A DNA stretch of 64,000 bases from Phycisphaerales bacterium (GTDB taxonomy: Bacteria > Planctomycetota > Phycisphaerae > Phycisphaerales > UBA1924), in NCBI GenBank assembly GCA_020853975.1, contig JADYXW010000028.1, forward strand, positions 1-64,000, written 5' to 3'. The position numbers and the translations under genes were made by a program. The notes under the pieces were generated by a model, which had not been told where the DNA came from, ran no database searches, and was given only the letters and a program-made list of their open reading frames with translations. Numbering within the stretch: the first letter of the stretch is position 1; each line of letters starts with the position of its first letter. Shown here piece by piece: positions 1 through 64,000 of the stretch.

Positions 1-251
1 ATCTGTTGGTCGCCCGCCTCGCGGATCGGCTGCCCGAACAGCCCACGTTCACGCCGTCGCTTGCTCATGCACGACTGTTCGCGCGTACAGCGTCACCGGT
101 TGCGCCAGGGTTCTGGACAGAGCAATACACGGTTCAACATCTAACGTAACCCACTTGCCCGAGAGTTGCCAGTAGTGGGTGATGGTCACAGAGCGCCCCT
201 GAACGGACTTCGTCCACGCGACCAGCCCCCAGGCCTCACAGCTCGCTGCGG

Positions 252-695
252 TCACTGTGCACACGTATCCGGGATGTCGCAATCCATCCCGCCAACAATC
301 CCGAAGTAGCCGTTCAAGTAGGCCGCCAACGACCCGGGGTTGATGATCCGAGGGTCGAGCGTCAGGGAGAGCGACTGGCACACGGTCGGACAGGCCACCT
401 CGCAGGTTCGCATCCCCGGCACCAGTTCGTTCCCCGGGCAGGAATCCGGTTCGTACTTGCAACAGTTCGTACATCCGACAACTGCCTGGTCCAATCGCGG
501 AGTCCCCTCCACAATCGCCCCCGGAAGGTCGGCCCGCTGACAGAGGGATGCTGCCGCCACGCAGCAGAGGTGACTCGCCTCGGGTACCGGGCAGGGCCCG
601 CATTCCGCACGCGGCGCCTGCCCAAAGCTGGATTGCGGCAGTCGAACGGCAGCAATGCAGCCGAGCAGGATCACCGCACAGACTCGGGAGTTCAT
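252..695 (-). CDS. Cys-rich secreted protein of unknown function
   Basis: 147-residue protein. The N terminus is a signal peptide: a short polar head, a hydrophobic stretch (residues 6-17) and a likely cleavage site near FGQA, residues 24-27. I chose the ATG at 695 because an upstream in-frame start would put the poly-G tract inside the protein as a Gly run ahead of the signal peptide. The mature part, about 120 residues, holds 14 cysteines, several as CC or CxxC pairs, so disulfide bonds and export are likely. I do not recognise a family. It is the last gene of a minus-strand run starting with the two-partner secretion genes. The start lies 13 bp downstream of an 18-bp homopolymer. Confidence 0.6.
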   Translation of the reverse strand: MNSRVCAVILLGCIAAVRLPQSSFGQAPRAECGPCPVPEASHLCCVAAASLCQRADLPGAIVEGTPRLDQAVVGCTNCCKYEPDSCPGNELVPGMRTCEVACPTVCQSLSLTLDPRIINPGSLAAYLNGYFGIVGGMDCDIPDTCAQ

Positions 696-708
696 GGGTT
701 GCAGCGTA

Positions 709-726
709 CCCCCCCCCCCCCCCCCC
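709..726. repeat. 18-bp mononucleotide C/G tract
   Basis: An unbroken run of 18 C on the plus strand (G on the minus strand). It lies 13 bp upstream of the ATG of the Cys-rich secreted protein (695) and downstream of the small gene ending at 747. The position would overlap the promoter spacer or ribosome-binding region of the minus-strand gene. Such tracts are slippage-prone and are known phase-variation switches in other bacteria; here that role is inference. Tract length from assembly may be inexact. Confidence 0.9.
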
Positions 727-746
727 AATGTCAAACGCACCCTGTC

Positions 747-959
747 TCATCGCCCCAAGCCGGCGCCGCAACAACGTCGGACTCGTTGGCCAGCACGCGC
801 CTCTCCGCCGCCACTCGCAGTGTTGCCAATCGCCGCGGGCTCAAGTTCGTCGGCACCACGATCTGCTACGCCTTCATGCAGGCGGTGTGCGTGGTGGATG
901 ACCATGTGGAAGCGTGCCCGGCACGAAAGGCACACCGCACGAGCCGCTGACCCCGTCAT
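747..959 (-). CDS. Small Cys-containing protein, translationally coupled
   Basis: 70-residue product. Its ATG (959-957) overlaps the TGA (958-956) of the preceding gene as ATGA, the classic coupling arrangement, which is the main reason to believe in it. It has a CLSC pair at residues 10-13, a nearby HH (residues 22-23) and a CC pair at 63-64, so a small metal-binding fold is possible, but no family is recognised. It has no signal peptide or membrane segment. It could still be a chance open frame in GC-rich DNA, since the C-terminal third is low-complexity G/A/R. Confidence 0.45.
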   Translation of the reverse strand: MTGSAARAVCLSCRARFHMVIHHAHRLHEGVADRGADELEPAAIGNTASGGGEARAGQRVRRCCGAGLGR

Positions 960-1276
960 CCGAACCGATCGTCCTCCGCGCGAGGCTGCCCGCCCCCACG
1001 CTTGGCCGCCGGCACTCGCTCCAGCTCGCTCACGATCCGCGCCAGAGCCTCCACCTTGCGACCCTCGCAGACGCCGTCCACGTGCGCCGCATCGCACCCG
1101 GCCTTCAGCATCGTGGCCCGGGCCTTGGACCACAGTTTCTCGAGCGCCGCGGGCTCCCCGGTCACATACACCTCGCTCACCAGCTCCGCCAGACGCCGCC
1201 TCAGCGCGGTGTCCCGGTGGGCGAAGAACCGCGACACGATCCCCTGCTGATAGGGCGAGAGGTATTGGTGCGCCAT
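956..1276 (-). CDS. Hypothetical protein, 106 aa
   Basis: Soluble, mostly alpha-helical 106-residue protein with a well-mixed composition (residues 1-90) and a basic, disordered tail. I do not recognise a family. It lies 58 bp downstream of the broken TpsA gene on the same strand and is coupled by ATGA to a 70-residue gene. The spacer holds an 8-bp hairpin. There is no signal peptide. The upstream ribosome-binding sequence is weak (CGGACAGC before ATG), so expression may depend on read-through from the secretion operon. Confidence 0.6.
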   Translation of the reverse strand: MAHQYLSPYQQGIVSRFFAHRDTALRRRLAELVSEVYVTGEPAALEKLWSKARATMLKAGCDAAHVDGVCEGRKVEALARIVSELERVPAAKRGGGQPRAEDDRFG

Positions 1277-1295
1277 GCTGTCCGAGCGTACGCGA

Positions 1296-1323
1296 GCCCG
1301 GGGCGGGGAGGCCCACCCCGGGC
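1296..1323. other. Hairpin between the TpsA gene and the small-gene pair
   Basis: Perfect 8-bp inverted repeat GCCCGGGG / CCCCGGGC with a 12-nt loop, between the end of the exoprotein frame (1335) and the next gene start (1276). No T tract follows on either strand, so it is not a standard terminator. It may attenuate or stabilise the transcript. Confidence 0.35.
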
Positions 1324-1334
1324 CGCGGCGTTCC

Positions 1335-1874
1335 TCACGATCCGCGCCGGGCCGCCTCTTCGATGGCCGCGGCGAAGTCCTCCGGGCTCGCGCCCGTGGG
1401 GCTGATCTGCTCCAGCAGGCGTGCCCGCGCCAGGCGATACTCGCCGGAGGTGAGGCCCAGGCGCCTCATGGACGCGAGCAGGGCCTCGATCTGCCGGATG
1501 GTCACGAGCGTCGTGCGCTCCGCGGAGGTCGACTCCAGGTAGGCGCGATAGGAAGCGCCGTCGAAGCGACCGGCCTGCGTCAGCGAGAACCAGCGGCTCG
1601 CGCTCGCGCTGATGCCCGACGCGATCTCCTCTGTCCGGTCGGCGTCCGAAGAGCCGAACACGCCGTTGTACTGGTTCACCACGCGGACCAGCCACCGGAT
1701 GTCAACGCGGCTGGCGGCGTACGTGTCCTCCAACGCCATCGCTCGCGCGACGCCGGGGAGGTCGTTATACACCAGCGGGCCGCTCAGGCCCTCCTGGCCT
1801 TCGGCGCCCGCGACAGCCCGAGCGTTCACGCCCAGCCGCGCAAGCAGCCGGACATCAAACACCGGCACCTGCAC
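1335..1874 (-). pseudogene. C-terminal fragment of the TpsA exoprotein (frame-shifted part)
   Basis: This open frame carries about 180 residues of well-mixed sequence and, read upstream without its own start, continues smoothly from the exoprotein gene. Joining frames around 1905 gives NGRVLDQ followed by GLTPPRFRDTVQVPVFDV, much more protein-like than the Pro/Ala/Gly-rich tail the upstream frame otherwise ends in. The upstream frame stops at 1855 and this frame has a stop at 1932, so the shift (+1 in sense) must lie within 1858-1931. An independent gene starting at the GTG of 1874 is the alternative, but no clear ribosome-binding site precedes it. Either a sequencing error, a real inactivating mutation or, less likely, recoding would explain it. 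The function of this C-terminal region is unknown. Confidence 0.6.
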
Positions 1875-4800
1875 CGTGTCCCGGAAGCGCGGCGGGGTGA
1901 GTCCGCTGGTCCAGCACGCGGCCGTTGAGCATCAGCGCTGCCTGCGAGGTCTCCTCGGGCAGACTGCGCGTGACTTCAAACTGATCCAGCACGCCGTGGC
2001 TGCCCTCGAAGGCATCGGCAAAGGTCGGTGCGGGCGCGCCGGCCGTTCCGGCGAGTTCCAGGTTCGTCGTGTTGAACCCGATGAGGCCACCGGCGACAAA
2101 GTCCAGCCCGCGGTCGGTGACAGACGCGCCGGTGAAGTCCAGCAGGTCGTCCGCCGCACGCAGCCGGAGCACGATGCGGTCGGCCGTGACGATCATGTCG
2201 CCCACGGTGGTCATGTCGCCCAGCTCGGCGTCCTGCGTCGCGGTCAGCCTGAGGGTGCCCAGCGTCGTGAACTTCTCGTGCTGCGCCATGCGGAAGTTGC
2301 GGGCGGAGATGTTGATGGATCGCTCGCCCACGATCGTCGCGGCGTCGGCGATGTCGCGCTCGGAAACTCCGAACCCGGTGGAGAGCGTGATGTCCTCGAT
2401 CGCCGCGAGCGAGCCCACATCGCCGTTGAAGACGATGAGCCCGCCGGGCGTCGTCATGACGTCAAGGTTGTGCGAGCCGTCGATGGTGGAATCGAAGCGG
2501 ATCACACCATCGAACGCGGGGTCGAAGCTGAGGAGCCGGGTGTCGTCGCCCAGGGTGACGGCACCGTTGTAGAACTGGTCGCCCCTGGTGCGGACCAGCC
2601 CGCCGTTGATCGCTGAGTCGCCATTGACCGTGAGCCCGACGAGGCCGTTGACCTCGCCGACGGCGCCGTCGGCGGTGAGGTCGCCGTTGACCGTCAGGTA
2701 CGAGGGGCACTCACCCCCACCGAGGTTGCCAATACAGTCAGCCACCAGGCTGTCGGCGGTCGTCTCAAAGATCACCTGCGGGGCCGTGAGCGTGCGGTCG
2801 TTCACCAGCTCCACAGCGCCGTGGTAACGCTGGTACTGATCAGCGGCGATGTCCGCGCGGAGCTGGCCCACTCCGAACACGTCAAGCGAGACAAGCGAGA
2901 GGGCGTCGGCGACCGTCGAGCGGGTCTCTGAGGCGAGCGTCAGCGCCGTGCCGTCCACCTGCGTCGCATCGGTGATGTCCACGCCCGCGTCGTAGGACTC
3001 CACCCGGTAGGTCATGCCCTGCAGCGCGTCGGCGAACTGCGCCGCGTCGGGCAGGTCGCTCGCACCGATGGCGGCGTCCTGCTCGAAGGTCATCGCGTCC
3101 GGACGGGTCGTGCCACCCGCAACGCCGTGGATCGTCGGCCCGTTGGTGTGCACGTCGATTCGGGCGGTGGCGAGGCCGGCACCGCTGCCGGCCCGGAGCG
3201 CGATCGTCCGGCCCCAGAGGTCGACGCCCGAGAGCGAGCCCGTGCCGGGCTCCAGGTGCTGGGCAAAGGTCAGGTCGCCCGAGCCATCGAGGCCCGAGTG
3301 CACGCTGATCTCGCCCCCGGCATGGAGGAAGCCCGCGATCGTGATGGGCCCCTCGCTGCGGAGCGAGATGTCCGAGCCGATGTCGATGTTGTCCTCGACG
3401 CGGATGGACTGGGAGGCGTGCGCCTGAAGGCTGCCGACCTGGGCATAGCCGTTGGCCCCGCCAAAGTCGCCCCCCAGCACGAGGTAGCCGTTGGTGATGT
3501 CCAGGACGACATTGACCTGGCTGGCGTTTGAGATCGAGCCGAACGGGCCCGAGCGGAAGAACTTGCTGCGGCCCTGGGTGAGATAGAGCGTGCGTCCCGC
3601 GGGGAGGTCGGCGAGGCCGAACTTCACCTGGCCCGTGGTCGCGGTAAGCCGGATGTCGCCGCTGAGCGACTGGAGGTTGGTGCCGAGGAAGACCATGTCG
3701 CGGATGTCGCGACCGGCGCGAAAGTCCAGCTCGGTGGCGCCGACGAAGAGGACGGGGTCGGGGGTCGCGGGCCCGGGGCCGCCGAAGCGGATGTCGCGGC
3801 CCGCGCGGAGCGTCAGCCCGCCGTTGGTCTTGAAGATCGTGTTGAAGATGACAATGTCGTTGGTGGCCTCGAGGAAGACATCGCCCGCAAAGTTCTCGAT
3901 CGCCGCGGGGGAGATGTTCCAGGTGACGGCGCCGCCATCGGGCCCGTTGACCTGCCCGTCGCCGACCTCGGCGTCGTCGCCGGCGCCGTGGAAGATGTTG
4001 ATGTTCGTCGGATCAAAGAGGATGGAGGCGGCCCGGAAACCGGGCTGGGCGTCGCCGACGAGCGTGCCGAGCACGGACAGCCGCCGGGCGCCGGAGACCT
4101 CTCCCACGCCGCCGTCGCCCCCGAGCGCGCCGCCGGAGATGTCAACGATCGCGCCACGCTCCGTGGAGGTGTCGCCGGCGTAGGAGTGCACGAGCAGACG
4201 CCCGCCCGAAGCCAGCCCGTCACCACCGGAAGCGGAGGTGACGCTCCCCGAGGCAAGCGTGGTGAGTGTAGAGCTCGTGATCGTGACCGAGCCCGCGCTC
4301 CCGCGGTCCGCGTCGGCGCTGACGACGCCCGCGTTGGTCACGACCGGGGCGGTCATCACGACATCGCCCGCGGCCCCGTTCTCGACGCTCGCGCTGATCG
4401 TGCCGATGTTCACGGCCTCGCCAGAGCTGGCGATTGCGACCTTGCCGCCCTTCGCCCGGACCTCGCCCCGGTTCACGAACGCCATGGCGACAGCGTCGCC
4501 CGCCGCGAGGCTGGAAACGCCGCCCTTGCGGAGCTTGGGCGCCGGTGGCCTGGTGGGGTCGACGGTGCGGCCGTCGATCTTGGCCATGATGTTCCCGTCG
4601 GCCTCGCGCACCATCACGTCACTTCCGACCATCATCGAGACCACGCCGCCATCGGCGATGACCTGCCCCGTGTTCTCGATCGCGGCGCCGACCAGCGCGA
4701 CAGACCCGGCGTCGATGACGCCCTGGTTGATGATCGCACCTTCCACGCCCGTGAAGTGGTCTACGCCGCGCAGGAAGTCGCGGTCCGAGAGATTGCCGGC

Positions 4801-5205
4801 GGCGGCGATGACCCCGGACGCGTTGACGATCGAGCCCGCGCCGAAGACCACGCCCGCGGGGTTCACGATGTACACCCGGCCGTTCGCCGTCAGGTTGCCG
4901 TCGATCCGCGTCGGGGCCGGGCCCTGGATGCGGTTGAGCACGCGAGAGGCGGCGTCGGGCTGAATGAACCGGACGGTCTCGCCCGGGGCAATATCGAACG
5001 ACCGGTAGTTGATGATGGCGTTGCGGGAGGCCGTGATCGTGGTGAGCGTGCCCTGGCGTTCGAAGCGGACGGCGCCGCGGGCCACCTTCTCGCCCTGGGG
5101 GCCCGCCGCCGCGGGCGACGCCGCCAGGCCGATCGTCGAGCCGGCGATCAGGGCTATGGCAACGGCCCTGCCGATCCCGATGCGGTCATCTCTGCGGGTG
5201 TTCAT
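1855..5205 (-). CDS. Filamentous haemagglutinin-type TpsA exoprotein (N-terminal and main part; frameshifted at 3' end)
   Basis: Large exported protein of a two-partner (type Vb) secretion system. The ATG at 5205 is preceded by GGAGG. Residues 1-35 form an extended signal peptide ending in AAA. Residues about 40-150 match the TPS secretion domain: RFIQPDAASRVLNRIQG, then the hallmark NPAGVVFGAGS. The rest is a repetitive Gly/Asp/Val-rich beta-helix passenger with recurring short strands such as GDV-T, TVNG and INQG. The frame ends at 1855 in an unnatural Pro/Ala/Gly-rich tail, and the natural C terminus appears to continue in another frame down to 1335, giving about 1300 residues in total. 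The gene lies 86 bp downstream of its TpsB partner. Adhesin or surface-protein roles are typical of the family; the actual ligand is unknown. Confidence 0.85.
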   Translation of the reverse strand: MNTRRDDRIGIGRAVAIALIAGSTIGLAASPAAAGPQGEKVARGAVRFERQGTLTTITASRNAIINYRSFDIAPGETVRFIQPDAASRVLNRIQGPAPTRIDGNLTANGRVYIVNPAGVVFGAGSIVNASGVIAAAGNLSDRDFLRGVDHFTGVEGAIINQGVIDAGSVALVGAAIENTGQVIADGGVVSMMVGSDVMVREADGNIMAKIDGRTVDPTRPPAPKLRKGGVSSLAAGDAVAMAFVNRGEVRAKGGKVAIASSGEAVNIGTISASVENGAAGDVVMTAPVVTNAGVVSADADRGSAGSVTITSSTLTTLASGSVTSASGGDGLASGGRLLVHSYAGDTSTERGAIVDISGGALGGDGGVGEVSGARRLSVLGTLVGDAQPGFRAASILFDPTNINIFHGAGDDAEVGDGQVNGPDGGAVTWNISPAAIENFAGDVFLEATNDIVIFNTIFKTNGGLTLRAGRDIRFGGPGPATPDPVLFVGATELDFRAGRDIRDMVFLGTNLQSLSGDIRLTATTGQVKFGLADLPAGRTLYLTQGRSKFFRSGPFGSISNASQVNVVLDITNGYLVLGGDFGGANGYAQVGSLQAHASQSIRVEDNIDIGSDISLRSEGPITIAGFLHAGGEISVHSGLDGSGDLTFAQHLEPGTGSLSGVDLWGRTIALRAGSGAGLATARIDVHTNGPTIHGVAGGTTRPDAMTFEQDAAIGASDLPDAAQFADALQGMTYRVESYDAGVDITDATQVDGTALTLASETRSTVADALSLVSLDVFGVGQLRADIAADQYQRYHGAVELVNDRTLTAPQVIFETTADSLVADCIGNLGGGECPSYLTVNGDLTADGAVGEVNGLVGLTVNGDSAINGGLVRTRGDQFYNGAVTLGDDTRLLSFDPAFDGVIRFDSTIDGSHNLDVMTTPGGLIVFNGDVGSLAAIEDITLSTGFGVSERDIADAATIVGERSINISARNFRMAQHEKFTTLGTLRLTATQDAELGDMTTVGDMIVTADRIVLRLRAADDLLDFTGASVTDRGLDFVAGGLIGFNTTNLELAGTAGAPAPTFADAFEGSHGVLDQFEVTRSLPEETSQAALMLNGRVLDQRTHPAALPGHGAGAGV

Positions 5206-5291
5206 CCGTGTTCCCTCCGTGCCTCTCTTCAGAACGTACGTGACGGCCGTAGGTAACATAGATCGAGGCCGGTCGGTTGCCATGAATTTGG

Positions 5292-7190
5292 CTAGTAGAT
5301 CAGCGTGAGGACGATGTGCAGCTCGGTGTGACCGGCATCAACAGAATGTCCGCCAGATCCGTCGTCCAGTTCCGCCAATGCCACGCCTAGGTCTACTCGG
5401 ACGTTGAACCTCCGGGTGAGCGAGAACTCGGCCCCTACCCCCGCCCCAACGAGCGTCTCATCCACCTCGAAGCTCTCCCGGTCAGAGTTCAGCACGCGGG
5501 CGGCGTCCACGAACCCCTTGAACACCAGGTCCCAGTCGGTCGGGCCATACGCGTACTGAGGCTTCCACCGGAAGGGCTGCCCCATGAACGTCCCGGGCTG
5601 CACGTCCGGGTCGACCGAGCGCGGAACGTGAAACCGGTATTCCAGCGTGCCCATCACCACGTCGTCGCCCGCGACCTTGGAGGTCGGGTAGCCCCGAACC
5701 GTGTAGAGGCCGCCCGCCGCCATCTCCTCGTTCGGGATCAGGCGGCTGCCCAGCGAGTGCTGCCCCCGAAAGGCCATCAGCACCTCGTGCGCCAGGTTCC
5801 CGGACTTCGCCGAGGCCTCGTCGAAGAGCGGATCAAGATAGAACGAGTGCACCGCCTCCGCACGCAGCACCGCATACTCGTCGTCGGCGTTCAGGCGGCC
5901 AAGGGCGTCCAGGTCCGCGCTGGTCCCCGCGATGCCCGCGAGGTTGAGGTCGACGCCGAGCTGCGCCTCGGTCCGGCTCTGGTCGCGGAACCGCTCCAGC
6001 CTCATGGCGGCGTGCGGGATAAGGAAGTCCTCGTCCGCGTCAGAGCCCGCGAGGTCGTTCTGCACGCGCACGTTTTCGAAGCGGGCACCCGCGATGAGGT
6101 CGACGAAGAGGTCCTTGTGCTGGAAGAAGTTCCACTTCAGCTCCACGCCCGCGTCCCAGCCCTGGCCGCTGAAATCAAGGTCCGGCAGGCCCAGTTCCGA
6201 CGCGACATACTCGTAGTACGAGGCGTGCACCTTCCATCGCAGCCTCTCGGAGTTCGGGAAGGGCCGGTCGTAGAACGCGTACACCTGGTGCACGTCGTCA
6301 AAGTTCGCGGTCTGGTACCCGACCGTGAAGATGTCGTCGTTGTTCGAGAGGTCGTTGTGGATGAAGCCCATGTGCTCGCGGAAGGCGTCGGTGGAGCCAG
6401 AGCCCGTGTTCGACACCTGCCCGAAGAAGAGCCATGGCCGGTTCTCCGTCACCATGTAGTCCAGCGTCACGGCTCCGGGCGTGTCGCCCGGTGCGGACAC
6501 CGCAACGTCCACGCGCCGCCCGGGGTGGCGGTTCAACCGCGCGGTGTACGCATCGAGCACGTCCGCCCGCAGCAGGTCGCGACGCGCCGTCTCTCCCTCA
6601 ACGTGCGGCCCCACGGGCGAACGCTCGATGATCCTGCGGTGCAGCGGGTTGTTGAGGCTCTCGCCCTCCTTCACACGCTCGCCGACACCCAGCGTGCGGA
6701 CCTCCGTCACTGTGCCGAGCGTCACCTCAAGCCTCAGCGAGCCGTCACCGGCCTCGCGGGTGTCGACCACCACCCCGTCCACGACTCCGAACTGGAGCGG
6801 ATCGGGCGTCACGTAGACTCCAACGTACCCCATCGACTTGAGCAGACGAAGAACCGCAGGCGCGACCGCGGCCAGCCCGGTGTCCGTCAGCTTCACCCCG
6901 CCCCGTGCCGCGATGTCCGCCAATCTCAGGGGAACGCCGGTCTGACCCTCTTCGGGGGCGGCGAAGCCTTCGGCGGTCTCCACCAGCTCGACCCGAGCCT
7001 CCAGCAGGGCAGCCCCGTCTGGCAGTTCGGAGGCCTCCACTGCGTACCGAACTACAACTGAATCGATCGAATGCGATCCGCTTTCCGCGATCAGCGAGGG
7101 CCCAAGCCCCGCCCGAGCGTCCACGGGCAGCCCCGCGAGCGAGGCGAGGGCCAAGGCCCAGGTCAGCGTTCTTCTGTAGCGTGGAGACAT
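5292..7190 (-). CDS. TpsB / ShlB-FhaC-type outer-membrane transporter of two-partner secretion
   Basis: 632-residue Omp85-superfamily pore that recognises the TPS domain of the adjacent exoprotein and moves it across the outer membrane. A signal peptide spans residues 1-27 (ending ARA). Residues about 40-240 hold periplasmic POTRA-like segments. From about 250 a 16-strand-type beta barrel follows with alternating aromatic strands. The loop-6 signature VRGYPTSKVAGDD and the strand motif FKGFVDAARV are visible, and the protein ends in the aromatic residue Y. The ATG at 7190 has GAGGG upstream. It is the first gene of the minus-strand operon TpsB-TpsA. Compared with FhaC (about 580 aa) the N-terminal region is longer. 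I am confident of the family; the exact substrate is inferred from adjacency. Confidence 0.9.
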   Translation of the reverse strand: MSPRYRRTLTWALALASLAGLPVDARAGLGPSLIAESGSHSIDSVVVRYAVEASELPDGAALLEARVELVETAEGFAAPEEGQTGVPLRLADIAARGGVKLTDTGLAAVAPAVLRLLKSMGYVGVYVTPDPLQFGVVDGVVVDTREAGDGSLRLEVTLGTVTEVRTLGVGERVKEGESLNNPLHRRIIERSPVGPHVEGETARRDLLRADVLDAYTARLNRHPGRRVDVAVSAPGDTPGAVTLDYMVTENRPWLFFGQVSNTGSGSTDAFREHMGFIHNDLSNNDDIFTVGYQTANFDDVHQVYAFYDRPFPNSERLRWKVHASYYEYVASELGLPDLDFSGQGWDAGVELKWNFFQHKDLFVDLIAGARFENVRVQNDLAGSDADEDFLIPHAAMRLERFRDQSRTEAQLGVDLNLAGIAGTSADLDALGRLNADDEYAVLRAEAVHSFYLDPLFDEASAKSGNLAHEVLMAFRGQHSLGSRLIPNEEMAAGGLYTVRGYPTSKVAGDDVVMGTLEYRFHVPRSVDPDVQPGTFMGQPFRWKPQYAYGPTDWDLVFKGFVDAARVLNSDRESFEVDETLVGAGVGAEFSLTRRFNVRVDLGVALAELDDGSGGHSVDAGHTELHIVLTLIY

Positions 7191-7390
7191 GGAACCCTCG
7201 CGGTAATCGGACCTTCAACGCGCAAGATTCCTCCATCGGCAGTCCGGTTGCGCGGCACACACAGGATGTTCCAACTCCCACCGAGCGGCGGTTCCCCCTT
7301 CGGCTCACGTCCGAAGTCCAAAATAGCGATTTGACAGCGCAGTTTTGACGCATTGGTGTTATCCTGCCAGTCCTCGTGAGGAGCACCGTC

Positions 7391-7645
7391 ATGAATCGTG
7401 GGTCTGTCGCCGTGATGATCGCCGCCGCATGTCTCGCCCTGTGCGCAGGTTGCAACCGCTCAGGGCGCTCACCCGCCTCCATGTGCGCCCTCAGCGTTCA
7501 GCCCCAGACGCTCACCCTCGGGGCCGGTGATTCCCTGGGTCGCGTGATCTACGTCAACGACCTGATCCTCGCCGCGCGTGCTCTCAACGCCGACGAGATG
7601 CTGACCGCGGCGGACTCGGCAGAGTCCTTCGAGCTCGCCGAGTAA
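7391..7645 (+). CDS. Small putative lipoprotein
   Basis: 84-residue protein beginning MNRGSVAVMIAAACLALC with a lipobox-like ending AGC at residues 18-20, so lipid-anchored export is likely. The ATG at 7391 is preceded by a GTGAGGAG ribosome-binding sequence. The mature part is short, acidic toward the end, and shows no known domain. It is transcribed divergently from the TpsB gene; the 200 bp between them (7191-7390) must hold both promoters, but I could not fix a convincing -35/-10 pair there. Function unknown. Confidence 0.6.
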   Translation: MNRGSVAVMIAAACLALCAGCNRSGRSPASMCALSVQPQTLTLGAGDSLGRVIYVNDLILAARALNADEMLTAADSAESFELAE

Positions 7646-7824
7646 AACCCTATCAGGCGGGGCGTTCGCCGGCGGCGCCGGGAATAGACGACAGCCCCTG
7701 TCCTCCGCATCCTATTTTTTGGTCAAACCGGGTTGCATTCCTCGGTTCTTGGTTCACCTTTCCGCATAGTGGGCGTCCGAGCTTGCCGGGCGTCCGTATC
7801 GATTGACGGAAAGGGAGAATCGCC

Positions 7825-8502
7825 ATGGATCGGTTTGCACGCATCAGCGCACTGGCCGCGCTCGCCGGGTCGCTCCTTGCTGGCCAGGCCAACGCCACAC
7901 TCATCGACTCGTCCGCGTACTTCACCCCGCTGCCCCACACGCTCATCGACTTCGAGCTCGACGCCAACGGCGACCCGCTCGGCCTGATCGACGGCGAATC
8001 TCTCGCGATGCCGCTCACCGCGTACTCCACGCAAGGCGTCACCTTCCTCAACCAGGTCAGGTGGGTCAACGACGGCTCCCCCGCCTTTGACGCGGCGCAG
8101 CTCATCGGCGGCTCGTGGGACCACTCCATCCCCTCCGCCTTCGTCAACTCCTTTGCCTTCACCTTTGACGTCCCTGTCCGGGCCTTCGGTTTCTGGGTCG
8201 TCAACAACCAGAACGTTGATCCCGACGGGCCCATCTTCCGGGCTTACGACGCGCAGAACCAGCTCATAGAGCAGGTGCAGTTCAACGGCGCCGTCGTTGA
8301 CTCGACGATCACCGACGGCGTGACGGTCGCCGGGTACGGCTTCATGGGCATCGAGGCCGATCGCGATATCGCCCGGGTCGAGGTCCAGAAGCGGGCGGCG
8401 ATCTTCGACGACCTGCGGTTCACCGCGGTCCCGACGCCGGGGGCAGCGACAATGGCGGGGCTTGCGGGGCTGGTGCTGAGCCGACGTCGCCGCGGTGCAT
8501 GA
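7825..8502 (+). CDS. Secreted protein with PEP-CTERM-like C-terminal sorting signal
   Basis: 225 residues. Signal peptide at 1-24 (SLLAGQANA). The middle, about 30-200, is a beta-rich domain with aromatic pairs (FAFTFDVPVRAFGFWVV), resembling the lectin-like or choice-of-anchor domains of exported planctomycete proteins. The C terminus has the tripartite sorting signal: VPTPGAA, a short hydrophobic helix (MAGLAGLVL) and the basic cluster SRRRRGA, the Phycisphaerae variant of PEP-CTERM. It is therefore likely processed by an exosortase-type enzyme and placed on the envelope; no exosortase gene is in the window. GGAAAGGGAG lies upstream of the ATG. It stands alone between flanking genes. Confidence 0.75.
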   Translation: MDRFARISALAALAGSLLAGQANATLIDSSAYFTPLPHTLIDFELDANGDPLGLIDGESLAMPLTAYSTQGVTFLNQVRWVNDGSPAFDAAQLIGGSWDHSIPSAFVNSFAFTFDVPVRAFGFWVVNNQNVDPDGPIFRAYDAQNQLIEQVQFNGAVVDSTITDGVTVAGYGFMGIEADRDIARVEVQKRAAIFDDLRFTAVPTPGAATMAGLAGLVLSRRRRGA

Positions 8503-8559
8503 GCCGCAGGCCGCCTCCCCGCTTGCACTTGTCCGAGAGGCAGGCAATAGTGGTGGCTT

Positions 8560-10053
8560 ATGGCCACCTCAACTCCGCGTCTGCTCGCGCTCCTTCCCCT
8601 CGCCTTCCTGGCCGGCTGCCGGTTGGCCCCGACCCAGGACCCCACCCCCGTCAACATCCCCATGCTGGCCCCGGGCGAGCCCGGGGTTCTGGTGGACGGC
8701 GACACCTCGGAGTGGCCCGCCCAGCTCGCCGCCTGGTCGGACGAACACTCCCTCTACGTGCGGTTCACGATCGAGAACGAGCAGCTCACGCTGCAGTCCT
8801 CGGGCCGCACGGTCTCGATCCTGCTCGACACGGACGCGTCCGCCTCGACCGGCTTGATCCCCGCGCGTTCGGGGCTGAGCGACCTCGGCGCCGACGTTGA
8901 GATCCAGTTCTCTCCCCGCAAGGCTTCCGGGGGCACGACATCGGGAGCGGCGATCCTGGTGCACTCGGGGGGCTCGACGCAGCGCTTCAAGGCCGACGCC
9001 CTGGACCTTGCCATCGCCCCCACCTACGCGTCGAGTTGGTACGAGGCACGCATCACCCGAACGCCGGCCATCGGTCTTGGCCTGCCCCCGAGCGGCCTGC
9101 TCGCCCCGGGGCGCGTGCGGGGTGTTGTCGCGATGCTCGACGACGCCGGTGTGCCGGAGGCCTGGGCCGATCCGTTCGACATCCAGACCGAGGACATCTG
9201 CCCGGGAGGCGAGCGGCTCTCGGACTTCGCGCCTTCCGCCAAGCCCGACGGCGGCATCCGCCTGATGACGCTCAACGTCGAGAAGGGTGCGCCGATGACC
9301 AACCCGGAACCGTTCAGGAGGATCCTCCGCGCGATCAACCCGGACGTCATCCTCGTCCAGGAGTGGGATGGCGGGGAGGCCGATGTGCTGCGTTCGTGGT
9401 TCGCGGCGTTGGACGCCGAGTGGAACATCGCCACCGCGGGCGGGACCACCGCCTCGGGCGGCGGAGTCGCCATCGCCAGCCGCTTCAAGCTCACGCAGTT
9501 GCCCGGCAGGCTGACGACCAACGACGGGGGTGGCCCGCGCCCGGTGCGCTTCGTCGGCGCGATCGCTGATTCGCCGGCGGGGCCGATGGTGATCGGCACC
9601 ACGCACCTCAAGTGCTGCGGCACCTCGGGCAGCAGCGAGGACCAGCGCCGCATGACCGAGGCACGCGCGGTCTCCGCGGCGCTGCGAGCCGCAGCGGGCG
9701 CCTACCCCGGCGCCATCCGCGTTGTGGGAGGCGACCTCAACCTCGTCGGCAGCCGCCCACCCCTGGACCTGCTCCGCGCCGAACTGGACGCGGACGGCTC
9801 GGACCTCTCGGTCGCGGCGCCGCAGGTGCTGGGGGATGTCACCCTCACCACCTGGCGCAGCCCCGGCAGCGAGTTCCCCCCGGGCCGCCTGGACTACCTC
9901 GCGTACAGCGACGCCAACGCCGACCTGGTCTCGTCGTTCGTCTTTGACACAGCCCGCTTCACGCCCGAGGTTCTGGCGAAGATGGGCGTGGAGCGGGGCG
10001 ACTCCGCGTGCTCCGACCACCTGCCCGTGGTGATCGACCTCAGACCCCGCTGA
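8560..10053 (+). CDS. Lipoprotein with CBM9-like and endonuclease/exonuclease/phosphatase domains
   Basis: 497 residues. The N terminus is a lipoprotein signal (LLALLPLAFLAGC, lipobox LAGC at residues 17-20). Residues about 40-210 resemble a carbohydrate-binding / CBM9-like fold (VLVDGDTSEWP, YVRFTIEN). Residues about 235-497 are an EEP-family phosphohydrolase: LMTLNVEKG, the metal ligand E in VQEWDGG, GTTHLKC, GGDLNLVGS and the terminal SDHLPVV. All core catalytic motifs (N, E, H, D-x-N, SDH) are present, so it should be active on a phosphodiester or phosphate ester outside the cytoplasm, perhaps nucleic acid or a phospholipid. The substrate cannot be read from sequence. It is convergent with panD. 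Confidence 0.75.
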   Translation: MATSTPRLLALLPLAFLAGCRLAPTQDPTPVNIPMLAPGEPGVLVDGDTSEWPAQLAAWSDEHSLYVRFTIENEQLTLQSSGRTVSILLDTDASASTGLIPARSGLSDLGADVEIQFSPRKASGGTTSGAAILVHSGGSTQRFKADALDLAIAPTYASSWYEARITRTPAIGLGLPPSGLLAPGRVRGVVAMLDDAGVPEAWADPFDIQTEDICPGGERLSDFAPSAKPDGGIRLMTLNVEKGAPMTNPEPFRRILRAINPDVILVQEWDGGEADVLRSWFAALDAEWNIATAGGTTASGGGVAIASRFKLTQLPGRLTTNDGGGPRPVRFVGAIADSPAGPMVIGTTHLKCCGTSGSSEDQRRMTEARAVSAALRAAAGAYPGAIRVVGGDLNLVGSRPPLDLLRAELDADGSDLSVAAPQVLGDVTLTTWRSPGSEFPPGRLDYLAYSDANADLVSSFVFDTARFTPEVLAKMGVERGDSACSDHLPVVIDLRPR

Positions 10054-10079
10054 TCCCGGCGCCGACACCGATGCGCCCG

Positions 10080-10451
10080 TCACGAGGGCTTGTAGCGCAT
10101 CGTCTCGGTGATGTTGTTCTGTTCGTCCATGATCAGCACGCGGGGCCGGTTCTCGCGATACTCGCGGTCGGTCATGAGCGCAAAGTGCATGATGATGACG
10201 CGGTCCCCGGGCTCCACGAGGTGCGCCGCCGAGCCGTTCACCTCGATCGCCTTGGAGCCTTTTTTGCCCTTGAAGATGTAGGTCTCGAAGCGTTCGCCAT
10301 TGCGGCAGTTGGTGACGAGCACCTTGTCGTTCACGCGCATGCCGCACTTGACGAGCAGCGACGCGTCGATGGTGATCGAACCGACGTAGTCCGGGAGCGC
10401 CGCGGTGACCGCGGCCCGGTGGATCTTGCTGTGCAGGACCTCACGGAGCAT
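10080..10451 (-). CDS. panD: Aspartate 1-decarboxylase
   Basis: 123-residue pyruvoyl enzyme making beta-alanine for pantothenate and coenzyme A. The proenzyme is cleaved between Gly24 and Ser25 of the motif YVGSITID, which is intact, so the pyruvoyl group can form. NGSAAHLVEPGDRVII matches the family core. Length is normal (about 120-135). It lies 3 bp downstream of rsfS on the same strand, so the two are co-transcribed. The C-terminal extension after MTDREYRENRPRV is common in the family. Confidence 0.95.
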   Translation of the reverse strand: MLREVLHSKIHRAAVTAALPDYVGSITIDASLLVKCGMRVNDKVLVTNCRNGERFETYIFKGKKGSKAIEVNGSAAHLVEPGDRVIIMHFALMTDREYRENRPRVLIMDEQNNITETMRYKPS

Positions 10452-10454
10452 GCG

Positions 10455-11114
10455 TCAGCCTCCGACGCCCAGACCGGCTCGGTCTCGGGGCTTCTGGTCC
10501 GCCCGCTCCCACTCCACGCGCGGCGCGTCACCCCACATCATCTCGAGGTCGTAGTGCGCCCGCGTGTTGGGCTCGAAGAGGTGCACCACGACGTCCACGC
10601 AGTCAAGCACCAGCCACAGGCCTCGCTCGTCGCGGCTGCTCCGATACGCGGCGAACCCCTGCTTCTCTCCCAGCTTCTCCACGTATTCGAGCACCGAACG
10701 CATCTGCGTCGCGGACGTGCCCGAGCCGATGACCACGAAGTCCATCACCTGGTTGCGCCCGCGGATGTCCAGCACGGTCACGTCGGCGCACTGATAGTCG
10801 CCGAGCATGCGGGCCGCCTCGACGGCGAACTCGCGCGAACGCTCGGGGGGAGCCGGCGGCCTGGACGGAGCGACCGGCTGAACCGGCGCCGCGGCCGCCG
10901 TCGCCTCAGCAGCCGGCTTCCGGGCGGCTCGCTTGGCGGGGGCCTTTGCTGGCGTCTTGGGGGCCGCCCGTTTCGCCGTCTTGGCGGGCTTCCTTGCGGC
11001 CGTGCCCGCGGACTTTGCGGGCGGCTTGGACGCCCGCTTGGCGCTGGGCTTTGCCGACGAGGAACGGGCTTTGGCCTTCGGGGCCTTTGACGCGGGCTTC
11101 TTGGACGGGGGCAT
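10455..11114 (-). CDS. rsfS: Ribosomal silencing factor RsfS with a long histone H1-like N-terminal tail
   Basis: 219 residues. The C-terminal half (about 92-205) is the RsfS/Iojap domain that binds ribosomal protein uL14 and blocks subunit joining in starvation (ADVTVLDIRGR, MDFVVIGSGTSATQM, WLVLDCVDVVVHLF). The first 90 residues are an extra Lys/Ala/Pro-rich stretch with repeated KPAK, AKRA and APK units, like the tail of eukaryotic histone H1 or bacterial H1-like proteins. The usual RsfS is about 105-130 residues. I chose the ATG at 11114; frames further upstream read through unrelated DNA. It is followed after 3 bp by panD. The tail may bind nucleic acid, which is inference. Confidence 0.85.
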   Translation of the reverse strand: MPPSKKPASKAPKAKARSSSAKPSAKRASKPPAKSAGTAARKPAKTAKRAAPKTPAKAPAKRAARKPAAEATAAAAPVQPVAPSRPPAPPERSREFAVEAARMLGDYQCADVTVLDIRGRNQVMDFVVIGSGTSATQMRSVLEYVEKLGEKQGFAAYRSSRDERGLWLVLDCVDVVVHLFEPNTRAHYDLEMMWGDAPRVEWERADQKPRDRAGLGVGG

Positions 11115-11175
11115 TGGGCACAAGCGTAGGCCCGGCGCGCTCCACCCCGGGGTACACTGCCGCCGGAATCCCCCC

Positions 11176-11691
11176 TTGAACCCTTCCTCCAGCACCATCC
11201 AGACGCCCATCGGCCCGCTGCTCGCCACCGCGACGGACCAGGGGCTGACCTCTTTGCGGTTCGACCCCGAGGCCGGGGCCCACGACGCCCACCCCGTGCT
11301 CGACCTCGCCCGTGCGGAGCTTGACGCGTACTTCCGGGGCGACCTGCGCGACTTCACGGTGCCGGTGGCCCAGGAAGGCACACCCTTCCAACGGCGCGTC
11401 TGGGACGAGCTCCGCCGCATCCCCTACGGAGACACGATCTCGTACGCGCAGCTCGCGGCGCGGGTCGGCAACCCGGCGGCGGTCCGTGCCGTGGGCGGTG
11501 CGAACGGCGCGAACAACGTCCCCATCATCGTGCCCTGCCACCGCGTCATCGCAGCGGACGGCACGCTCGGTGGCTTCGGTGGTGGCCTTGACCGCAAGCG
11601 GCGGCTGCTTGCCCTCGAGCACCTCTCGCTCTTCAACCCTGCGATTCAATCGGCTCCGGGGCCCTCGCGCCATGTCTCGCCTTCCCTTTGA
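11176..11691 (+). CDS. ogt: Methylated-DNA--protein-cysteine S-methyltransferase
   Basis: About 171 residues. It removes alkyl groups from O6-alkylguanine onto its own cysteine. The active-site motif IVPCHRVI, the recognition helix region SYAQLAARVGNPAAVRAVG and the domain start GTPFQRRVWDELRRIPYG are all present. No ATG fits; the best start is TTG at 11176, just past the divergent rsfS gene, without a strong ribosome-binding site, so the first few residues are uncertain. Its 3' end overlaps the start of xseA by 20 bp, linking it to the DNA-repair operon ogt-xseA-xseB. Suicide enzyme, cytoplasmic. Confidence 0.9.
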   Translation: MNPSSSTIQTPIGPLLATATDQGLTSLRFDPEAGAHDAHPVLDLARAELDAYFRGDLRDFTVPVAQEGTPFQRRVWDELRRIPYGDTISYAQLAARVGNPAAVRAVGGANGANNVPIIVPCHRVIAADGTLGGFGGGLDRKRRLLALEHLSLFNPAIQSAPGPSRHVSPSL

Positions 11692-13168
11692 CCCATCCAG
11701 GATGCAGGGCAACGCACCACCACCGCCCGGTCGGCGTGAGGAGGGCGAGGCGGGCGATGGCGCCATCACAGTCTCGCAGCTCGCGGCCCGCATCGACGCC
11801 TCGCTCCGCACGGCGACACCCACGAGCGTCAGGGTCGTGGGCGAGGTCTCCGGGTTCTCCGACCGCACGCACTGGTATTTCTCCCTGAAGGACGAGGGGG
11901 CGGTCATCTCATGCGTGATGTGGGGGTCGGTCGCCAAGCGCGCCGGGTTCACGCCCGCGCACGGGCAGCAGATCGTCTGCCGCGGGCGCGTGGAGTACTA
12001 CGCGCCGGGCGGGCGGGTATCGCTGATCGTGGAGAAGATCGAGCCGGTGGGCGAGGGCGCACGCGACCAGGCCCTGCGAAGACTGATCGAAGAGGTGCGC
12101 GCGCTTGGATGGCTCGACCCGGCCCGCAAGCGCCCACTTCCCGCGATGCCCCGGCGCGTGGGGGTGCTCACGAGTATCCAGGGTGCCGCATGGCAGGACG
12201 TCATCGCGACGGCACGGAAACGCTGCCCGGGCGTCGGGCTGCTGGTGCTCGACGTGCGCGTGCAGGGTGAGGCGGCTGCGACGGAGATCGCCGCCGGCGT
12301 GCGATACATGAGCGAGCACGCGCGGACGCTGGGCATCGACGCGCTTCTGGTCACGCGGGGGGGCGGCTCGGCGGAAGACCTCTGGGCCTTCAACGACCGC
12401 GAGATCGCGCGGGCCATCGTCGAGTGCCCCGTGCCGGTCGTCGCCGCGATCGGCCATGAAACCGATACCTCCCTCGCCGAACTCGTTGCGGACGAGCGGG
12501 CAGCGACCCCGACCCAGGCCGTCATGAGGCTGGTGCCGGACGCCAGCGCGCTCGCGAGACAGGTGGATTCGGTGCTGCTCCGGGCCCGGGCCGCGGGCGC
12601 GGGCGCCCTCCGAGACGCCGCTCGCCGTGCTGCGGACGCCAGAAGATCGCTCCGTGCGGGGCAGGCTTCGCTCATCGCGACCCGCCGTGGGAGGCTTGCC
12701 TCCCTGGGAGAGCGACTGTCGCACGCCAGCCCCAGGGCGGTGCAGGCCCGCACGCTGGCCCGGGTTGAAGCGGCCCTGGCCGACCTGCACGCCGGCGCGC
12801 GCCGCCGAGCGGCGGACCCGGCCCCGCGCGACCTGCTGCGCCGGGCGGAGCGAGGTGTTCGGACTTCCCTCGCGACCGCTGGGCAGAGGCACACCGGCGC
12901 CGCGGACAGGCTGGAGGCGCTGAGCCCGCTGGCGGTTCTGGAACGCGGGTACTCACTCACTACGAACACCGAGGGGCGTGTCGTGACGACCCCCAAAGAC
13001 GCGCCCGCGGGCTCCGTCCTGGTGACCCGGCTGCGGGATGGCAGCCTGACGTCGGTGGTTTCGCCGGACGTGCTGCCCCTCCCGTCACCCCAGGCACCGC
13101 CACCGCCCCGCCCCGGGCGGTCGCGCCGGGCGAGGCCGGACACCGGCCCCGGACTCTTCGGACCCTGA
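11672..13168 (+). CDS. xseA: Exodeoxyribonuclease VII large subunit
   Basis: 498 residues. An N-terminal OB-fold (about 33-125; VGEVSGFSDRTHWYFSLKD) is followed by the nuclease domain (VGVLTSIQGAAWQDV, VTRGGGSAEDLWAFND, IGHETDTSLAELVAD) and a long helical, Arg/Ala-rich segment that contacts XseB. It degrades single-stranded DNA into oligonucleotides together with the small subunit encoded 40 bp downstream. The C-terminal tail (PSPQAPPPPRPGR) is proline-rich and disordered. The ATG at 11672 overlaps the end of ogt by 20 bp. Confident. Confidence 0.95.
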   Translation: MSRLPFDPSRMQGNAPPPPGRREEGEAGDGAITVSQLAARIDASLRTATPTSVRVVGEVSGFSDRTHWYFSLKDEGAVISCVMWGSVAKRAGFTPAHGQQIVCRGRVEYYAPGGRVSLIVEKIEPVGEGARDQALRRLIEEVRALGWLDPARKRPLPAMPRRVGVLTSIQGAAWQDVIATARKRCPGVGLLVLDVRVQGEAAATEIAAGVRYMSEHARTLGIDALLVTRGGGSAEDLWAFNDREIARAIVECPVPVVAAIGHETDTSLAELVADERAATPTQAVMRLVPDASALARQVDSVLLRARAAGAGALRDAARRAADARRSLRAGQASLIATRRGRLASLGERLSHASPRAVQARTLARVEAALADLHAGARRRAADPAPRDLLRRAERGVRTSLATAGQRHTGAADRLEALSPLAVLERGYSLTTNTEGRVVTTPKDAPAGSVLVTRLRDGSLTSVVSPDVLPLPSPQAPPPPRPGRSRRARPDTGPGLFGP

Positions 13169-13208
13169 CCAGACCCTTCGAGTTCGACCTGGTGCGTACG
13201 CTCGGTCC

Positions 13209-13481
13209 ATGGCCAGCGGCGAACCCGTCAACACCGGCACGCTCTCGTACGAGCAGGCAGTCTCCCGCCTCGAGGCGATTGTGGAGCGGATCGAGTCGGG
13301 CGAGATCGGGCTGGATGAGTCCATGGCGCTCTACGAGGAAGGCGTGAGGCTCGGGAAGCGATGCAGGGAGGCGCTCCTCGCCGCGGAGCAACGCATCGAG
13401 GTCCTCTCCCGCGAGACCGCGGGGCTGGAGGCGGGGCAAAAGTCCAGCACCCTGCCGGGCACGGACGACAAGAGGACGTAG
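13209..13481 (+). CDS. xseB: Exodeoxyribonuclease VII small subunit
   Basis: 90 residues. The conserved helical hairpin LSYEQAVSRLEAIVERIESG ... LDESMALYEEGVRLGKRC is nearly canonical. It binds several per XseA and is needed for nuclease stability. The stop codon TAG is directly followed by the ATG of the prepilin peptidase, so the three genes xseA-xseB-prepilin peptidase form one operon. The tail after residue 70 is polar and variable, as usual. Confidence 0.95.
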   Translation: MASGEPVNTGTLSYEQAVSRLEAIVERIESGEIGLDESMALYEEGVRLGKRCREALLAAEQRIEVLSRETAGLEAGQKSSTLPGTDDKRT

Positions 13482-14837
13482 ATGGGCTGCACCTGCCTCG
13501 CGTGGAACCAGGCCGATGTCATTCTCTGGCTCACCCCGGTCGTGCTCGCCGGGTGGGTGTTCGCGTTCGGAGCGTGCGTCGGCTCCTTGCTGAACGTCCT
13601 GGTCTATCGCCTGCCGTTGGGGCTGGACGTCGTCAGCCCGACCTCCCGGTGCCCTTCCTGCGAGACCAAGCTCACCTGGCGCGAGAACATCCCGATCTTC
13701 GGCTGGCTGATGCTTCGGGGCCGTTGCCGTTTCTGCCACTCGTCGATTTCGTCGGAGTACCCGATCGTCGAGGCCTTTACCGCGTTCCTGTGGGTCGCGG
13801 TCTGGGCGGTGCTCTACGCGGACAACGGCAGGTTTCTGGGAATCCCGGTCGGAGCCATGAGCCCGGAGTGGGCCGCGTCAGGGTTCAGGCACACCTGGCC
13901 CATGTTCATAGCAGTCCTGGGTCTGTTTTCCTGCCTCATTGCTGTCACGCTAATCGACGCCCGCACCTTCCACATCCCGATGTCGCTCGTCGTCGTCCCT
14001 GTGGTCCTCGGGCTCGCGTGCCACGCGGGCTGGGCGGCGTTTCACGGGCCCTTGCATCCCGCCCCGCGGGGCTGGGAATGGAGCCTGCCCACCCCGGGCG
14101 TCCACGGGTGGCAGTGGGTCGGCATGGCGCTGGGAGGGGCGGTGGGGCTCGCGGTGTCCGTGATACTCCTGCGCTTTGGCGTCATCAGGCGGTCGTTCGC
14201 CGACTACGAGCAGTGGCTGGAGAGCCATCAGTCCAAGCTCGACGCCCCCCAGACCGGGACGGACACCGGATCGGGACCGGCCGCGGGCGACTCACCCGAG
14301 ATGTGGGTGCAGTACCCCCACGCCCGGCGTGAGATGATCCGCGAACTTGTCTTCCTCGGGCCGTGCATCGGCCTGGCCATGCTTGGGGCCGCGCTGACGC
14401 TCCGGCTGGCGGGCCCTTGGTCGCCGGACATGCTCACGGGCGAAATGCTGCCATCGGCGGAGGTCCCCCACTGGCTCTCGGTGCTGTCGGGCGTGCTCCT
14501 GGGCTATCTCATCGGGGGAGGCTTGGTCTGGGCCATGCGGATCTTCGGCAGCCTGGCCTTCGGCAAGGAGGCGCTTGGGCTGGGTGACGTGCACCTCATG
14601 GCCGCGGTCGGAGCGTGCCTGGGCTGGATCGACGCGACACTGGGCTTCTTTGGGGCAGCGTTCGTCGGCATGGTCTGGGCAATCCTGGGGAAGGTGGCAT
14701 CGGGGAAGCTCCAGCGGCACATGCCGTTCGGGCCCTATCTGGCCATCGCGACGGTGCTCGTCTGGTTCACCAAACCCTGGATCGAGCACCTCATGAATCT
14801 GGTGGCGAAGGTCTCTCCCCCGATCAATCTGCCCTGA
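13482..14837 (+). CDS. Type IV prepilin peptidase / N-methyltransferase (A24 family)
   Basis: 451-residue polytopic membrane aspartic protease that cuts and methylates pseudopilins such as the one at 31745-32695. An N-terminal membrane segment (about 17-40) is followed by the zinc-binding loop CPSC ... CRFC (about 58-84) of bifunctional enzymes. The two catalytic Asp sites are LIDARTFHIP (about residue 153) and the GxGD motif LGLGDVHLMAAVG (about 366). Length exceeds the usual 250-290 residues because of a roughly 130-residue insertion between the two halves (GWEWSLPTPGVHGWQW to MIREL), part of it polar and disordered. The start abuts the xseB stop. Serves type II secretion or type IV pili; the secretin lies far away at 51005. 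Confidence 0.88.
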   Translation: MGCTCLAWNQADVILWLTPVVLAGWVFAFGACVGSLLNVLVYRLPLGLDVVSPTSRCPSCETKLTWRENIPIFGWLMLRGRCRFCHSSISSEYPIVEAFTAFLWVAVWAVLYADNGRFLGIPVGAMSPEWAASGFRHTWPMFIAVLGLFSCLIAVTLIDARTFHIPMSLVVVPVVLGLACHAGWAAFHGPLHPAPRGWEWSLPTPGVHGWQWVGMALGGAVGLAVSVILLRFGVIRRSFADYEQWLESHQSKLDAPQTGTDTGSGPAAGDSPEMWVQYPHARREMIRELVFLGPCIGLAMLGAALTLRLAGPWSPDMLTGEMLPSAEVPHWLSVLSGVLLGYLIGGGLVWAMRIFGSLAFGKEALGLGDVHLMAAVGACLGWIDATLGFFGAAFVGMVWAILGKVASGKLQRHMPFGPYLAIATVLVWFTKPWIEHLMNLVAKVSPPINLP

Positions 14838-14971
14838 GCCCCGGTGCTGTCGGTTGGGCGCGAAACCTGCGGAGCGCAAGCCCAATCCGCCGATACTGTT
14901 TCGCAGCGCGGACGTGGGTTCCGCACAGACAAAAGTCGGGAAGCGAGGGCTCTTCAATGGAAGGAACGAGC

Positions 14972-15595
14972 ATGATTCGGCGCGGAGGGATCGTGGCAGC
15001 GTTGTTCTGCCTGGGCATCGGCGGCGTCCTCGGAGGCTGCAGCAAGAAGAACACCCAGCTCGAGCTGGCCCAGCAGGAGGCCGCGGAGCTGCGGGAGAAG
15101 AACGTCGAGCTCGACACTCGCCTCCGCGAGAAGGACAATAAGATCGCGGAGCTCGAGGGCCGCATCCAGGCCACGCAGGCCTACCAGCAGCCCCCCGCCT
15201 ATCAGGAACCCCGCAACAGCGGCTGGAACAACCCCAAGCCCTACACGGGCGGCGGGTCCAACGAGACCTTCACCGTCAGCGGCGACGTGCTCTTTGACTC
15301 GGGCCAGACCTCGCTGAAGGCCGCGGCGAAGAAGGAGCTGGACAAGATCGCCAGCAAGATCAAGAGCAACCACGCGGGCGCTTCAGTCCGCGTCGAGGGC
15401 TACACCGACAGCGACCCGATCAAGAAGAGCAAGTGGGGCACGAACGAGGCGCTGAGCAAGGCCCGCGCCGACGCCGTGGCGTCCTACCTCTCTCAGAAGG
15501 GCGTGGGCGATGTCTCCGCCGTGGGCATGGGCTCCGCGAACCCCAAGGCGACCAAGGCCGCCAGCCGTCGCGTCGAGATCGTGGTCGTCCACTGA
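14972..15595 (+). CDS. OmpA/Pal-family peptidoglycan-associated lipoprotein
   Basis: 207 residues. Lipoprotein signal with lipobox LGGC (about residues 20-23). Residues 25-65 form a heptad coiled coil (ELAQQEAAELREKNVELD). A Gln/Pro/Tyr linker follows, then an OmpA-like domain (about 103-207; DVLFDSGQTSLKAAAKKELD, VEGYTDSDPIKKSKW, NEALSKARADAVASYL) ending in RRVEIVVVH. It should anchor the outer membrane to peptidoglycan. I chose the ATG at 14972 because AAGGA lies 6 bp upstream. A strong intrinsic terminator follows at 15622, so it is a monocistronic unit. Confidence 0.9.
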   Translation: MIRRGGIVAALFCLGIGGVLGGCSKKNTQLELAQQEAAELREKNVELDTRLREKDNKIAELEGRIQATQAYQQPPAYQEPRNSGWNNPKPYTGGGSNETFTVSGDVLFDSGQTSLKAAAKKELDKIASKIKSNHAGASVRVEGYTDSDPIKKSKWGTNEALSKARADAVASYLSQKGVGDVSAVGMGSANPKATKAASRRVEIVVVH

Positions 15596-15621
15596 TGCCT
15601 GCTCTGAACTCGGTCAGCAGA

Positions 15622-15650
15622 ACGGGCCCCACACGGGGCCCGTTTTTTTT
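15622..15650 (+). terminator. Intrinsic terminator of the OmpA-type lipoprotein gene
   Basis: Perfect 9-bp stem ACGGGCCCC / GGGGCCCGT with a 4-nt ACAC loop, followed by a T8 run; 26 bp after the stop codon. Confidence 0.93.
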
Positions 15651-15773
15651 CGCCTGCAAAGCCCGGCCGAACCCGCGACTCGAAGGAGCGGCGTTCGCGG
15701 GCAACATCCCGCGGGCCGAGAAGCGGGCGCACGGAGCGGCCGCCGGCCATCACAAGCCAAAGGAGACCGTCAC

Positions 15774-16106
15774 ATGATCCGCACCAGCGTCTGCGCCGTC
15801 ACTCTGTCCATGCTCGCCGGGTCCGCGTTCGCGCAGTGCTCCGGCACGCAGGCTCAGGCCGAGCAGACCCCGCGCCCGAGGGCCGCCTCGTTCACCCCCG
15901 AGCACGAGTCCGGCAACGTGGTCGACGTTGCGAAGGGGGCCGGCTCGTTCAAGACGCTGGGCGCCGCCAGCGTTCATGCCGGCAATCTGACGAGCAAGAA
16001 GAGCAGGAGCGGCTGGAGCATCGCGGGCTCGGGCATCACCGCGACCGATATCGACGCGTCCAAGGGCGTGATCCACGTCATCGACACCGTGATGATCCCC
16101 AAGTGA
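15774..16106 (+). CDS. Secreted protein with an internally deleted fasciclin (FAS1) domain
   Basis: 110 residues. Signal peptide at 1-21 (MLAGSAFA). The mature part begins with the typical FAS1 opening (VVDVAKGAGSFKTLGAA) and ends with the typical FAS1 closing (ATDIDASKGVIHVIDTVMIP). The middle of the roughly 130-residue FAS1 fold, including the H1 box (TVFAPTDEAF-like) and the YH region, is missing; about 20 residues of Ser/Lys/Gly-rich sequence join the two ends. AGGAG precedes the ATG. It could be a remnant of an in-frame deletion or a minimal new fold. Fasciclin proteins are adhesive; whether this one folds is unknown. Confidence 0.7.
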   Translation: MIRTSVCAVTLSMLAGSAFAQCSGTQAQAEQTPRPRAASFTPEHESGNVVDVAKGAGSFKTLGAASVHAGNLTSKKSRSGWSIAGSGITATDIDASKGVIHVIDTVMIPK

Positions 16107-16141
16107 TCGGGCGGGTCTGATCAGTCACCTTCCCCGGAGAG

Positions 16142-16159
16142 CGGGCCCCAGCGGGCCCG
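16142..16159 (+). terminator. Possible terminator hairpin between convergent genes
   Basis: 7-bp stem CGGGCCC / GGGCCCG with a 4-nt loop, followed on the plus strand by the pyrimidine-rich AACTTCTCTTT. It lies between the fasciclin-like gene (plus) and the sugar-binding protein gene (minus). The T tract is imperfect. Confidence 0.5.
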
Positions 16160-16186
16160 AACTTCTCTTTGGGTTCACGTGCGGGT

Positions 16187-17161
16187 TCAGTACGCGCGAT
16201 TCGGCAGTTCGGCAGCCGCATGGCTTCGGTCGAAGAGCCGATCGGTCTGGCTGATGGCCTTGGGGACCGCCGCCCCGGATCGGATGGCCTCGATGGCGTC
16301 GAGCGCAGGCGGGCCCAGCAGCGGGTTGCACTCCATGACACAGTTGAGCGTTCCGGAGACCATGGCCTCGAAGGCCTCGCGCCCGCCGTCGATCGACATC
16401 ACCAGCACCTTTTCGCCGGGGGAAAGGCCCGCCTCCTGCAGCGCCTGAATGGCGCCCAGGGCCATGTCGTCGTTGTGGGCATAGACCGCGGTGAACGCGC
16501 CCTTCTCCGCCCGGATGATCCCTTCCATCACCTGCTTGCCGGTCACCTTCTTGAAGTCGCCGGACTGGCTCCGCAGGATTGTGATCCCGGGCGCCGTGGC
16601 GACGACTTCCTCAAAGCCCTTCTTGCGGTCGATGGCGGGCCCGGAGCCGACGGTGCCCTCGAGCTGCACCACCACCGCCTTGCCCCCGGTCTTCTCGATG
16701 AGCCACCGGGCGACGGCACGTCCGGCCTCCACGTGGTCGCTCTGGATCAGCGTCGCGTAGTTCGCGGGGTCGGTCTCCACGGCCCGATCGACCAAGACCA
16801 CTGGAATGCCGGCTCGCTTGGCCTTCGCCAGCGGCGAGTCCCAGCCGGTCCCGACCACCGGCGCCAGGATGATCGCGTCAACCTTCTGCGCAACGAACTG
16901 CTCGATGGCCTGCACCTGGTTCGCCTGCTTCCCCTGGCCGTCGGAGAACTTCAACTCGACGCCCCGCTTCTTGGCCTCCGCCAGGATGGAACCCGTCTCC
17001 GCGGCTCGCCAGCCGCTCTCCGCGCCGATCTGCGAGAAGCCGACGACGACCTTTTTCGCCTCGGGTGCGCTGCCGCCGGAGGGGACCGGGGCGGACTTCT
17101 CGCACGCGAAGAGGGCGCAGCCGAGACCAACGATCGCAACAACGTGTGAAAGACGATGCAT
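16187..17161 (-). CDS. ABC-type sugar-binding lipoprotein (YtfQ-like, periplasmic binding protein 1 fold)
   Basis: 324 residues. Lipoprotein signal with lipobox LFAC (residues 17-20). The mature protein is a class B periplasmic sugar-binding protein: VVVGFSQIGAESGWRAAETGSI near the N terminus, DAIILAPVVGTGWDSPL, VVLVDRAV, YAHNDDMALGAIQAL, VMSIDGG and the hinge segment near the C terminus, closest in wording to YtfQ (galactofuranose). Its ATG (17161) overlaps the scpA stop as TGATG, so translation is coupled to a chromosome-segregation gene. No permease or ATPase is nearby. It may serve a remote transporter or a chemosensory role. Confidence 0.85.
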   Translation of the reverse strand: MHRLSHVVAIVGLGCALFACEKSAPVPSGGSAPEAKKVVVGFSQIGAESGWRAAETGSILAEAKKRGVELKFSDGQGKQANQVQAIEQFVAQKVDAIILAPVVGTGWDSPLAKAKRAGIPVVLVDRAVETDPANYATLIQSDHVEAGRAVARWLIEKTGGKAVVVQLEGTVGSGPAIDRKKGFEEVVATAPGITILRSQSGDFKKVTGKQVMEGIIRAEKGAFTAVYAHNDDMALGAIQALQEAGLSPGEKVLVMSIDGGREAFEAMVSGTLNCVMECNPLLGPPALDAIEAIRSGAAVPKAISQTDRLFDRSHAAAELPNRAY

Positions 17162-18012
17162 CACGGTTCCTCCTCAGACGCCGTCGCGGGTGCGTCGGGC
17201 GTCTCGGGCTCGGCCGGGACCGGGTCTTCGTCCCGCGCCCGCAGGTAGATCTGCCCATCCACGCGGTCCTGCCGCACGCCCACGAGCCGCTTGCGGACCA
17301 GTTCCAGCAGCGCGAGAAAGAGCCCGAGCATCTCGTGCCTCTGGCGCCCCACGAAGAACGACGTGAACTCGACCTCCCGCGGCAGGTCGTCGTCGCGCCT
17401 GATCTGCGTCAGGATGTCCTGCGCGTGCACCTCGATGGGTGTGTCGTCGTAGGTCACCTGGTGGTCGCCAAGCCGGTCGAAGTTGACCGACTCGGCGATC
17501 CGCCTGAACGCCTCGACCAGGTCCATCAGGTCCAGGTCCTCGAGGTCCAGCCCTTCTGAACCGGTCTCAGAGGCGGCCTTCATCGCCTCGGCGCTGATCT
17601 CAACGCCTGAGACGGCGAACCGGCGGCGCCACTCCTCCGCCCGTCCCTCCAGAGCCGCCGCCGCGTCGCGGTACTTCTTGTACTCCAGGAGCTGGCGGAC
17701 CAGCTCCGCCCGTGGGTCTTCGGCGGGACCCCGGTCCTGCTCCCGCACCGCAGCCTGCGGGCGCGGCAGAAGCATCCGGCTCTTGACCTCCATGAGCGTC
17801 GCTGCCATCACCAGAAACTCGCCGGCTGTGTCGATGTCGATCCGCCCGGGTCCGCGCGACCTGAGTTGCCCGAGGAACGCGAGGTATTGCTCCGTGATAC
17901 TCGCGATGGGGATGTCGTGCACATCCACCTCTGCCTTGCGGATGAGGAAGAGCAGCAGGTCCAGCGGACCTTCGAAAGCGTCAAGCCTCACGCGGTAGTC
18001 GTCAAAGATCAT
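17161..18012 (-). CDS. scpA: Segregation and condensation protein A
   Basis: 283 residues. Kleisin subunit of the SMC-ScpAB condensin complex. The N-terminal part is canonical (YRVRLDAFEGPLDLLLFLI, VDVHDIPIASITEQYL, AGEFLVMAATLMEVKSRMLL), as is a C-terminal winged-helix region (FTSFFVGRQRHEMLGLFLALLEL). The tail is acidic and disordered. I chose the ATG at 18012, preceded by GGAG; frames upstream run through a G-rich intergenic stretch. scpB and smc are not in the window. It is co-translated with the sugar-binding lipoprotein downstream. Confidence 0.92.
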   Translation of the reverse strand: MIFDDYRVRLDAFEGPLDLLLFLIRKAEVDVHDIPIASITEQYLAFLGQLRSRGPGRIDIDTAGEFLVMAATLMEVKSRMLLPRPQAAVREQDRGPAEDPRAELVRQLLEYKKYRDAAAALEGRAEEWRRRFAVSGVEISAEAMKAASETGSEGLDLEDLDLMDLVEAFRRIAESVNFDRLGDHQVTYDDTPIEVHAQDILTQIRRDDDLPREVEFTSFFVGRQRHEMLGLFLALLELVRKRLVGVRQDRVDGQIYLRARDEDPVPAEPETPDAPATASEEEP

Positions 18013-18069
18013 CGGCGCTCCGTCCGTCTTTCGGGGCGTGCCCAAGGTCCGGTCCGGGACCTGAGCGAT

Positions 18070-18120
18070 GGGTGGGCCGGGGGGCGGGGTGGGTGGGTGG
18101 TTGGCCGGCTGGGTGGGGGG
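18070..18120 (+). other. G-quadruplex-like G-rich tract in a divergent promoter region
   Basis: Between divergent scpA (starts 18012) and kdsD (starts 18157) the plus strand carries at least six closely spaced G runs of 3-6 (18070-72, 18074-76, 18079-84, 18086-89, 18091-93, 18095-97) plus GGG and a G6 run at 18111-18120. The loops are 1-2 nt, ideal for a parallel quadruplex. On transcription toward kdsD it would be in the mRNA leader. Confidence 0.7.
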
Positions 18121-18156
18121 CTGTTCCAAGGGCTTCCGGCAGTTTACCCTTGCCCG

Positions 18157-19173
18157 ATGCCCCACACTTCGCAGTCCGAGCCCCGCGCCTTTGCCCGTGG
18201 CGTGCTTGAGGCCGAATCCAAGGCCCTGGCGGACCTCGCCTCGTCCCTCGGACAAGAGTTCGACGCCGCCCTCGACCTGATCGTGCGCTGCGCCGACCGG
18301 GGGGGGACGGTTCTCGTGACGGGCCTTGGCAAGTCCGGGCACGTGGGCGCCAAGATTTCAGCGACCATGGCGTCGCTGGGCATCCCTTCGCACCCCGTGC
18401 ACCCGACCGAAGCCGCGCACGGAGACCTGGGACGCTTCCGCCCGGCCGACCTCGTGCTCGCGCTCTCGTACTCGGGCGAGACCGAGGAGGTGGTCGCGCT
18501 GGCGGGCATTCTGAGGCAGGACGGCCTCCCCATCATCTCCATCACGGGGGGCGGGCGGCCAGAGGCCAGCTCGCTCGAGCGCCTCGCGACTGTCCGGCTG
18601 CGCCTTGGGATCAGTTCCGAGGCGGGCGCTCCGTTTTTCGTCGCCCCCACTTCCTCGACCACCGCCACGCTGGCCCTCGGAGACGCGCTCGCGCTGGCCG
18701 CGGCCAAGCGCCGCAACTTCACCGATGAGGACTTCGCCCGCCGCCATCCGGGCGGGGCGCTGGGTGAACTCCTGAGGCCCGTGAGAGACGTGATGCGATT
18801 CGCTTCCGGGCGCAACATGCCGCTGATCCCCGAGGGCGCGTCGGTGATCGAGGCGCAGCGTCTCGCCGCCGCCGGGGGCCGACGCCCCGGGGCGATCGTC
18901 ATCATCACCCACGACGGAACGCTCGCGGGGGTCTTCACCGATGGCGACCTCCGCCGCCTGATTCTCCGCGATGCGTCGGAACTCTCCCGCCCCATCGCGG
19001 AGGTCATGACCCGCGCCCCTCGCTGCCTGCCGGACTCGGCGTTGGTAAGGGACGCCATCCAGATGTTCCGCGAGCATCGCCAGGACGAGATCCCCATCAT
19101 CGACGACTCGCGGCGTCCCGTCGGCATGCTCGACGTCCAGGACCTCATTGCCATGCGGCTCATCAAAGACTGA
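18157..19173 (+). CDS. kdsD: Arabinose 5-phosphate isomerase (KdsD/KpsF/GutQ family)
   Basis: 338 residues. Converts ribulose 5-phosphate to arabinose 5-phosphate, the first step to KDO for LPS. SIS domain (about 35-190): VTGLGKSGHVGAKISATMAS, HPTEAAHGDLGRF, LALSYSGETEEVV, and the active-site helix end NFTDEDFARRHPGGALG. Two CBS domains follow (about 205-335). Length is standard (about 325). The gene is followed after 35 bp by an LptC/OstA-like gene, an arrangement echoing the kdsD-kdsC-lptC-lptA locus of enterobacteria, supporting a role in LPS rather than sugar catabolism. The leader contains a G-quadruplex-like tract. Confidence 0.92.
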   Translation: MPHTSQSEPRAFARGVLEAESKALADLASSLGQEFDAALDLIVRCADRGGTVLVTGLGKSGHVGAKISATMASLGIPSHPVHPTEAAHGDLGRFRPADLVLALSYSGETEEVVALAGILRQDGLPIISITGGGRPEASSLERLATVRLRLGISSEAGAPFFVAPTSSTTATLALGDALALAAAKRRNFTDEDFARRHPGGALGELLRPVRDVMRFASGRNMPLIPEGASVIEAQRLAAAGGRRPGAIVIITHDGTLAGVFTDGDLRRLILRDASELSRPIAEVMTRAPRCLPDSALVRDAIQMFREHRQDEIPIIDDSRRPVGMLDVQDLIAMRLIKD

Positions 19174-19208
19174 CCGACGGCTCGCCCCACCTCCCCTACG
19201 CTTCGCCG

Positions 19209-22169
19209 ATGCGCAGGCCGCCCAACTCCCGCCGAGGCTCGGCCCGGTCCACAGGTCTCATCCTCGCGGGGGGCGTGGCGCTCATCTTCGGGGGCGTGCT
19301 CGTGGGCATCGCCCTCACCAGCGACAAGCCAAAGGCACCCAAGCCGACCGGCACCATGGAGCCCCCGCCCGATGTCAAGCTCCAGCCGGGCGCTGACGGG
19401 CTCACCGCGGGTTCTTCGGAACTCTTCATCACCCTCGTCGATCCGGCGAACCCGACGCGCGTGCAGTATGAGATCACCGCCGAGCGGTCAGAGCCGCTGC
19501 CCGACGGCCGGTATCGCATGACGCGGCCGACCGCGTCGTACTTCCTGCGCGACGGCCGCACGCTCGTCATCGAGGCAGACCACGGGCAGGCGTCCATCCC
19601 CGACCCGCAGAGGGCCAGTCGCCCCGAGGGGGGCGTGCTGGAGGGAAACGTCCGCATCCGCCTCTTCGCGCCGCAGGCCGGGGGCCGCCGTCCGGCCCCC
19701 GCGTCGGACACCCCCGATCTCTCCATCACCACGAACCTCCTTCGCTTCGATGGGTTGCGGGGAGAGCTCGAACTGCCCGAGCGATTCGACGTGGAGCACA
19801 CCCGCTTTACGTTCGCGGGTCTTGGCCTCACGGCGGTTGTCAACGAGAAGCAGCAGCGCATCGAGATGGCGAGGGTCACAAGCCCGCTCTCGCCGCTCAC
19901 CGTGCGGGCCGCCCCGACCGGCCCCGCGTCCCCCCCGGTCGCGCCCGCACCGCCAGCCCCGGCTACCACAGGCCGCCCGACGCCCGCGGAGCCTGCGAAC
20001 GCCGCGGACCGCGCCCGCGAGCCATCAAGCCCCGCGCCGCTCTGGTATCACGTCACTCTGGGGAGCGCCGTGCGCGTGGTCCGGGGCACCGCCCGCATCG
20101 ACGCGGATGTCGCGCACGCCTGGTTCATCGCGGAACCGAACGGCAGCCCTGCGGACTTCGGCGCCCGCGTCTCCCCCGGCGCGGGCCTCCGGCTGGCCTC
20201 GCTCGGCCCCGCCCTCGCCCTGGGAGCCGCAACCTCACAGCCCGTGCCGCCAAGCTTTGGCGGCGATCAACCCATGACCATCGAGTGGGCCGGGCCCCTG
20301 GAGCTGCGCTCCGCGAGCACGCCTCCCCCCGGGATCGGCCGAAATGCCTCCATGGTGCGGTTCGAGGGCGCGGGCGGGCGCGTGCTCGCGTCGGACACGG
20401 AGCGCAAGGCCGCGGCGCGCGGGGACGCCCTGGAGTACCGCGCCGACACGCGCGAAGTCACACTCGCTGGCACGACCGACCTCCCCGCGGAGGTTGAACT
20501 CACCGGCTCGGGCAAGGCAACCGGAGTCGAGATGCACGCGAACATGAGCACCGCCACGGCAAGGGTCCGGGGCGGACCGGGCTCCCTTGTCGCGTCGGGA
20601 GACTCGCCCCGGGGCGTCACCTGGACCAACGAGGCCGACTTCACCTTTGCCACCGACGACAGGGGGGAGATCACCCACGTCACCTCGGCCCACCTCAGCG
20701 GCGACGCCCTGGCCCGCGACGGCGAAGCCTCGCTCCGCGCCAACGCCATGCACGCGGAGTTCGCCAAGGGCGAGGAGAATCGTCCCGTCATCTCACGGCT
20801 CACCTGCATCGGCCAGGTCAGCGGCGAGGACGGCAACGGGGGCACCGTCGCGGGTGACTCCATCGCCGTCGAGTTTGCGCCCGCTCAAAGAGAGCCCCAA
20901 CCCACACGCGTGGCCATCGCGGGCGGCGCCCGCGCCGCCCGGGGCGACGATGAGTTGAAGGCCACGCACATCGAGGCGGACCTCGGGCCCGTGGGTGAGT
21001 CGTGGACCGCGACCGCTGTCCGCGCCCGCGAGCGGGTGGCCTACACCGGCAAGAACGGCCTGGGGGCGGACGCGGACATGCTCGACGCCGACCCCGTCGC
21101 CCAGCGCGTTTCCCTGCGGGGCGAGCACGCGACGCTCCGCAACACCGACGGCCGCCTGGTCTCAAGCCGCATCGACCTCGACGGCAAGGCCCGCACCGTG
21201 ACCATCCCTGCGCCCGGCTCGCTCACGCGTGACCTGCCCGCGACGGAGACCCAACAGGCCGGACGGGCCACGGCGTCCTGGGCCGAGAGCCTGACATTCG
21301 ACGACGTCACGGGAGTTGCGATCGCCAGCGGAGCCGCGCACGCGGAGATGAACCGCGGCTCCATCGAGAAGGACACCCTGAAGGCCGCACGCGTGATGCT
21401 GAACATCACCCCCGCACCAGCGGCCGAGGCGGGTTCCACGGGGCTCACGGAACCTCCCGCGGACAAGGACGCGCCGGCCCCCCGCCAACTGCTCGCTGTG
21501 ACCGCCACCGGAACCGAGAGTTCCCCCGCGAGCGTGGAGTCCAGGCGCTACGCGCCCGACGCCCCCTCGCCCACACTCGAACGGCTGCTCTATCTGGAAG
21601 GAAGCGACGTCCGCGCGGACCTCGCACTCGGCACGCTCAGCGTCCCCGGCACCGGAAAGGCGGTCTCGCTCGATCGGCGCGCCGCGGAGCAGAGCGGGGG
21701 CCAGACCTCGCCCCTGCCGGTCGGCGACGGGCGGGGCTCGACGCTCTTCCGCTGGGCCGGCTCCATGGTGGTTGAGCGGCAGAGCGGCACCGCGACCCTC
21801 TCCGGCGGCGTGAAGATGACGCACGACGCGCTCACCGGCGAGCGCACGGAACTCGAGAGCGATTCGCTCACAGCCCGGTTCAGCGCGCAGCCCGCGCCGG
21901 GCACCGACGCGCCACGGGGAGAACTGCTCACCGCCAGCGCCGCGGGCGGCGTCTGGATGCGCGCGGGCGGCACGGAACTGCGCGCCGACACGCTCGAGTT
22001 TGACGCCCGGGGCCGTTCAGCCGAGGCGTGGGGTGGCCCGGGCCGCCCCGTGACCGCCGTGGACCCCTCGCGGGCCACGCCGCTCAACGCGGCGCGCATC
22101 CGGTGGGACGTTGCGACAGGCCGCCTCGAAGTGCTCGACGCCTCGCCCATGACCGCGCCACGCAAGTGA
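19209..22169 (+). CDS. Very large LptC/OstA-like LPS-transport protein
   Basis: 986 residues. A basic N terminus and one membrane segment (about 15-37; TGLILAGGVALIFGGVLVGI) give a type II topology with the rest in the periplasm. Residues about 60-230 resemble LptC (VQYEITAERSEPLPDGRYRMTRPTASYFL, then RDGRTLVIEADHGQ). The long remainder shows repeated OstA/LptA-type beta units (GDALEYRADTREVTLAG; ASGAAHAEMNRG; LRADTLEFDARGRSAEAWGG). Usual LptC is about 190 residues and LptA about 185, so this looks like a fusion or repeat expansion that could itself bridge the periplasm. The position right after kdsD supports LPS export. lptB and lptD are not nearby. Low-complexity Pro/Ala linker near 240-270. 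Confidence 0.72.
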   Translation: MRRPPNSRRGSARSTGLILAGGVALIFGGVLVGIALTSDKPKAPKPTGTMEPPPDVKLQPGADGLTAGSSELFITLVDPANPTRVQYEITAERSEPLPDGRYRMTRPTASYFLRDGRTLVIEADHGQASIPDPQRASRPEGGVLEGNVRIRLFAPQAGGRRPAPASDTPDLSITTNLLRFDGLRGELELPERFDVEHTRFTFAGLGLTAVVNEKQQRIEMARVTSPLSPLTVRAAPTGPASPPVAPAPPAPATTGRPTPAEPANAADRAREPSSPAPLWYHVTLGSAVRVVRGTARIDADVAHAWFIAEPNGSPADFGARVSPGAGLRLASLGPALALGAATSQPVPPSFGGDQPMTIEWAGPLELRSASTPPPGIGRNASMVRFEGAGGRVLASDTERKAAARGDALEYRADTREVTLAGTTDLPAEVELTGSGKATGVEMHANMSTATARVRGGPGSLVASGDSPRGVTWTNEADFTFATDDRGEITHVTSAHLSGDALARDGEASLRANAMHAEFAKGEENRPVISRLTCIGQVSGEDGNGGTVAGDSIAVEFAPAQREPQPTRVAIAGGARAARGDDELKATHIEADLGPVGESWTATAVRARERVAYTGKNGLGADADMLDADPVAQRVSLRGEHATLRNTDGRLVSSRIDLDGKARTVTIPAPGSLTRDLPATETQQAGRATASWAESLTFDDVTGVAIASGAAHAEMNRGSIEKDTLKAARVMLNITPAPAAEAGSTGLTEPPADKDAPAPRQLLAVTATGTESSPASVESRRYAPDAPSPTLERLLYLEGSDVRADLALGTLSVPGTGKAVSLDRRAAEQSGGQTSPLPVGDGRGSTLFRWAGSMVVERQSGTATLSGGVKMTHDALTGERTELESDSLTARFSAQPAPGTDAPRGELLTASAAGGVWMRAGGTELRADTLEFDARGRSAEAWGGPGRPVTAVDPSRATPLNAARIRWDVATGRLEVLDASPMTAPRK

Positions 22170-22211
22170 GCCGAGTCGGCACGGGCGTCCGCCCCGCCCT
22201 CCGACAGAATG

Positions 22212-22242
22212 AAAAACGGCGCCCCGCCTGTGCGGAGCGCCG
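22212..22242 (-). terminator. Intrinsic terminator of pnp
   Basis: On the minus strand an 11-bp stem (CGGCGCTCCGC / GCGGGGCGCCG, one G-T pair) with a 4-nt loop is followed by T5; 26 bp after the pnp stop at 22269. Confidence 0.9.
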
Positions 22243-22268
22243 CGAGGAGTTCGTGATCCGTGAACGGC

Positions 22269-24446
22269 TCAGGTGCCCTGCTTGGCCCGGCTCTCCTCGG
22301 CGAGCACGGCCTTGCGGCTGAGCTTGATGCGGCCCTGCTCATCGACGTTGATGACCTTGACCTTCACCATGTCGCCCAGCTTGACGACGTCGGAGACGCT
22401 CTTCACGTAGCCCTCCGCGAGCTCGGAGATGTGGCACATGCCGTCGGTGCCGGGGGCGAGCTCGATGAAGGCGCCGAAGTCCTTCATGCTGACGACCTTT
22501 CCCGTGTAGACCGTGCCAACCTTGATCTCCTCGCACAGGGCCTCGATCTCGGCGCGGGCGCCCTCGATGGTCTCCGCGTTGAGGCCCGCGAGCTGCACGG
22601 TGCCGTCGTCGTCCACGTCGATGGTGACGGTCCAGCGGTCCTGGAGCGAGCGGATGGTCTTGCCGCCGGGCCCGATGAGCTTGCCGATCTTCTCGGGGTC
22701 GATGTGGAGCGTGATGAGGCGCGGGGCAAGGGGGGAGATGCTCTCGCGGGGCTTGTCGATGATGCGCTCCATGACCTCGATGATCTCCAGGCGGCCGATG
22801 CGGGCCTGGTCGAGGATGGTGCGGATCTGGGGCATGGACAGGCCCCGGGCTTTGAGGTCGAGCTGGATGCCGGTGATGCCCTCGCGGGTGCCCGCGACCT
22901 TGAAGTCCATGTCGCCGAAGAAGTCCTCCTCGCCGATGATGTCGGTGACGAAGAGCTCGTTGGCGTCGTTGTCGTCCGCGAAGCGTCCGACGGAGATGCC
23001 GGCGCAGGTGGCCCGGATGGGCACGCCCGCGTCCATGAGCGCCAGGCACCCGCCGCAGACGGAGGCCATCGACGAGGAGCCGTTGCTCTCGGTGATGTCG
23101 CTGACGACGCGGATGGTGTAGGGGAACTCTTCCGCGGAGGGGAGCACCGCGAGCAGGCTGCGCTCGGCGAGCGCGCCGTGGCCGATCTCACGCCGGCCGG
23201 GGGCGCTGATGCGCTTCACCTCGCCCGTGGAGAAGGGCGGGAAGTTGTAGTGCAGCGTGAACTTCTTGCTGTACTCGGGGATCAGCCCGTCGATGATCTG
23301 CTCGTCCTTGCCGGTGCCGAGCGTCACGGTGCAGATGGACTGCGTCTCGCCACGCTGGAACATCGCGGACCCGTGGGTGCGGGTCAGGATTCCGACCTTG
23401 CCCGCCAGGGGCCGGATCTCGGTTGGACCACGCCCGTCGGCGCGGGTGCGCTCCTCGACGATCAGGCGGCGGGTGGTCTTCTCCTCCAGCCGCTTGAAGG
23501 CCTCCTTGGCCATGGTGCGGTTCTTGAGGGACGTGGCGTACTCGCCGTAGGTCCCGTCGGTCTTCAGCGCGAAGTGCCCGTCGAGCACCTTCTTGCGGAG
23601 GGCGTCGACGGCGTTGTTGCGGTCCTTCTTGCCCTTGATCTTGCGGGCCGCGGTCATCTCGGCCCCCGCCACGCTCGCGACCTTGGCGGTGATCTCGGAG
23701 GTGGGCAGGTGCAGCTCGCCCCCGACCTTGGCCTTGCCGGCCTTGGCCGAGAGATCGCTGATGAGAGCCAGGATGTCCTTGATGTGCTCGGAGCCGAACT
23801 CGAGGGCGGAGAGGGTGGCCTCTTCGCTGACCTCCGCGGCCCCGACCTCGATCATGTTCAGGCCGTCCTTGTGGCCCGCGACCACCACGTCCATGTCGCT
23901 GTACTCCATCTGCGACACCGTGGGGTTGACCACGAACCGGGGGCCGTCGTCGGTGTGGATGCGCCCGACGCGGACGGTAGCGATGGGCCCCTCGAAGGGG
24001 ATGTCCGAGATGGCGAGCGCGGCGGACGCCGCGGTGCCCGCGAGCACGTCCGTGTCATTCTCCTGGTCGTGGCTGAGCACGAAGACCTGGATCATGACCT
24101 CGTCGAGGAACCCGTCGGGGAAGAGCGGCCTGATCGGGCGGTCGATCATCCGCATCGTCAGGATTTCCTTCTCGCTGGGCGGGCCCTCGCGCTTCTTGAA
24201 GCCGCCCGGGAACTTGCCCGCGGCGGGGGTCTTCTCGCGGTAGTCAACGGTCAGGGGGAAGAAGTCGATGCCCTCACGAGGTGCGGCCCGGACGACGGAC
24301 GCGAGCACGGTGCTCCCTCCGTAGTGGGCGATGACCGTGGCTCCGGCCTGGCGGCCGATGACGCCGGTCTCAATGGTGAGGGTGCGCCCGCCGATGTCCT
24401 TCTGGACAACGACAAGGCTGGGATCGGTATTCAGCAGGGTGGCCAT
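22269..24446 (-). CDS. pnp: Polyribonucleotide nucleotidyltransferase
   Basis: 725 residues. Phosphorolytic 3'-5' RNA exonuclease of the degradosome. Two RNase PH-like domains (about 12-240 and 330-550; FFPLTVDYREKTPAAGKFPGGF, GETQSICTVTLGT, HYNFPPFSTGEVKR), then KH (LITLHIDPEKIGKLIGPGGK) and S1 (VGTVYTGKVVSMKDFGAFIEL) RNA-binding domains. The catalytic-core signature DITESNGSSSMASVCGG is intact. The ATG at 24446 has AAGGA upstream. It lies 239 bp downstream of rpsO in the conserved rpsO-pnp order; the spacer contains hairpins where autoregulation occurs in other bacteria. Confidence 0.97.
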   Translation of the reverse strand: MATLLNTDPSLVVVQKDIGGRTLTIETGVIGRQAGATVIAHYGGSTVLASVVRAAPREGIDFFPLTVDYREKTPAAGKFPGGFKKREGPPSEKEILTMRMIDRPIRPLFPDGFLDEVMIQVFVLSHDQENDTDVLAGTAASAALAISDIPFEGPIATVRVGRIHTDDGPRFVVNPTVSQMEYSDMDVVVAGHKDGLNMIEVGAAEVSEEATLSALEFGSEHIKDILALISDLSAKAGKAKVGGELHLPTSEITAKVASVAGAEMTAARKIKGKKDRNNAVDALRKKVLDGHFALKTDGTYGEYATSLKNRTMAKEAFKRLEEKTTRRLIVEERTRADGRGPTEIRPLAGKVGILTRTHGSAMFQRGETQSICTVTLGTGKDEQIIDGLIPEYSKKFTLHYNFPPFSTGEVKRISAPGRREIGHGALAERSLLAVLPSAEEFPYTIRVVSDITESNGSSSMASVCGGCLALMDAGVPIRATCAGISVGRFADDNDANELFVTDIIGEEDFFGDMDFKVAGTREGITGIQLDLKARGLSMPQIRTILDQARIGRLEIIEVMERIIDKPRESISPLAPRLITLHIDPEKIGKLIGPGGKTIRSLQDRWTVTIDVDDDGTVQLAGLNAETIEGARAEIEALCEEIKVGTVYTGKVVSMKDFGAFIELAPGTDGMCHISELAEGYVKSVSDVVKLGDMVKVKVINVDEQGRIKLSRKAVLAEESRAKQGT

Positions 24447-24515
24447 CGCGGCGTTCCTTGGTGGCTTCGGCGTGGCCCCGGGCCGCGCCGACGGCGTCGT
24501 CCGCACGAAGCGGAC

Positions 24516-24547
24516 GGCGCCTGGGGGTGGATTGTCTCCCCGGCGCC
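24516..24547 (-). promoter_or_regulatory. Leader hairpin upstream of pnp
   Basis: Inverted repeat GGCGCC-T-GGGG (24516-24526) / CCCC-GGCGCC (24538-24547) with one bulged base, 70 bp upstream of the pnp start. In E. coli a pnp leader stem-loop cut by RNase III mediates autocontrol; a similar role here is inference by position. Confidence 0.5.
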
Positions 24548-24642
24548 CACAAGGACTCTGCGAAAGGCAGAAGGCAGGAGGCACGACCATGGCCGTGCCC
24601 GCTGCCCACTGCCACCGCACCTTGTTGGGTGCCGGGGCGCCC

Positions 24643-24681
24643 GAAACAAAGCGGCCCGACGCGGGGTGGCGCGCCGGGCCG
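24643..24681 (-). terminator. Partial terminator / attenuator between rpsO and pnp
   Basis: On the minus strand, just after rpsO, a CGGCCCG / CGGGCCG stem (7 bp), extended internally by CGCG pairs, is followed by CTTTGTTT. The weak T tract suggests partial read-through into pnp. Confidence 0.5.
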
Positions 24682-24685
24682 AAGG

Positions 24686-24955
24686 TTACTTGCGAAGACC
24701 CAGGGTCTGGATCAGCTTCGTATACCCCGCGGTGTCGGTCCGCGCGAGGTACTTGAGCAGGCGGTTGCGCCTGCCGACCATCATCAACAGCCCGCGGCGC
24801 GAGTGGTTGTCCTTCGCGTGGGACTGAAGGTGACTTGCGACTTCCTTGATACGGGCCGTCAGCATCGCCACCTGGACCTGGGTCGAGCCCGTGTCGCTGG
24901 CGTTGCGTTGAACCTGCGCCCGAACCTGCTTCCGCTCTTCTGCGATCAATGCCAT
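24686..24955 (-). CDS. rpsO: 30S ribosomal protein S15 (uS15)
   Basis: 89 residues, the standard length. The signature [26 protein letters not shown] and the N-terminal helix with [19 protein letters not shown] are canonical. The ATG at 24955 is chosen because the product then has the normal family N terminus; the upstream ribosome-binding sequence is weak. First gene of the rpsO-pnp pair. Confidence 0.97.
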
Positions 24956-25119
24956 AGTTTGAATCCGACTGTCTGGATGCGTGCCAAGAAGGCAACCATA
25001 GGCTCGCGCCGGGCGCTGGATCAAACCCGCCCCGACCTTTCCTCAGCCGTCCTCCCCCCGCCGAAGCCGCGATCGCCGGCCCGCCGTGCCCCCACGCCGC
25101 GGAAAGACCCCGCCCTGGC

Positions 25120-25689
25120 CTAGGCGCTCTTGCGGGCGTCCGCGGGACCCAAATCTAGGTGCAAGTCCATCAGGCGGACATCCAACAACCTCCCGAACTT
25201 TTCCCCAATACGGCGCATGACTCCGACGGTTGTGAACCCCACTCGCTCGTGAAACCGGACGCTGGCAGCGTTCTGGTCAACGACCCGGGCGACAATGACG
25301 CCGATGCCCTCCGCCCTCGCCCCGGCGACCAGCTCGCCCATGAGAGCTCGACCCACTCCCCGGCCCTGCGCGCCGGGTGCCACGTACACGGAGCTCTCCG
25401 CGGCGCGGTCGTAGGCCTGACGGGCGGACCAGGGGCTGAGCGACGCCCATCCCAGCACCGAGCCACCTTCGACGGCCACCAGCGCCGGGTGCCGGGGCCC
25501 CGAGTGAGCCGCGAGCCAGTCACGCCACTCCTCACCGGAATAGGGCACGGTCATGAAGGTGGCGATTCCATGTGTCACCTCGCGGTCGTAGATTGAGGCG
25601 ATGCCGGCAAGGTCCTGCGTCTTGGCGCGACGGATTTCCACCGGGGGGCGCCTAGCCCACCCGGCCAGGGGACCAGACAACCGGCCCAT
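25120..25689 (-). CDS. GNAT N-acetyltransferase, phosphinothricin acetyltransferase (Pat) type
   Basis: About 189 residues; the conserved domain starts at VEIRRAKTQDLAGIASIYDREV, so a GTG start near residue 18 is an alternative to the ATG at 25689. The Pat-type pattern is clear: TFMTVPYSGEEW, the acetyl-CoA loop VAPGAQGRGVGRALMGELV (R/QxxGxG/A type) and VRFHERVGFTTVGVMRRIGEKF with the terminal LMDLHL. Relatives acetylate amino acid analogues or methionine derivatives; no resistance role should be assumed. It is divergent from the sensor kinase gene, and the start regions are 106 bp apart. Confidence 0.85.
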   Translation of the reverse strand: MGRLSGPLAGWARRPPVEIRRAKTQDLAGIASIYDREVTHGIATFMTVPYSGEEWRDWLAAHSGPRHPALVAVEGGSVLGWASLSPWSARQAYDRAAESSVYVAPGAQGRGVGRALMGELVAGARAEGIGVIVARVVDQNAASVRFHERVGFTTVGVMRRIGEKFGRLLDVRLMDLHLDLGPADARKSA

Positions 25690-25795
25690 AACCCGCTCGA
25701 TTGCCACACCCTCGGGCTGGGGCCACCAAAGGTGTGCCGAGTCCACAACGTCCGCTTTCCTTCCGGTGCGCACACACCGATATCCAACACTGCCG

Positions 25796-28700
25796 ATGAT
25801 CGAACAGTTCAGATCAAGTCTGCGCGCCTTCTGGTCAGGGGTCGCCTCGCTGACCATCCGGACTCCGCTCGCGCAGTCCCTGCTGCTCTCCTGCGCGTTC
25901 CTGGCGCTGAGCACCATCTGCCTGCTGCAACTTCACCACACTGCCAAGGAGGCCAGCCGCGAGACCGTGCGAGAGGAGATGCTGCACCTGGCGAAGCTCG
26001 CGGCGTCCCGCCTGGACGCCGCCCAGCACGCCCGGGTGCGTGCACTCAGGTCCCAGGAGAGCGATGATTTTCGCGCGATCGTGTCGGAGTTGCGGGCTCT
26101 CCGGGATGCAGCGGAGGGCGTTCGCTACATCTACACCGTCACAGCAAGCCCCGAGGGACCGAGGTTCATCGTCGACGCCGCGGAGCCCGTGGACGGCGAT
26201 GGCGACGGGATCATCGATCAGGCGGGGCTAGGCGAGCTCTACGAGGGTTCGGATCACGAGATGATCGAGGCGCTCACCGGCTGGACACTCCAGGTGACCT
26301 CCGAGCCGGCACAGGACAAGTGGGGAACCTGGATCAGCGCCTACGCCCCGGTCTTCAGCGATGACGGAACCCTCGAGTGCATTGTCGGCGTGGACATGAC
26401 CGCCGAGGCATTCAGCGCAAGGCTCTCGCGAATCGACAAATCCCTTTGGGTCGCGATCGCGGTCTCCTCCCTGTCTGCGGGGGTGCTCGGCGTGTCGGTC
26501 TTCGGCCTCCAGCGTCGGCGCAGGGCAGCCGCGGCGGCCCTCGCGGAGAGCGAATCCCGGTTCCGCCAGCTCTTCGAGGCCATGCCCGTGCTCGTCTGGT
26601 TGACGGACCCTGAGGGGCGCTGCACCGGTGCCAACCGGGAGTGGTTGGCGCTCACGGGGACGAGACCGGCCGAGAACCTCGGCCACGGGTGGCAGGCCAG
26701 CGTGCATGCGGAGGACCTCGACGGGCTCATCCAGGCTGCGGAGGAGGCAGGTGCCCGCGGGCGCACTTGGGAGCGGGAGTTCAGGATTCGGGAAGCGAAC
26801 GGCGGGTTCCGCTGGGTCGCCGCCCGGGGCGTGCCAACGCACGACGAGACCGGGCGCTTCATGGGGTACATCAGCGGGTGCATGGACGTCACAGCCCGTC
26901 GGGACTCGGAGTCTCAGCTCGCCTGCTTGCTGACGATGACCACCGCGCTCGCGCAGGCCGGCGATCTGGACGCCGCGGCGAACGCCGTGATCAGGAGCAT
27001 CGAGGGTTGCACGGGCTGCGCCCGCACCGCGATCCTGCTCCACGACGCCGAGGGCGTCTGCAGATTCGTGGGCTGGAAGGGCGTCTCCGCGGGCTACCGC
27101 GCCGAGGTGGAGGGGCACTGCCCGTGGGCCCAGGGCTCGCACGGCGCGACCTCCATCCGCATCCACGACTCGCAGTCCGACCCCATGACCCGCGCCTACG
27201 GCGAGCTGATGGCCCGCGAGCGCGTCCGCTCGCTCGCGTTCATCCCCATCTCGAACGAAACGGGCGTGATCGGCAAGCTCATGCTCTACGGCAACGAGGC
27301 CGGCTCGATCACGCCCGCGCACATCGCCTCCGGTGAGGCGGTCGCATCGGCGGTCGCCGCCGCCATCGGGCGCATCCACTCGAGGCACGCCCTGCTGCAG
27401 AGCGAGCAGCGTCTGCGCCGGGTCATCGACACCGCCATGGATCCACTGGTGCGCCTCGATGAGCGAGGGATCATCTCTGACTGGAACCGGCAGGCGGAGC
27501 GCGTCTTCGCCATTCCCCGCGACGAGGCACTGGGCCGCGCGCTGGACACGCTTGTGCTGCTCCCGGAGTGCCGCGAGGCGTTCCGCGGCATGCTGAGGGA
27601 ACTGCTGGCCAGCCCCGCGGAGGGGGGCGCGCGTGTCGAACTCGACGGTGAGTCCCGCGACGGACGGTCGGTCAAGGTCGAGGTCGCCGCCAGCCTCATG
27701 CGCTGCGACGGGCGCGTGGAGTACAACACGTTCGTGCGCGACGTCACCGAGACCAGGGCCGCCAGCGCGAAGCTGCTGGACGCAATGCATACCGCAGAAG
27801 CAGCCAGCAAGGCAAAGTCGGACTTCCTCGCGAACATGAGCCACGAGATCCGCACACCCATGACCGCCATCCTGGGCTTCGCGGACCTCCTGGCCGAGGG
27901 ATCGGACGACTCTCTCTCCGACTCTCAGCGTCGCGACGCGCTCGAGACCATCCGCCGCAACGGGGAGCACCTGCTCACGATCATCAACGACATCCTCGAT
28001 GTCTCGAAGATCGAGGCGGGCAAGGTGACCATCGAGTGTGTGCCCACCGACCCTCGCGCCCTCGTCGACGAGGTGGTTGCCCTCATGCAGGTGCGGGCTT
28101 CGGGAAGGGGGGTGAGCCTCGTGCACGTGGCGACGGACGACGCCCCCCAGGGTGTGCTCACCGACCCGCACCGGCTTCGCCAGATCGTCGTCAACCTCGT
28201 CGGGAACGCCATCAAGTTCTCGGACAAGGGCGAGGTCCGCATCACCACGCGCGCCGCGCCCGACCAGCCCGACGCCCTCTGCATCGAAGTGCGCGATACC
28301 GGCATCGGCATCCCGCCCGAACTCCTGTCCAAGCTCTTTTCCGCGTTTACCCAGGCCGACTCCACCGTCACGAGGCGCTTCGGCGGCACCGGGCTCGGAC
28401 TCCACCTCAGCCGCCTGCTCGCGCGGCTTCTGGGTGGCGAGATCAAGGTGCACTCGACCGAAGGCGTCGGGAGCGTCTTCACGGTGACGGTGCGCGCCCC
28501 GGCGGTCAGCATCCCCCGGGCCGCCGACAGCGCGCCCCGGGAGCCGGCCATCGGCCTGGCAGGGCTGCGAATCCTCGTCGCCGAGGACGGCCCGGACAAC
28601 CGGCGCCTCATCCAGCACGTCCTGAAGCGGGCCGGCGCGACCGTCACGATCGTGGAGAACGGCCAGGAGGCGCTCTCCGCGGTGCAGCGCTCGGGACCCG

Positions 28701-28960
28701 CGGCCTTTGACCTCATCCTCATGGACATGCAGATGCCGGTCATGGACGGCTACACGGCGACCCAGGAACTGCGCCGGCTGGGAAGCACGACGCCCGTCAT
28801 CGCGCTCACCGCCCACGCCATGACCGGAGACCGGGAGCGATGCATCGCCGCGGGTTGCAGCGACTACGAGACCAAACCGCTGTCCGTCCCCCGGCTGCTC
28901 GCCGCGTGCGCCCGTCACGCGGGACGGACCCCCGGCGCCCCGCCCGCCGCCGCCGCCTGA
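25796..28960 (+). CDS. Hybrid sensor histidine kinase with PAS-GAF-PAS and receiver domains
   Basis: 1054 residues. Membrane segments at about 24-47 and 217-237 flank an extracytoplasmic sensor region (50-215) that includes an EF-hand-like loop DGDGDGIIDQ (residues 133-142). Inside the cell follow PAS (about 252-372), GAF (about 385-530), PAS (about 535-655), HisKA with H683 in NMSHEIRTPM, HATPase (LVGNAIKF at 801-808, DTGIGIP at 834-840, GGTGLGL at 863-869) and a receiver domain (about 924-1040) with phospho-acceptor D977 (LMDMQMPVMDG). The kinase and receiver residues are intact, so phosphorelay to an unlinked Hpt or regulator is expected; no partner regulator is adjacent. It is divergent from the acetyltransferase gene. 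Confidence 0.92.
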   Translation: MIEQFRSSLRAFWSGVASLTIRTPLAQSLLLSCAFLALSTICLLQLHHTAKEASRETVREEMLHLAKLAASRLDAAQHARVRALRSQESDDFRAIVSELRALRDAAEGVRYIYTVTASPEGPRFIVDAAEPVDGDGDGIIDQAGLGELYEGSDHEMIEALTGWTLQVTSEPAQDKWGTWISAYAPVFSDDGTLECIVGVDMTAEAFSARLSRIDKSLWVAIAVSSLSAGVLGVSVFGLQRRRRAAAAALAESESRFRQLFEAMPVLVWLTDPEGRCTGANREWLALTGTRPAENLGHGWQASVHAEDLDGLIQAAEEAGARGRTWEREFRIREANGGFRWVAARGVPTHDETGRFMGYISGCMDVTARRDSESQLACLLTMTTALAQAGDLDAAANAVIRSIEGCTGCARTAILLHDAEGVCRFVGWKGVSAGYRAEVEGHCPWAQGSHGATSIRIHDSQSDPMTRAYGELMARERVRSLAFIPISNETGVIGKLMLYGNEAGSITPAHIASGEAVASAVAAAIGRIHSRHALLQSEQRLRRVIDTAMDPLVRLDERGIISDWNRQAERVFAIPRDEALGRALDTLVLLPECREAFRGMLRELLASPAEGGARVELDGESRDGRSVKVEVAASLMRCDGRVEYNTFVRDVTETRAASAKLLDAMHTAEAASKAKSDFLANMSHEIRTPMTAILGFADLLAEGSDDSLSDSQRRDALETIRRNGEHLLTIINDILDVSKIEAGKVTIECVPTDPRALVDEVVALMQVRASGRGVSLVHVATDDAPQGVLTDPHRLRQIVVNLVGNAIKFSDKGEVRITTRAAPDQPDALCIEVRDTGIGIPPELLSKLFSAFTQADSTVTRRFGGTGLGLHLSRLLARLLGGEIKVHSTEGVGSVFTVTVRAPAVSIPRAADSAPREPAIGLAGLRILVAEDGPDNRRLIQHVLKRAGATVTIVENGQEALSAVQRSGPAAFDLILMDMQMPVMDGYTATQELRRLGSTTPVIALTAHAMTGDRERCIAAGCSDYETKPLSVPRLLAACARHAGRTPGAPPAAAA

Positions 28961-29004
28961 CAGAGCGGGCTACGCTCACGGGTCCGCACGTCGGAGGACT
29001 CCGG

Positions 29005-29316
29005 ATGCCGCTCACCTGGCTGGGCAAGATCAGAACACGGGCGCTCTGGGTGGTCGTTTGCCTGGGCGCCATGGCCCTGGGCATCATCGCCTGGACGACG
29101 CTGCCCGCGTGGCCGGTCGTCGGCGCCGCGGTCGCGGCGGTGGCACTGGTGCTCAACACGATCACCGCGAAGATCGATGCGTCCATCTGCCTGGACTGTG
29201 GGACCGACATCTCCGACGAGCCCGTGTGCTCCCACGGCCGGATCTGCAGGACTTGCGGCGCGATCAACGAGCGGGTCGGCGTCGCCGAACGCGATGAAGA
29301 TTCACGCGAGGCCTGA
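29005..29316 (+). CDS. Small membrane protein with a C-terminal zinc-ribbon-like motif
   Basis: 103 residues. Two membrane segments (about 12-30 and 33-53) are followed by a CLDCG ... CSHGRICRTCG arrangement (residues about 62-85), a four- or five-Cys zinc-ribbon pattern. The ATG at 29005 has GGAGG 8 bp upstream. The 3' end overlaps the convergent recJ gene by 15 bp. No family recognised; it lies 44 bp downstream of the sensor kinase on the same strand and could be co-transcribed. Confidence 0.65.
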   Translation: MPLTWLGKIRTRALWVVVCLGAMALGIIAWTTLPAWPVVGAAVAAVALVLNTITAKIDASICLDCGTDISDEPVCSHGRICRTCGAINERVGVAERDEDSREA

Positions 29317-31095
29317 GCCCGCGCTGGGCGCCACGTCCAGCACCTCTCCCTCGACCGCCCCCGACCACGAGGACACCTTCGGCGCGACCACCGCGTCCAG
29401 CGAGCCGCCCCGCTGGAACTTCGCCGCGTGCTCCCCCCACTTCCACGCGATGAGCGTGACCTCCCGGGCGGCACCCGCACCCGTCACCCGCAGCCTCAGG
29501 TGCCGATTCATGTCGCCAAAGGTCTCACCCCCGCGCGCGAGCCTCAGCCCCCGCAGCCTCACGCGTACGGGCTCGTTGGCGCGCCCGAACGGCCCCAGAG
29601 CGTCCAGTTGCTCGACCGCGGGCTTCGAAAGCTCCGCCAGGTCCGCGTCGCAGTCGTAGGTGAGCCTGCCGACCAGGTCTCCTTCACCGATCCGCTCGTT
29701 CGCGATCCCCGTGAACCGCTCCACGAATGCTCCCAGACGGTCCTGCCTGACGCGCAGCCCCGCGGCCATGTCGTGCCCGCCGAATGACTCCAGCAGGTCG
29801 GCACATTCCGACAGCGCGCCGTGCAGGTTGAAGCCCTGCACGCTGCGTCCCGAGCCGTGGCATACGCCCTCGGTCACGCTCATCAGGATCGCGGGCCGGT
29901 GCAGCCTCTCGACCAGGCGCGAGCAGACGATCCCCACGATGCCCGCGTGCCAGCCGGGGTCGCACAGCACGATCGCGCGCCGCTGCGGCCCTGTCATCCC
30001 CTCGCGCGCCGCGAGCGTCAGCGCCTGCTCCGCGATGCGCTGCTCCTCCCTTCGGCGCTCGTCGTTGAGGCGTGAGAGCCCCGTCGCGATCTGGACCGCC
30101 CGCTCGCCCGTGGCGGTGGTGAGCAGCTCGACCGCCTCCGCCGCGTGCCCGAGCCTGCCGCACGCGTTGAGCCGGGGGGCGAGGCTGAACCCCACGTGAT
30201 CGGCCTGCACCTTCTCAGAGTCCAGGCCGCAGGCCCTGACGAGAGCCCCCAACCCCTCGATGGAAGATCCGCGGATGCGCTTGAGCCCCTGGCGGGCGAT
30301 GACCCTGTTCTCGCCCAGCAGGGGCACGACGTCGGCGATGACGCCCATCGCCGCGGGGCCAAGCAGGTCGATGAGGAGCGAGCGCGTGGAGTCGCTGACC
30401 TTGCGCCCGCCGCTCTCCAGGGTGCACATGCGCCATGCGAGCTTGTACGCGACGCCCGCGCCGCAGAGCTCGCCGAACGGGTAGGCCGAGTCTGGCCGCC
30501 TGGGGTGGACGACCGCGAAGGCCTCGGGGAGGTCCTCCATCGACGCGGGGGGGTTGTGATGATCCGTGATGATGAGGTCCACCCCGGCGCGCTTCGCCAC
30601 CAGCGCGGGCTCGCGGGCCGTCACCCCGCAGTCCACCGAGACGATGACCCCCGCGCCCTCGCGGCAGAGTTGGGCGATCGCCTCGCTGTTCAGCCCGTAG
30701 CCCTCCTCCAGCCTGTGGGGCACATACCACGCGGGCTCGCACCCGGGGACCAGCGCCCGAAGGGTGTGGAAGAGAATGGCGATGGACGTGATGCCGTCCA
30801 CGTCGTAGTCGCCGTAGATCACGATGCGCTCGCCCGCCCGGGCGGCCCGGAGCAGCCGCTCCGCCGCCTTGTCCAGGTCGGGGATGAACGAGGGGTCGTG
30901 CAGCGCGACCAGCAGCGGGTTGAGGAACGCGTCTCGCTCCGGGCCCGGGTGCAGGCCCCGAGCGCTCAGCACCCGCTCCACGAGCGCCCCGCCCGCCCCC
31001 ACGCGGGCGCGCGGAAACCACACGCACCGCTCCCCGCGTTGCGCGGCGGCCCTAGCCTCTGGGCGCGCCCCGCCGTGACCGGTCGTTTCCAGCAT
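29302..31095 (-). CDS. recJ: Single-stranded-DNA-specific exonuclease RecJ
   Basis: 597 residues. 5'-3' ssDNA exonuclease of recombination and mismatch repair, DHH phosphoesterase superfamily. DYDVDG at 96-101, SVDCGVT at 153-159 and DHHNPP at 178-183 supply metal ligands. The DHHA1 half carries HAGIVGIVCSRLVE and GSGRSVQGFNL, and the OB-like C-terminal part ends the protein. Length matches family norms (about 570-590). The ATG at 31095 lies 42 bp from the divergent adenosyltransferase gene. All core motifs are intact. Confidence 0.95.
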   Translation of the reverse strand: MLETTGHGGARPEARAAAQRGERCVWFPRARVGAGGALVERVLSARGLHPGPERDAFLNPLLVALHDPSFIPDLDKAAERLLRAARAGERIVIYGDYDVDGITSIAILFHTLRALVPGCEPAWYVPHRLEEGYGLNSEAIAQLCREGAGVIVSVDCGVTAREPALVAKRAGVDLIITDHHNPPASMEDLPEAFAVVHPRRPDSAYPFGELCGAGVAYKLAWRMCTLESGGRKVSDSTRSLLIDLLGPAAMGVIADVVPLLGENRVIARQGLKRIRGSSIEGLGALVRACGLDSEKVQADHVGFSLAPRLNACGRLGHAAEAVELLTTATGERAVQIATGLSRLNDERRREEQRIAEQALTLAAREGMTGPQRRAIVLCDPGWHAGIVGIVCSRLVERLHRPAILMSVTEGVCHGSGRSVQGFNLHGALSECADLLESFGGHDMAAGLRVRQDRLGAFVERFTGIANERIGEGDLVGRLTYDCDADLAELSKPAVEQLDALGPFGRANEPVRVRLRGLRLARGGETFGDMNRHLRLRVTGAGAAREVTLIAWKWGEHAAKFQRGGSLDAVVAPKVSSWSGAVEGEVLDVAPSAGSGLA

Positions 31096-31137
31096 GCACG
31101 AACGGTACCGCCACGGGCGGCCCCCGGAGGCCCCACA

Positions 31138-31728
31138 ATGGTCAAGCTCAACCGCATCTACACCCGCACCGGCGACGACGGAACCACCGGCCTCGCGACC
31201 GGAGCCCGGGTCCGCAAGGATGACCCCGCGGTCGAGGCCTATGGCACCGTTGACGAGACCAGCGCCGCTCTGGGGCTCGCGGTGCTCGCGACATCCGGCG
31301 CCGGGGAGACCGGCGCCGAACTTCGCCCCCTCCTGCAGCGCATCCAGAACGACCTCTTCGACCTCGGCGCAGACCTCGCGACACCAATCTCGCCCGGCGA
31401 ACAGCCCGGCAAGGCCCTGCGCACCGTCGCCAGCCAGACCGGGTCGCTCGAACGTGAGATCGACCGCTTCAACGAACGCCTCTCGCCCCTCACCAGCTTC
31501 GTCCTGCCGGGCGGCTCATCGCTCGGCGCGGCGCTCCACCTGGCCCGCACGGTCTGCCGCCGGGCGGAGCGGCTGGCGGTCACCCTCTCGTCGGACAGGC
31601 CGGGCGCGATCAACCAGGAAGCGATCCGGTATCTGAACCGGCTGAGCGACCTGCTGTTCGTGCTCGCGCGCGTTGCCAACGACAACGGCAGATCGGACGT
31701 GCTCTGGGTCCCGGGGGCAAACCGCTGA
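31138..31728 (+). CDS. Cob(I)yrinic acid a,c-diamide / cob(I)alamin adenosyltransferase (PduO type)
   Basis: 196 residues. Transfers the adenosyl group of ATP to Co(I) corrinoid to make coenzyme B12. The N-terminal ATP-binding motif IYTRTGDDGTTGLATGARV and the helices VEAYGTVDETSAALGLA, FVLPGGSSLGAALHLARTVCRRAER and YLNRLSDLLFVLARVAN are diagnostic of the PduO/MMAB family. GGAGG precedes the ATG. No other B12 gene and no cobalamin riboswitch is seen nearby. It is convergent with the pseudopilin gene 16 bp on. Confidence 0.93.
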   Translation: MVKLNRIYTRTGDDGTTGLATGARVRKDDPAVEAYGTVDETSAALGLAVLATSGAGETGAELRPLLQRIQNDLFDLGADLATPISPGEQPGKALRTVASQTGSLEREIDRFNERLSPLTSFVLPGGSSLGAALHLARTVCRRAERLAVTLSSDRPGAINQEAIRYLNRLSDLLFVLARVANDNGRSDVLWVPGANR

Positions 31729-31744
31729 GGGACACGGGCCCGGG

Positions 31745-32695
31745 TCAGTCGTCGTAGGGCGTGATCGCCACGCCGCTGCCCGTGTAGAACACGTCGCCAT
31801 AGACCTTGAGGAACGCGTTGGACCCGAACTCCACGAACTGGTCGCCCTCGGGGAGGCCGTCGATGGGGTTCTCGTTGACGAAGACGTTGTCCGAGTGCGT
31901 GCGCGATCCGTTGACGTTGAGGCGATAGGTCATGGGGATCTGGTCGCTGGCGGGATCGTTGAGGAAGACCACGCGTCCGTCATTGAACGCGACGTTGCCC
32001 TCCCACGTCTGCCTGCCGCCGAAGATGCGGAGGCGGTTTGACATCTGCCCCGCGACACCCGGCACGAGGCGCCAGGCGCCGGGCGACCCGTCGTAGACCG
32101 GCCCGCGGTTACCGAGCACCGCCTGCCGGGAATCCAGCGTGGACTTCCACCACGAGGCCCGCTCGCCGAAGGGCGGGCAGTGCGCGAAGGACACCCCGCC
32201 GTTGAGCCCGCCGTCACGACGCCCCAGCCCCGTCCCGCTGCCGTTCTCGCCCGGATGACCCGCGAAGCCGGGGTCCCAGAGGGCGCCGTCGGGGTTCACC
32301 GCGCGGGAGGGGTACTGGTACTCGTACTGCGTGTCCCGCATGATGCGCGGGTTGATCTCACCGCTGCTCACGAGCACCTCTGGCGTGACATAGCCGTGGT
32401 AGATCATGATCGAGAAGATGTTGCCCGTGTTGTCCTTCACGATGGAGGGCAGCGATCCCGGGTTGATGGTCTGGTTGCCCCGGTCCAGGGACGAGGGCCT
32501 GGGGTACTCATCACCATGAGAGTTCCCCCAGATCACCATGCCCTGAAGGGTGCTGCGGAGGTTGGCCCCGTCCTTGATCTGCCTCGCCGCGTCCCTGGCC
32601 TTGCCCAGCGAGGGCATGAGGATGCTCATCAGCAGCCCGATGATGGCGATGACCACCAGGAGTTCGATCAGGGTGAAGCCGGGTCGCCTCTGCAT
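31745..32695 (-). CDS. Pseudopilin-type protein with prepilin N-terminal methylation site
   Basis: 316 residues. The N terminus is a textbook type IV prepilin: MQRRPG then FTLIELLVVIAIIGLLMSIL, with the Gly/Phe cleavage site and Glu5. The rest is a planctomycete-type globular domain with the late motif NVAFNDGRVVFLND, like the DG-ending motifs of the very numerous planctomycete pseudopilins. GGAGG precedes the ATG at 32695. It is presumably cut by the prepilin peptidase at 13482. Role in type II secretion or a surface fibre is open. It is divergent from lpxI. Confidence 0.85.
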   Translation of the reverse strand: MQRRPGFTLIELLVVIAIIGLLMSILMPSLGKARDAARQIKDGANLRSTLQGMVIWGNSHGDEYPRPSSLDRGNQTINPGSLPSIVKDNTGNIFSIMIYHGYVTPEVLVSSGEINPRIMRDTQYEYQYPSRAVNPDGALWDPGFAGHPGENGSGTGLGRRDGGLNGGVSFAHCPPFGERASWWKSTLDSRQAVLGNRGPVYDGSPGAWRLVPGVAGQMSNRLRIFGGRQTWEGNVAFNDGRVVFLNDPASDQIPMTYRLNVNGSRTHSDNVFVNENPIDGLPEGDQFVEFGSNAFLKVYGDVFYTGSGVAITPYDD

Positions 32696-33009
32696 GGGGC
32701 CTCCGTGGACGAGTTGTACCGTCCATCGGTCGATCGGGTTTCCCCGGGCGCAGATTGCCGACCTCGGGGCCACGAGGGACCAACGCCCCCGCCGGGTTCC
32801 GGATTGCGGCCAAACCCTGACTGCCGGACCAACGTCTGATAAACACCTGACAAACTACAAACCGTGACCGACAGCGGGTTGAATCAACCGACGGCTTGCC
32901 GTAGAGTTTCCACCTGTGGGGCTCGGCTGCGGCGAGCCGATACTCCGTGGATTCGAGTTCCAGTTGCACCCGCGACGTCGTGGGGACCCGCAGGTTCGGA
33001 CCGCCTTGC
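32696..33009. other. 314-bp divergent intergenic region
   Basis: No protein gene seen. The region lies between the pseudopilin gene (minus) and lpxI (plus). It is less GC-rich near 32820-32910 and holds one plausible promoter toward lpxI. If lpxI starts at an upstream GTG (32947), part of it would be coding. Confidence 0.5.
32879..32907 (+). promoter_or_regulatory. Candidate sigma-70-type promoter of lpxI
   Basis: TTGAAT (32879-32884), a 17-bp spacer, and TAGAGT (32902-32907), each 4 of 6 to consensus, about 100 bp upstream of the lpxI ATG. It sits in a relatively AT-rich patch. Confidence 0.4.
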
Positions 33010-33960
33010 ATGGCACGCGCTACCTCGACGGGACAGATCGGCTCCTCGCTCCACGCGCCACCGCCCCCGACCGCCATCGGGCTGATCGCAGGCGGTGGCG
33101 GCCTGCCGATCCTGATCGCCCGCTCGCTGAAGAGCCAGGGCCACCCTGTCCACGGCCTGGGCCTCGCCAGCCAGTACGAGCCCGAGCTCCCCAGCCTCTG
33201 CGACACGTTCCGCGAGGTCGGCCTGCTCCGCATCGGCGCCTGGGGCCGCATCTTGGGCAAGCTCGGCGTCCGCCACGCCATCATGGTCGGCAAGGTCGAC
33301 AAGGCCAAGCTGATGCACGATCCGTGGCGTCTGCTCAAGAACATCCCCGACTGGCGCACCGTCAAGGCCTGGTACCAACACCTCCGTTTCGACAAGCGCT
33401 CCCACGCGGTCCTCGGCTTCGTTGCCGATGAGTTGGACCGTTGCGGCGTCCGCCTGCTTGACTCCACCGGCCCCATCCCCGACCAGATGGCCTCCGTCGG
33501 CGTCATGACCCGGCGCCAGCCCACGCCCGACCAGTGGGCGGACATCGAGTTCATCTGGCCCTTGCTGCAGCAGACTCTCAGGCTGGACATCGGCCAGTCC
33601 ATCGCTGTCCGCGAGCGGGACGTCATCGCGGTCGAAGCCGTCGAGGGCACAGACCGCATGATCGAGCGCACGGGCAAGCTCTGCCGCATGAAGGGCTGGA
33701 CCCTGTGCAAGGGCGCCCGTATCGGGCACGACCGCCGGTCGGACGTGCCGACGGTCGGGCTGAACACAATCAAGAACCTCGCGGCCAACGGGGGCCGCTG
33801 CCTGGCCCTCGCCGCGGGCGACGTGATCATGCTCGACAAGGCCGAGATGATCCGGACCGCGGAGCAGCTCGGCGTGACGATCGTGGGCGTCTCGGGGGAC
33901 TACGCAGCCGGCCGCCGCGCCGAGGTGCCGCCCGCCGAGGTCGCCAGCGGGGTCGTCTGA
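33010..33960 (+). CDS. lpxI: UDP-2,3-diacylglucosamine pyrophosphatase LpxI
   Basis: 316 residues. Hydrolyses UDP-2,3-diacylglucosamine to lipid X in lipid A synthesis, replacing LpxH. The core begins at IGLIAGGGGLPILIARSLK (about residue 23), with MVGKVDKAKLM, the domain linker, then AVRERDVIAVEAVEGTDRMIER and VGLNTIKNLAANGGRCLALAAGDVIMLDK, all typical of LpxI (DUF1009). The normal length is about 270-280; the N-terminal 20 residues are extra and the start (ATG 33010 or the GTG at 32947) is uncertain. A TlyA-like gene follows after 15 bp. With kdsD it shows that this organism makes lipid A-type LPS. Confidence 0.92.
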   Translation: MARATSTGQIGSSLHAPPPPTAIGLIAGGGGLPILIARSLKSQGHPVHGLGLASQYEPELPSLCDTFREVGLLRIGAWGRILGKLGVRHAIMVGKVDKAKLMHDPWRLLKNIPDWRTVKAWYQHLRFDKRSHAVLGFVADELDRCGVRLLDSTGPIPDQMASVGVMTRRQPTPDQWADIEFIWPLLQQTLRLDIGQSIAVRERDVIAVEAVEGTDRMIERTGKLCRMKGWTLCKGARIGHDRRSDVPTVGLNTIKNLAANGGRCLALAAGDVIMLDKAEMIRTAEQLGVTIVGVSGDYAAGRRAEVPPAEVASGVV

Positions 33961-33975
33961 GGCGCTGCGGCAGGC

Positions 33976-34584
33976 GTGTCCACTCCTCCCCCCCCACCAC
34001 CCGACGCCTGCCCGTTCGTGAGCCGGGGCGGGCTCAAGCTTCGCCACGCCCTCGATGAGTTCCGCCTCGATCCGTCGGGCTTGGTGTGCGCGGACCTGGG
34101 CTGCAGCACGGGCGGGTTCACGGACTGTCTGCTCAGCCGCGGAGCTGCCCGGGTCTTCGCGGTCGACACGGCGTATGGCGAGCTGGCCTGGAAGCTCCGC
34201 AAGGACCCGCGCGTGCAGGTCATGGAGCGTTCCAACGCGCTCCATATGGAGCCCGCTGAGCCTGTGGACCTGGTCACGCTCGATCTTTCCTGGACCCCCC
34301 TGAGGCTCGCTACCCCCGCCGCCCTCCGCTGGCTCAGGCCCGAGGGCAGGATCATCGCCCTTCTCAAGCCCCACTACGAGCACAAGGACAGAGGGGGCAG
34401 CCTCCCCCAGGGGGGCGTGCTCCACGAGTCTGTGGCTGAAGAAGTGGCCCAGGCCGTGGCGGCGTCCCTCCCGGCCTTGGGCGTTGCCGTGCTGGGGCTG
34501 GCTCGGTCGCCCATCCTGGGCGGGAAGGGCAAGAAGGCCGGCAACGCCGAGTGGCTCGTGCTGCTGCGGCGCGCCGAGACCTAG
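33976..34584 (+). CDS. TlyA-like rRNA 2'-O-methyltransferase lacking the S4 domain
   Basis: 202 residues with a GTG start. The FtsJ-type methyltransferase part of the TlyA/haemolysin A family is clear: FVSRGGLKLRHALDEF, ADLGCSTGGFTDCLLSRGA, AVDTAYGELAWKLRKDPRV, DLSWTPL and LLKPHYE. Family members are about 245-270 residues and start with an S4 RNA-binding domain; here that is absent and replaced by a short Pro-rich start. The enzyme may bind rRNA differently or have another target. The 3' end overlaps the convergent glycosyltransferase gene by 4 bp. Confidence 0.85.
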   Translation: MSTPPPPPPDACPFVSRGGLKLRHALDEFRLDPSGLVCADLGCSTGGFTDCLLSRGAARVFAVDTAYGELAWKLRKDPRVQVMERSNALHMEPAEPVDLVTLDLSWTPLRLATPAALRWLRPEGRIIALLKPHYEHKDRGGSLPQGGVLHESVAEEVAQAVAASLPALGVAVLGLARSPILGGKGKKAGNAEWLVLLRRAET

Positions 34585-35498
34585 AGCACCCGCGCCAAGG
34601 TGGGGTCCGCCGGGATCGGCGGCACAAAGTCGCTGCCGCCCGGCGCGGGCACGCCCAGCAGCTTCTGCCAATCCACCTGATCCGTGTTCACGAACTCCGC
34701 GGGCAACGTCATGTCCCACTTGGCGCGGAACTCTCCCCATGCCTTCAGCACGAGCGCACGCCGACGCTGGTCGGCGTCACCCGGGGCCTCGCGGCGTTTC
34801 TGCACCTCCGCCTTGATGTGCCCCTGCCCATAGTGCTTGAGCCACGCGCCCTTGGCGCAGACAAGCTTGAACCCCGCCCGCCTGGCACGCAGGCCGTAGT
34901 CCGGGTCGCCGAAGTAGCCAAAGAACCGCCGGTCCATAACTCCGATCTTCTCGATGACCTCCCGGCGGATCAGCACCGCATCGCCCGACAGGATGGTGTC
35001 CTCCGAGTGTTCAAGGCCCCGCGTGCGGGCCATGAACTCGGCGAACTCGATCAGGTCCTCGGGCTTGCGTTCGACGAACGGGGGCTTCACCTCGTGATGC
35101 GGGAAGCTGTCGACGATCTCGGCGGTTCCCCGGATGACTCCGAAGGTGCGGTCGACCGCCGCCACGCCCAGCACGGTCCGCAGCCAGGCCGGCGTCACAT
35201 ACATGTCGTTCGAGATGAAGAACACGTTGTCGCCACTCGCCCGGGACAACCCGTAGGCAAAGACCCCGGTGTAGTGCTGCCGTTGGAGGAATCGCGCCAC
35301 GTGCGTCGGGGCGGGTGTCGAGGTCCTGAAGCTCGTGAACAGGTCCGTGATCCCCTCGTCCGGGTCCGACGCGTCGTCGAGCAGGATCCACTCTACGCGG
35401 TCCTGCAGACCCAGCGAGTGCAGCGACGTGTTGATCGAGATCAGGCACTCGGCGGTCACGTCTCTGAGGCTTCTCGCCGGCACAATGAAGGAGAGCAT
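34581..35498 (-). CDS. GT2-family glycosyltransferase
   Basis: 305 residues. GT-A fold: MLSFIVPARSLRDVTAECLISI at the N terminus, WILLDDASDPDEG (nucleotide-sugar binding), the DxD-like FISNDMYVTPAWL and a later MDRRFFGYFGDPDYGLRARRAG block typical of rhamnosyl- and N-acetylglucosaminyl-type GT2 enzymes. The ATG at 35498 is chosen because the beta strand LSFIVP then starts the protein. It is divergent from the NfuA-like gene. Likely makes a surface glycan; acceptor and donor unknown. It is near, but on the opposite strand to, the sugar cassette at 36374-40521. Confidence 0.82.
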   Translation of the reverse strand: MLSFIVPARSLRDVTAECLISINTSLHSLGLQDRVEWILLDDASDPDEGITDLFTSFRTSTPAPTHVARFLQRQHYTGVFAYGLSRASGDNVFFISNDMYVTPAWLRTVLGVAAVDRTFGVIRGTAEIVDSFPHHEVKPPFVERKPEDLIEFAEFMARTRGLEHSEDTILSGDAVLIRREVIEKIGVMDRRFFGYFGDPDYGLRARRAGFKLVCAKGAWLKHYGQGHIKAEVQKRREAPGDADQRRRALVLKAWGEFRAKWDMTLPAEFVNTDQVDWQKLLGVPAPGGSDFVPPIPADPTLARVL

Positions 35499-35557
35499 CC
35501 CGGAGCGTATCCGGCGCGGGACTGAGGACCCCGCGGCGCGCCCTATCATCCCGCGTC

Positions 35558-35824
35558 ATGCCCGCGGCAACTCCCACCACCCAGCCCCAGCAGCCACCCG
35601 GCGTCCGTGAACGCGTCGAACGCGTCCTGAGCCTCATCCGTCCAGCGGTCCAGTCTGACGGCGGAGACATCCAGCTCGTCGACATCACGCCCGAGGGCGT
35701 CGCCCGCGTGCGCCTCCTGGGCGCCTGCATCGGGTGCCCCTCCAGCGGCATCACGCTCACCCAAGGCATCGAACGTAACGTGAAGGCCCACGTGCCTGAG
35801 ATTCAGAGGGTTGAAGCGGTCTGA
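35558..35824 (+). CDS. NifU C-terminal-domain (Nfu) iron-sulfur scaffold protein
   Basis: 88 residues, a minimal Nfu: helix VRERVERVLSLIRPAVQSDGGDIQLVDI and the [4Fe-4S]-binding CIGCPSS motif (residues about 58-64), followed by GIERNVKAHVPEIQRVEAV. It carries assembled clusters to target proteins. Stand-alone Nfu domains are common. It is separate from the isc operon at 47.8-50 kb. Confidence 0.92.
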   Translation: MPAATPTTQPQQPPGVRERVERVLSLIRPAVQSDGGDIQLVDITPEGVARVRLLGACIGCPSSGITLTQGIERNVKAHVPEIQRVEAV

Positions 35825-35933
35825 TCCCGGGCCTGAGGGGCGCAGAAGCGCGCTTCCGCCCAACTCTTCCACAGCCGATCCAGAAGAATGGTTTTTGTTT
35901 GGGTGCATCTCTTGCGCGTTTCGTGATAAGGGC

Positions 35934-35962
35934 TTCCGAATTGGCCCGGGGCGCGGTATAAG
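35934..35962 (+). promoter_or_regulatory. Candidate csrA promoter
   Basis: TTCCGA (35934-35939), 17-bp spacer, TATAAG (35957-35962). The -10 is 5 of 6, the -35 weak. The start would be about 50 bp before csrA. Confidence 0.4.
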
Positions 35963-35974
35963 GGTGATACCGCG
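35952..35974 (+). promoter_or_regulatory. Hairpin in the csrA leader
   Basis: Perfect 8-bp stem CGCGGTAT / ATACCGCG with the 7-nt loop AAGGGTG, 43 bp upstream of the csrA start. It overlaps the candidate -10, so it could act on DNA (operator) or RNA level. The sequence between it and the ATG contains CAGGAC, which includes the GGA core of CsrA sites. Confidence 0.5.
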
Positions 35975-36017
35975 TCGGTGGCTGCCGGCGCACGCGAGTC
36001 CAGGACGGGAGCGAGCG

Positions 36018-36233
36018 ATGCTTGTCATCACGAGGCGTGAAGGTGAGGAAGTGGTCATCGGCGACCCGAAGAACCCCATCGGGGTGGTTCGGATCGCGTC
36101 GGTAAAGGGCGAGCGGGTGCGGATCGCCTTTGACTTCCCGCGGAACGTTGAAATCAACCGGCGCGAGATCGCGGACCAGATCGTGCAGAGCCCCGCCGAG
36201 GTGCTCGCGACGATCAAGCCCGAGACCGCCTGA
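36018..36233 (+). CDS. csrA: Carbon storage regulator CsrA
   Basis: 71 residues. RNA-binding global post-transcriptional regulator. MLVITRREGEEVVIGD, VRIASVKGERVRIAFDFP and NVEINRREI are family-typical; the two RNA-contact strands are intact. The ATG is preceded by GGGAG, itself part of a possible CsrA site (CAGGAC), so autoregulation is plausible. An intrinsic terminator follows at 36259, making it monocistronic. In flagellated relatives csrA sits near fliW; no fliW is seen here. Confidence 0.95.
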   Translation: MLVITRREGEEVVIGDPKNPIGVVRIASVKGERVRIAFDFPRNVEINRREIADQIVQSPAEVLATIKPETA

Positions 36234-36258
36234 GCCCGGCCCCGCGCCGGCGCGTTGC

Positions 36259-36289
36259 ACGGGCCCCGAGCGGGCCCGTTGCCGTTTTT
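36259..36289 (+). terminator. Intrinsic terminator of csrA
   Basis: 8-bp stem ACGGGCCC / GGGCCCGT with a 5-nt loop, then TGCCG and T5. It lies 26 bp after the stop codon. The T tract is slightly displaced. Confidence 0.8.
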
Positions 36290-36373
36290 GGCGGTCGGCC
36301 ATTGTCCGAAAACTGTCAAGCCGTCCGGTAATGGGCCCGATCTAGGAGTCGGTTCCTCTACCGGAGTTCCCAG

Positions 36374-37768
36374 ATGGACATCGCCTTCATCGGCCTTGGC
36401 AAGCTCGGATTCCCCTGTGCCGTCGCCTGCGCCCTTAGGGGCCACACGGTCCACGGATTTGACCTCGACACCGCACTCGTGGAGGGCTACCGGCGGGGCG
36501 AGGTCACGCCCTTTGAGCCGGGCCTGCCCGAGCAGTACGAGTCCTGCAAGCAGCGCATGCACTACTGCCGCACGCTCGACGAGGCGGTCTCCAAGGCTGA
36601 CTTTGTCTTTGTCTCGGTGCCCACGCCCCACGCCCCGATGCACGACGGGTCCTTCCCGTACGACGGGGTCGCGCGGAACTTCGACAACTCGATCATCGAG
36701 CGGGCGCTCGTAGAGGTCGGCCGTGCGATCCGCAACAACGCGGGCGACGGGCGCTTCCGCACGGTGCTGGTCATCTCCACCACCACGCCCGGCACGATGG
36801 TGAACGAGCTCGGGCCGGCGACGGTGCGTGCCGCGGGCCGGCGCATCGGCGATGGCTGGACCATGGTCTACAACCCCTTCTTCATCGGGCAGTCCACGGT
36901 CGTGCGGGACTTCCTGAACCCCGAGTTCGTGCTCCTGGGTGTCCCCCAGGATGACGAAGGTCGCGTCGCGGACGACGGGCGCGGTGAAGCGCTGGCCCGC
37001 GAGCTCTACGGCACGCTGCACAGCCAGCCCGTCTGCCCCATGACCTGGACCGAGGCCGAGTGCGTGAAGCTCTGCTACAACACCTACCTCGGCCTGAAGG
37101 TCGTCTTCGCCAACACCGTGATGGAGCTCGCCCACAGGCTCCCCGGCGTGAACTGCGACGTCGTCAACGCCACCCTCAAGCTCGCCAAGGACCGCCTGGT
37201 CTCCCCAAAGTACATGGACGGCGGGATGGCCGACGGCGGGCCCTGCCACGGGCGCGACCAGATGGCCATGTCCTATGTCGCTCAGAAGGTCGGCCTCACC
37301 TTCAACGTCTTTGACCTCATCAACCACGGGCGCGACGCCCAGACCGGCTGGCTCGCGGACCTCATCCAGCGCCACGCCAAGGGCCGGCCCGTCGTGCTGC
37401 TTGGCATGGCGTTCAAGCCCGGCACCAACCAGACCCAGGGCAGCCCCGCCATCCTCCTGGCCAATATCCTGCGGAACCGGGGCGTCGAGCCCGTGCTCCA
37501 CGACCCGGTCATCCGCCCCAAGGCCGAGTTCCCTCACGGCCCGGCCATCTACTTCATCTCGACGCGCTGGGAGCAGTACAAGGACTTCGCCTTCCGCCCG
37601 GGCGACACCGTCATCGACCCCTGGCGGATGGTGACCAGCGTCCCCGCGGGCGTCGAGCTCGTGCGCGTGGGCAGCGGCGACGCCGCCGACACCGCCACGA
37701 CCGACGACGAGAGCGTGCTGGCACGGACAGAGGCCAAGCCCGTCGGGCATCTCCGCGCGGCGTCGTAA
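36374..37768 (+). CDS. UDP-glucose / GDP-mannose dehydrogenase-family protein
   Basis: 464 residues. An N-terminal NAD-binding fold (IAFIGLGKLGFPCA, GxGxxG at 7-12), SVPTPHAP, the central helix EAECVKLCYNTYLGLKVVFAN, and the C-terminal UDP-binding domain (VVLLGMAFKPGTNQTQGSP). The catalytic Cys is at 291 in GGPCHGRD, where classical Ugd has GGSCFPKD, so an oxidising thiol is kept but the surrounding motif is unusual. It should oxidise C6 of a nucleotide sugar to a uronic acid, or do a related reaction. First gene of a tight cassette; the next gene starts 17 bp downstream. The C-terminal 30 residues are polar and extra. Confidence 0.82.
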   Translation: MDIAFIGLGKLGFPCAVACALRGHTVHGFDLDTALVEGYRRGEVTPFEPGLPEQYESCKQRMHYCRTLDEAVSKADFVFVSVPTPHAPMHDGSFPYDGVARNFDNSIIERALVEVGRAIRNNAGDGRFRTVLVISTTTPGTMVNELGPATVRAAGRRIGDGWTMVYNPFFIGQSTVVRDFLNPEFVLLGVPQDDEGRVADDGRGEALARELYGTLHSQPVCPMTWTEAECVKLCYNTYLGLKVVFANTVMELAHRLPGVNCDVVNATLKLAKDRLVSPKYMDGGMADGGPCHGRDQMAMSYVAQKVGLTFNVFDLINHGRDAQTGWLADLIQRHAKGRPVVLLGMAFKPGTNQTQGSPAILLANILRNRGVEPVLHDPVIRPKAEFPHGPAIYFISTRWEQYKDFAFRPGDTVIDPWRMVTSVPAGVELVRVGSGDAADTATTDDESVLARTEAKPVGHLRAAS

Positions 37769-37785
37769 CCCGAACAGGAACCCCC

Positions 37786-38697
37786 ATGCGCACCGTCGCG
37801 GTCTATCGCCTGCTGTACGGCTCGGACTTCCTGGCGGAGTCCCTCGCGTCGATCTACCCGCACGTGGACGCCATCCTCTGCTGCGTCACGCACCAGATGT
37901 TCGGCGGGCGACGCGTCGTGAAGTACTTCGGCAGAGATGTGTACCTGCCCCACGACATCGACGGCGTGACCGACGCCATCCACTCCTGGTCAAAGACCAA
38001 CGATCGAGAGGGCAAGGTGCACGTGGTGGACAACCCCCACGGCGCGCAGCTCATCGGCCAGCTCTCGAACATCATCAACTCGATCGTGATCCCGAGGTTT
38101 GACCCGACCCACGTGATGCTCGTCGAACCCGACGAGGTGTGGCACCCGGAGGCGATCGCCAACCTCTTTGACCTTGCCGGCACCTCCGACGCCGACGAGT
38201 TCATGGCCGCCCCGCCCCCGCTCTTCTGGCGGTCCTACCGCTTCGCGACGACGCGCACCAACCCGTACGCCGTGCTCCGCGCGCTGAAGGGGGCAAGGCA
38301 GATCGAGCCCACGGGCCACGCGCTGGCGAGCGCCAGGGGCCGGCTGAGGAAGCTCAGCGACCCACGCGTCCGCGCCCACAACTTCGGCTTTGCGGGGTCC
38401 GAACGGACCGCATTCTGGAAGCACCTGACGTCGCTGAGCTTCAGCCGCGACGCCGGCCTCGACTGCCCCCCGCGCGAGGAATGGTTCGAGGACGTGTGGC
38501 GGGCCTGGAACTGGGACACCAACAGACGCACCGACCTCTGCCCCTCGATCGGGCACGAGCACGCCTTCCCCGCGGCAGAGCGGTACCCGTTCGCCGATCT
38601 CCCGCCGATCATGAAGGAGCGCATCGCGACGAGCCCGCTGCCGGAGTGGGCCGCCGCGGGCGGCGCCGACGCCTTGCTCCCGGAGGTCGCGGCATGA
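37786..38697 (+). CDS. Glycosyltransferase-like protein of the radical SAM cassette
   Basis: 303 residues, soluble. The opening VAVYRLLYGSDFLAESLASIYPHVD and the later SIVIPRFDPTHVMLVEPDEVWHPEA resemble GT-A glycosyltransferases, in which an aspartate/glutamate cluster (here EPDE, residues about 113-116) binds the metal-nucleotide sugar. The second half is rich in Trp and His and unlike known families. The stop is coupled by ATGA to the radical SAM gene, so equal production is expected. I am sure of the gene, moderately of the fold, and do not know the substrate. Confidence 0.6.
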   Translation: MRTVAVYRLLYGSDFLAESLASIYPHVDAILCCVTHQMFGGRRVVKYFGRDVYLPHDIDGVTDAIHSWSKTNDREGKVHVVDNPHGAQLIGQLSNIINSIVIPRFDPTHVMLVEPDEVWHPEAIANLFDLAGTSDADEFMAAPPPLFWRSYRFATTRTNPYAVLRALKGARQIEPTGHALASARGRLRKLSDPRVRAHNFGFAGSERTAFWKHLTSLSFSRDAGLDCPPREEWFEDVWRAWNWDTNRRTDLCPSIGHEHAFPAAERYPFADLPPIMKERIATSPLPEWAAAGGADALLPEVAA

Positions 38698-39866
38698 GGA
38701 CCGTTACGCCACACACCCAGCTCTTCGCGGCCCCCGGGGGCGTGGAGCTCTCGATCAACGGTCGCCCGGTGGGCACCCGCGAGGCGTCGCACGACGCGTG
38801 CGAGATGCCCGAGCAGTTCAAGGCCAGAGAACCCTCGGCGATGGAGCACCGCTTCACGTCCACGGGCATCAAGTTCTGGAAGCACAGGGGCTCGCTGGAG
38901 TCTTACAGGCAGGGGACCGGCCGCACGGTCATCTCCACGCACATCGCGCCCGAGGGCCGCTGCAATCTGAAGTGCTCGTACTGCTCGGTGAGCGAGCGCA
39001 CGCTGCACAGCACGATCGGACTGCCCCGCATCCAAGACTACGTGACCAAGCTCAAGGGCCGCGGGCTCAGGGCTGTCATCCTCACGGGAGGTGGGGAGCC
39101 CACGCTCTACAAGCAGTTCAACGAGCTGGGGGAGTGGATTCTTGACCAGGGGCTGGAGCTCGCGCTCATCACGAACGGGACGCAGTTCCAACGCGTGTCG
39201 GACCGGGTCCTCGCCAATCTCACCTGGGTCCGGATCTCCATGAACGTCTTCCGCGACTGGGACCGCAAGATCCAGGTGCCCCGCGAGCGGCTCGGACACG
39301 CCACGACCGTCGGCATGTCGGTCTGCTATAGCGGCGAGAACAAGGACCCCGAGTTCCTCCGACGCGTCGGGGAGATCGCCGACGCCCACGGCGTGTCGTA
39401 CGTGCGCGTCCTCCCGGATTGCATGCTGCCCCAGGCGCAACTCATCCGCGAGCACGAGGGCCTGACGGAGCTCTTCGCCTCCATGCGTGGCGGCGGGCGG
39501 TTCTTCCACCAGTTCAAGGTGCACGGCGCCCCCTGCCAGAGCACGTGTCACCAGTCCTTCTTCCGCCCGTACCTCTCCGAGGCCGTCGATCCTGTGACCG
39601 GGAAGCCCGGGCTCGTCTTCCCCTGCGACTCCGTCGTGCTCAACGACCAGGCGCAGAAGTTCCGGCCCCGCTTCGCGCTCTGCTCACCCGAGGAGATCCT
39701 CGACTACATGGACGGCAAGATCGCGCAGCCCTTCGACGCCACGGTGCACTGCGCCGGGTGCGTGTTCACGAGAAACGTCGACATGCTCGACCGCTACGTG
39801 CGGGGGGCCGAGGACCGCACGGGCGAGTACGCGCACACCGAGGTGAACCATGTCAACTTTGTCTAG
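38694..39866 (+). CDS. Radical SAM enzyme with SPASM-like C-terminal cysteines
   Basis: 390 residues. The [4Fe-4S]-SAM motif CNLKCSYC is at residues 90-97, TGGGEPTL at 131-138, and ALITNGTQF near 157. The C-terminal part has six more cysteines (281, 285, 311, 330, 353, 356) with CQSTC and CAGC pairs, the pattern of SPASM/Twitch domains that hold auxiliary clusters in peptide- or sugar-modifying enzymes. An 80-residue N-terminal stretch precedes the barrel. Its ATG overlaps the stop of the glycosyltransferase-like gene, and it overlaps the methyltransferase gene by 17 bp. Likely acts on the same glycan or peptide as its neighbours; substrate unknown. Confidence 0.85.
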   Translation: MRTVTPHTQLFAAPGGVELSINGRPVGTREASHDACEMPEQFKAREPSAMEHRFTSTGIKFWKHRGSLESYRQGTGRTVISTHIAPEGRCNLKCSYCSVSERTLHSTIGLPRIQDYVTKLKGRGLRAVILTGGGEPTLYKQFNELGEWILDQGLELALITNGTQFQRVSDRVLANLTWVRISMNVFRDWDRKIQVPRERLGHATTVGMSVCYSGENKDPEFLRRVGEIADAHGVSYVRVLPDCMLPQAQLIREHEGLTELFASMRGGGRFFHQFKVHGAPCQSTCHQSFFRPYLSEAVDPVTGKPGLVFPCDSVVLNDQAQKFRPRFALCSPEEILDYMDGKIAQPFDATVHCAGCVFTRNVDMLDRYVRGAEDRTGEYAHTEVNHVNFV

Positions 39867-40521
39867 CCGCACCGTCGCCCAGTACGACGAGGACTACTAC
39901 GAGCGGGGCGTCGAGTCCGGCAAGTCGTGCTACTCCAACTATCGCTGGCTGCCGGACCTCACGATCCCCATGGCGATGGTGCTGATCGACGCGCTGGGCA
40001 TCCGGCCCCGGCAGCGCGTGCTCGACTTCGGCTGCGCCAAGGGCTTCACGGTCAAGGCCCTCCGCATCCTTCGGCGTGACGCCTTCGGCATCGACGTCTC
40101 GCCCTACGCCATCTCGCAGGCGGACCGCGACATCGCGCCCCACGTCGGCCTCGTCGACGACCTGGACTCGTGGTCGCTCACGCGCCGGTTTGATCACGTC
40201 ATCGCGAAGGACGTGCTGGAGCACGTGCCGTACGAGGTGATGGACGACACCATCCAGGCGATCAGCCGCATGACGGACTCGTTCATGGTGGTGGTCCCCC
40301 TCGGGCGGGAGGGCCGGTTCGTGATCGAGGCGTACGAGCGCGACGTGACGCACATCGTCCGCGAGGACGCGGCCTGGTGGCTGGAGCGGCTCGAACGCCA
40401 CTTCGCCGACGTCGCGTGGCAGCACCACCTCGACGGCCTGAAGGACAACTGGCACCGCGTGAACCCGAAGGGGAACGCCGTGTTCATCGCGCGCGGCTCG
40501 CGGCTCCGGGCCGCTGCCTAG
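39850..40521 (+). CDS. SAM-dependent class I methyltransferase
   Basis: 223 residues. Rossmann methyltransferase: motif I VLDFGCAKGFTVKAL (about 57-71), the acidic strand end FGIDVSPYAI, and FDHVIAKDVLEHVPYEVMDD. N-terminal YDEDYYERG is often seen in glycan- or lipid-modifying methyltransferases. It starts 17 bp inside the radical SAM gene, the last member of the four-gene cassette. It is convergent with the UVR-motif gene 8 bp on. Confidence 0.85.
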   Translation: MSTLSSRTVAQYDEDYYERGVESGKSCYSNYRWLPDLTIPMAMVLIDALGIRPRQRVLDFGCAKGFTVKALRILRRDAFGIDVSPYAISQADRDIAPHVGLVDDLDSWSLTRRFDHVIAKDVLEHVPYEVMDDTIQAISRMTDSFMVVVPLGREGRFVIEAYERDVTHIVREDAAWWLERLERHFADVAWQHHLDGLKDNWHRVNPKGNAVFIARGSRLRAAA

Positions 40522-40528
40522 GCGACGC

Positions 40529-41359
40529 TCAATCCTGCAACTGCTTGAGCTCGTCCCGCAGGATCGCGGCAAGCTCGTAGTTCTCTTCCGCGATCGCCCG
40601 GGACAGCCTCTCGCGGAGCTCGGACCGCTGGCTCACGGGCAGGCGGGGCACCAGCCCCTCGCGCATCGAGCGGAGCATCTGCGCCTCGGAGCTCTTCTCG
40701 AACGCCTGCGGGTTGCCCGACTCAACGTACGCACGCTTGAGCGCGTCGAGCCCCTCGTCGAGGGCGAGCAGCGCCGCCTTGGGCTCGTTGTCGCGGAGCG
40801 CCATGCTCGCCACGGCCCGCGTGCGGGTCATCAGCACGTAGGGCCTCAGCTCGTCAAGCCCCTGCCTGTCCTCATCCCGCTCCGCGTAGTCGCGGATGAA
40901 GTCGATCGCGCGGAGGTTCCGCGTCGTGTCCCGCACCACCAGCTCGTAGTTCTCGAGCGTCAGCAGCGCCACGTAGCGCCGGTAGTACAGCTCCGCCTCC
41001 TCGCGGATCTCGCGGCACTCGTCGCTGGTCAACGTGGACTTCTCGGGCTCCGGCGTCGGGGAATCGGCATCGGCGGGTTCTCGGCCCGTGGGCCCGAGGG
41101 GTTCGTTGGAAGAGTGCGTGGCGTGGGGGTCGTCTCGATCCCGCCCGCCATCGATCAGGTGCTCGTAGTACTCCAGCGCGCAGGGAAAGCCATGGGGCGT
41201 CTGGCCATCGGGCCGGCCCTCGAGGTTGAGTTGCAGAATGCCGACCTCGACCCGAACCTGAAGCTTGGGCTCGCCGTCAAGTCCGGTAATGATGCGGCAG
41301 TTGAGCTTGCCGGGCAGAAGTGGCCACGCTGCAAGCAGTTTAGAAATGTCCTCGTCCAT
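40529..41359 (-). CDS. UVR-motif (UvrB/UvrC-type) domain protein
   Basis: 276 residues. The C-terminal helix hairpin RERLSRAIAEENYELAAILR is the UVR motif used for protein contacts in UvrB, UvrC and McsA. The rest is a roughly 120-residue helical region and a variable, polar middle with Ser/Pro/Glu. No Cys clusters as in McsA. The ATG at 41359 is chosen since upstream residues are low-quality and lie in an AT-rich promoter region. It is divergent from the sigma factor gene. The function may be regulatory; unknown. Confidence 0.7.
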   Translation of the reverse strand: MDEDISKLLAAWPLLPGKLNCRIITGLDGEPKLQVRVEVGILQLNLEGRPDGQTPHGFPCALEYYEHLIDGGRDRDDPHATHSSNEPLGPTGREPADADSPTPEPEKSTLTSDECREIREEAELYYRRYVALLTLENYELVVRDTTRNLRAIDFIRDYAERDEDRQGLDELRPYVLMTRTRAVASMALRDNEPKAALLALDEGLDALKRAYVESGNPQAFEKSSEAQMLRSMREGLVPRLPVSQRSELRERLSRAIAEENYELAAILRDELKQLQD

Positions 41360-41438
41360 TTGTTCTGGTTGTGGTCGGGCTTGGGAGCTTGTCAGTAAGG
41401 GCGTCGACCTGACTGCGGGTGGGACTTTTGTCGCATTG

Positions 41439-41467
41439 ACTATAGGTAGTACTGTTTTTCTTGGAAA
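41439..41467 (-). promoter_or_regulatory. Candidate sigma-70-type promoter of the UVR-motif gene
   Basis: On the minus strand TTTCCA (41467-41462), a 17-bp spacer, and TATAGT (41444-41439; 5 of 6 to consensus), 80 bp upstream of the start codon, in a locally AT-rich patch. Confidence 0.5.
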
Positions 41468-41525
41468 GTTCCTTGCATTCCGCGCAGCTTGTGCCACATT
41501 CAGCGTGGGAGGGTGTGGAGAGACC

Positions 41526-41541
41526 CCGGGCATAAGCCCGG
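41526..41541 (+). other. Short hairpin upstream of the sigma factor gene
   Basis: CCGGGC / GCCCGG, 6-bp stem with an ATAA tetraloop, 60 bp before the GTG start of the sigma factor. It may fold in the leader RNA. Confidence 0.4.
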
Positions 41542-41600
41542 ACCCCCCAAAGTCGATGGAACCCATGGACGGGTGAGAACGGATATGGAGTGACGCACTT

Positions 41601-42605
41601 GTGGGAGTGCGTCAACGCGTCGAGCTGTTTGACGTGGGTCGGTCGGCGGTTCTCGCCGGGAAGGTGGGTAGAGACGTGAGTTCAGTCCGTACTTCGGCCG
41701 GCTCGGCCACGCCGAGAAGGCGCGCACAATCCGACCTCACGGTGTATCTCCGTGAGATCAACCAGTTCCCCCTTCTGACCGCCGAGGAAGAGCGAGAGCT
41801 GGGCTGGAAAATCATCAACGACAACTGCGGCGCCTCGCGTGATCGCATGGTCCGCGCGAATCTGCGCCTGGTGGTCGCAATCGCCAAGAACTTTACCGGG
41901 CGGGGCCTGTCCCTCCCGGACCTCATCGAAGAGGGCAACATCGGCCTGCTGCGGGCCGCCGAAGGGTTCGACCCCGCCCAGGGCGCCCGCTTCAGCACCT
42001 ATGCCTCGTGGTGGATCAAGCAGTCGATCAAGCGGGCTCTCATCAACGCCTGCCAGCCGGTGCACATCCCGGCCTACATGGTGGAACTGGTCGCCAAGTG
42101 GAAGGCCGCGTACCGCAAGCTCGAGCACGACCTCGGCACCGCCCCCAGCATGCAGGACCTCGCGACGGCGATGGAGCTGCCCCTGCGGAAGGTCCGGATT
42201 ATCCGCCGGGCGGTCAAAGCGTTCCAGACGCCATCTCAGATGCCCCGCGACCGGGGCGGCGAGCTCATCAACTTCACCGAGACCATCGCGGACACCCGGG
42301 GAGCCCGGCCCGACGACGCGGTCTTCAAGCGCGAAGACCTGGCGGCGGTCAAGGTCCTCATGGACAGCATCGACGAGCGCGAGGCCCGTGTTCTCCGCAT
42401 GCGGTTTGGGATGGACGGCTGCGAGCCCATGACGCTCAAGCAGATCTCCGATGAGCTCGGCGTCAGCCGCGAGCGCGTCCGCCAGATCGTGGACGAGTCT
42501 CTGACCCGCCTCAATCAGCAGCTCACGGCCCCGAAGACCCAGCAGGAAGTGCTCGAGACGGCGTATACCCGCGACCGCCGCTCCCGGGCGTCTATCGCCG
42601 ACTGA
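41601..42605 (+). CDS. Primary-type RNA polymerase sigma factor (RpoD/SigA family)
   Basis: 334 residues with a GTG start; another in-frame GTG at 41676 is possible. Region 1.2 (SDLTVYLREINQFPLLTAEEERELG), region 2 (ANLRLVVAIAKNFTGRGLSLPDLIEEGNIGLLRAAEGFDPAQG and FSTYASWWIKQSIKRAL), region 3 and region 4 (EARVLRMRFGMDG, SDELGVSRERVRQIVDESL) are all present, but region 1.1 and the long non-conserved region of RpoD are absent. So it is a group 2 or short group 1 sigma. An intrinsic terminator follows. It is divergent from the UVR-motif gene. Confidence 0.9.
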   Translation: MGVRQRVELFDVGRSAVLAGKVGRDVSSVRTSAGSATPRRRAQSDLTVYLREINQFPLLTAEEERELGWKIINDNCGASRDRMVRANLRLVVAIAKNFTGRGLSLPDLIEEGNIGLLRAAEGFDPAQGARFSTYASWWIKQSIKRALINACQPVHIPAYMVELVAKWKAAYRKLEHDLGTAPSMQDLATAMELPLRKVRIIRRAVKAFQTPSQMPRDRGGELINFTETIADTRGARPDDAVFKREDLAAVKVLMDSIDEREARVLRMRFGMDGCEPMTLKQISDELGVSRERVRQIVDESLTRLNQQLTAPKTQQEVLETAYTRDRRSRASIAD

Positions 42606-42645
42606 CCGCGGCCTGAGGCAGAGTTGCCATGCCCCGCTGAAGACG

Positions 42646-42675
42646 GACCGGTCCCCCGAGGGGCCGGTCTTTTTT
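42646..42675 (+). terminator. Intrinsic terminator of the sigma factor gene
   Basis: GACCGG-T-CCCC / GGGG-CCGGTC stem with one bulge and a 3-nt loop, followed by T6; 40 bp after the stop. Confidence 0.9.
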
Positions 42676-42718
42676 CTGTCCTGAGACATCTCCCGGGCCG
42701 GTCTGCTACCATCGGGCC

Positions 42719-44308
42719 ATGATGTCCCGAGCCCTTGCGGCGCGCCCTGCGCGCGTGCTTTCGTCGTTGTTCATCGCCGCCGGCGTCGCGATCGCCACGC
42801 CCGGCGCCAGCGGCCAATCCGACACCTACGTCGAAGAGGTGAACAGCCTCTTTAAGGCGATCCCCACCGCCAGGCGGTCGGACCTCGTCCTCCTCCCGGT
42901 GCTCGTCAAAACGGCCCCGGCGCCGGGTCGCGTCTCGCTCAAGGACGACGCGGCGCTGCTGCCCGCGTCGGCGGCGGACTTTTCCTCGGCGGCGGAGTGG
43001 GCCAAGGCCCCCGCCCAGCAGGAGGCGCTCAAGGTTCTGGCGAACATCACCCGGGAGGGCGAGTGGACCAAGGCCTACGCCTTCGCCCAGCCCTACGGCG
43101 CGGACCTGGTGGAGCCGGCTCTCGTCCGCGACGGCGCGTACACCGAACTGGGCGACCCGCCGACCCTCGCCGCGGCCCAGCCCCTCTACTTCCCGCTCCT
43201 GGACAGGCTCGTCTGCCTCGCAAACGTCGAAGCTACGCGCCTGGCGGCGTCGGGCGATCCGGCCTCCGGACTCGACGCCCTGACGAACCTCGTGTTCTTC
43301 GGCCGCCAGATGGTGGACCGCCCCTTTGCCAAGGAGGCTGTCTGGGGCCTTGACACCATGAGCCAGGCGCTCGAGCGCATCCGCGACCTGGCCTACCAGG
43401 ACATGACCGGGCCCCGCTCGCTGGGCACCGACCGCCTCCGGGGGGTGCTCCAGAGGCTGGCTGATGGCGGGTACACCGATCTCACGAGGCGTGGCTTCCC
43501 CATCGGCGATCGCGCCGGCACCGACCAGATCCTGGCCCGGGTCTACGCCTCGTCGGGCCCGGTTGACGCGGCTGTCTTCGCGCCCACCATGGCAAAGCTC
43601 GGCTCCGCGAGCGAGCCCCTGAGGCTGTTCGCAGAGTCCTCCCGCTGGACTTCCGCGGCCCCCATGCAGGCCGACGGAAAGCGCGCCCGCGAAGCCGCCA
43701 AGGGCATCTACGAGGATTGGAACGCCCGATGGGGCGCGGACTGGTTCGACAAGAGGCAGTCGCTGCAGCCCGAGCAGGAGAGGCTGAACCAGCAGACGCT
43801 GGCGGCGGTGTTCCAGAGCACCCCGGACATGGCTCCACTCGTGAACGCAAGGCAGATCACGCGGACGGAGCTGGTCGGCACGCGGGCCTCGCTCGCGGTC
43901 ATCGGGTACACCTACACGCAGAAGATCCTCCCCTCGCAGCTCTCGGCGGTGAGGCCCCTGTGGATCCCGACGATCGAGAACGACCCGTTCAACGTCGACC
44001 GCCGGGGCGGCCCGCAGTCGTGGATGACCTTTATGGTGCCCAAGCGCGACACTCCGAAGAACGAGCGGGGCGAGGCCGTGCCCTACGAGATCGACGTTGT
44101 GACCCGCGACCCGGCCTATCCGGTGAAGCGGGCCTTCACCGACGACACGTTCATCATCGTGTCGACGGGCTCCAACTACGAGCGGGACTTCGCGAAGTAC
44201 AACCAGAACACCATCAAGAAGCTCGACAAGCCGGCGGACTACCTGATCTTCCCGCCCGTGATCAGCCTGCAGCGCGAGGTCATGATCGCCCGCGATGCGC
44301 TGAAGTGA
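42719..44308 (+). CDS. Secreted protein of unknown function
   Basis: 529 residues. Signal peptide at about 1-33 (SSLFIAAGVAIATPGASG). The mature region is a long mixed alpha/beta protein without recognised motifs. It has a helical centre rich in Ala/Leu (about 150-320) and a C-terminal beta-rich stretch (TFMVPKRDTPKNERGEAVPYEI ...). It lies 7 bp upstream of trxB on the same strand. Two ATG codons (42719, 42722) give almost the same product. No function is proposed. Confidence 0.7.
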   Translation: MMSRALAARPARVLSSLFIAAGVAIATPGASGQSDTYVEEVNSLFKAIPTARRSDLVLLPVLVKTAPAPGRVSLKDDAALLPASAADFSSAAEWAKAPAQQEALKVLANITREGEWTKAYAFAQPYGADLVEPALVRDGAYTELGDPPTLAAAQPLYFPLLDRLVCLANVEATRLAASGDPASGLDALTNLVFFGRQMVDRPFAKEAVWGLDTMSQALERIRDLAYQDMTGPRSLGTDRLRGVLQRLADGGYTDLTRRGFPIGDRAGTDQILARVYASSGPVDAAVFAPTMAKLGSASEPLRLFAESSRWTSAAPMQADGKRAREAAKGIYEDWNARWGADWFDKRQSLQPEQERLNQQTLAAVFQSTPDMAPLVNARQITRTELVGTRASLAVIGYTYTQKILPSQLSAVRPLWIPTIENDPFNVDRRGGPQSWMTFMVPKRDTPKNERGEAVPYEIDVVTRDPAYPVKRAFTDDTFIIVSTGSNYERDFAKYNQNTIKKLDKPADYLIFPPVISLQREVMIARDALK

Positions 44309-44315
44309 GACCGAG

Positions 44316-45305
44316 ATGACATCCGCCGCACACAAGGTCGTGATCATCGGGTCCGGGCCCTCGGGCTGGACCGCCGCCGTCTACGCGGCCCGAGCCAACC
44401 TGACCCCCGTGGTCTACACGGGAGTGCCCAAGCAGGACCCCGGCCCCGTGCTCCCGGGCGGGCAGCTCATGCTGACGACGGAGGTCGAGAACTACCCCGG
44501 CTTCCCGCACGGGGTGATGGGGCCGGAGCTGATGGCCAAGTTCCGCGAGCAGGCGGAGCGGTTCAAGGCAAAGGTCATCGAGGAAGACGTCGCCCGCTGC
44601 GAGTTCTCGAAGGACCCCGCGAAATCGCCCCACACCCTGCACCTGGCCGACGGGTCCTCGGTCCGCGCCCATGCGGTGATCATCGCGACGGGCGCGACTG
44701 CAAACTGGCTGGGCCTGCCCAATGAGATGAGGCTCGCGACGGCGGGCGGGGGCGTCTCCGCCTGCGCCGTGTGCGACGGGGCACTTCCAGCGTTCCGCGG
44801 GCAGGAGCTGGCGGTCGTGGGTGGTGGCGACACCGCGATGGAAGAGGCGACCTACCTCACCAAGTTCGCATCAACCGTGCACATGGTGCACCGCCGCGAC
44901 TCCTTCCGCGCCAGCAAGATCATGCAGAAGAGGCTGCTCTCACGCCCCAACGTGAAGGTCCACTGGAACAAGGTCGTCGTGGACGTGCTGGGCGCCTCCT
45001 TCATCGAGTCGCTCGTGATGGAAGACACGATCACGGGTCAGCGATCGACCCTGCCCGTGAAGGGCCTGTTCATCGCTATCGGGCACACGCCCGCGACCAA
45101 GTTCCTGAGGGACAGCGGCGTGGCCATGACCGAGGCCGGCTATGTCGCCCTGACGACCCGGCACAGCACCACGAACCTGCCCGGCGTGTTTGCGGCGGGC
45201 GACGTCGCCGACGCTGAGTATCGCCAGGCCGTGACCGCCGCGGGCATGGGGTGCCAGGCGGCGCTCGACGCGGAGCGCTGGCTCGCCGCCCAGGGAATCG
45301 ACTAG
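44316..45305 (+). CDS. trxB: Thioredoxin reductase
   Basis: 329 residues. FAD and NADPH-dependent flavoprotein reducing thioredoxin. The FAD motif is KVVIIGSGPSGWTAAVYAARA; the redox pair is C150-AV-C153 in SACAVCDGALP (canonical SACATCDG); NADPH binding is AVVGGGDTAMEEATYL; the C-terminal FAD motif is GVFAAGDVADAEYRQAVTAAG. All catalytic residues are intact. The T-to-V change inside the CxxC loop is minor. It is flanked tightly by the unknown secreted protein and a methyltransferase-like gene (1 bp gap), so one operon. Confidence 0.95.
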   Translation: MTSAAHKVVIIGSGPSGWTAAVYAARANLTPVVYTGVPKQDPGPVLPGGQLMLTTEVENYPGFPHGVMGPELMAKFREQAERFKAKVIEEDVARCEFSKDPAKSPHTLHLADGSSVRAHAVIIATGATANWLGLPNEMRLATAGGGVSACAVCDGALPAFRGQELAVVGGGDTAMEEATYLTKFASTVHMVHRRDSFRASKIMQKRLLSRPNVKVHWNKVVVDVLGASFIESLVMEDTITGQRSTLPVKGLFIAIGHTPATKFLRDSGVAMTEAGYVALTTRHSTTNLPGVFAAGDVADAEYRQAVTAAGMGCQAALDAERWLAAQGID

Positions 45306-45306
45306 C

Positions 45307-45858
45307 GTGACGACGCCCACGACCAACCAGGAGCCCCTGCGCCTGCACGTGGGGGGCGAGACCGCCAAGCCCGGCTGGAAGATCGTCAACATCAAGATGC
45401 TCCCGGGCGTGGACTTCCTGGGCTCCGCCACGGACCTCTCGGCATTCGCCGACGGGAGCGTGGACGAGGTCTATGGCAGCCACATCTACGAGCACCTTTC
45501 GTACAGCGAGGAGCTGCTCAAGGCCTTCTCTGAGGTCTTCCGCGTGCTGAAGCCGGGCGGGGTCTTCCGGCTGGGCGTGCCGGACCTGGAGACCCTCTGC
45601 CGGCTGTTTCTCGACCCCGCGCTCCCGCTCGAGAAGAAGTTCTGGGTGATGCGGATGATCTACGGCGGGCAGACGGACCCGTGGGACTTCCACAAGGGCG
45701 GGTACAGCGCCGAGATCATGGGCGAGTTCCTGCACGCCGCCGGGTTCCGGGAAATTCAGCGGGTGAACTACTTCGAGCTCTTCCAGGACACGACCACGCT
45801 CGCGTTCGAGGGCACACCCATCAGCCTGAACATGCAGGCCGTGAAGCCCGTGGCGTAG
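45307..45858 (+). CDS. Short SAM methyltransferase-like protein
   Basis: 183 residues, GTG start 1 bp after trxB. The start LRLHVGGETAKPGWKIVNI resembles the LNLGCG-x-PGWINVD type of type-11 methyltransferases, but the Gly-rich loop is reduced to HVGGE. The later part keeps VDEVYGSHIYEHLSYSEE and VLKPGGVFRLGVPDLETLC, both normal. SAM binding may be weakened or lost. Possibly works on a glycan or lipid. No further family assignment. Confidence 0.7.
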   Translation: MTTPTTNQEPLRLHVGGETAKPGWKIVNIKMLPGVDFLGSATDLSAFADGSVDEVYGSHIYEHLSYSEELLKAFSEVFRVLKPGGVFRLGVPDLETLCRLFLDPALPLEKKFWVMRMIYGGQTDPWDFHKGGYSAEIMGEFLHAAGFREIQRVNYFELFQDTTTLAFEGTPISLNMQAVKPVA

Positions 45859-45940
45859 GCAAGAGTCAGGCCGTACCCTTCGGAAGCGGTTGGTCGCCCC
45901 GGCTCGTGCGGGCCGGGGCAGCTCCGCGGGAGATGCACGC

Positions 45941-47161
45941 ATGCGCTACTCGCCCCTCGCCCTGACTCTGCTCGCGACCGTCGCTCTCGCCCAGCCCGGC
46001 CTACCCGGCCAGCCCAAGCCGACCGGTCCGTGGGAGCCAAAGGTCGGCGAGCCCTTCCCCGCCGGGGGCGACGGGCCCTTCCAGCGGGACTTCGAGCCCG
46101 CGAGCGTCGAGTACACCGTCGAGACCGTGGTTGAGGGCGTGGAAGTTCCGTGGTCGATCGTCTGGACCCCCGACGGGCGGATGCTCTTCACCGAGCGCAC
46201 GGGGCGTGTGCGCGAGTTCGCCAATGGCAAGCTGACGCCGGCGCCCCTGCTCACGGTGCCCGTGGACAGCCGCGCGGGCGAGATCGGCCTCATGGGCATG
46301 TGCCTGCACCCGCAGTTCGCCGCCAACAAGTTCGTCTACATCGCCTTCGGCAAGGCGCGTGACGTCATCCACGTGAAGCGGTACAAGGAAGTGGACGGCA
46401 AGCTCACGGAAGACCGCACCATACTGCAGATCACTCCCGCCGGCCGCAACCACGCGGGCTGCTGCCTGGCGTTCGGACCCGATGGCAAGCTCTATGTCTC
46501 CACCGGCGAGGCGTTCCAGGGCAAGCTCGCACAGGACCTCACGTCGCTTGGGGGCAAGGTGCTCCGCCTGAACGACGACGGGACGTGCCCGACGGACAAC
46601 CCCTTCACGGGCACCGAGCACAAGGAAAAGGGCGCACGCACGGAGATCTGGACGTACGGCAACCGCAACCCCCAGGGCCTCGCCTGGCAGCCCGGAACCG
46701 GCGCCCTCTTCGCCTGCGAGCACGGGCCCAGCGGCGAGAACGGCACGGGAGGCGACGAGCTCAACATCATCGAGAAGGGCAAGAACTACGGCTGGCCCGC
46801 CATTCACCACGCGATGAAGCAGGACGGCATGGAGACCCCGCTCGTCCTGTGGGACCCGGCGCTCGCGCCGGCGTCCGCCTCGTTCTACGACGGCACGGTC
46901 TTTCCCCAGCTCAAGGGCAACCTGCTCGTCGGTGCCCTCGGAGGGTTGGGCATGCCGCAAAGGCCCGGGATCCTCCGCATCGTGCTCGAAGGTTCCAAGG
47001 TCGTGAGGCAGGAGCGGCTGGTCTCCAACCTCGGACGCATCCGCTGCGTCGCCTCCGGGCCGGACGGCTTCGTGTACTTCTCCACATCCAACCGCGATGG
47101 CCGGGGCCGCCCCGACCAGACCGACGACCGCATCATGCGGCTGAAGCCCAAGGCCAAGTGA
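45941..47161 (+). CDS. PQQ-dependent soluble aldose (glucose/sorbosone) dehydrogenase
   Basis: 406 residues, exported. Signal peptide at 1-18. The six-bladed beta-propeller of the GSDH/Asd family: VEVPWSIVWTPDGRMLFTERTGRVREF, GEIGLMGMCLHPQFAAN, GRNHAGCCLAFGPDGKLYVSTGEAF (with the active-site His-containing loop), GNRNPQGLAWQPGTGALFACEHGPSGENG, DELNIIEKGKNYGWP. It oxidises aldoses in the periplasm with PQQ and Ca. PQQ synthesis genes are not in the window. GGGAG precedes the ATG. Alone on its strand, convergent with the ACT gene. Confidence 0.9.
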   Translation: MRYSPLALTLLATVALAQPGLPGQPKPTGPWEPKVGEPFPAGGDGPFQRDFEPASVEYTVETVVEGVEVPWSIVWTPDGRMLFTERTGRVREFANGKLTPAPLLTVPVDSRAGEIGLMGMCLHPQFAANKFVYIAFGKARDVIHVKRYKEVDGKLTEDRTILQITPAGRNHAGCCLAFGPDGKLYVSTGEAFQGKLAQDLTSLGGKVLRLNDDGTCPTDNPFTGTEHKEKGARTEIWTYGNRNPQGLAWQPGTGALFACEHGPSGENGTGGDELNIIEKGKNYGWPAIHHAMKQDGMETPLVLWDPALAPASASFYDGTVFPQLKGNLLVGALGGLGMPQRPGILRIVLEGSKVVRQERLVSNLGRIRCVASGPDGFVYFSTSNRDGRGRPDQTDDRIMRLKPKAK

Positions 47162-47174
47162 CCGGCCGACGGGC

Positions 47175-47642
47175 CTAGAGATCGCCCTCGCCCAGCAGGC
47201 GGAACTCCTTGCGCCGCAGGATCTGGCCACCCAGCGTCAGATCGTCTACCGCGAGCGCGATGGTTGCGGACGAGCTCGCCTTCAGCATGAGCGGGTAGGC
47301 GAAGTGGATCGAGAGCTCGGCGGAGAGCAGGCACAGGCACATGCTCGCGAGTGTGTGGTGCCCCCCCAGCTCCACCACCAGCACGTCGCGCGTGCTGTAG
47401 GGGAAGTTTCCCTTGCGGAGGATCTCGACGGCGGCCTTGGCGTTATTCGTGATGATCCGGATGACGGCGTGGTCGCTCGCCTCGTGCACGGACAGGGCGC
47501 ACAGGTGGGCGCTCGATCCCTCGAACTCCTGAACCAGATCGAACAGCTTTCCGACCTTGTTGGCGAGGAAGACGCTGAACTGGGTGACGCTGGGTGGCGA
47601 GTAGCCGCGCGAGGTGTCCAGAGGCGTTGGCGCTTGGCTCAT
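47175..47642 (-). CDS. ACT-domain protein
   Basis: 155 residues. Two ACT-like units: VTQFSVFLANKVGKLFDLVQ ... AVIRIITNNAKAAVEILRKGNFPYSTRDVLVVEL, and a second unit about 90-140. Stand-alone ACT proteins bind amino acids and regulate. AAAGGA precedes the ATG at 47642. It is downstream of the isc genes but separated by 205 bp containing a perfect 11-bp inverted repeat, so it probably has its own control. The planctomycete role is unknown. Confidence 0.8.
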   Translation of the reverse strand: MSQAPTPLDTSRGYSPPSVTQFSVFLANKVGKLFDLVQEFEGSSAHLCALSVHEASDHAVIRIITNNAKAAVEILRKGNFPYSTRDVLVVELGGHHTLASMCLCLLSAELSIHFAYPLMLKASSSATIALAVDDLTLGGQILRRKEFRLLGEGDL

Positions 47643-47740
47643 CGAAGTCCTTTCGCCGGCCGAACGGTCTGCGGACCGGTCCCCCCAGCCGAGCAGCCCC
47701 GCTTCCGGACCTGTCCGAACAGGCGTCAGGATACTCGACG

Positions 47741-47777
47741 GACGGGCGGTGGACAAGACAAAGCAGCACCGCCCGTC
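47741..47777 (-). promoter_or_regulatory. Perfect 11-bp inverted repeat upstream of the ACT-domain gene
   Basis: GACGGGCGGTG (47741-47751) and CACCGCCCGTC (47767-47777) are exact reverse complements with a 15-nt spacer, 100 bp upstream of the ACT gene start and 70 bp after the iscA stop. No T tract follows, so it is more likely an operator or RNA structure than a terminator. Confidence 0.55.
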
Positions 47778-47847
47778 GTGCCGGAGTGGCGTCTATGGCG
47801 CAGGACTCGCCTACATGGCGCGGGGGGTAGAGGCCTCGGGCGGACTT

Positions 47848-48240
47848 TCAGGCGCTGAACGAGGACCCGCAGCCGCAGGTGCTGGTGGCGTTCGGGTTCC
47901 CGAAGACGAAGCCCCGGCCCATGATCTCGTCCTTGAAGTCGACGGTGGTGCCGTTCAAGTAGAGGAGGCTCTTGGGGTCCACGATGATGGTCACCCCGTG
48001 CTGGACGAAGACCTCGTCGGTCTCCTTCTGGGTCTCGGTGAGGTCCAGCAGGTAGGAGAAGCCGGAGCACCCCCCACCCTTGACGCCCACGCGGAGGCGG
48101 ACCTTGTCCTTGTCCAGTTCCTGTTCCTCGATGATCCGGTGGATCTCCCGGGCCGCGATCGCGGACAGGACAACGCCCGAGGACTGCGCGGCGTCCTGAG
48201 CGGGGGCGGTCGGGTTGGTCGGGGGGGTCGTCGTGCCCAT
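47848..48240 (-). CDS. iscA: A-type iron-sulfur carrier (IscA/ErpA family)
   Basis: 130 residues. Delivers [Fe-S] clusters. The domain (residues 23-130) has VRLRVGVKGGGCSGFSYLLD and the C-terminal STCGCGSSFSA; the three cluster cysteines (one in GGGCSG, two in CGCG) are intact. A 20-residue Thr/Pro/Ala tail precedes the domain. AAGGAG lies upstream. Third gene of the operon iscS-iscU-iscA. Whether it is nearer ErpA or IscA is not decided. Confidence 0.92.
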   Translation of the reverse strand: MGTTTPPTNPTAPAQDAAQSSGVVLSAIAAREIHRIIEEQELDKDKVRLRVGVKGGGCSGFSYLLDLTETQKETDEVFVQHGVTIIVDPKSLLYLNGTTVDFKDEIMGRGFVFGNPNATSTCGCGSSFSA

Positions 48241-48303
48241 CCTGAGAGTCTCCTTCCATCAAGGGTACGCGTGCGGGCTCATGCCCGTTCGCGCTTCGGG
48301 CGG

Positions 48304-48744
48304 TCAGGCTCCGGGATGAGCCGCGGCGGAGGGCTCGCCCGTGGGGAGCCCGTTCTTTTCCTTGTAGTCGTTGATCGCGGCGCGAATCGCGTCTTCCGCG
48401 AGCACCGAGCAGTGGATCTTGACCGGGGGCAGGCTCAGTTCCTCGACGATCTGCGTGTTCCTGATCGCGAGCCCCTCGTCAAGAGACTTTCCCTTCAGCC
48501 ACTCGGTGGCGAGCGAGGAGGACGCGATCGCGGAGCCGCAGCCGAAGCATTTGAACTTGGCGTCCTCGATCATGCCGGTCTTGCTGTCGACCTTGATCTG
48601 GAGTTGCATCACGTCGCCGCACTCGGGCGCACCGACGAGGCCGACGCCGACGTCCTTGCGGGCCTTGATCTCGGCCTGAGTGCCGAAGGTGCCGACGTTT
48701 CGGGGGTGTTCGTAGTGCTCGATGATCTTGGGGCCGTATGCCAT
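48304..48744 (-). CDS. iscU: Iron-sulfur cluster scaffold IscU
   Basis: 146 residues. Scaffold on which IscS-derived sulfur and iron form clusters. The three ligand cysteines are visible in GAPECGDVMQLQIKV, KCFGCGSAIASSSLATEW and KIHCSVLAEDAI, and the Asp of ECGD is kept. The HscA-binding motif LPPVKIHC is present, which is characteristic of IscU rather than SufU. The last 20 residues are a low-complexity tail. It lies 17 bp downstream of iscS. Confidence 0.95.
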   Translation of the reverse strand: MAYGPKIIEHYEHPRNVGTFGTQAEIKARKDVGVGLVGAPECGDVMQLQIKVDSKTGMIEDAKFKCFGCGSAIASSSLATEWLKGKSLDEGLAIRNTQIVEELSLPPVKIHCSVLAEDAIRAAINDYKEKNGLPTGEPSAAAHPGA

Positions 48745-48761
48745 GGTGTCCTCCGATCGTG

Positions 48762-50003
48762 CTAGTGATGCCCCCACTCGACCTTGCTGAGGTCGATGCC
48801 TTCCTTGTGCATGTCGTACAGGGGTGAGAGTTCGCGGAGCTTTCGGACGGCGCGTACCACCGAGTCGACGGTGTGGTCGATCTCGCCCTCCGTCGTGCCC
48901 CGGCCCAGCGAGAGGCGGAGCGAGGAGTGTGCCAGCTCGTCGCCCACGCCGATGGACTTGAGCACGTAGCTGGGCTCCAGGCTCGCGCTCGTGCACGCGG
49001 AGCCCGAGGAGCACGCGATCTCCTTGACCGCCATCATCAGGCTCTCGCCCTCGACGAAGCCGAAGGAGATGTTCGTGATGTGGGGCAGGCGCTTCTCCGC
49101 GTGGCCGTTGACGACGCAGCTATCAAGCTGGCTGGTGACGCCCCGCTCGAGGCGGCGTCGCAGCGCCAGCAGCCGCTCCGCGTCGCGGTCCATCTGCGTC
49201 AACGCGATCTCGCAGGCCTTACCGAGCCCGACGATGCCCGTGACGTTGAGGGTGCCGGGGCGGAAGCCTCGCTCCTGGCCGCCACCGTCCGCGAGTGCCT
49301 GCAGGCGAACGCGGGGCTTGCGACGCCGGACGTAGAGAGCCCCGACACCCTTGGGCCCGTAGATCTTGTGACCCGAGAGCGAGAGCAGGTCCACATTGTC
49401 CCGCTCGACGTTCACGGGCATCTTGCCCGCCCACTGCGTGGCGTCGGTGTGGAACAGCACGCCCCGCTCGTGGCAGAGCGCGCCGATAGCGGGGATTTCG
49501 TTGATGGTGCCGATCTCGTTGTTGGCCCACATGATGGTCACGAGGATGGTGTCGTCCCGCATCGCGGCCTTCACCATCTCCGCCGTCACCAGCCCGTCGT
49601 TCCCGGGCCCGAGGAAGGTCACCTCGAAGCCCTCCTTCTCCAGCCGCTTGCACGGGTCCAGCACCGCCTTGTGCTCGATCACGCAGCTGATGATGTGCCC
49701 GCGGGGCTTGCCCGAGCCCGCGGGGTTCTTCTCGTACATGTACGCCCCGCCCTTGATCGCGAGGTTGTTCGATTCTGTCGAGCCACTGGTGAAGATGATT
49801 TCCTTCTCGTCCGCGCCCAGCAGCCGCGCAACCTGCTCTCGGGCGGCGTCGACCGCGGCCTCCGCGTCCCAGCCGAACTGATGGTTCCGGCTCCCCGGGT
49901 TCCCGAAGTGCGTCGTGAAGTAGGGGAGCATCGCCTCCACCACCCGTGGGTCGCAGGGAGTGGTCGCGGCGTGATCGAGATAGATGGGGCGTGCGTCTGC
50001 CAT
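48762..50003 (-). CDS. iscS: Cysteine desulfurase IscS (NifS family)
   Basis: 413 residues. PLP enzyme taking sulfur from cysteine for Fe-S clusters. [58 protein letters not shown] (PLP Lys in SGHK) and the catalytic cysteine loop [17 protein letters not shown] are canonical; the [11 protein letters not shown] region is typical. The ATG at 50003 is chosen because GGGAGG lies upstream. First gene of the isc operon. No IscR-type regulator is found next to it. Confidence 0.95.
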
Positions 50004-50074
50004 CACGGCCTCCCGGCCATAAAGGATGTTCAAGTCCTGAACTTTGGAATCAATCCAATCTGAAACGCCACACT

Positions 50075-50512
50075 TTAGGCGCTCGCCGGCCTTGCGTACA
50101 CCATCCGCAGTCGGTTCCCGGGCGCGGTGAACTCGACCTCCGCCATGTACGAGCGGATGAGCAGCAAGCCCCGCCCCGAGCCCCGCTCGAGGTTTTCTTC
50201 CGCGGTCGGGTCGGGCACCGAGTGGGGGTCAAAGCCGGGGCCCTGGTCGGCGACGATGATCTCAACCCGCGAGGGTGAGCAGTCGAACTCCACGAGCACG
50301 GGCGTCGTCGGGGGCAGGTTGCGGTGCCCGTGCCGGAACGCGTTGGCGATGGCCTCGTGCAGCGCGAGCCTCACGGCGAACACGGATGCCTTCGGGTAAT
50401 GAAGCGCCTCGAGCGACTGCACGACGGCCGACTCGGCCTGCTGCACCTGCCCCGGCTGGTTGGTCAGGTGAAGGACGGCGTGACGACCGGGCTGGCCCTG
50501 CGGGGTGTCCAT
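50075..50512 (-). CDS. Anti-sigma factor-type serine kinase (RsbW/SpoIIAB-like)
   Basis: 145 residues. HATPase_c domain with [18 protein letters not shown] (N box), [12 protein letters not shown] (G1) and [15 protein letters not shown] (G2), all intact for ATP binding. Such proteins bind a sigma factor and phosphorylate their anti-anti-sigma partner, here the STAS protein encoded 20 bp upstream. No dedicated sigma factor or PP2C phosphatase lies beside them. Target by inference only. Confidence 0.9.
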
Positions 50513-50532
50513 CGTGGCGCGCCGGTGCGGGC

Positions 50533-50892
50533 TCAGGCGAAGCTACCGACCGCGTCGGCGGTGGAATCATGGATCTGGAAGAGCTTGCTCAGCTTCGTGA
50601 TGTGGAAGACTTCCTTGATCTGCGGGTCGATGTTCGCGAGACGGAGCTGGCCCTGGCGGGCGCGTATCTTGTTGTTGATCGTGATGAGCTGCCCCAGAGC
50701 CGCGGACGAGAGGTGCTCGACATTCGCGAAACTCAGAAGCATCTTTGGCGTCTGCTCGGCATCCACTAGCGCCGCGATCTGTTCACCGATGGCCTGGATG
50801 TTGCCCTCGTCGAGGATGTTGCGATCAACAAACTCAACGTGGATCACGCCATCGGCTCGCTTGACTCGGATGCGGGGTTCCTGGCTGGACAT
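50533..50892 (-). CDS. STAS-domain anti-anti-sigma factor (SpoIIAA-like)
   Basis: 119 residues. The STAS fold has VIHVEFVDRNILDEGNIQAIG and the phosphorylation-site helix VEHLSSAALGQLITINNKI, with Ser at the position phosphorylated by RsbW-type kinases. It is the first gene of a two-gene partner-switching unit, 20 bp before the kinase gene. When dephosphorylated it should bind the kinase and release its sigma target. Confidence 0.92.
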   Translation of the reverse strand: MSSQEPRIRVKRADGVIHVEFVDRNILDEGNIQAIGEQIAALVDAEQTPKMLLSFANVEHLSSAALGQLITINNKIRARQGQLRLANIDPQIKEVFHITKLSKLFQIHDSTADAVGSFA

Positions 50893-50953
50893 CGACGTGT
50901 CTCCTGTGAGGCAGCGGGGACTATAGCGACCGACCGGGCGCGGCGGGCGCAGG

Positions 50954-50979
50954 AAAAAGCCCCGGGTCGGCCCGGGGCT
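50954..50979 (-). terminator. Intrinsic terminator of the secretin gene
   Basis: On the minus strand GCCCCGGG / CCCGGGGC, 8-bp perfect stem with a 4-nt loop, followed by T5, directly after the secretin stop at 51005. Confidence 0.9.
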
Positions 50980-51004
50980 CTGGGGTTCAGTTGGCGTCGG
51001 GGGT

Positions 51005-54000
51005 TCAGCCGGGCAGGCGGAGGGAGTCGGCGAGGCCCGGGAAGTTGCGCTCCTCTTCCTCGTTCTGGATCAGGATCGTGGGCTTGAGGAGGATCAGCAG
51101 GGTCTGCTCTTCCTTGGACATGACGCGGTTGGAGAAGAAGCGGTTGAGGATCGGGATCTTCGAGAGCACGGGCACGCCGGTCTCGGCTTCCTGCTCGGTC
51201 ACCAGGCGCTGGCCACCCAGCAGGATCGTGCCCTGGTCCGGGACGGTCACGGTCGTCTGTACCCGGGTGACGGTCGTGGTGGGCACCTGGATGAAGGACT
51301 GGGTGGCGGCGGAGTTGACGAGCTGGCCGCCGGCGATCGCGGTCACGGGCTGGGTGCCGAAGCCGTCGATCTTCGCGATCGAAGCGTCGACGTTGAGCGT
51401 AACGTAGCGACGGTCGGCGGAGATCGTGCCGTCCACCAGCAGGCGCACGCCCTCGTTGACCGCGTTGAGCTCGGGGTCAAAGCCGACGGCGGACTCGCTG
51501 ACGATGGGCTGCAGGTCGGAAACGAAGGCGACCTGGGTCGCGACGTAGATGTTGGACGTCTGCCCGTTGGTGAACGTGAGGCGGGGGGCGGTGAGCGTCA
51601 CGCTGCGGCGGTCGGCCTGGGTGGCCTTGACGAGGAAGTCCACCTGGATGTCATCGAGGAACTCGCCGCCGATGCCGAGCGCGGGGGAAGCGCTGATGAG
51701 CGAGGGGCCGAAGTCGCCACCCAGCAGGCCCTCGACCAGGCCCAGGCTGTTTTGCCCGGCGCCGATAACGGAGAGGGGGCTGGGAAGGGGGGTGTTGTTG
51801 GTGTTGGCGCCGGTGCCCGTGGTCGGGAACGTGGGGGAGATGGACCCGTCGGGGCGGAAGAAGTCGCTGGGGCGGTTGGTGGGGCGCGTCGCGCGGGCGA
51901 TGCGCTGCTGGTTGTTGTCGCCGTTGAAGTACACGTCGAGGTCGACGCCGATCTGCTCGAAGAAGTCCTGGGCGACCAGCAGGAAGCGGGTCTCGACGTT
52001 TACCTGCATCGCGCGGGACTCGCGGAGCTTGGAGAGCAGGCCGTGAACCTCGCGGTGGTTCGCGGGGGTCTGGGTGATGATGAGGTTGCCCTGGAGCTGC
52101 TGGATGAAACCGGTCTGACCGCCGTTCTCCTGCCAGCCCTCCTGATCGACGTTCGTGGTGATGATCTGGATGAGGTCGTTGGTGCGGTCCTCGAGCGACC
52201 GGCGGCCTGCGCCGGCGAGCCCGCCGCCCTGCTGGTTGTCGCGGAAGGGGCTCTGGCCGCTGCCGCCGCCCTGCTGACCGGTGCTCTGGAGCACGGCCTG
52301 GAGGTCGAACTCCGGAGCCTGGTTGTAGTCGGGGACTTCGATGAGCAGGTCGCGGATGTCGTAGATCACCAGCACGCGATTGCGGTTGATGACCTCCTTG
52401 GAGGCAACCGTGATCACGCCGTCATTGATGGACCAGGCGGCGCCGTTGGCGGCGTCAGGGCTCACTCGCTCCACCACGCGGTCGAGAATCGTGCGGATGG
52501 GCACGTTCGTCAGGTTGAGCGTGACGGGAGACTCACGGTCGATGCTCACCAGTTCGAGGCTCTGGTAGTCCACATCGAAATCGAGGTTCGTGACCGCCTT
52601 GAGGAAGCCGATCACGGTCGTGAGCGGGGTGTCGGTGAAGTTCACCGGGATCTTCTTGCGTTCGATGACCGCGAGGGCCCGGCGGTTTTCCTCGGTGTCG
52701 TTGAAGGCGATGGGCTCGCCACGCCTGTAGCTGATCGCGGGCCAGTCGGAGCTGTAGCCCAGGATGTTCACCGGGGGAACGATCGCCTCGGCGTTCGCCA
52801 GCTCGTGCTCGTTGATGTTGATCTGCTTGCGGCGCTCGAGCACGCCGTACTTCTGCGAGATGATCGTGTCGATGAGGATGTCACGCAGCACCAAGCCCGT
52901 GGGGTTGATGGGATCGAGGAACAGGATCTGCTCGACGACCTGCAGGGCCTCCTCGTACTTCATCTCGCGCTGCAGGGCGCGGACGCGCTGCACGGCCTCA
53001 TTGATCTTCTCGGCCTTGGTCGCGGCGGTGCTCGCCTTGATGCGAGCGGCCTCCTCGGCGAGGCGGCGCTCCCGGTCGGCGATCTGACGGGCGCGGATGT
53101 CGTCCTCGGCCCGGTCGATCGCGGTGCGGAGCTCGCCCACGCGGGTCGCCATCTCCGCCATCTCGGTCTCGGAAAGGAACTGACGCCCGGAGTTCAGGCG
53201 GAGGTTCGCCTGCGCGGCGAGGTCGCGGGCCGCCTTCGCGTCGCCACCCGCCAGGGCCCCGGAGGCTTGCGCGAGGAAGTTCTCGAACTCGGCGAGAGTC
53301 TGGTCATGGGCGATCTGACGGCTGCCGAGCTGATTGTCCAGCAGGTTCGCGCCCGAGCCGGGGGCCATGTTCAGCCGCAGCTTGGCCTCGGTCAGCCGCT
53401 GCTCGGCGTGGGTGCGGGCGGCGGGGTCCACCACATCCGCGTAGCTGCTGAGCACCTTCTGGTACTTCGACGCGGCGTCGGCGAACTTGGACTGATCGAA
53501 CGCCACGTCGCCCTCGGACAGCAGGGCCTGCGCCTCGAACTTGCGGGCCTCAGCGATCGGATCCACGGGCTGCGGCGCGGGCTCGGAAGCGGGCTGCGTG
53601 GCGGGCTGGGCCTCTGGCTGCGTCGCGGGGGGCTGCGCCGGCGCGGGTTCAGATGCGGGCTGGGCGGCGGCGGGCTCGGAAGCGGGCTGGCTCGCGGGCT
53701 GGGCCGGCTCGTCGCTGCGCTTCTTGATCACGCCGGGCTGCATCATGCCGGCGTCGCGGCGGGAGGTCTCGAGATCAAAGATCGATCCCTGCAGCGAGGC
53801 GAGCGTGCGGGACTGACCTTCATCGAGCGTCACGCCGCTGCGGTTGATCTCATCGAGCAGCGTGCGGCACTCGGCGGTCCGTCCCGCGTCCCACGCCGCG
53901 GACGCCGCCGCGAGCTTGGCGGGGACCTGCGGAGCGAACTCTGCCTGCGCCTTGTCGGCGGCGGCGAGGAGCTCGCGGGCCTGATCGGCCTGCGCGTTCG

Positions 54001-54394
54001 TCGCACGGGGAGCCTCGATCACGCCCTGAGCGTGACGGCGAAGCGTCAGGTAGTCCTGGCGGGCGAGGCAATCCTCGGCGGTCTGCAGGCTGACATCCAC
54101 GGGCGACATCGACCTGATGCGGTTGCTGGCGTTGGAGAGCAGGGCGTGCAGACGCGTGCGCTGCCCGTCGGGCAGGTCGGCGCCGCCCGCGAGCGGGGCG
54201 AGCAGCCTGCGAGCCTGCACGGCCTTGCCCTCGGCGAGGAGGTCGGCGGCTCGGTTCAGCGTCGTCATCACATCGGCAGACGCCTGCGTCGCGGTCTGCG
54301 CCTGGGCCGCGGGGATCGGCGCCAGGAATGCCGGCGCTGCGAGGCCGACCACCGTCAGAAGGGAACGAACGCAGAAAGTCTCGCGGCTCAACAT
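51005..54394 (-). CDS. Type II / type IV pilus-type outer-membrane secretin (GspD/PilQ-like)
   Basis: 1129 residues, about 1.5 times the usual secretin. Signal peptide at 1-32 (ends AAQA). Residues about 35-215 are helical with TPR-like patterns; about 216-285 is a Pro/Ala/Gln/Glu linker with repeated QPASEPA units; a second helical part follows (about 286-500), then secretin N-domains and the conserved beta-domain core, with VPDQGTILLGGQRL, ETGVPVLSKIPILNRFF and LLILLKPTI at the end. The ATG at 54394 has GGAG upstream. It is monocistronic: no gspE, gspF or pilM-P is adjacent. It works with the peptidase at 13482 and pseudopilins elsewhere, by inference. Confidence 0.9.
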   Translation of the reverse strand: MLSRETFCVRSLLTVVGLAAPAFLAPIPAAQAQTATQASADVMTTLNRAADLLAEGKAVQARRLLAPLAGGADLPDGQRTRLHALLSNASNRIRSMSPVDVSLQTAEDCLARQDYLTLRRHAQGVIEAPRATNAQADQARELLAAADKAQAEFAPQVPAKLAAASAAWDAGRTAECRTLLDEINRSGVTLDEGQSRTLASLQGSIFDLETSRRDAGMMQPGVIKKRSDEPAQPASQPASEPAAAQPASEPAPAQPPATQPEAQPATQPASEPAPQPVDPIAEARKFEAQALLSEGDVAFDQSKFADAASKYQKVLSSYADVVDPAARTHAEQRLTEAKLRLNMAPGSGANLLDNQLGSRQIAHDQTLAEFENFLAQASGALAGGDAKAARDLAAQANLRLNSGRQFLSETEMAEMATRVGELRTAIDRAEDDIRARQIADRERRLAEEAARIKASTAATKAEKINEAVQRVRALQREMKYEEALQVVEQILFLDPINPTGLVLRDILIDTIISQKYGVLERRKQININEHELANAEAIVPPVNILGYSSDWPAISYRRGEPIAFNDTEENRRALAVIERKKIPVNFTDTPLTTVIGFLKAVTNLDFDVDYQSLELVSIDRESPVTLNLTNVPIRTILDRVVERVSPDAANGAAWSINDGVITVASKEVINRNRVLVIYDIRDLLIEVPDYNQAPEFDLQAVLQSTGQQGGGSGQSPFRDNQQGGGLAGAGRRSLEDRTNDLIQIITTNVDQEGWQENGGQTGFIQQLQGNLIITQTPANHREVHGLLSKLRESRAMQVNVETRFLLVAQDFFEQIGVDLDVYFNGDNNQQRIARATRPTNRPSDFFRPDGSISPTFPTTGTGANTNNTPLPSPLSVIGAGQNSLGLVEGLLGGDFGPSLISASPALGIGGEFLDDIQVDFLVKATQADRRSVTLTAPRLTFTNGQTSNIYVATQVAFVSDLQPIVSESAVGFDPELNAVNEGVRLLVDGTISADRRYVTLNVDASIAKIDGFGTQPVTAIAGGQLVNSAATQSFIQVPTTTVTRVQTTVTVPDQGTILLGGQRLVTEQEAETGVPVLSKIPILNRFFSNRVMSKEEQTLLILLKPTILIQNEEEERNFPGLADSLRLPG
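53566..53708. repeat. Low-complexity repeat coding the Pro/Ala/Gln-rich secretin linker
   Basis: Imperfect short tandem repeats; the 20-bp unit GCGGGCTCGGAAGCGGGCTG occurs at 53577 and again at 53670. They encode the QPASEPA-type linker. The repeat number may vary between strains. Confidence 0.75.
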
Positions 54395-54459
54395 GGGCAA
54401 CTCCAAGCGGGGTCAAAAAACCTGAACCCGAAAAGTCCGACTCCAAATCCCCAAGGCTC

Positions 54460-54479
54460 CGGTGTGCTCCGACACACCG
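54460..54479 (-). other. Hairpin upstream of the secretin gene
   Basis: CGGTGTG / CACACCG, 7-bp perfect stem with a 6-nt loop, 66 bp before the secretin ATG. The 289-bp gap 54395-54683 holds no gene. Confidence 0.4.
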
Positions 54480-54683
54480 CACGTTCGCCCGCTTTGGGCG
54501 ATGCCGACCGCGTGAACGCGACGGCTTGGTCTGCGGGGCGGGCTTCGCGCCACGAGTGTTCGCGGCAAGCATCCCGCCAAACGGGTGTCCTTCCACCCGC
54601 CCTCCGGGTCCAAGGGTGCCCGGAAGATAATCACCTTCGCGGCAAGTTGCAAACGGCCCCAGCCGGTTTTTGGCAGGGGGCCC

Positions 54684-55682
54684 CTACTCGTCAAGCCAGC
54701 GAGAGGCGATCAGCCACCCCGCACCGCCCTCCGACCGGCGGAGCTTCCTCGCCTGCGTTCGCACCGGGCCCAATTGTTCGGGCTTTAGACGGTCCGAGGC
54801 CACCACGAAGACGTCCCGGGGCTCGCCCGTGCCCGACCGTTCCAACAGTTCATCCACCGCATCGAACGCCGTTTCCTCGGCCTCTCGCAGGCAGCCCGCC
54901 CGGAGAATCACCTCGACGTACCTGGTGGGGCCGGCGGGGAACTCGCAGCGCAGGATGCACCGCCAGGCCGTGACGCCGAGCGGCCGCCCCTCGTCGTCCA
55001 GGTTCTGATCCGGGTCGACGTTGAGGATGAGCTGCCAGTCGTCGCGCAGTCGCTCGACGATCTCGTCGGGCGTCAGCAGGTCGGGCTGGTCCTTGGGGAT
55101 CGAGAGCACGGAGCGGTGCTCGTGGGCCGCGGCGTCGGCTCCGGCGGGGTCCTCGCACTGCTCAAGGTCAAATGAGTGGAGCACCCGCTCGACCTTTTCC
55201 TTGTACGTGGGCTCGGCGCGGATCGTCACGATCTTGTGCTCGTCCACGAACAGGTACAGGAAGGGCTCTTCCGACATCGCCCCGAAGCCCACCATCCCGT
55301 CCTCGAAGAGGAAGTCCCGGAAGCGGCGGAGGCAGTCCGTGACCCGGTCGCTGCCGATGAGGTCGTACGAGATGTACGGGTCGATCTCGCGATACGCGTC
55401 CCGGCCAAGTACATCGAGGATCGGGAACATGCGGCCCGGGAAGAGAGAGAGCAGCATCTTGCACAGCGGCTCTACACGATCGGCGGAGATGACCGCGTCG
55501 AAGATGTAGCGGTCGGGCCACTCCTCCCAGTCGCCCTCGTCCTCGCCGCCGTCAGCGGGCTCGAACTGCAGCGTGTACCCGGGCTTGGGAACCAGAGGCT
55601 CGATGGGGTAGGCCCCGAGCGGGAACTTGAACCCGTCGATCTCGTGGCGTTCGAGCGCCGGGTCTGCCTTGCAGGTAATCAT
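54684..55682 (-). CDS. Conserved hypothetical cytoplasmic protein
   Basis: 332 residues, acidic, no signal peptide or membrane segment. Two alpha/beta parts are visible: an N-terminal one with YIFDAVISADRVEPLCKMLLSL and a C-terminal one with RYVEVILRAGCLREAEETAFDAVD. No family is recognised. It is divergent from the LOG-family gene (71 bp between starts) and 289 bp upstream of the secretin gene on the same strand. The composition is that of a real, ordered protein. Confidence 0.75.
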   Translation of the reverse strand: MITCKADPALERHEIDGFKFPLGAYPIEPLVPKPGYTLQFEPADGGEDEGDWEEWPDRYIFDAVISADRVEPLCKMLLSLFPGRMFPILDVLGRDAYREIDPYISYDLIGSDRVTDCLRRFRDFLFEDGMVGFGAMSEEPFLYLFVDEHKIVTIRAEPTYKEKVERVLHSFDLEQCEDPAGADAAAHEHRSVLSIPKDQPDLLTPDEIVERLRDDWQLILNVDPDQNLDDEGRPLGVTAWRCILRCEFPAGPTRYVEVILRAGCLREAEETAFDAVDELLERSGTGEPRDVFVVASDRLKPEQLGPVRTQARKLRRSEGGAGWLIASRWLDE

Positions 55683-55753
55683 GGAATCACAGGATACGTC
55701 GGCGCGGGCGGGGCCATCGGGCCCGGGGCGCCCAACAATGCGCCAGCACAGGC

Positions 55754-56557
55754 ATGGTGAAGGACAGCAGACATCCCGGCGGCGGCAAGGTCCCGATCAA
55801 CGGCGCGAGAGAAGACAGGCACCTCCTGTCCGGCCCGCGCAGCCGCCTGGAGGAGCTGGGGCGGGTCCTGCGCATCAGCCGTGAGTTCATCCGAGGGTTC
55901 CGGGCGCTGCACTTCGTTGGCCCGTGCGTGACCGTATTCGGCTCGGCCCGGTTCGGTGAGGATCATCCGGCCTACGCCGCGGCCCGGGACATGGGGGCCC
56001 GCATCGCCCGCGAGGGGCTGACAGTGATGACAGGGGGCGGCCCCGGGATCATGGAAGCCGCGAACCGGGGTGCGCGCGAGGCGGGCGGCCGCTCGATCGG
56101 CTGCAACATCGAGTTGCCCATGGAGCAGGAGCCGAACCCGTACCTCGACCGCTTCGTGGAGTTCCGCTACTTCTTCGTGCGCAAGGTCATGCTGGTGAAG
56201 TACAGCTACGCCTTCGTGGTCCTCCCCGGTGGGTTCGGCACCCTGGACGAGCTCTTCGAAGCCGCGACACTGGTGCAGACGGGCAAGATCCTGTCGTTCC
56301 CGGTCGTCCTCATGGGCGTGGACTACTGGGCCCCGATGTTCGAGTTCCTGCGCAGCCGCCTCGAAGCCTGCGGCGCCATCTCGCCCGGCGACGTGGACCT
56401 GCTGACGCTCACGGACTCACCGGACGAAGCGATGATGGCGGTGCGGCGCGGGCTGGATGTGCACGCCGCGGACGTCGCGAAGCAGCGGGCGATGCGGGGC
56501 CGGTGGTGGCTGGGCGAGGATTCGCACCACCCGGCCACGGGCGCATCGCGGGCCTGA
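55754..56557 (+). CDS. LOG-family protein (TIGR00730-type Rossmann fold)
   Basis: 267 residues. Nucleoside 5'-monophosphate phosphoribohydrolase fold. The signature GGGPGIMEAANRGA and PGGFGTLDELFEA are intact, together with VTVFGSARF and the substrate Arg region. Relatives split cytokinin nucleotides or other nucleotides. An N-terminal tail of about 45 polar residues is extra. It lies 48 bp before the aminopeptidase gene on the same strand. Confidence 0.9.
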   Translation: MVKDSRHPGGGKVPINGAREDRHLLSGPRSRLEELGRVLRISREFIRGFRALHFVGPCVTVFGSARFGEDHPAYAAARDMGARIAREGLTVMTGGGPGIMEAANRGAREAGGRSIGCNIELPMEQEPNPYLDRFVEFRYFFVRKVMLVKYSYAFVVLPGGFGTLDELFEAATLVQTGKILSFPVVLMGVDYWAPMFEFLRSRLEACGAISPGDVDLLTLTDSPDEAMMAVRRGLDVHAADVAKQRAMRGRWWLGEDSHHPATGASRA

Positions 56558-56605
56558 CGGGGCCGGGCGGGCTCCGGTACCATCGGGCACCCGGAGGTGC
56601 CCCGC

Positions 56606-57736
56606 ATGCGCGACCCACGCCTGGACAAGCTGGCCAACGTCCTCGTCAACTACTCGACGTCCGTCAAGAAGGGCGACCTGGTCACGGTCTCCGCGGACGC
56701 GGCGGCATTCCCCGCGGTCGAGGCCGTCTTTGAGGCTGTGCTCCGCGCCGGCGGCAACCCGGTGTGGACACCCCGCTCCGACCGGCTGCTGGAGATCATG
56801 CTCGAACACGCGAGCGATGAGCAACTGAAGTTCTTCTCTCCTCTTGAAATGCACCGCGTGCAATCCGCCGACGTGCAGATCGGCTTCTGGGTCGAGCAGA
56901 ACCCCAAGCACCTAGGGAAGTTCTCTCCGGCCCGCGTCGCGGCGCACCAGTCCGCACGCCGCGAGTTCATGAAGGTCTTCATGAACCGGGCCGCGAGCGG
57001 TGCACTCCGCTGGGTCGGCACGATCTATCCGACGCACGGCAACGCCCAGGACGCCGAGCGCAGCCTCGCCCAGTTCGAGGACTTCGTGTTCCGGGCGGGC
57101 CTGCTGCATCTGGAGAACCCGGTCGAAGCGTGGGAGCAGGTGCGGGAGCGCCAGCAGCGCGTGTGCGACTACTTGCAAGGCAAGAAGCTGGTGCACTTCA
57201 CGGCGCCCGCCCGCGACGGGCACGACGGAACGGACCTGCGTGTCGACGTCTCCAAGGGAATCTGGGTCAACTGCGCGGGCAAGGAGAACTTCCCCGATGG
57301 CGAGGTGTTCGCGGGCCCCACGGGCGTTGAAGGGCACGTGAACTACACCTACCCCGCGGTGTACCAGGGCCGCGAGGTCGAGGGCGTGAGGCTCGCCTTC
57401 CGCGGCGGCCGCGTGGTCGACGCCTCCGCGAAGAAGAACGAGTCGTTCCTCATCAGCATGCTCGACCAGGACCCGGGCGCGCGAGTGCTGGGCGAGATCG
57501 CCATCGGCACCAACTACTCGATCACCGAGTTCATGAAGAACACGCTGTTCGACGAGAAGATGGGCGGCACCTTCCACGCGGCGGTCGGCGCCGGGTACCC
57601 CGAGAGCGGGAACTCCAACGAGTCCGGGCTGCACTGGGACATGGTGTGCGACCTCACGCGGGGCGGCACCATCAGCGCCGACGGCGAGGTCTTCCACCGA
57701 GACGGGAAGTTCCTGAAGGAAGGCTGGCCGGCGTAG
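56606..57736 (+). CDS. M29-family aminopeptidase (AmpS / AmpT type)
   Basis: 376 residues. Metallo-aminopeptidase removing N-terminal residues from peptides. Family motifs: GKENFPDGEVFAGPTGVEG (metal-ligand Glu), VLGEIAIGTNYSITEFMKNTLFDEKMGGTFHAAVGAGYPE and SGLHWDMVCDL near the C terminus. The length (about 370-410) is normal. I prefer the ATG at 56606 with GGAGG 8 bp upstream over the GTG at 56597. Convergent with pgk. Confidence 0.92.
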   Translation: MRDPRLDKLANVLVNYSTSVKKGDLVTVSADAAAFPAVEAVFEAVLRAGGNPVWTPRSDRLLEIMLEHASDEQLKFFSPLEMHRVQSADVQIGFWVEQNPKHLGKFSPARVAAHQSARREFMKVFMNRAASGALRWVGTIYPTHGNAQDAERSLAQFEDFVFRAGLLHLENPVEAWEQVRERQQRVCDYLQGKKLVHFTAPARDGHDGTDLRVDVSKGIWVNCAGKENFPDGEVFAGPTGVEGHVNYTYPAVYQGREVEGVRLAFRGGRVVDASAKKNESFLISMLDQDPGARVLGEIAIGTNYSITEFMKNTLFDEKMGGTFHAAVGAGYPESGNSNESGLHWDMVCDLTRGGTISADGEVFHRDGKFLKEGWPA

Positions 57737-57746
57737 GTCGGCGGGG

Positions 57747-58952
57747 TCAGGCCTCGTCGAGCAGGCCGACGCTCTCGAACTTCTTGCCCTCAAGCATTTC
57801 CAGGGAGGCCCCGCCCCCGGTAGAGACGTGGGACATCCTGGAAGCCAGGCCGAACTTGTCAACCGCAGCCGCGGAGTCGCCCCCGCCGACGATGGAGGTC
57901 GCGCCAGCGGAGGTCGCCTGGGCGATGGCCTTGGCGACCTGCTGGGTGCCCTGCTGGAAGGGGGACCACTCGAAGACGCCCATGGGGCCGTTCCAGACGA
58001 TGGTCTTGGCCTTGGAGAGGAGGATCGCGTACTTGGTTTGGGTCTTTGGCCCGATGTCCAGGCCCATGAACCCGTCCTTGATGTCGCCCTCGAAGACCTC
58101 GATGTCGCCCGACTTCTCGTCGAAGAGCGTCGAGCAGACATGGTCCACGGGGTACATGATCTCGACCTTCATCTTCTTGTCGAGGTCGATGATCTTCTTG
58201 GCCTCGGCGATCTTGTCGGCCTCGACGCGGCTGGTGCCGACCTTCTTCCCCATCGCCGCGAGGAACGTGTACGCCATCGCGCCGCCCACGAGGATCGTGT
58301 CGGCCTTGGGGAGGAGGTTCTCGATGCACCCGAGCTTGTCGGAGACCTTGGCACCACCAAGCACGACGACGAACGGCCGTGCGGGGTTCGCGAGCGCCTC
58401 GGAGAGGAACTTGATCTCCTTCTCGAGCAGGAATCCGCTGACGCGGGGCTTGCCCGCGAGCGCACGGGGTACCGCGACCATGCTCGCGTCGGGCCTGTGG
58501 GCGGTGCCGAAGGCGTCGTTGCAGTAGATGTCGGCGTAGGCGGCGAGCTTGGCCGCAAATCCGGCGTCGCCCTTCTTCTCGCCCTTGTGGAAGCGGAGGT
58601 TTTCGAGCAGCGTCACCTCGCCATCGCGGAGAGCAGCGACCGCGGAGGCGGCTGCGGCGTCGGTGCAGTCCTGGCTTGGGAATGACACCGGCTTCCCGAG
58701 CAGTTCGCTCAGCTTCGCCGCCGCCCCGCGCAGGCTGAACTCGGCCTCGTAGCCCGTGCCCTCGGGCCGGCCCATGTGTGAGACCAGCACCGCGCGTCCG
58801 CCCCGGTCGATGACGCTGCGGATGGTGGGGATGGCCTCGCGGATGCGCCGGTCGTCGGTGATGACCCCGTGCTCGACGGGAACGTTGAAATCGACGCGGA
58901 TCAGCACGCGCTTGCCGGCGACGTCGACGGAGGCGATGGTCTTCTTAGGCAT
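57747..58952 (-). CDS. pgk: Phosphoglycerate kinase
   Basis: 401 residues. Glycolytic transfer of the acyl-phosphate to ADP. Substrate-binding [19 protein letters not shown] and SHMGRPEG, the hinge region and the nucleotide site [23 protein letters not shown] and [17 protein letters not shown] are all complete. The start ATG at 58952 is 39 bp downstream of the atpH stop (58992) on the same strand. No other glycolytic gene is adjacent. Confidence 0.97.
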
Positions 58953-58991
58953 GTGGGTTCCCTGGTCAGAGCCGGGCCTCGTGGGCGCCGC

Positions 58992-59603
58992 TCACTCTCC
59001 CTCGATGATCTTCGTGATGCGGGCGCGAAGCTCCGCGGAACCGGAGGACCCGATGCGTTCCTGCACCTGGCGCAGGCGGGTGGCGACCGACCCGTCCACG
59101 AGCTGATCGCCGATGCGGAACTTCACGCCGCCGATCATCGCGGGCTCGGTGTACGGGTGCAGCACGATCTCCTTGCCCAGGGACCGGCCCAGCCGGTTCC
59201 GAAGGCCCGCTGCCGCGTCCGGGCTCAGTGGCGAGGCGGTGTAGACGTCCACCTCCACGCGGCCGAACTTGTCCTGCAGGATGGAGTCGAACGCGGAGGC
59301 GATGGAAGCGAGCGAGCCGATGCGGCCCTTCTCGTTCAGCACGAGCAGGAAGTTCAGCGTCAGGTCCGTCACGCGGCCCTTGAATATCTTCGTGAGCGAT
59401 CCCTCGCGGGCCGTCGACGTGAGCGAGCGGCTGGCGAGAAACTCCGAGAAAGCGCCGTTCGAGCGGGCGATCTCCAGGATCTCCTCCAGCTCGGAGGCGA
59501 TCTCCTCAACCTTCGCACGCCCGCCCTTGGCGTCGGCGAGCTCGTAGAGGCTCTTGGCGTACATCCGGGCGACGGCGTCGGACTGGGTTTCTTGCAGGGG
59601 CAT
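58992..59603 (-). CDS. atpH: F-type ATP synthase delta subunit (F1)
   Basis: 203 residues. The peripheral-stalk OSCP/delta subunit: YAKSLYELADAKGG at the N terminus, TLNFLLVLNEKGR in the middle, and the C-terminal VKFRIGDQLVDGSVATRLRQV. It caps the F1 head to the b subunit. Last gene of the atpZ-I-B-E-F-H operon. In most bacteria atpA follows here; instead pgk follows, so the F1 genes are elsewhere. Confidence 0.95.
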   Translation of the reverse strand: MPLQETQSDAVARMYAKSLYELADAKGGRAKVEEIASELEEILEIARSNGAFSEFLASRSLTSTAREGSLTKIFKGRVTDLTLNFLLVLNEKGRIGSLASIASAFDSILQDKFGRVEVDVYTASPLSPDAAAGLRNRLGRSLGKEIVLHPYTEPAMIGGVKFRIGDQLVDGSVATRLRQVQERIGSSGSAELRARITKIIEGE

Positions 59604-59652
59604 GCCTGGGTGAATCCGTGGTGGTGCGTGGATGAGCGGGAGACGCCTTGGC

Positions 59653-60315
59653 TCAGCTCCGGGCGGACTCGAGCTGCCGGAGAGACTCTTCGACCAGCCC
59701 GTTCGTGTCAGACTCGTTGACGCTGCGCTTCAGCACCTTGCCCGCGATCATGGTGCCCAAGTTCGCGGCGTGGGTGTAGATCTCGGAGACCGCGGCGCGC
59801 TTGGCAGCGTCGATGTCGCGGCGTGCCCGCTCGCGCAGCTCGTTCGCGTCCTTGTCCGCCTTGGCCTTCAGCTCCGCCGCCAGCGACTGCTGCTGGGCCC
59901 GGGTCTGCTCGAGCATCTTCTGGGCCTCGGCGCGGGCGTCGGCGAGGGACTTCTGATACTGCTCGAGGGCGTCCTTGGCCTGGTTGCGGGCCATCTCGGC
60001 CTCCTCGATGGCGCTGCGGATCTTGTCCTCGCGGTCCTTGAGGCCCTTGGAGATCACAGGCCAGACCTTGCCGCTGAGCACCGCGAGCACCAGCCCGAAG
60101 ACCACCAGGCTCACGACCATGGGCATGATGCCCTGGGCGGTGCTGGGGAGCACGCCGGCCTTGGGCACGTCGTGCCCGCCCGCGTGGTCATCGTGGCCGG
60201 TGGCGGGGGCGTGGGCCTGGGGCTGGGCCGGCGCGTCGTGCTGCGCCATGACGGGAACGGTGAAGAAGGCCGAGGCGGCCAGGGCGATGGTGCAGGCGAT
60301 CTTGGAGAGCGTCAT
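59653..60315 (-). CDS. atpF: F-type ATP synthase b subunit with an N-terminal signal-like extension
   Basis: 220 residues. A cleavable-type signal sequence (residues 1-24, TVPVMAQ) is followed by a His/Pro/Asp-rich stretch (residues 25-50), then the single membrane helix (about 63-83; GIMPMVVSLVVFGLVLAVLSG) and the long helical stalk (AEMARNQAKDALEQYQK and so on). Usual b subunits lack the pre-sequence and are about 160-170 residues. The extended, presumably periplasmic N terminus is also seen in other planctomycetes. It is followed after 49 bp by atpH. Confidence 0.92.
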   Translation of the reverse strand: MTLSKIACTIALAASAFFTVPVMAQHDAPAQPQAHAPATGHDDHAGGHDVPKAGVLPSTAQGIMPMVVSLVVFGLVLAVLSGKVWPVISKGLKDREDKIRSAIEEAEMARNQAKDALEQYQKSLADARAEAQKMLEQTRAQQQSLAAELKAKADKDANELRERARRDIDAAKRAAVSEIYTHAANLGTMIAGKVLKRSVNESDTNGLVEESLRQLESARS

Positions 60316-60390
60316 GCGTGGATCCTTGCGTGGGGAACCGGGTCGAACACGAGAACGCGCCGCGGACGCGCCAGCGCCCGCGGCACGGGA

Positions 60391-60735
<345 letters not shown>

Positions 60736-60788
60736 TCAGAAGCCCGCGAGCGAACCTGAGCCCCGTTGGGGCGAGTGTGGCCCGTCAT

Positions 60789-61733
60789 TCACGCGTGCGC
60801 GTGCTCGTGGCCGTGGGCGTCACCATGCTCGTGGTCATGGTGGGCCAGCAGTGAGATAAACACGGTGGTGAGGAAGACGAAGACGAACGCCTGCAGGAAG
60901 GCGACGAAGAGCTCGAGGAAGTAGATCGCGACGGTCGCGAGGATCGAGACCAGCGAGATCGTTCCGCCCAGGAGCGCGCCCGTCACGCCGTCGGAGAGCA
61001 TCTTGAGGCCCGTCGTGGCGAACATCAGGAGCACCGCGATCAGGATGTGCCCCGCGGTCATGTTCGCGAACAGACGCAGCGCGAGCGCCACGGGCTTGAT
61101 GAACGTCCCAAGGATTTCGATGGGGATCATGATGGGCCAGAGATACCACGGGGTGCCCGCGGTCAGGTGCTTCAGGTAACCCCCAAGGCCCAGCTCTTTG
61201 ACGCCCGCAATGTTGATCACAATGCCCGCGATCGCGGCGAGGGCCGCGGTCACGAAGATGTTGCCCGTGGAGGTCGCGCCGAACAGCCCGCTGACGTGGT
61301 GCCCGCCCGCGAAGTGATCCGCCAGGTGCAGCAGGTCGGTGATGGGCGCCAGGCCCAGCAGGTTGTTGATGAGAATGAAGAAGAACAGCGTCCACAGCAG
61401 GGGCATGAAGCGGTCGGTCCGGTCGCCCAGCAGGGGCTTGACCGAGTTGTCACGCAGGTAGACGCAGATGACCTCGATCATGCCCGCCACGCGGCTGCCC
61501 CCGGGCAGGTAACGCTCGTTCCCCTGGCTCTCGGGGCCCGTCGCGATCTTCTTCGCCGCGTACGCGAGGATGAGGATCGTGAGCGCGCCCGCCAGCACAA
61601 GGTTCCCCACGTGCGCGGACCAGAACCACACGCCGTGCATCCCGAACGCGTCCTTCACCGCAGGCAGCCAGGGCGTGTTGACGACGTGATCGACGGGGTT
61701 GTCGGCGGCGAGGGTGAAGAGGTTCGTGTTCAT
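60789..61733 (-). CDS. atpB: F-type ATP synthase a subunit
   Basis: 314 residues. Membrane stator with half-channels for protons. Six-helix pattern; the essential Arg is in ALALRLFANMTAGHIL, and FFFILINNLLGLAP and LFVAFLQAFVFVFLTTVFISLL are typical. The C terminus is a His/Asp/Glu-rich tail (HHDHEHGDAHGHEHAHA) that may bind metal. The ATG overlaps the stop of the preceding membrane-protein gene (ATGA, 61730-61733), so they are co-translated. It is followed after 68 bp by atpE. Confidence 0.95.
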   Translation of the reverse strand: MNTNLFTLAADNPVDHVVNTPWLPAVKDAFGMHGVWFWSAHVGNLVLAGALTILILAYAAKKIATGPESQGNERYLPGGSRVAGMIEVICVYLRDNSVKPLLGDRTDRFMPLLWTLFFFILINNLLGLAPITDLLHLADHFAGGHHVSGLFGATSTGNIFVTAALAAIAGIVINIAGVKELGLGGYLKHLTAGTPWYLWPIMIPIEILGTFIKPVALALRLFANMTAGHILIAVLLMFATTGLKMLSDGVTGALLGGTISLVSILATVAIYFLELFVAFLQAFVFVFLTTVFISLLAHHDHEHGDAHGHEHAHA

Positions 61734-62176
61734 GCCGAGCCGGCTCCGGATGTCGCACCAGACCTGAGTGCGTGGATCGCCCACATTGATTCCGCGACGA
61801 GGGCCAGCAGGCCCGCCGTCAGCAGCGACGCAAAGAAGCCGGTGGGGTCCGGCTTCATCACCATGTACATCACAACGCCCAGACCAAGCGCGAAGAGCAG
61901 CCTCGCGCCCGAAGAGACCAAGACACCCAGCCCCAGCCGGGCCGGGGTGCGCATCCCCGGCGGAGAAAGAACGAGCAGGCCCAGCAGCGATCCGATCGCG
62001 ACCGGCAGCACGCCAAAGGTCGCGGACTGCGAGGCGTTTGCGTGCGAGCCTTCTGTCTGGCCCAGCAGCCCGGTCGCAAAGAACCCGACGGCGGCGCCCA
62101 TGAGGCACGCGCACGCCAGCCCCCCGATGAGCATCGGGAGTCGAGCGATCGGCGTCTGGGTTCGGGCGCTGTTCAT
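61730..62176 (-). CDS. Small four-helix membrane protein of the ATP synthase operon (AtpI-like)
   Basis: 148 residues with four membrane segments (about 13-38, 52-70, 79-101, 113-134). Its stop overlaps the atpB start. The position matches AtpI (ATP synthase assembly / Mg transport) in other operons, but the sequence resembles AtpI only by topology, so the name is by position. No catalytic motif. Confidence 0.7.
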   Translation of the reverse strand: MNSARTQTPIARLPMLIGGLACACLMGAAVGFFATGLLGQTEGSHANASQSATFGVLPVAIGSLLGLLVLSPPGMRTPARLGLGVLVSSGARLLFALGLGVVMYMVMKPDPTGFFASLLTAGLLALVAESMWAIHALRSGATSGAGSA

Positions 62177-62287
62177 GATGTCGGCGCGGAGTTCACGACG
62201 CGAGGCTTCCCCTCCGCGCGGACCGACCGGCGAAAGGGGCCAAAGGGTAGGTGCGATGATCGGGCTTGGCGAGTTTCCCGGGTGTCG

Positions 62288-62533
62288 TCAGGGCCGGGGG
62301 CCGGGCGGAGGGGCCCCCGCCGCCTTCGCGTCCTTGATGAACCGGACCATCCCCGCAACAAGACCGACCAGAAGTCCCACAAGCAGGGCCCAGGGCTTCG
62401 TCTTGGCGAAGTAGTCCACACCCCACCCCAGAAGCCCACCCGCGATGACCATGGACACAAAGGTCGTCCCGATCGCGAACATCCTTCCAAGCTGGGCCAT
62501 GGTGCCGGGCGGGGTCTGTCGGGGGGTGCTCAC
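62288..62533 (-). CDS. AtpZ/AtpI-family small membrane protein
   Basis: 81 residues, two membrane helices. FVSMVIAGGLLGWGVDYFAKTKPWALLVGLLVGLVAG is typical of AtpZ (putative F0F1-ATPase subunit with a Ca/Mg transporter role). The C terminus is Pro-rich. It is the first ATP-synthase-related gene of the operon; the phosphatase gene ends only 16 bp upstream. Confidence 0.85.
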   Translation of the reverse strand: MSTPRQTPPGTMAQLGRMFAIGTTFVSMVIAGGLLGWGVDYFAKTKPWALLVGLLVGLVAGMVRFIKDAKAAGAPPPGPRP

Positions 62534-62549
62534 ATACCATCGTAGCGTG

Positions 62550-63041
62550 CTACGGACGAGCCTCTCGCTGCAGCATATCGAGTAGCCCGAGGCAGGCTGC
62601 GGTGATCATCTCGCGCATCTGCTCGAAGCCCTCGGGCCCGCCGTAGTACGGGTCCGGCACCTGCAGCGCGTGCTCGGGCTGCCCCGCCAGCGCCGGGTCA
62701 AAGGATCGCAGCAACCTCACCCTCGACTCCGGTGCGCCGGCGCGGAGCAGGTTCCTTTGGTTGTCCAGGTCCATCGCCAGCAGGAGGCCAAAGCGGTCAA
62801 AGTCCACCGCAGGCCTCATCGGGCGTGCCACGTGCTCCGTGTTCAGCCCGTGGCGGCGTGCCACCTCGACCGTGCGCGGGTCCGCTCCATCGCCCGCGTG
62901 CCATGCCCCCGTGCCGCAGGAGTCGATGTCGAACGCGTGCGAAAGGCCCCGCTTCTCAACCAGGTCCAGCATCACAAACTTCGCGAGCGGACTGCGGCAG
63001 ATGTTCCCCATGCACACGAAGAGCAGGCCGTAGCGAGTCAT
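62550..63041 (-). CDS. Low-molecular-weight protein-tyrosine phosphatase
   Basis: 163 residues. The P-loop CMGNICRSP (Cys at residue 10, Arg at 16) and the acid DP of VPDPYYGG near the C terminus are intact, so an active Wzb-like phosphatase. The ATG overlaps the stop of the upstream glycosyltransferase gene as ATGA. Such enzymes often control polysaccharide export with a tyrosine kinase; the neighbouring glycosyltransferase supports this. The link to the atp genes is by operon only. Confidence 0.92.
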   Translation of the reverse strand: MTRYGLLFVCMGNICRSPLAKFVMLDLVEKRGLSHAFDIDSCGTGAWHAGDGADPRTVEVARRHGLNTEHVARPMRPAVDFDRFGLLLAMDLDNQRNLLRAGAPESRVRLLRSFDPALAGQPEHALQVPDPYYGGPEGFEQMREMITAACLGLLDMLQREARP

Positions 63042-64000
63042 GACGCCCGCTCCAGCAGCTCGTTCACGGTTGCGGCGATGCCCGGCCCTTCGGAGTTGAG
63101 CCCCAGCGCCGCGCCGCGCGCCGCGTCCATCGCTCCGGGAGAGGTGAGCAGGTGGTGCACCGCGCGGGAGAGGTCCGCGTGCCCTGGTCCTCGGGACGCC
63201 GCGGACGCCAGTGCGCCTGCGAAGAGCCCCGCCGCCGGTCCGTCTGGAAACGCCACCACCGGCACGCCGCACGCCAGCGCGCGACGCGCGAGCAGCACGT
63301 CCGCCGCGCTGGGCGTTGCGCCTTCGTGCCGGGGCATGATCGCCAGGTCGAGAGCGGGAAACAGCGCCGAGGGAGGCAGGGGAGAGACCAGCAGGTTCGA
63401 CATGCCGGTGACGCGCACATGGCGGAGCGCACGCCGCAGCCCGCCCGTGCCCTGCCAGGCGACGCCCGCCGCAGGCACCCGCGCGATCCGCAGGATTCCC
63501 AGCACGTAGGAGAGCGCTACGCCGGCGATCAGGCCGTCGCCCACGAGCCCGATGAGCGGCAAGCCCGTGGGGACACCAAGCGCGCAACGGAGCCGTTCGC
63601 GCCGTTCCGGACGCGACGGGGCTGAAGGCACGCCGACACCCGCGAGGTCCGCAACGGCGCCGGACTTGTCCTCCGTCATCCGGCCAGACAAGAGATCGGC
63701 ACGCAGAACGCGGACACCTCGGGGGGCCCATGCGTCCGCCATCCGAGCCAGGCCAGCAGACCAGGCCACCACTGCACGCGGGGCGCCGGACCGCCGGAAG
63801 ATCGCCCGGATGGACGGGCCCGCGAGCTTCACGCTGCCCAGGGGTGGCGAGTAGCGTGCCACGGGATCGAGGCCCAGGTCGCGGCCCCAGCGCACGCCCG
63901 CGGACCCCCCCACGACCATCGCGCCCTGGCTCTCGGGGCTCTGCGCCACCGCCTCCGCGCAGAGCACGGCCCCGGCCTCCGCGTCGCTCTCGGAGCGCGC
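63038..64000 (-). CDS. Glycosyltransferase (GT-B-like), partial at window edge
   Basis: At least 320 residues; the frame is open to the window end, so the N terminus is missing. The visible part has a GT-B-like second domain with the acidic-Glu segment MPRHEGATPSAADVLLARRALACGVPVVAFPDG, typical of group 1 glycosyltransferases, and LPLIGLVGDGLIAGV before it. No full donor specificity can be read. Its stop is coupled by ATGA to the tyrosine phosphatase gene. Confidence is moderate because only part is seen. Confidence 0.7.
   Translation of the reverse strand, partial: ARSESDAEAGAVLCAEAVAQSPESQGAMVVGGSAGVRWGRDLGLDPVARYSPPLGSVKLAGPSIRAIFRRSGAPRAVVAWSAGLARMADAWAPRGVRVLRADLLSGRMTEDKSGAVADLAGVGVPSAPSRPERRERLRCALGVPTGLPLIGLVGDGLIAGVALSYVLGILRIARVPAAGVAWQGTGGLRRALRHVRVTGMSNLLVSPLPPSALFPALDLAIMPRHEGATPSAADVLLARRALACGVPVVAFPDGPAAGLFAGALASAASRGPGHADLSRAVHHLLTSPGAMDAARGAALGLNSEGPGIAATVNELLERAS

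Follow-up and report, generated by a model that had tools for sequence, protein, structure and literature searches.

DesII (TDP-4-amino-4,6-dideoxyglucose deaminase) applies radical SAM chemistry to a nucleotide sugar, and BlsE (cytosylglucuronate decarboxylase) acts on base-attached glucuronic acid, so that a uronate-type substrate has precedent. For UDP-glucose dehydrogenase, 18 residues were reported to be invariant across 229 published sequences, Glu141 among them, and Tyr10, conserved in 98%, was given a role in thioester hydrolysis (PMC4794789). The human E161Q mutant, changed at the equivalent of Glu141, was crystallised with a trapped thiohemiacetal (PMC3184952), and both residues have been tied to the second half-reaction and to hydrolysis of the thioester (PMC4794789, PMC3184952).

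In phages, the closest described loci are the glycan/LPS islands of pelagimyophages, located in the host recognition cluster and holding phage glycosyltransferases and a UDP-glucose 6-dehydrogenase; these are the same viruses that carry the genes described below. The authors suggested host O-chain modification for the phage glycosyltransferases and in 2020 noted radical SAM-containing cassettes in two pelagimyophage genomes, without analysis, and the accessible text of that paper does not describe a four-gene unit, its fixed order, an altered dehydrogenase or a presence on bacterial chromosomes (PMC7029224). Twelve radical SAM genes were counted in one T4-like marine virus (PMC5332604). The cyanophage Bellamy has a NodU-NadE-methyltransferase-dehydrogenase cluster, the dehydrogenase of which is 52.6% identical to that of Pelagibacter phage HTVC008M, but no radical SAM enzyme of the family described here was found in it.

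Here, a stretch of 64,000 nucleotides (the window) from a Phycisphaerales bacterium (GCA_020853975.1, contig JADYXW010000028.1) was analysed, in which a nucleotide-sugar dehydrogenase (UGD), a predicted glycosyltransferase (GTx), a radical SAM enzyme (rSAM) and a methyltransferase (MT) are encoded in a row. They probably form a transferable cassette for glycan modification, which occurs in some Phycisphaerales-type planctomycetes and in many marine tailed phages; a rumen Selenomonad has just the rSAM/MT pair. A literature search, with subscription journals mostly outside its coverage, returned no paper on the unit of four genes, on the altered dehydrogenase or on its bacterial presence, and within the literature covered the cassette as a unit is previously undescribed.

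Gene content and layout

The cassette comprises four genes on the + strand between 36374 and 40521, with intergenic gaps of +17, -4 (ATGA) and -17 (Table 1). The open reading frames, their common direction and the motifs GGPCHGRD, EPDE and CNLKCSYC were all recovered as described in an earlier reading made from the sequence alone (the sequence-only reading). csrA is located upstream and a convergent UVR-type gene downstream. The cassette is suggested to form its own transcription unit because a terminator-like hairpin separates it from csrA. No known RNA element was detected at the locus with Rfam at the gathering threshold.

Table 1 Features of the cassette locus (positions in the window)
Feature	Position	Strand	Basis or remark
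Terminator-like hairpin with T run	36259..36279	+	Between csrA and cassette; consensus match only
UGD-like nucleotide-sugar dehydrogenase, 464 aa	36374..37768	+	Pfam/NCBIfam domains, active-site alignment
GTx, 303 aa, GT-A-fold glycosyltransferase (predicted)	37786..38697	+	Invariant ExD (E114, D116), structure model
Radical SAM (rSAM) enzyme, 390 aa	38694..39866	+	CX3CX2C and six further invariant cysteines; DesII/SkfB/BlsE-like fold (model)
Class I SAM-dependent methyltransferase (MT), 223 aa	39850..40521	+	Start codon within last rSAM codons

Compared with the congener G421 (one contig, also listed as L004 and L206), dN/dS was 0.05 for the dehydrogenase, 0.13 for GTx, 0.06 for rSAM and 0.06 for MT, and 0.04-0.10 for the neighbouring sigma factor, LpxI, UVR and GT2 genes. 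The cassette genes are like the neighbouring housekeeping genes in this respect, and therefore all four are considered real and kept by selection.

Two further genes were rejected as cassette members. The GT2 gene at 34581 (P0005), which the sequence-only reading had tentatively added to the pathway, lies on the opposite strand, accompanies the cassette only in the syntenic congener and has no homologue in phage cassettes; the methyltransferase gene at 45307 (P0006) has no homologue there either.

Occurrence in bacteria

The cassette was detected in six planctomycete genomes or contigs and in five chromosomal contexts: the window genome, G421, G418 (L005/L204), L006, G413 (L205) and G648 (L211). 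The window genome and G421 share one site, and the other four have different flanks, mostly glycosyltransferase genes, with a sulfotransferase in G413. Presence was patchy: the cassette was found in 3 of 397 genomes of the class, which belong to a single family, in 4 of 61 near relatives and in 2 of the 7 genomes of the genus. In the phylum sample, hits were limited to the window genome and a partial relative with a different build. Wherever a full-length rSAM of this family was found in a planctomycete, the other three genes accompanied it in an unchanged order. The sequence-only reading had made its case dependent on conservation of this order in relatives, and the planctomycete order is kept wherever the cassette occurs, though in few genomes.

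Outside the planctomycetes, a rumen Selenomonadaceae contig (L007) carries a GT2 gene followed by rSAM (45% identity) and MT (50%). Plasmids contained neither a full-length rSAM nor the MT. No clean empty site was found in five relatives, in which the UVR-sigma adjacency is kept but neither csrA nor GT2 nor LpxI was found on the other side.

Occurrence in phages

The cassette also occurs in phages, which the sequence-only reading had missed. All four genes are present in the isolate Pelagibacter phage HTVC008M, identified by protein search as gp157 (GTx-like, 25% identity), gp158 (rSAM, 51%), gp159 (MT, 40%) and gp162 (dehydrogenase, 30%). A profile scan of IMG/VR returned 55 contigs with a full or end-truncated rSAM; at fixed profile thresholds, MT was present in 52, GTx in 40, the dehydrogenase in 42 and all four genes in 35. 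Loci with an unrelated rSAM gene served as controls (76 bacterial and 28 viral), and 0 of these 104 had any partner; the cassette order recurs far beyond chance.

In 12 of the 20 viral contigs without GTx or dehydrogenase the locus runs into the contig end, and the remaining eight carry rSAM and MT only within the examined DNA, being of three types (L126; L151; L146-L150 with L169). UGD is thus not obligatory.

In phages the genes are recurrently arranged as GT - GT2-like - GTx - rSAM - MT - (NodU carbamoyltransferase - NadE) - UGD - (2OG oxygenase), and a distant version in Synechococcus phage SynMITS9220M01 adjoins heptose genes. In nearly all loci examined the cassette lies among glycosyltransferase genes, with neighbours including GT2, GT1-like, GT25 and GT29 transferases, a sulfotransferase and NodU carbamoyltransferases. 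A pilin gene (PF00114) lies inside the operon in four viral contigs (L131-L133, L163).

An rSAM/MT overlap of exactly 17 bases is shared by the window, L007 and 18 viral loci, and another 19 viral loci have an overlap of 4 bases. MT starts inside the conserved C-terminal His-x-x-Phe-Val of rSAM. As both the overlap and the position of the MT start are conserved in the window, L007 and viral loci, the rSAM/MT pairs appear to derive from one ancestral pair.

Identity between bacterial and phage rSAM proteins is about 45-50%. In the rSAM tree, calculated without G648 (found later), the five planctomycete sequences formed one clade with 100/100 support, for which a single entry into the family would be the simplest reading. 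The clade was nested among viral rSAMs only when a very long cyanophage branch was used as root, with inner support of 85-91, so that the tree does not tell donor from recipient.

Dehydrogenase

The dehydrogenase matched all three UDPG_MGDP_dh Pfam domains (PF03721/00984/03720) above cut-off and passed TIGR03026 (190.4 vs 189.8). Its residues were compared in an alignment of solved relatives and 25 cassette members. C291, K232, N236 and D295 were invariant in all 25 and correspond to Cys260, Lys204, Asn208 and Asp264 in S. pyogenes numbering, the Cys-Lys-Asn-Asp set shared with UDP-glucose 6-dehydrogenase and GDP-mannose dehydrogenase. Kept residues were Thr84, Ser135, Thr136, Pro168, Glu229, Lys232, Asn236, Asn247, Gly288, Gly289, Cys291, Asp295 and Lys348, which by this alignment match most of the 18 published invariant ones (PMC4794789).

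The cassette enzymes differ from both known dehydrogenases at Tyr10, Glu141, a second Glu and the CFPKD motif. Glu141 was absent in 25 of 25 and replaced by Phe or Tyr, with Gln in one and Phe in the window copy. At the Tyr10 position, 23 of 25 (window included) have Lys and two have Asn, so that GxGYxG reads GxGKxG, with Asn in two copies. NPEFLxE is changed to NP(F/Y)(F/L)I(G/A)(Q/M) in nearly all, the second Glu becoming Gln or Met, and CFPKD to CH(P/G/N)RD; Asn287 is probably lost as well. An altered catalytic motif, GGPCHGRD, had been claimed for this protein. The motif is indeed changed around the Cys and Asp, but these two catalytic residues are intact, and the changes at Tyr10 and Glu141 are more telling. 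The loss of residues linked to thioester hydrolysis had been overlooked in that reading.

The enzyme is predicted to oxidise C6 without finishing the reaction in the usual way. A more conventional explanation is that it makes an NDP-uronate despite the altered motif, within an ordinary uronic-acid polysaccharide pathway in which rSAM and MT provide a side decoration. The TIGR03026 score and the retained active-site Cys, Lys, Asn, Asp, Thr and Ser agree with this, but the cassette proteins lack both a residue invariant in 229 sequences and one conserved in 98% (PMC4794789), and the window genome already has a canonical dehydrogenase copy at C99, with GTGYVG, NPEFLKEG and GGSCFPKD and with both Tyr10 and Glu141. 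This explanation is considered improbable.

Predicted glycosyltransferase

GTx matched no sequence family of Pfam, NCBIfam or PHROGs, and a relative of solved structure was not found either. Its AlphaFold model (mean pLDDT 85) best matched the GT-A glycosyltransferases ThuS, SunS, WrtF and SpsA (Z 11-13). The invariant E114 and D116 of the EPDE motif directly follow strand 109-113 in the model, which is the usual place of DxD. The protein had been described as GT-A-like with an acidic EPDE cluster; the modelled fold and the acidic motif agree with this and characterise GTx as a predicted glycosyltransferase. The idea that GTx had diverged, after duplication, from its phage neighbours c4, c8, c19 and c50 was rejected (profile-profile probability <1%).

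Radical SAM enzyme

The rSAM protein carries the CNLKCSYC motif and matched PF04055 with 42.4 bits (cut-off 29.5). Six cysteines follow residue 280 (C281, C285, C311, C330, C353 and C356), as had been claimed, but only five are invariant in 24 homologues, C281 being the exception. All invariant cysteines are C90, C94, C97, C243, C285, C311, C330, C353 and C356. The invariant C285, GX4C311, C330 and C353XXC356 may correspond to the auxiliary-cluster cysteines (GX4C ... CX2C) of SPASM/Twitch enzymes, and the modelled fold is like those of DesII and SkfB, but no SPASM domain model was matched. None of the NCBIfam rSAM families reached its cut-off.

The best fold match of the model (pLDDT 81) was DesII (Z 19.1 over 307 residues), which shares 12% identity, has other partner genes and was missed by the sequence profile. 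SkfB (Z 17.7), BlsE (Z 17.4) and SuiB (Z 16.1) followed, with TIGR04466, the BlsE family model, scoring 20.2 against a cut-off of 400 bits. DesII and BlsE act on nucleotide or nucleoside sugars, which would suit a glycan setting. The peptide maturase SkfB lies between them and matches almost as well as the sugar enzymes, and the modelled fold alone therefore cannot fix the substrate.

An alternative is that rSAM and MT act together on a peptide or protein substrate, either RiPP-like or a glycosylation target such as pilin, with the dehydrogenase and glycosyltransferase adding sugars to the same protein. Besides the folds of SkfB and SuiB, it is favoured by the best solved match of the rSAM profile, which is to the peptide epimerase YydG/EpeE and confined to the radical SAM core, and by the pilin genes, which would also fit protein glycosylation. 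However, pilin is absent from most loci, the NCBIfam models of RiPP peptide maturases all scored far below cut-off, and neither the window, as had been claimed, nor the recurrent viral gene orders (viral ORFs of at least 90 aa) showed a conserved small gene for a precursor. We give this alternative a small chance only.

Proposed function

We consider it probable that this is a mobile cassette making a C6-oxidised, radical-edited and methylated sugar for a surface glycan. The glycan role is well supported by context, and the chemistry is what we infer. The dehydrogenase would oxidise C6 of an NDP-hexose. As residues linked to thioester hydrolysis are lost, it may not yield the plain uronic acid but set free an aldehyde or transfer the acyl group to a different nucleophile. 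The rSAM would then make a sugar radical and edit the sugar, either on the nucleotide sugar, as in DesII, or after transfer; the coupled MT would methylate the edited sugar and GTx transfer it to the growing surface glycan. In phages the product may alter glycans of the host (or virion) surface, for example blocking superinfection, and in the planctomycete it may diversify the cell-surface polysaccharide. The SkfB fold match, the YydG/EpeE profile match, the contigs with rSAM and MT only and the pilin in four operons speak against this reading.

The dedicated pathway for a radical-modified, methylated surface sugar proposed by the sequence-only reading is supported in part, as a glycan pathway, given the glycosyltransferase neighbours, the GT-A model and the lack of a visible precursor, but without the GT2 at 34581. 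A more specific version is put forward tentatively: a DesII/BlsE-like rSAM would receive a C6-aldehyde or an acyl sugar from a UGD homologue unable to hydrolyse its own thioester. The edited and methylated product, a hitherto unknown sugar, would be placed on surface glycans and change the phage receptors of infected cells or of bacteria that had taken up the module, and this undescribed pathway would be common to marine phages and some planctomycetes.

A phage module for nucleic-acid hypermodification (modified base plus sugar), captured by bacteria, is very unlikely: glycosyltransferase, methyltransferase and rSAM genes do occur in some DNA-modification pathways and the HTVC008M cassette lies near ribonucleotide reductase genes, but no thymidylate-synthase-like or base-modifying gene is annotated beside it, the bacterial cassettes sit among surface-glycan genes, and in other phages LPS-type GT25 and heptose genes are among those nearby.

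Significance

Phage genomes contain many glycan genes of unknown purpose. The module described here has a fixed core and a very conserved rSAM, it is carried by an isolate phage that infects the abundant SAR11 bacteria, and its enzymatic oddity is directly testable. Its distribution suggests that a tool for altering the sugars of the cell surface is common to phages and bacteria. If the proposed function is true, the product would be a new surface sugar, radical chemistry would become one of the ways in which phages reshape host surfaces, and ocean phages would be linked with planctomycete surface diversity through gene exchange.

Record identity and additional loci in planctomycetes

The record named Leptolyngbya sp. 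PLA1 was syntenic with the window along its whole length and matched G421, a genome from the window's genus; its cyanobacterial name therefore looks wrong. The secreted-protein and transporter genes in the window resembled a planctomycete two-partner secretion pair. A further genome from this phylum encoded a radical SAM fusion that is more distantly related; its gene adjoined aminotransferase-like and deacetylase-like genes, and the protein is apparently a different sugar-linked radical SAM.

Coordinates of the features described
Locus	Positions	Strand	Feature
Window	1855-7190	both -	Filamentous-haemagglutinin-like secreted protein gene; TpsB/ShlB-like transporter gene
L112 (planctomycete)	755-2470		Radical SAM fused to cytidylyltransferase-like domain
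L113 (Pelagibacter phage HTVC008M)	16774-19054		NodU-type carbamoyltransferase and NadE-like genes
L124 (viral)	9695-11062		Radical SAM with ~100 additional N-terminal residues (compared with window 38694-39866)
L132 (phage)	8681-9214		Type IV pilin (PF00114, N-methylation motif)
L162 (viral)	6324-9995		1224-aa fusion: MptE-like stretch, GT29 sialyltransferase stretches, match to the 303-aa GT-A-like protein (GTx)

Viral variants of the cassette

Many viral radical SAM proteins carried the N-terminal extension exemplified by L124, within which a YAARGK...NYE pattern was conserved; the planctomycete and rumen copies had neither. The L162 fusion gene was immediately followed by the radical SAM gene. 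The L132 pilin gene was located within the operon, flanked by a glycosyltransferase gene on one side and GTx on the other, an arrangement also found in L131, L133 and L163. This pilin is possibly a glycosylation target, or was possibly captured from the host.

The NodU-type and NadE-like genes were situated between the methyltransferase and nucleotide-sugar dehydrogenase genes in HTVC008M and in other viral contigs, and likewise accompanied the dehydrogenase in cyanophage Bellamy. The pairing of a NadE-like ligase with a possibly non-hydrolysing dehydrogenase might hint at a uronamide sugar.
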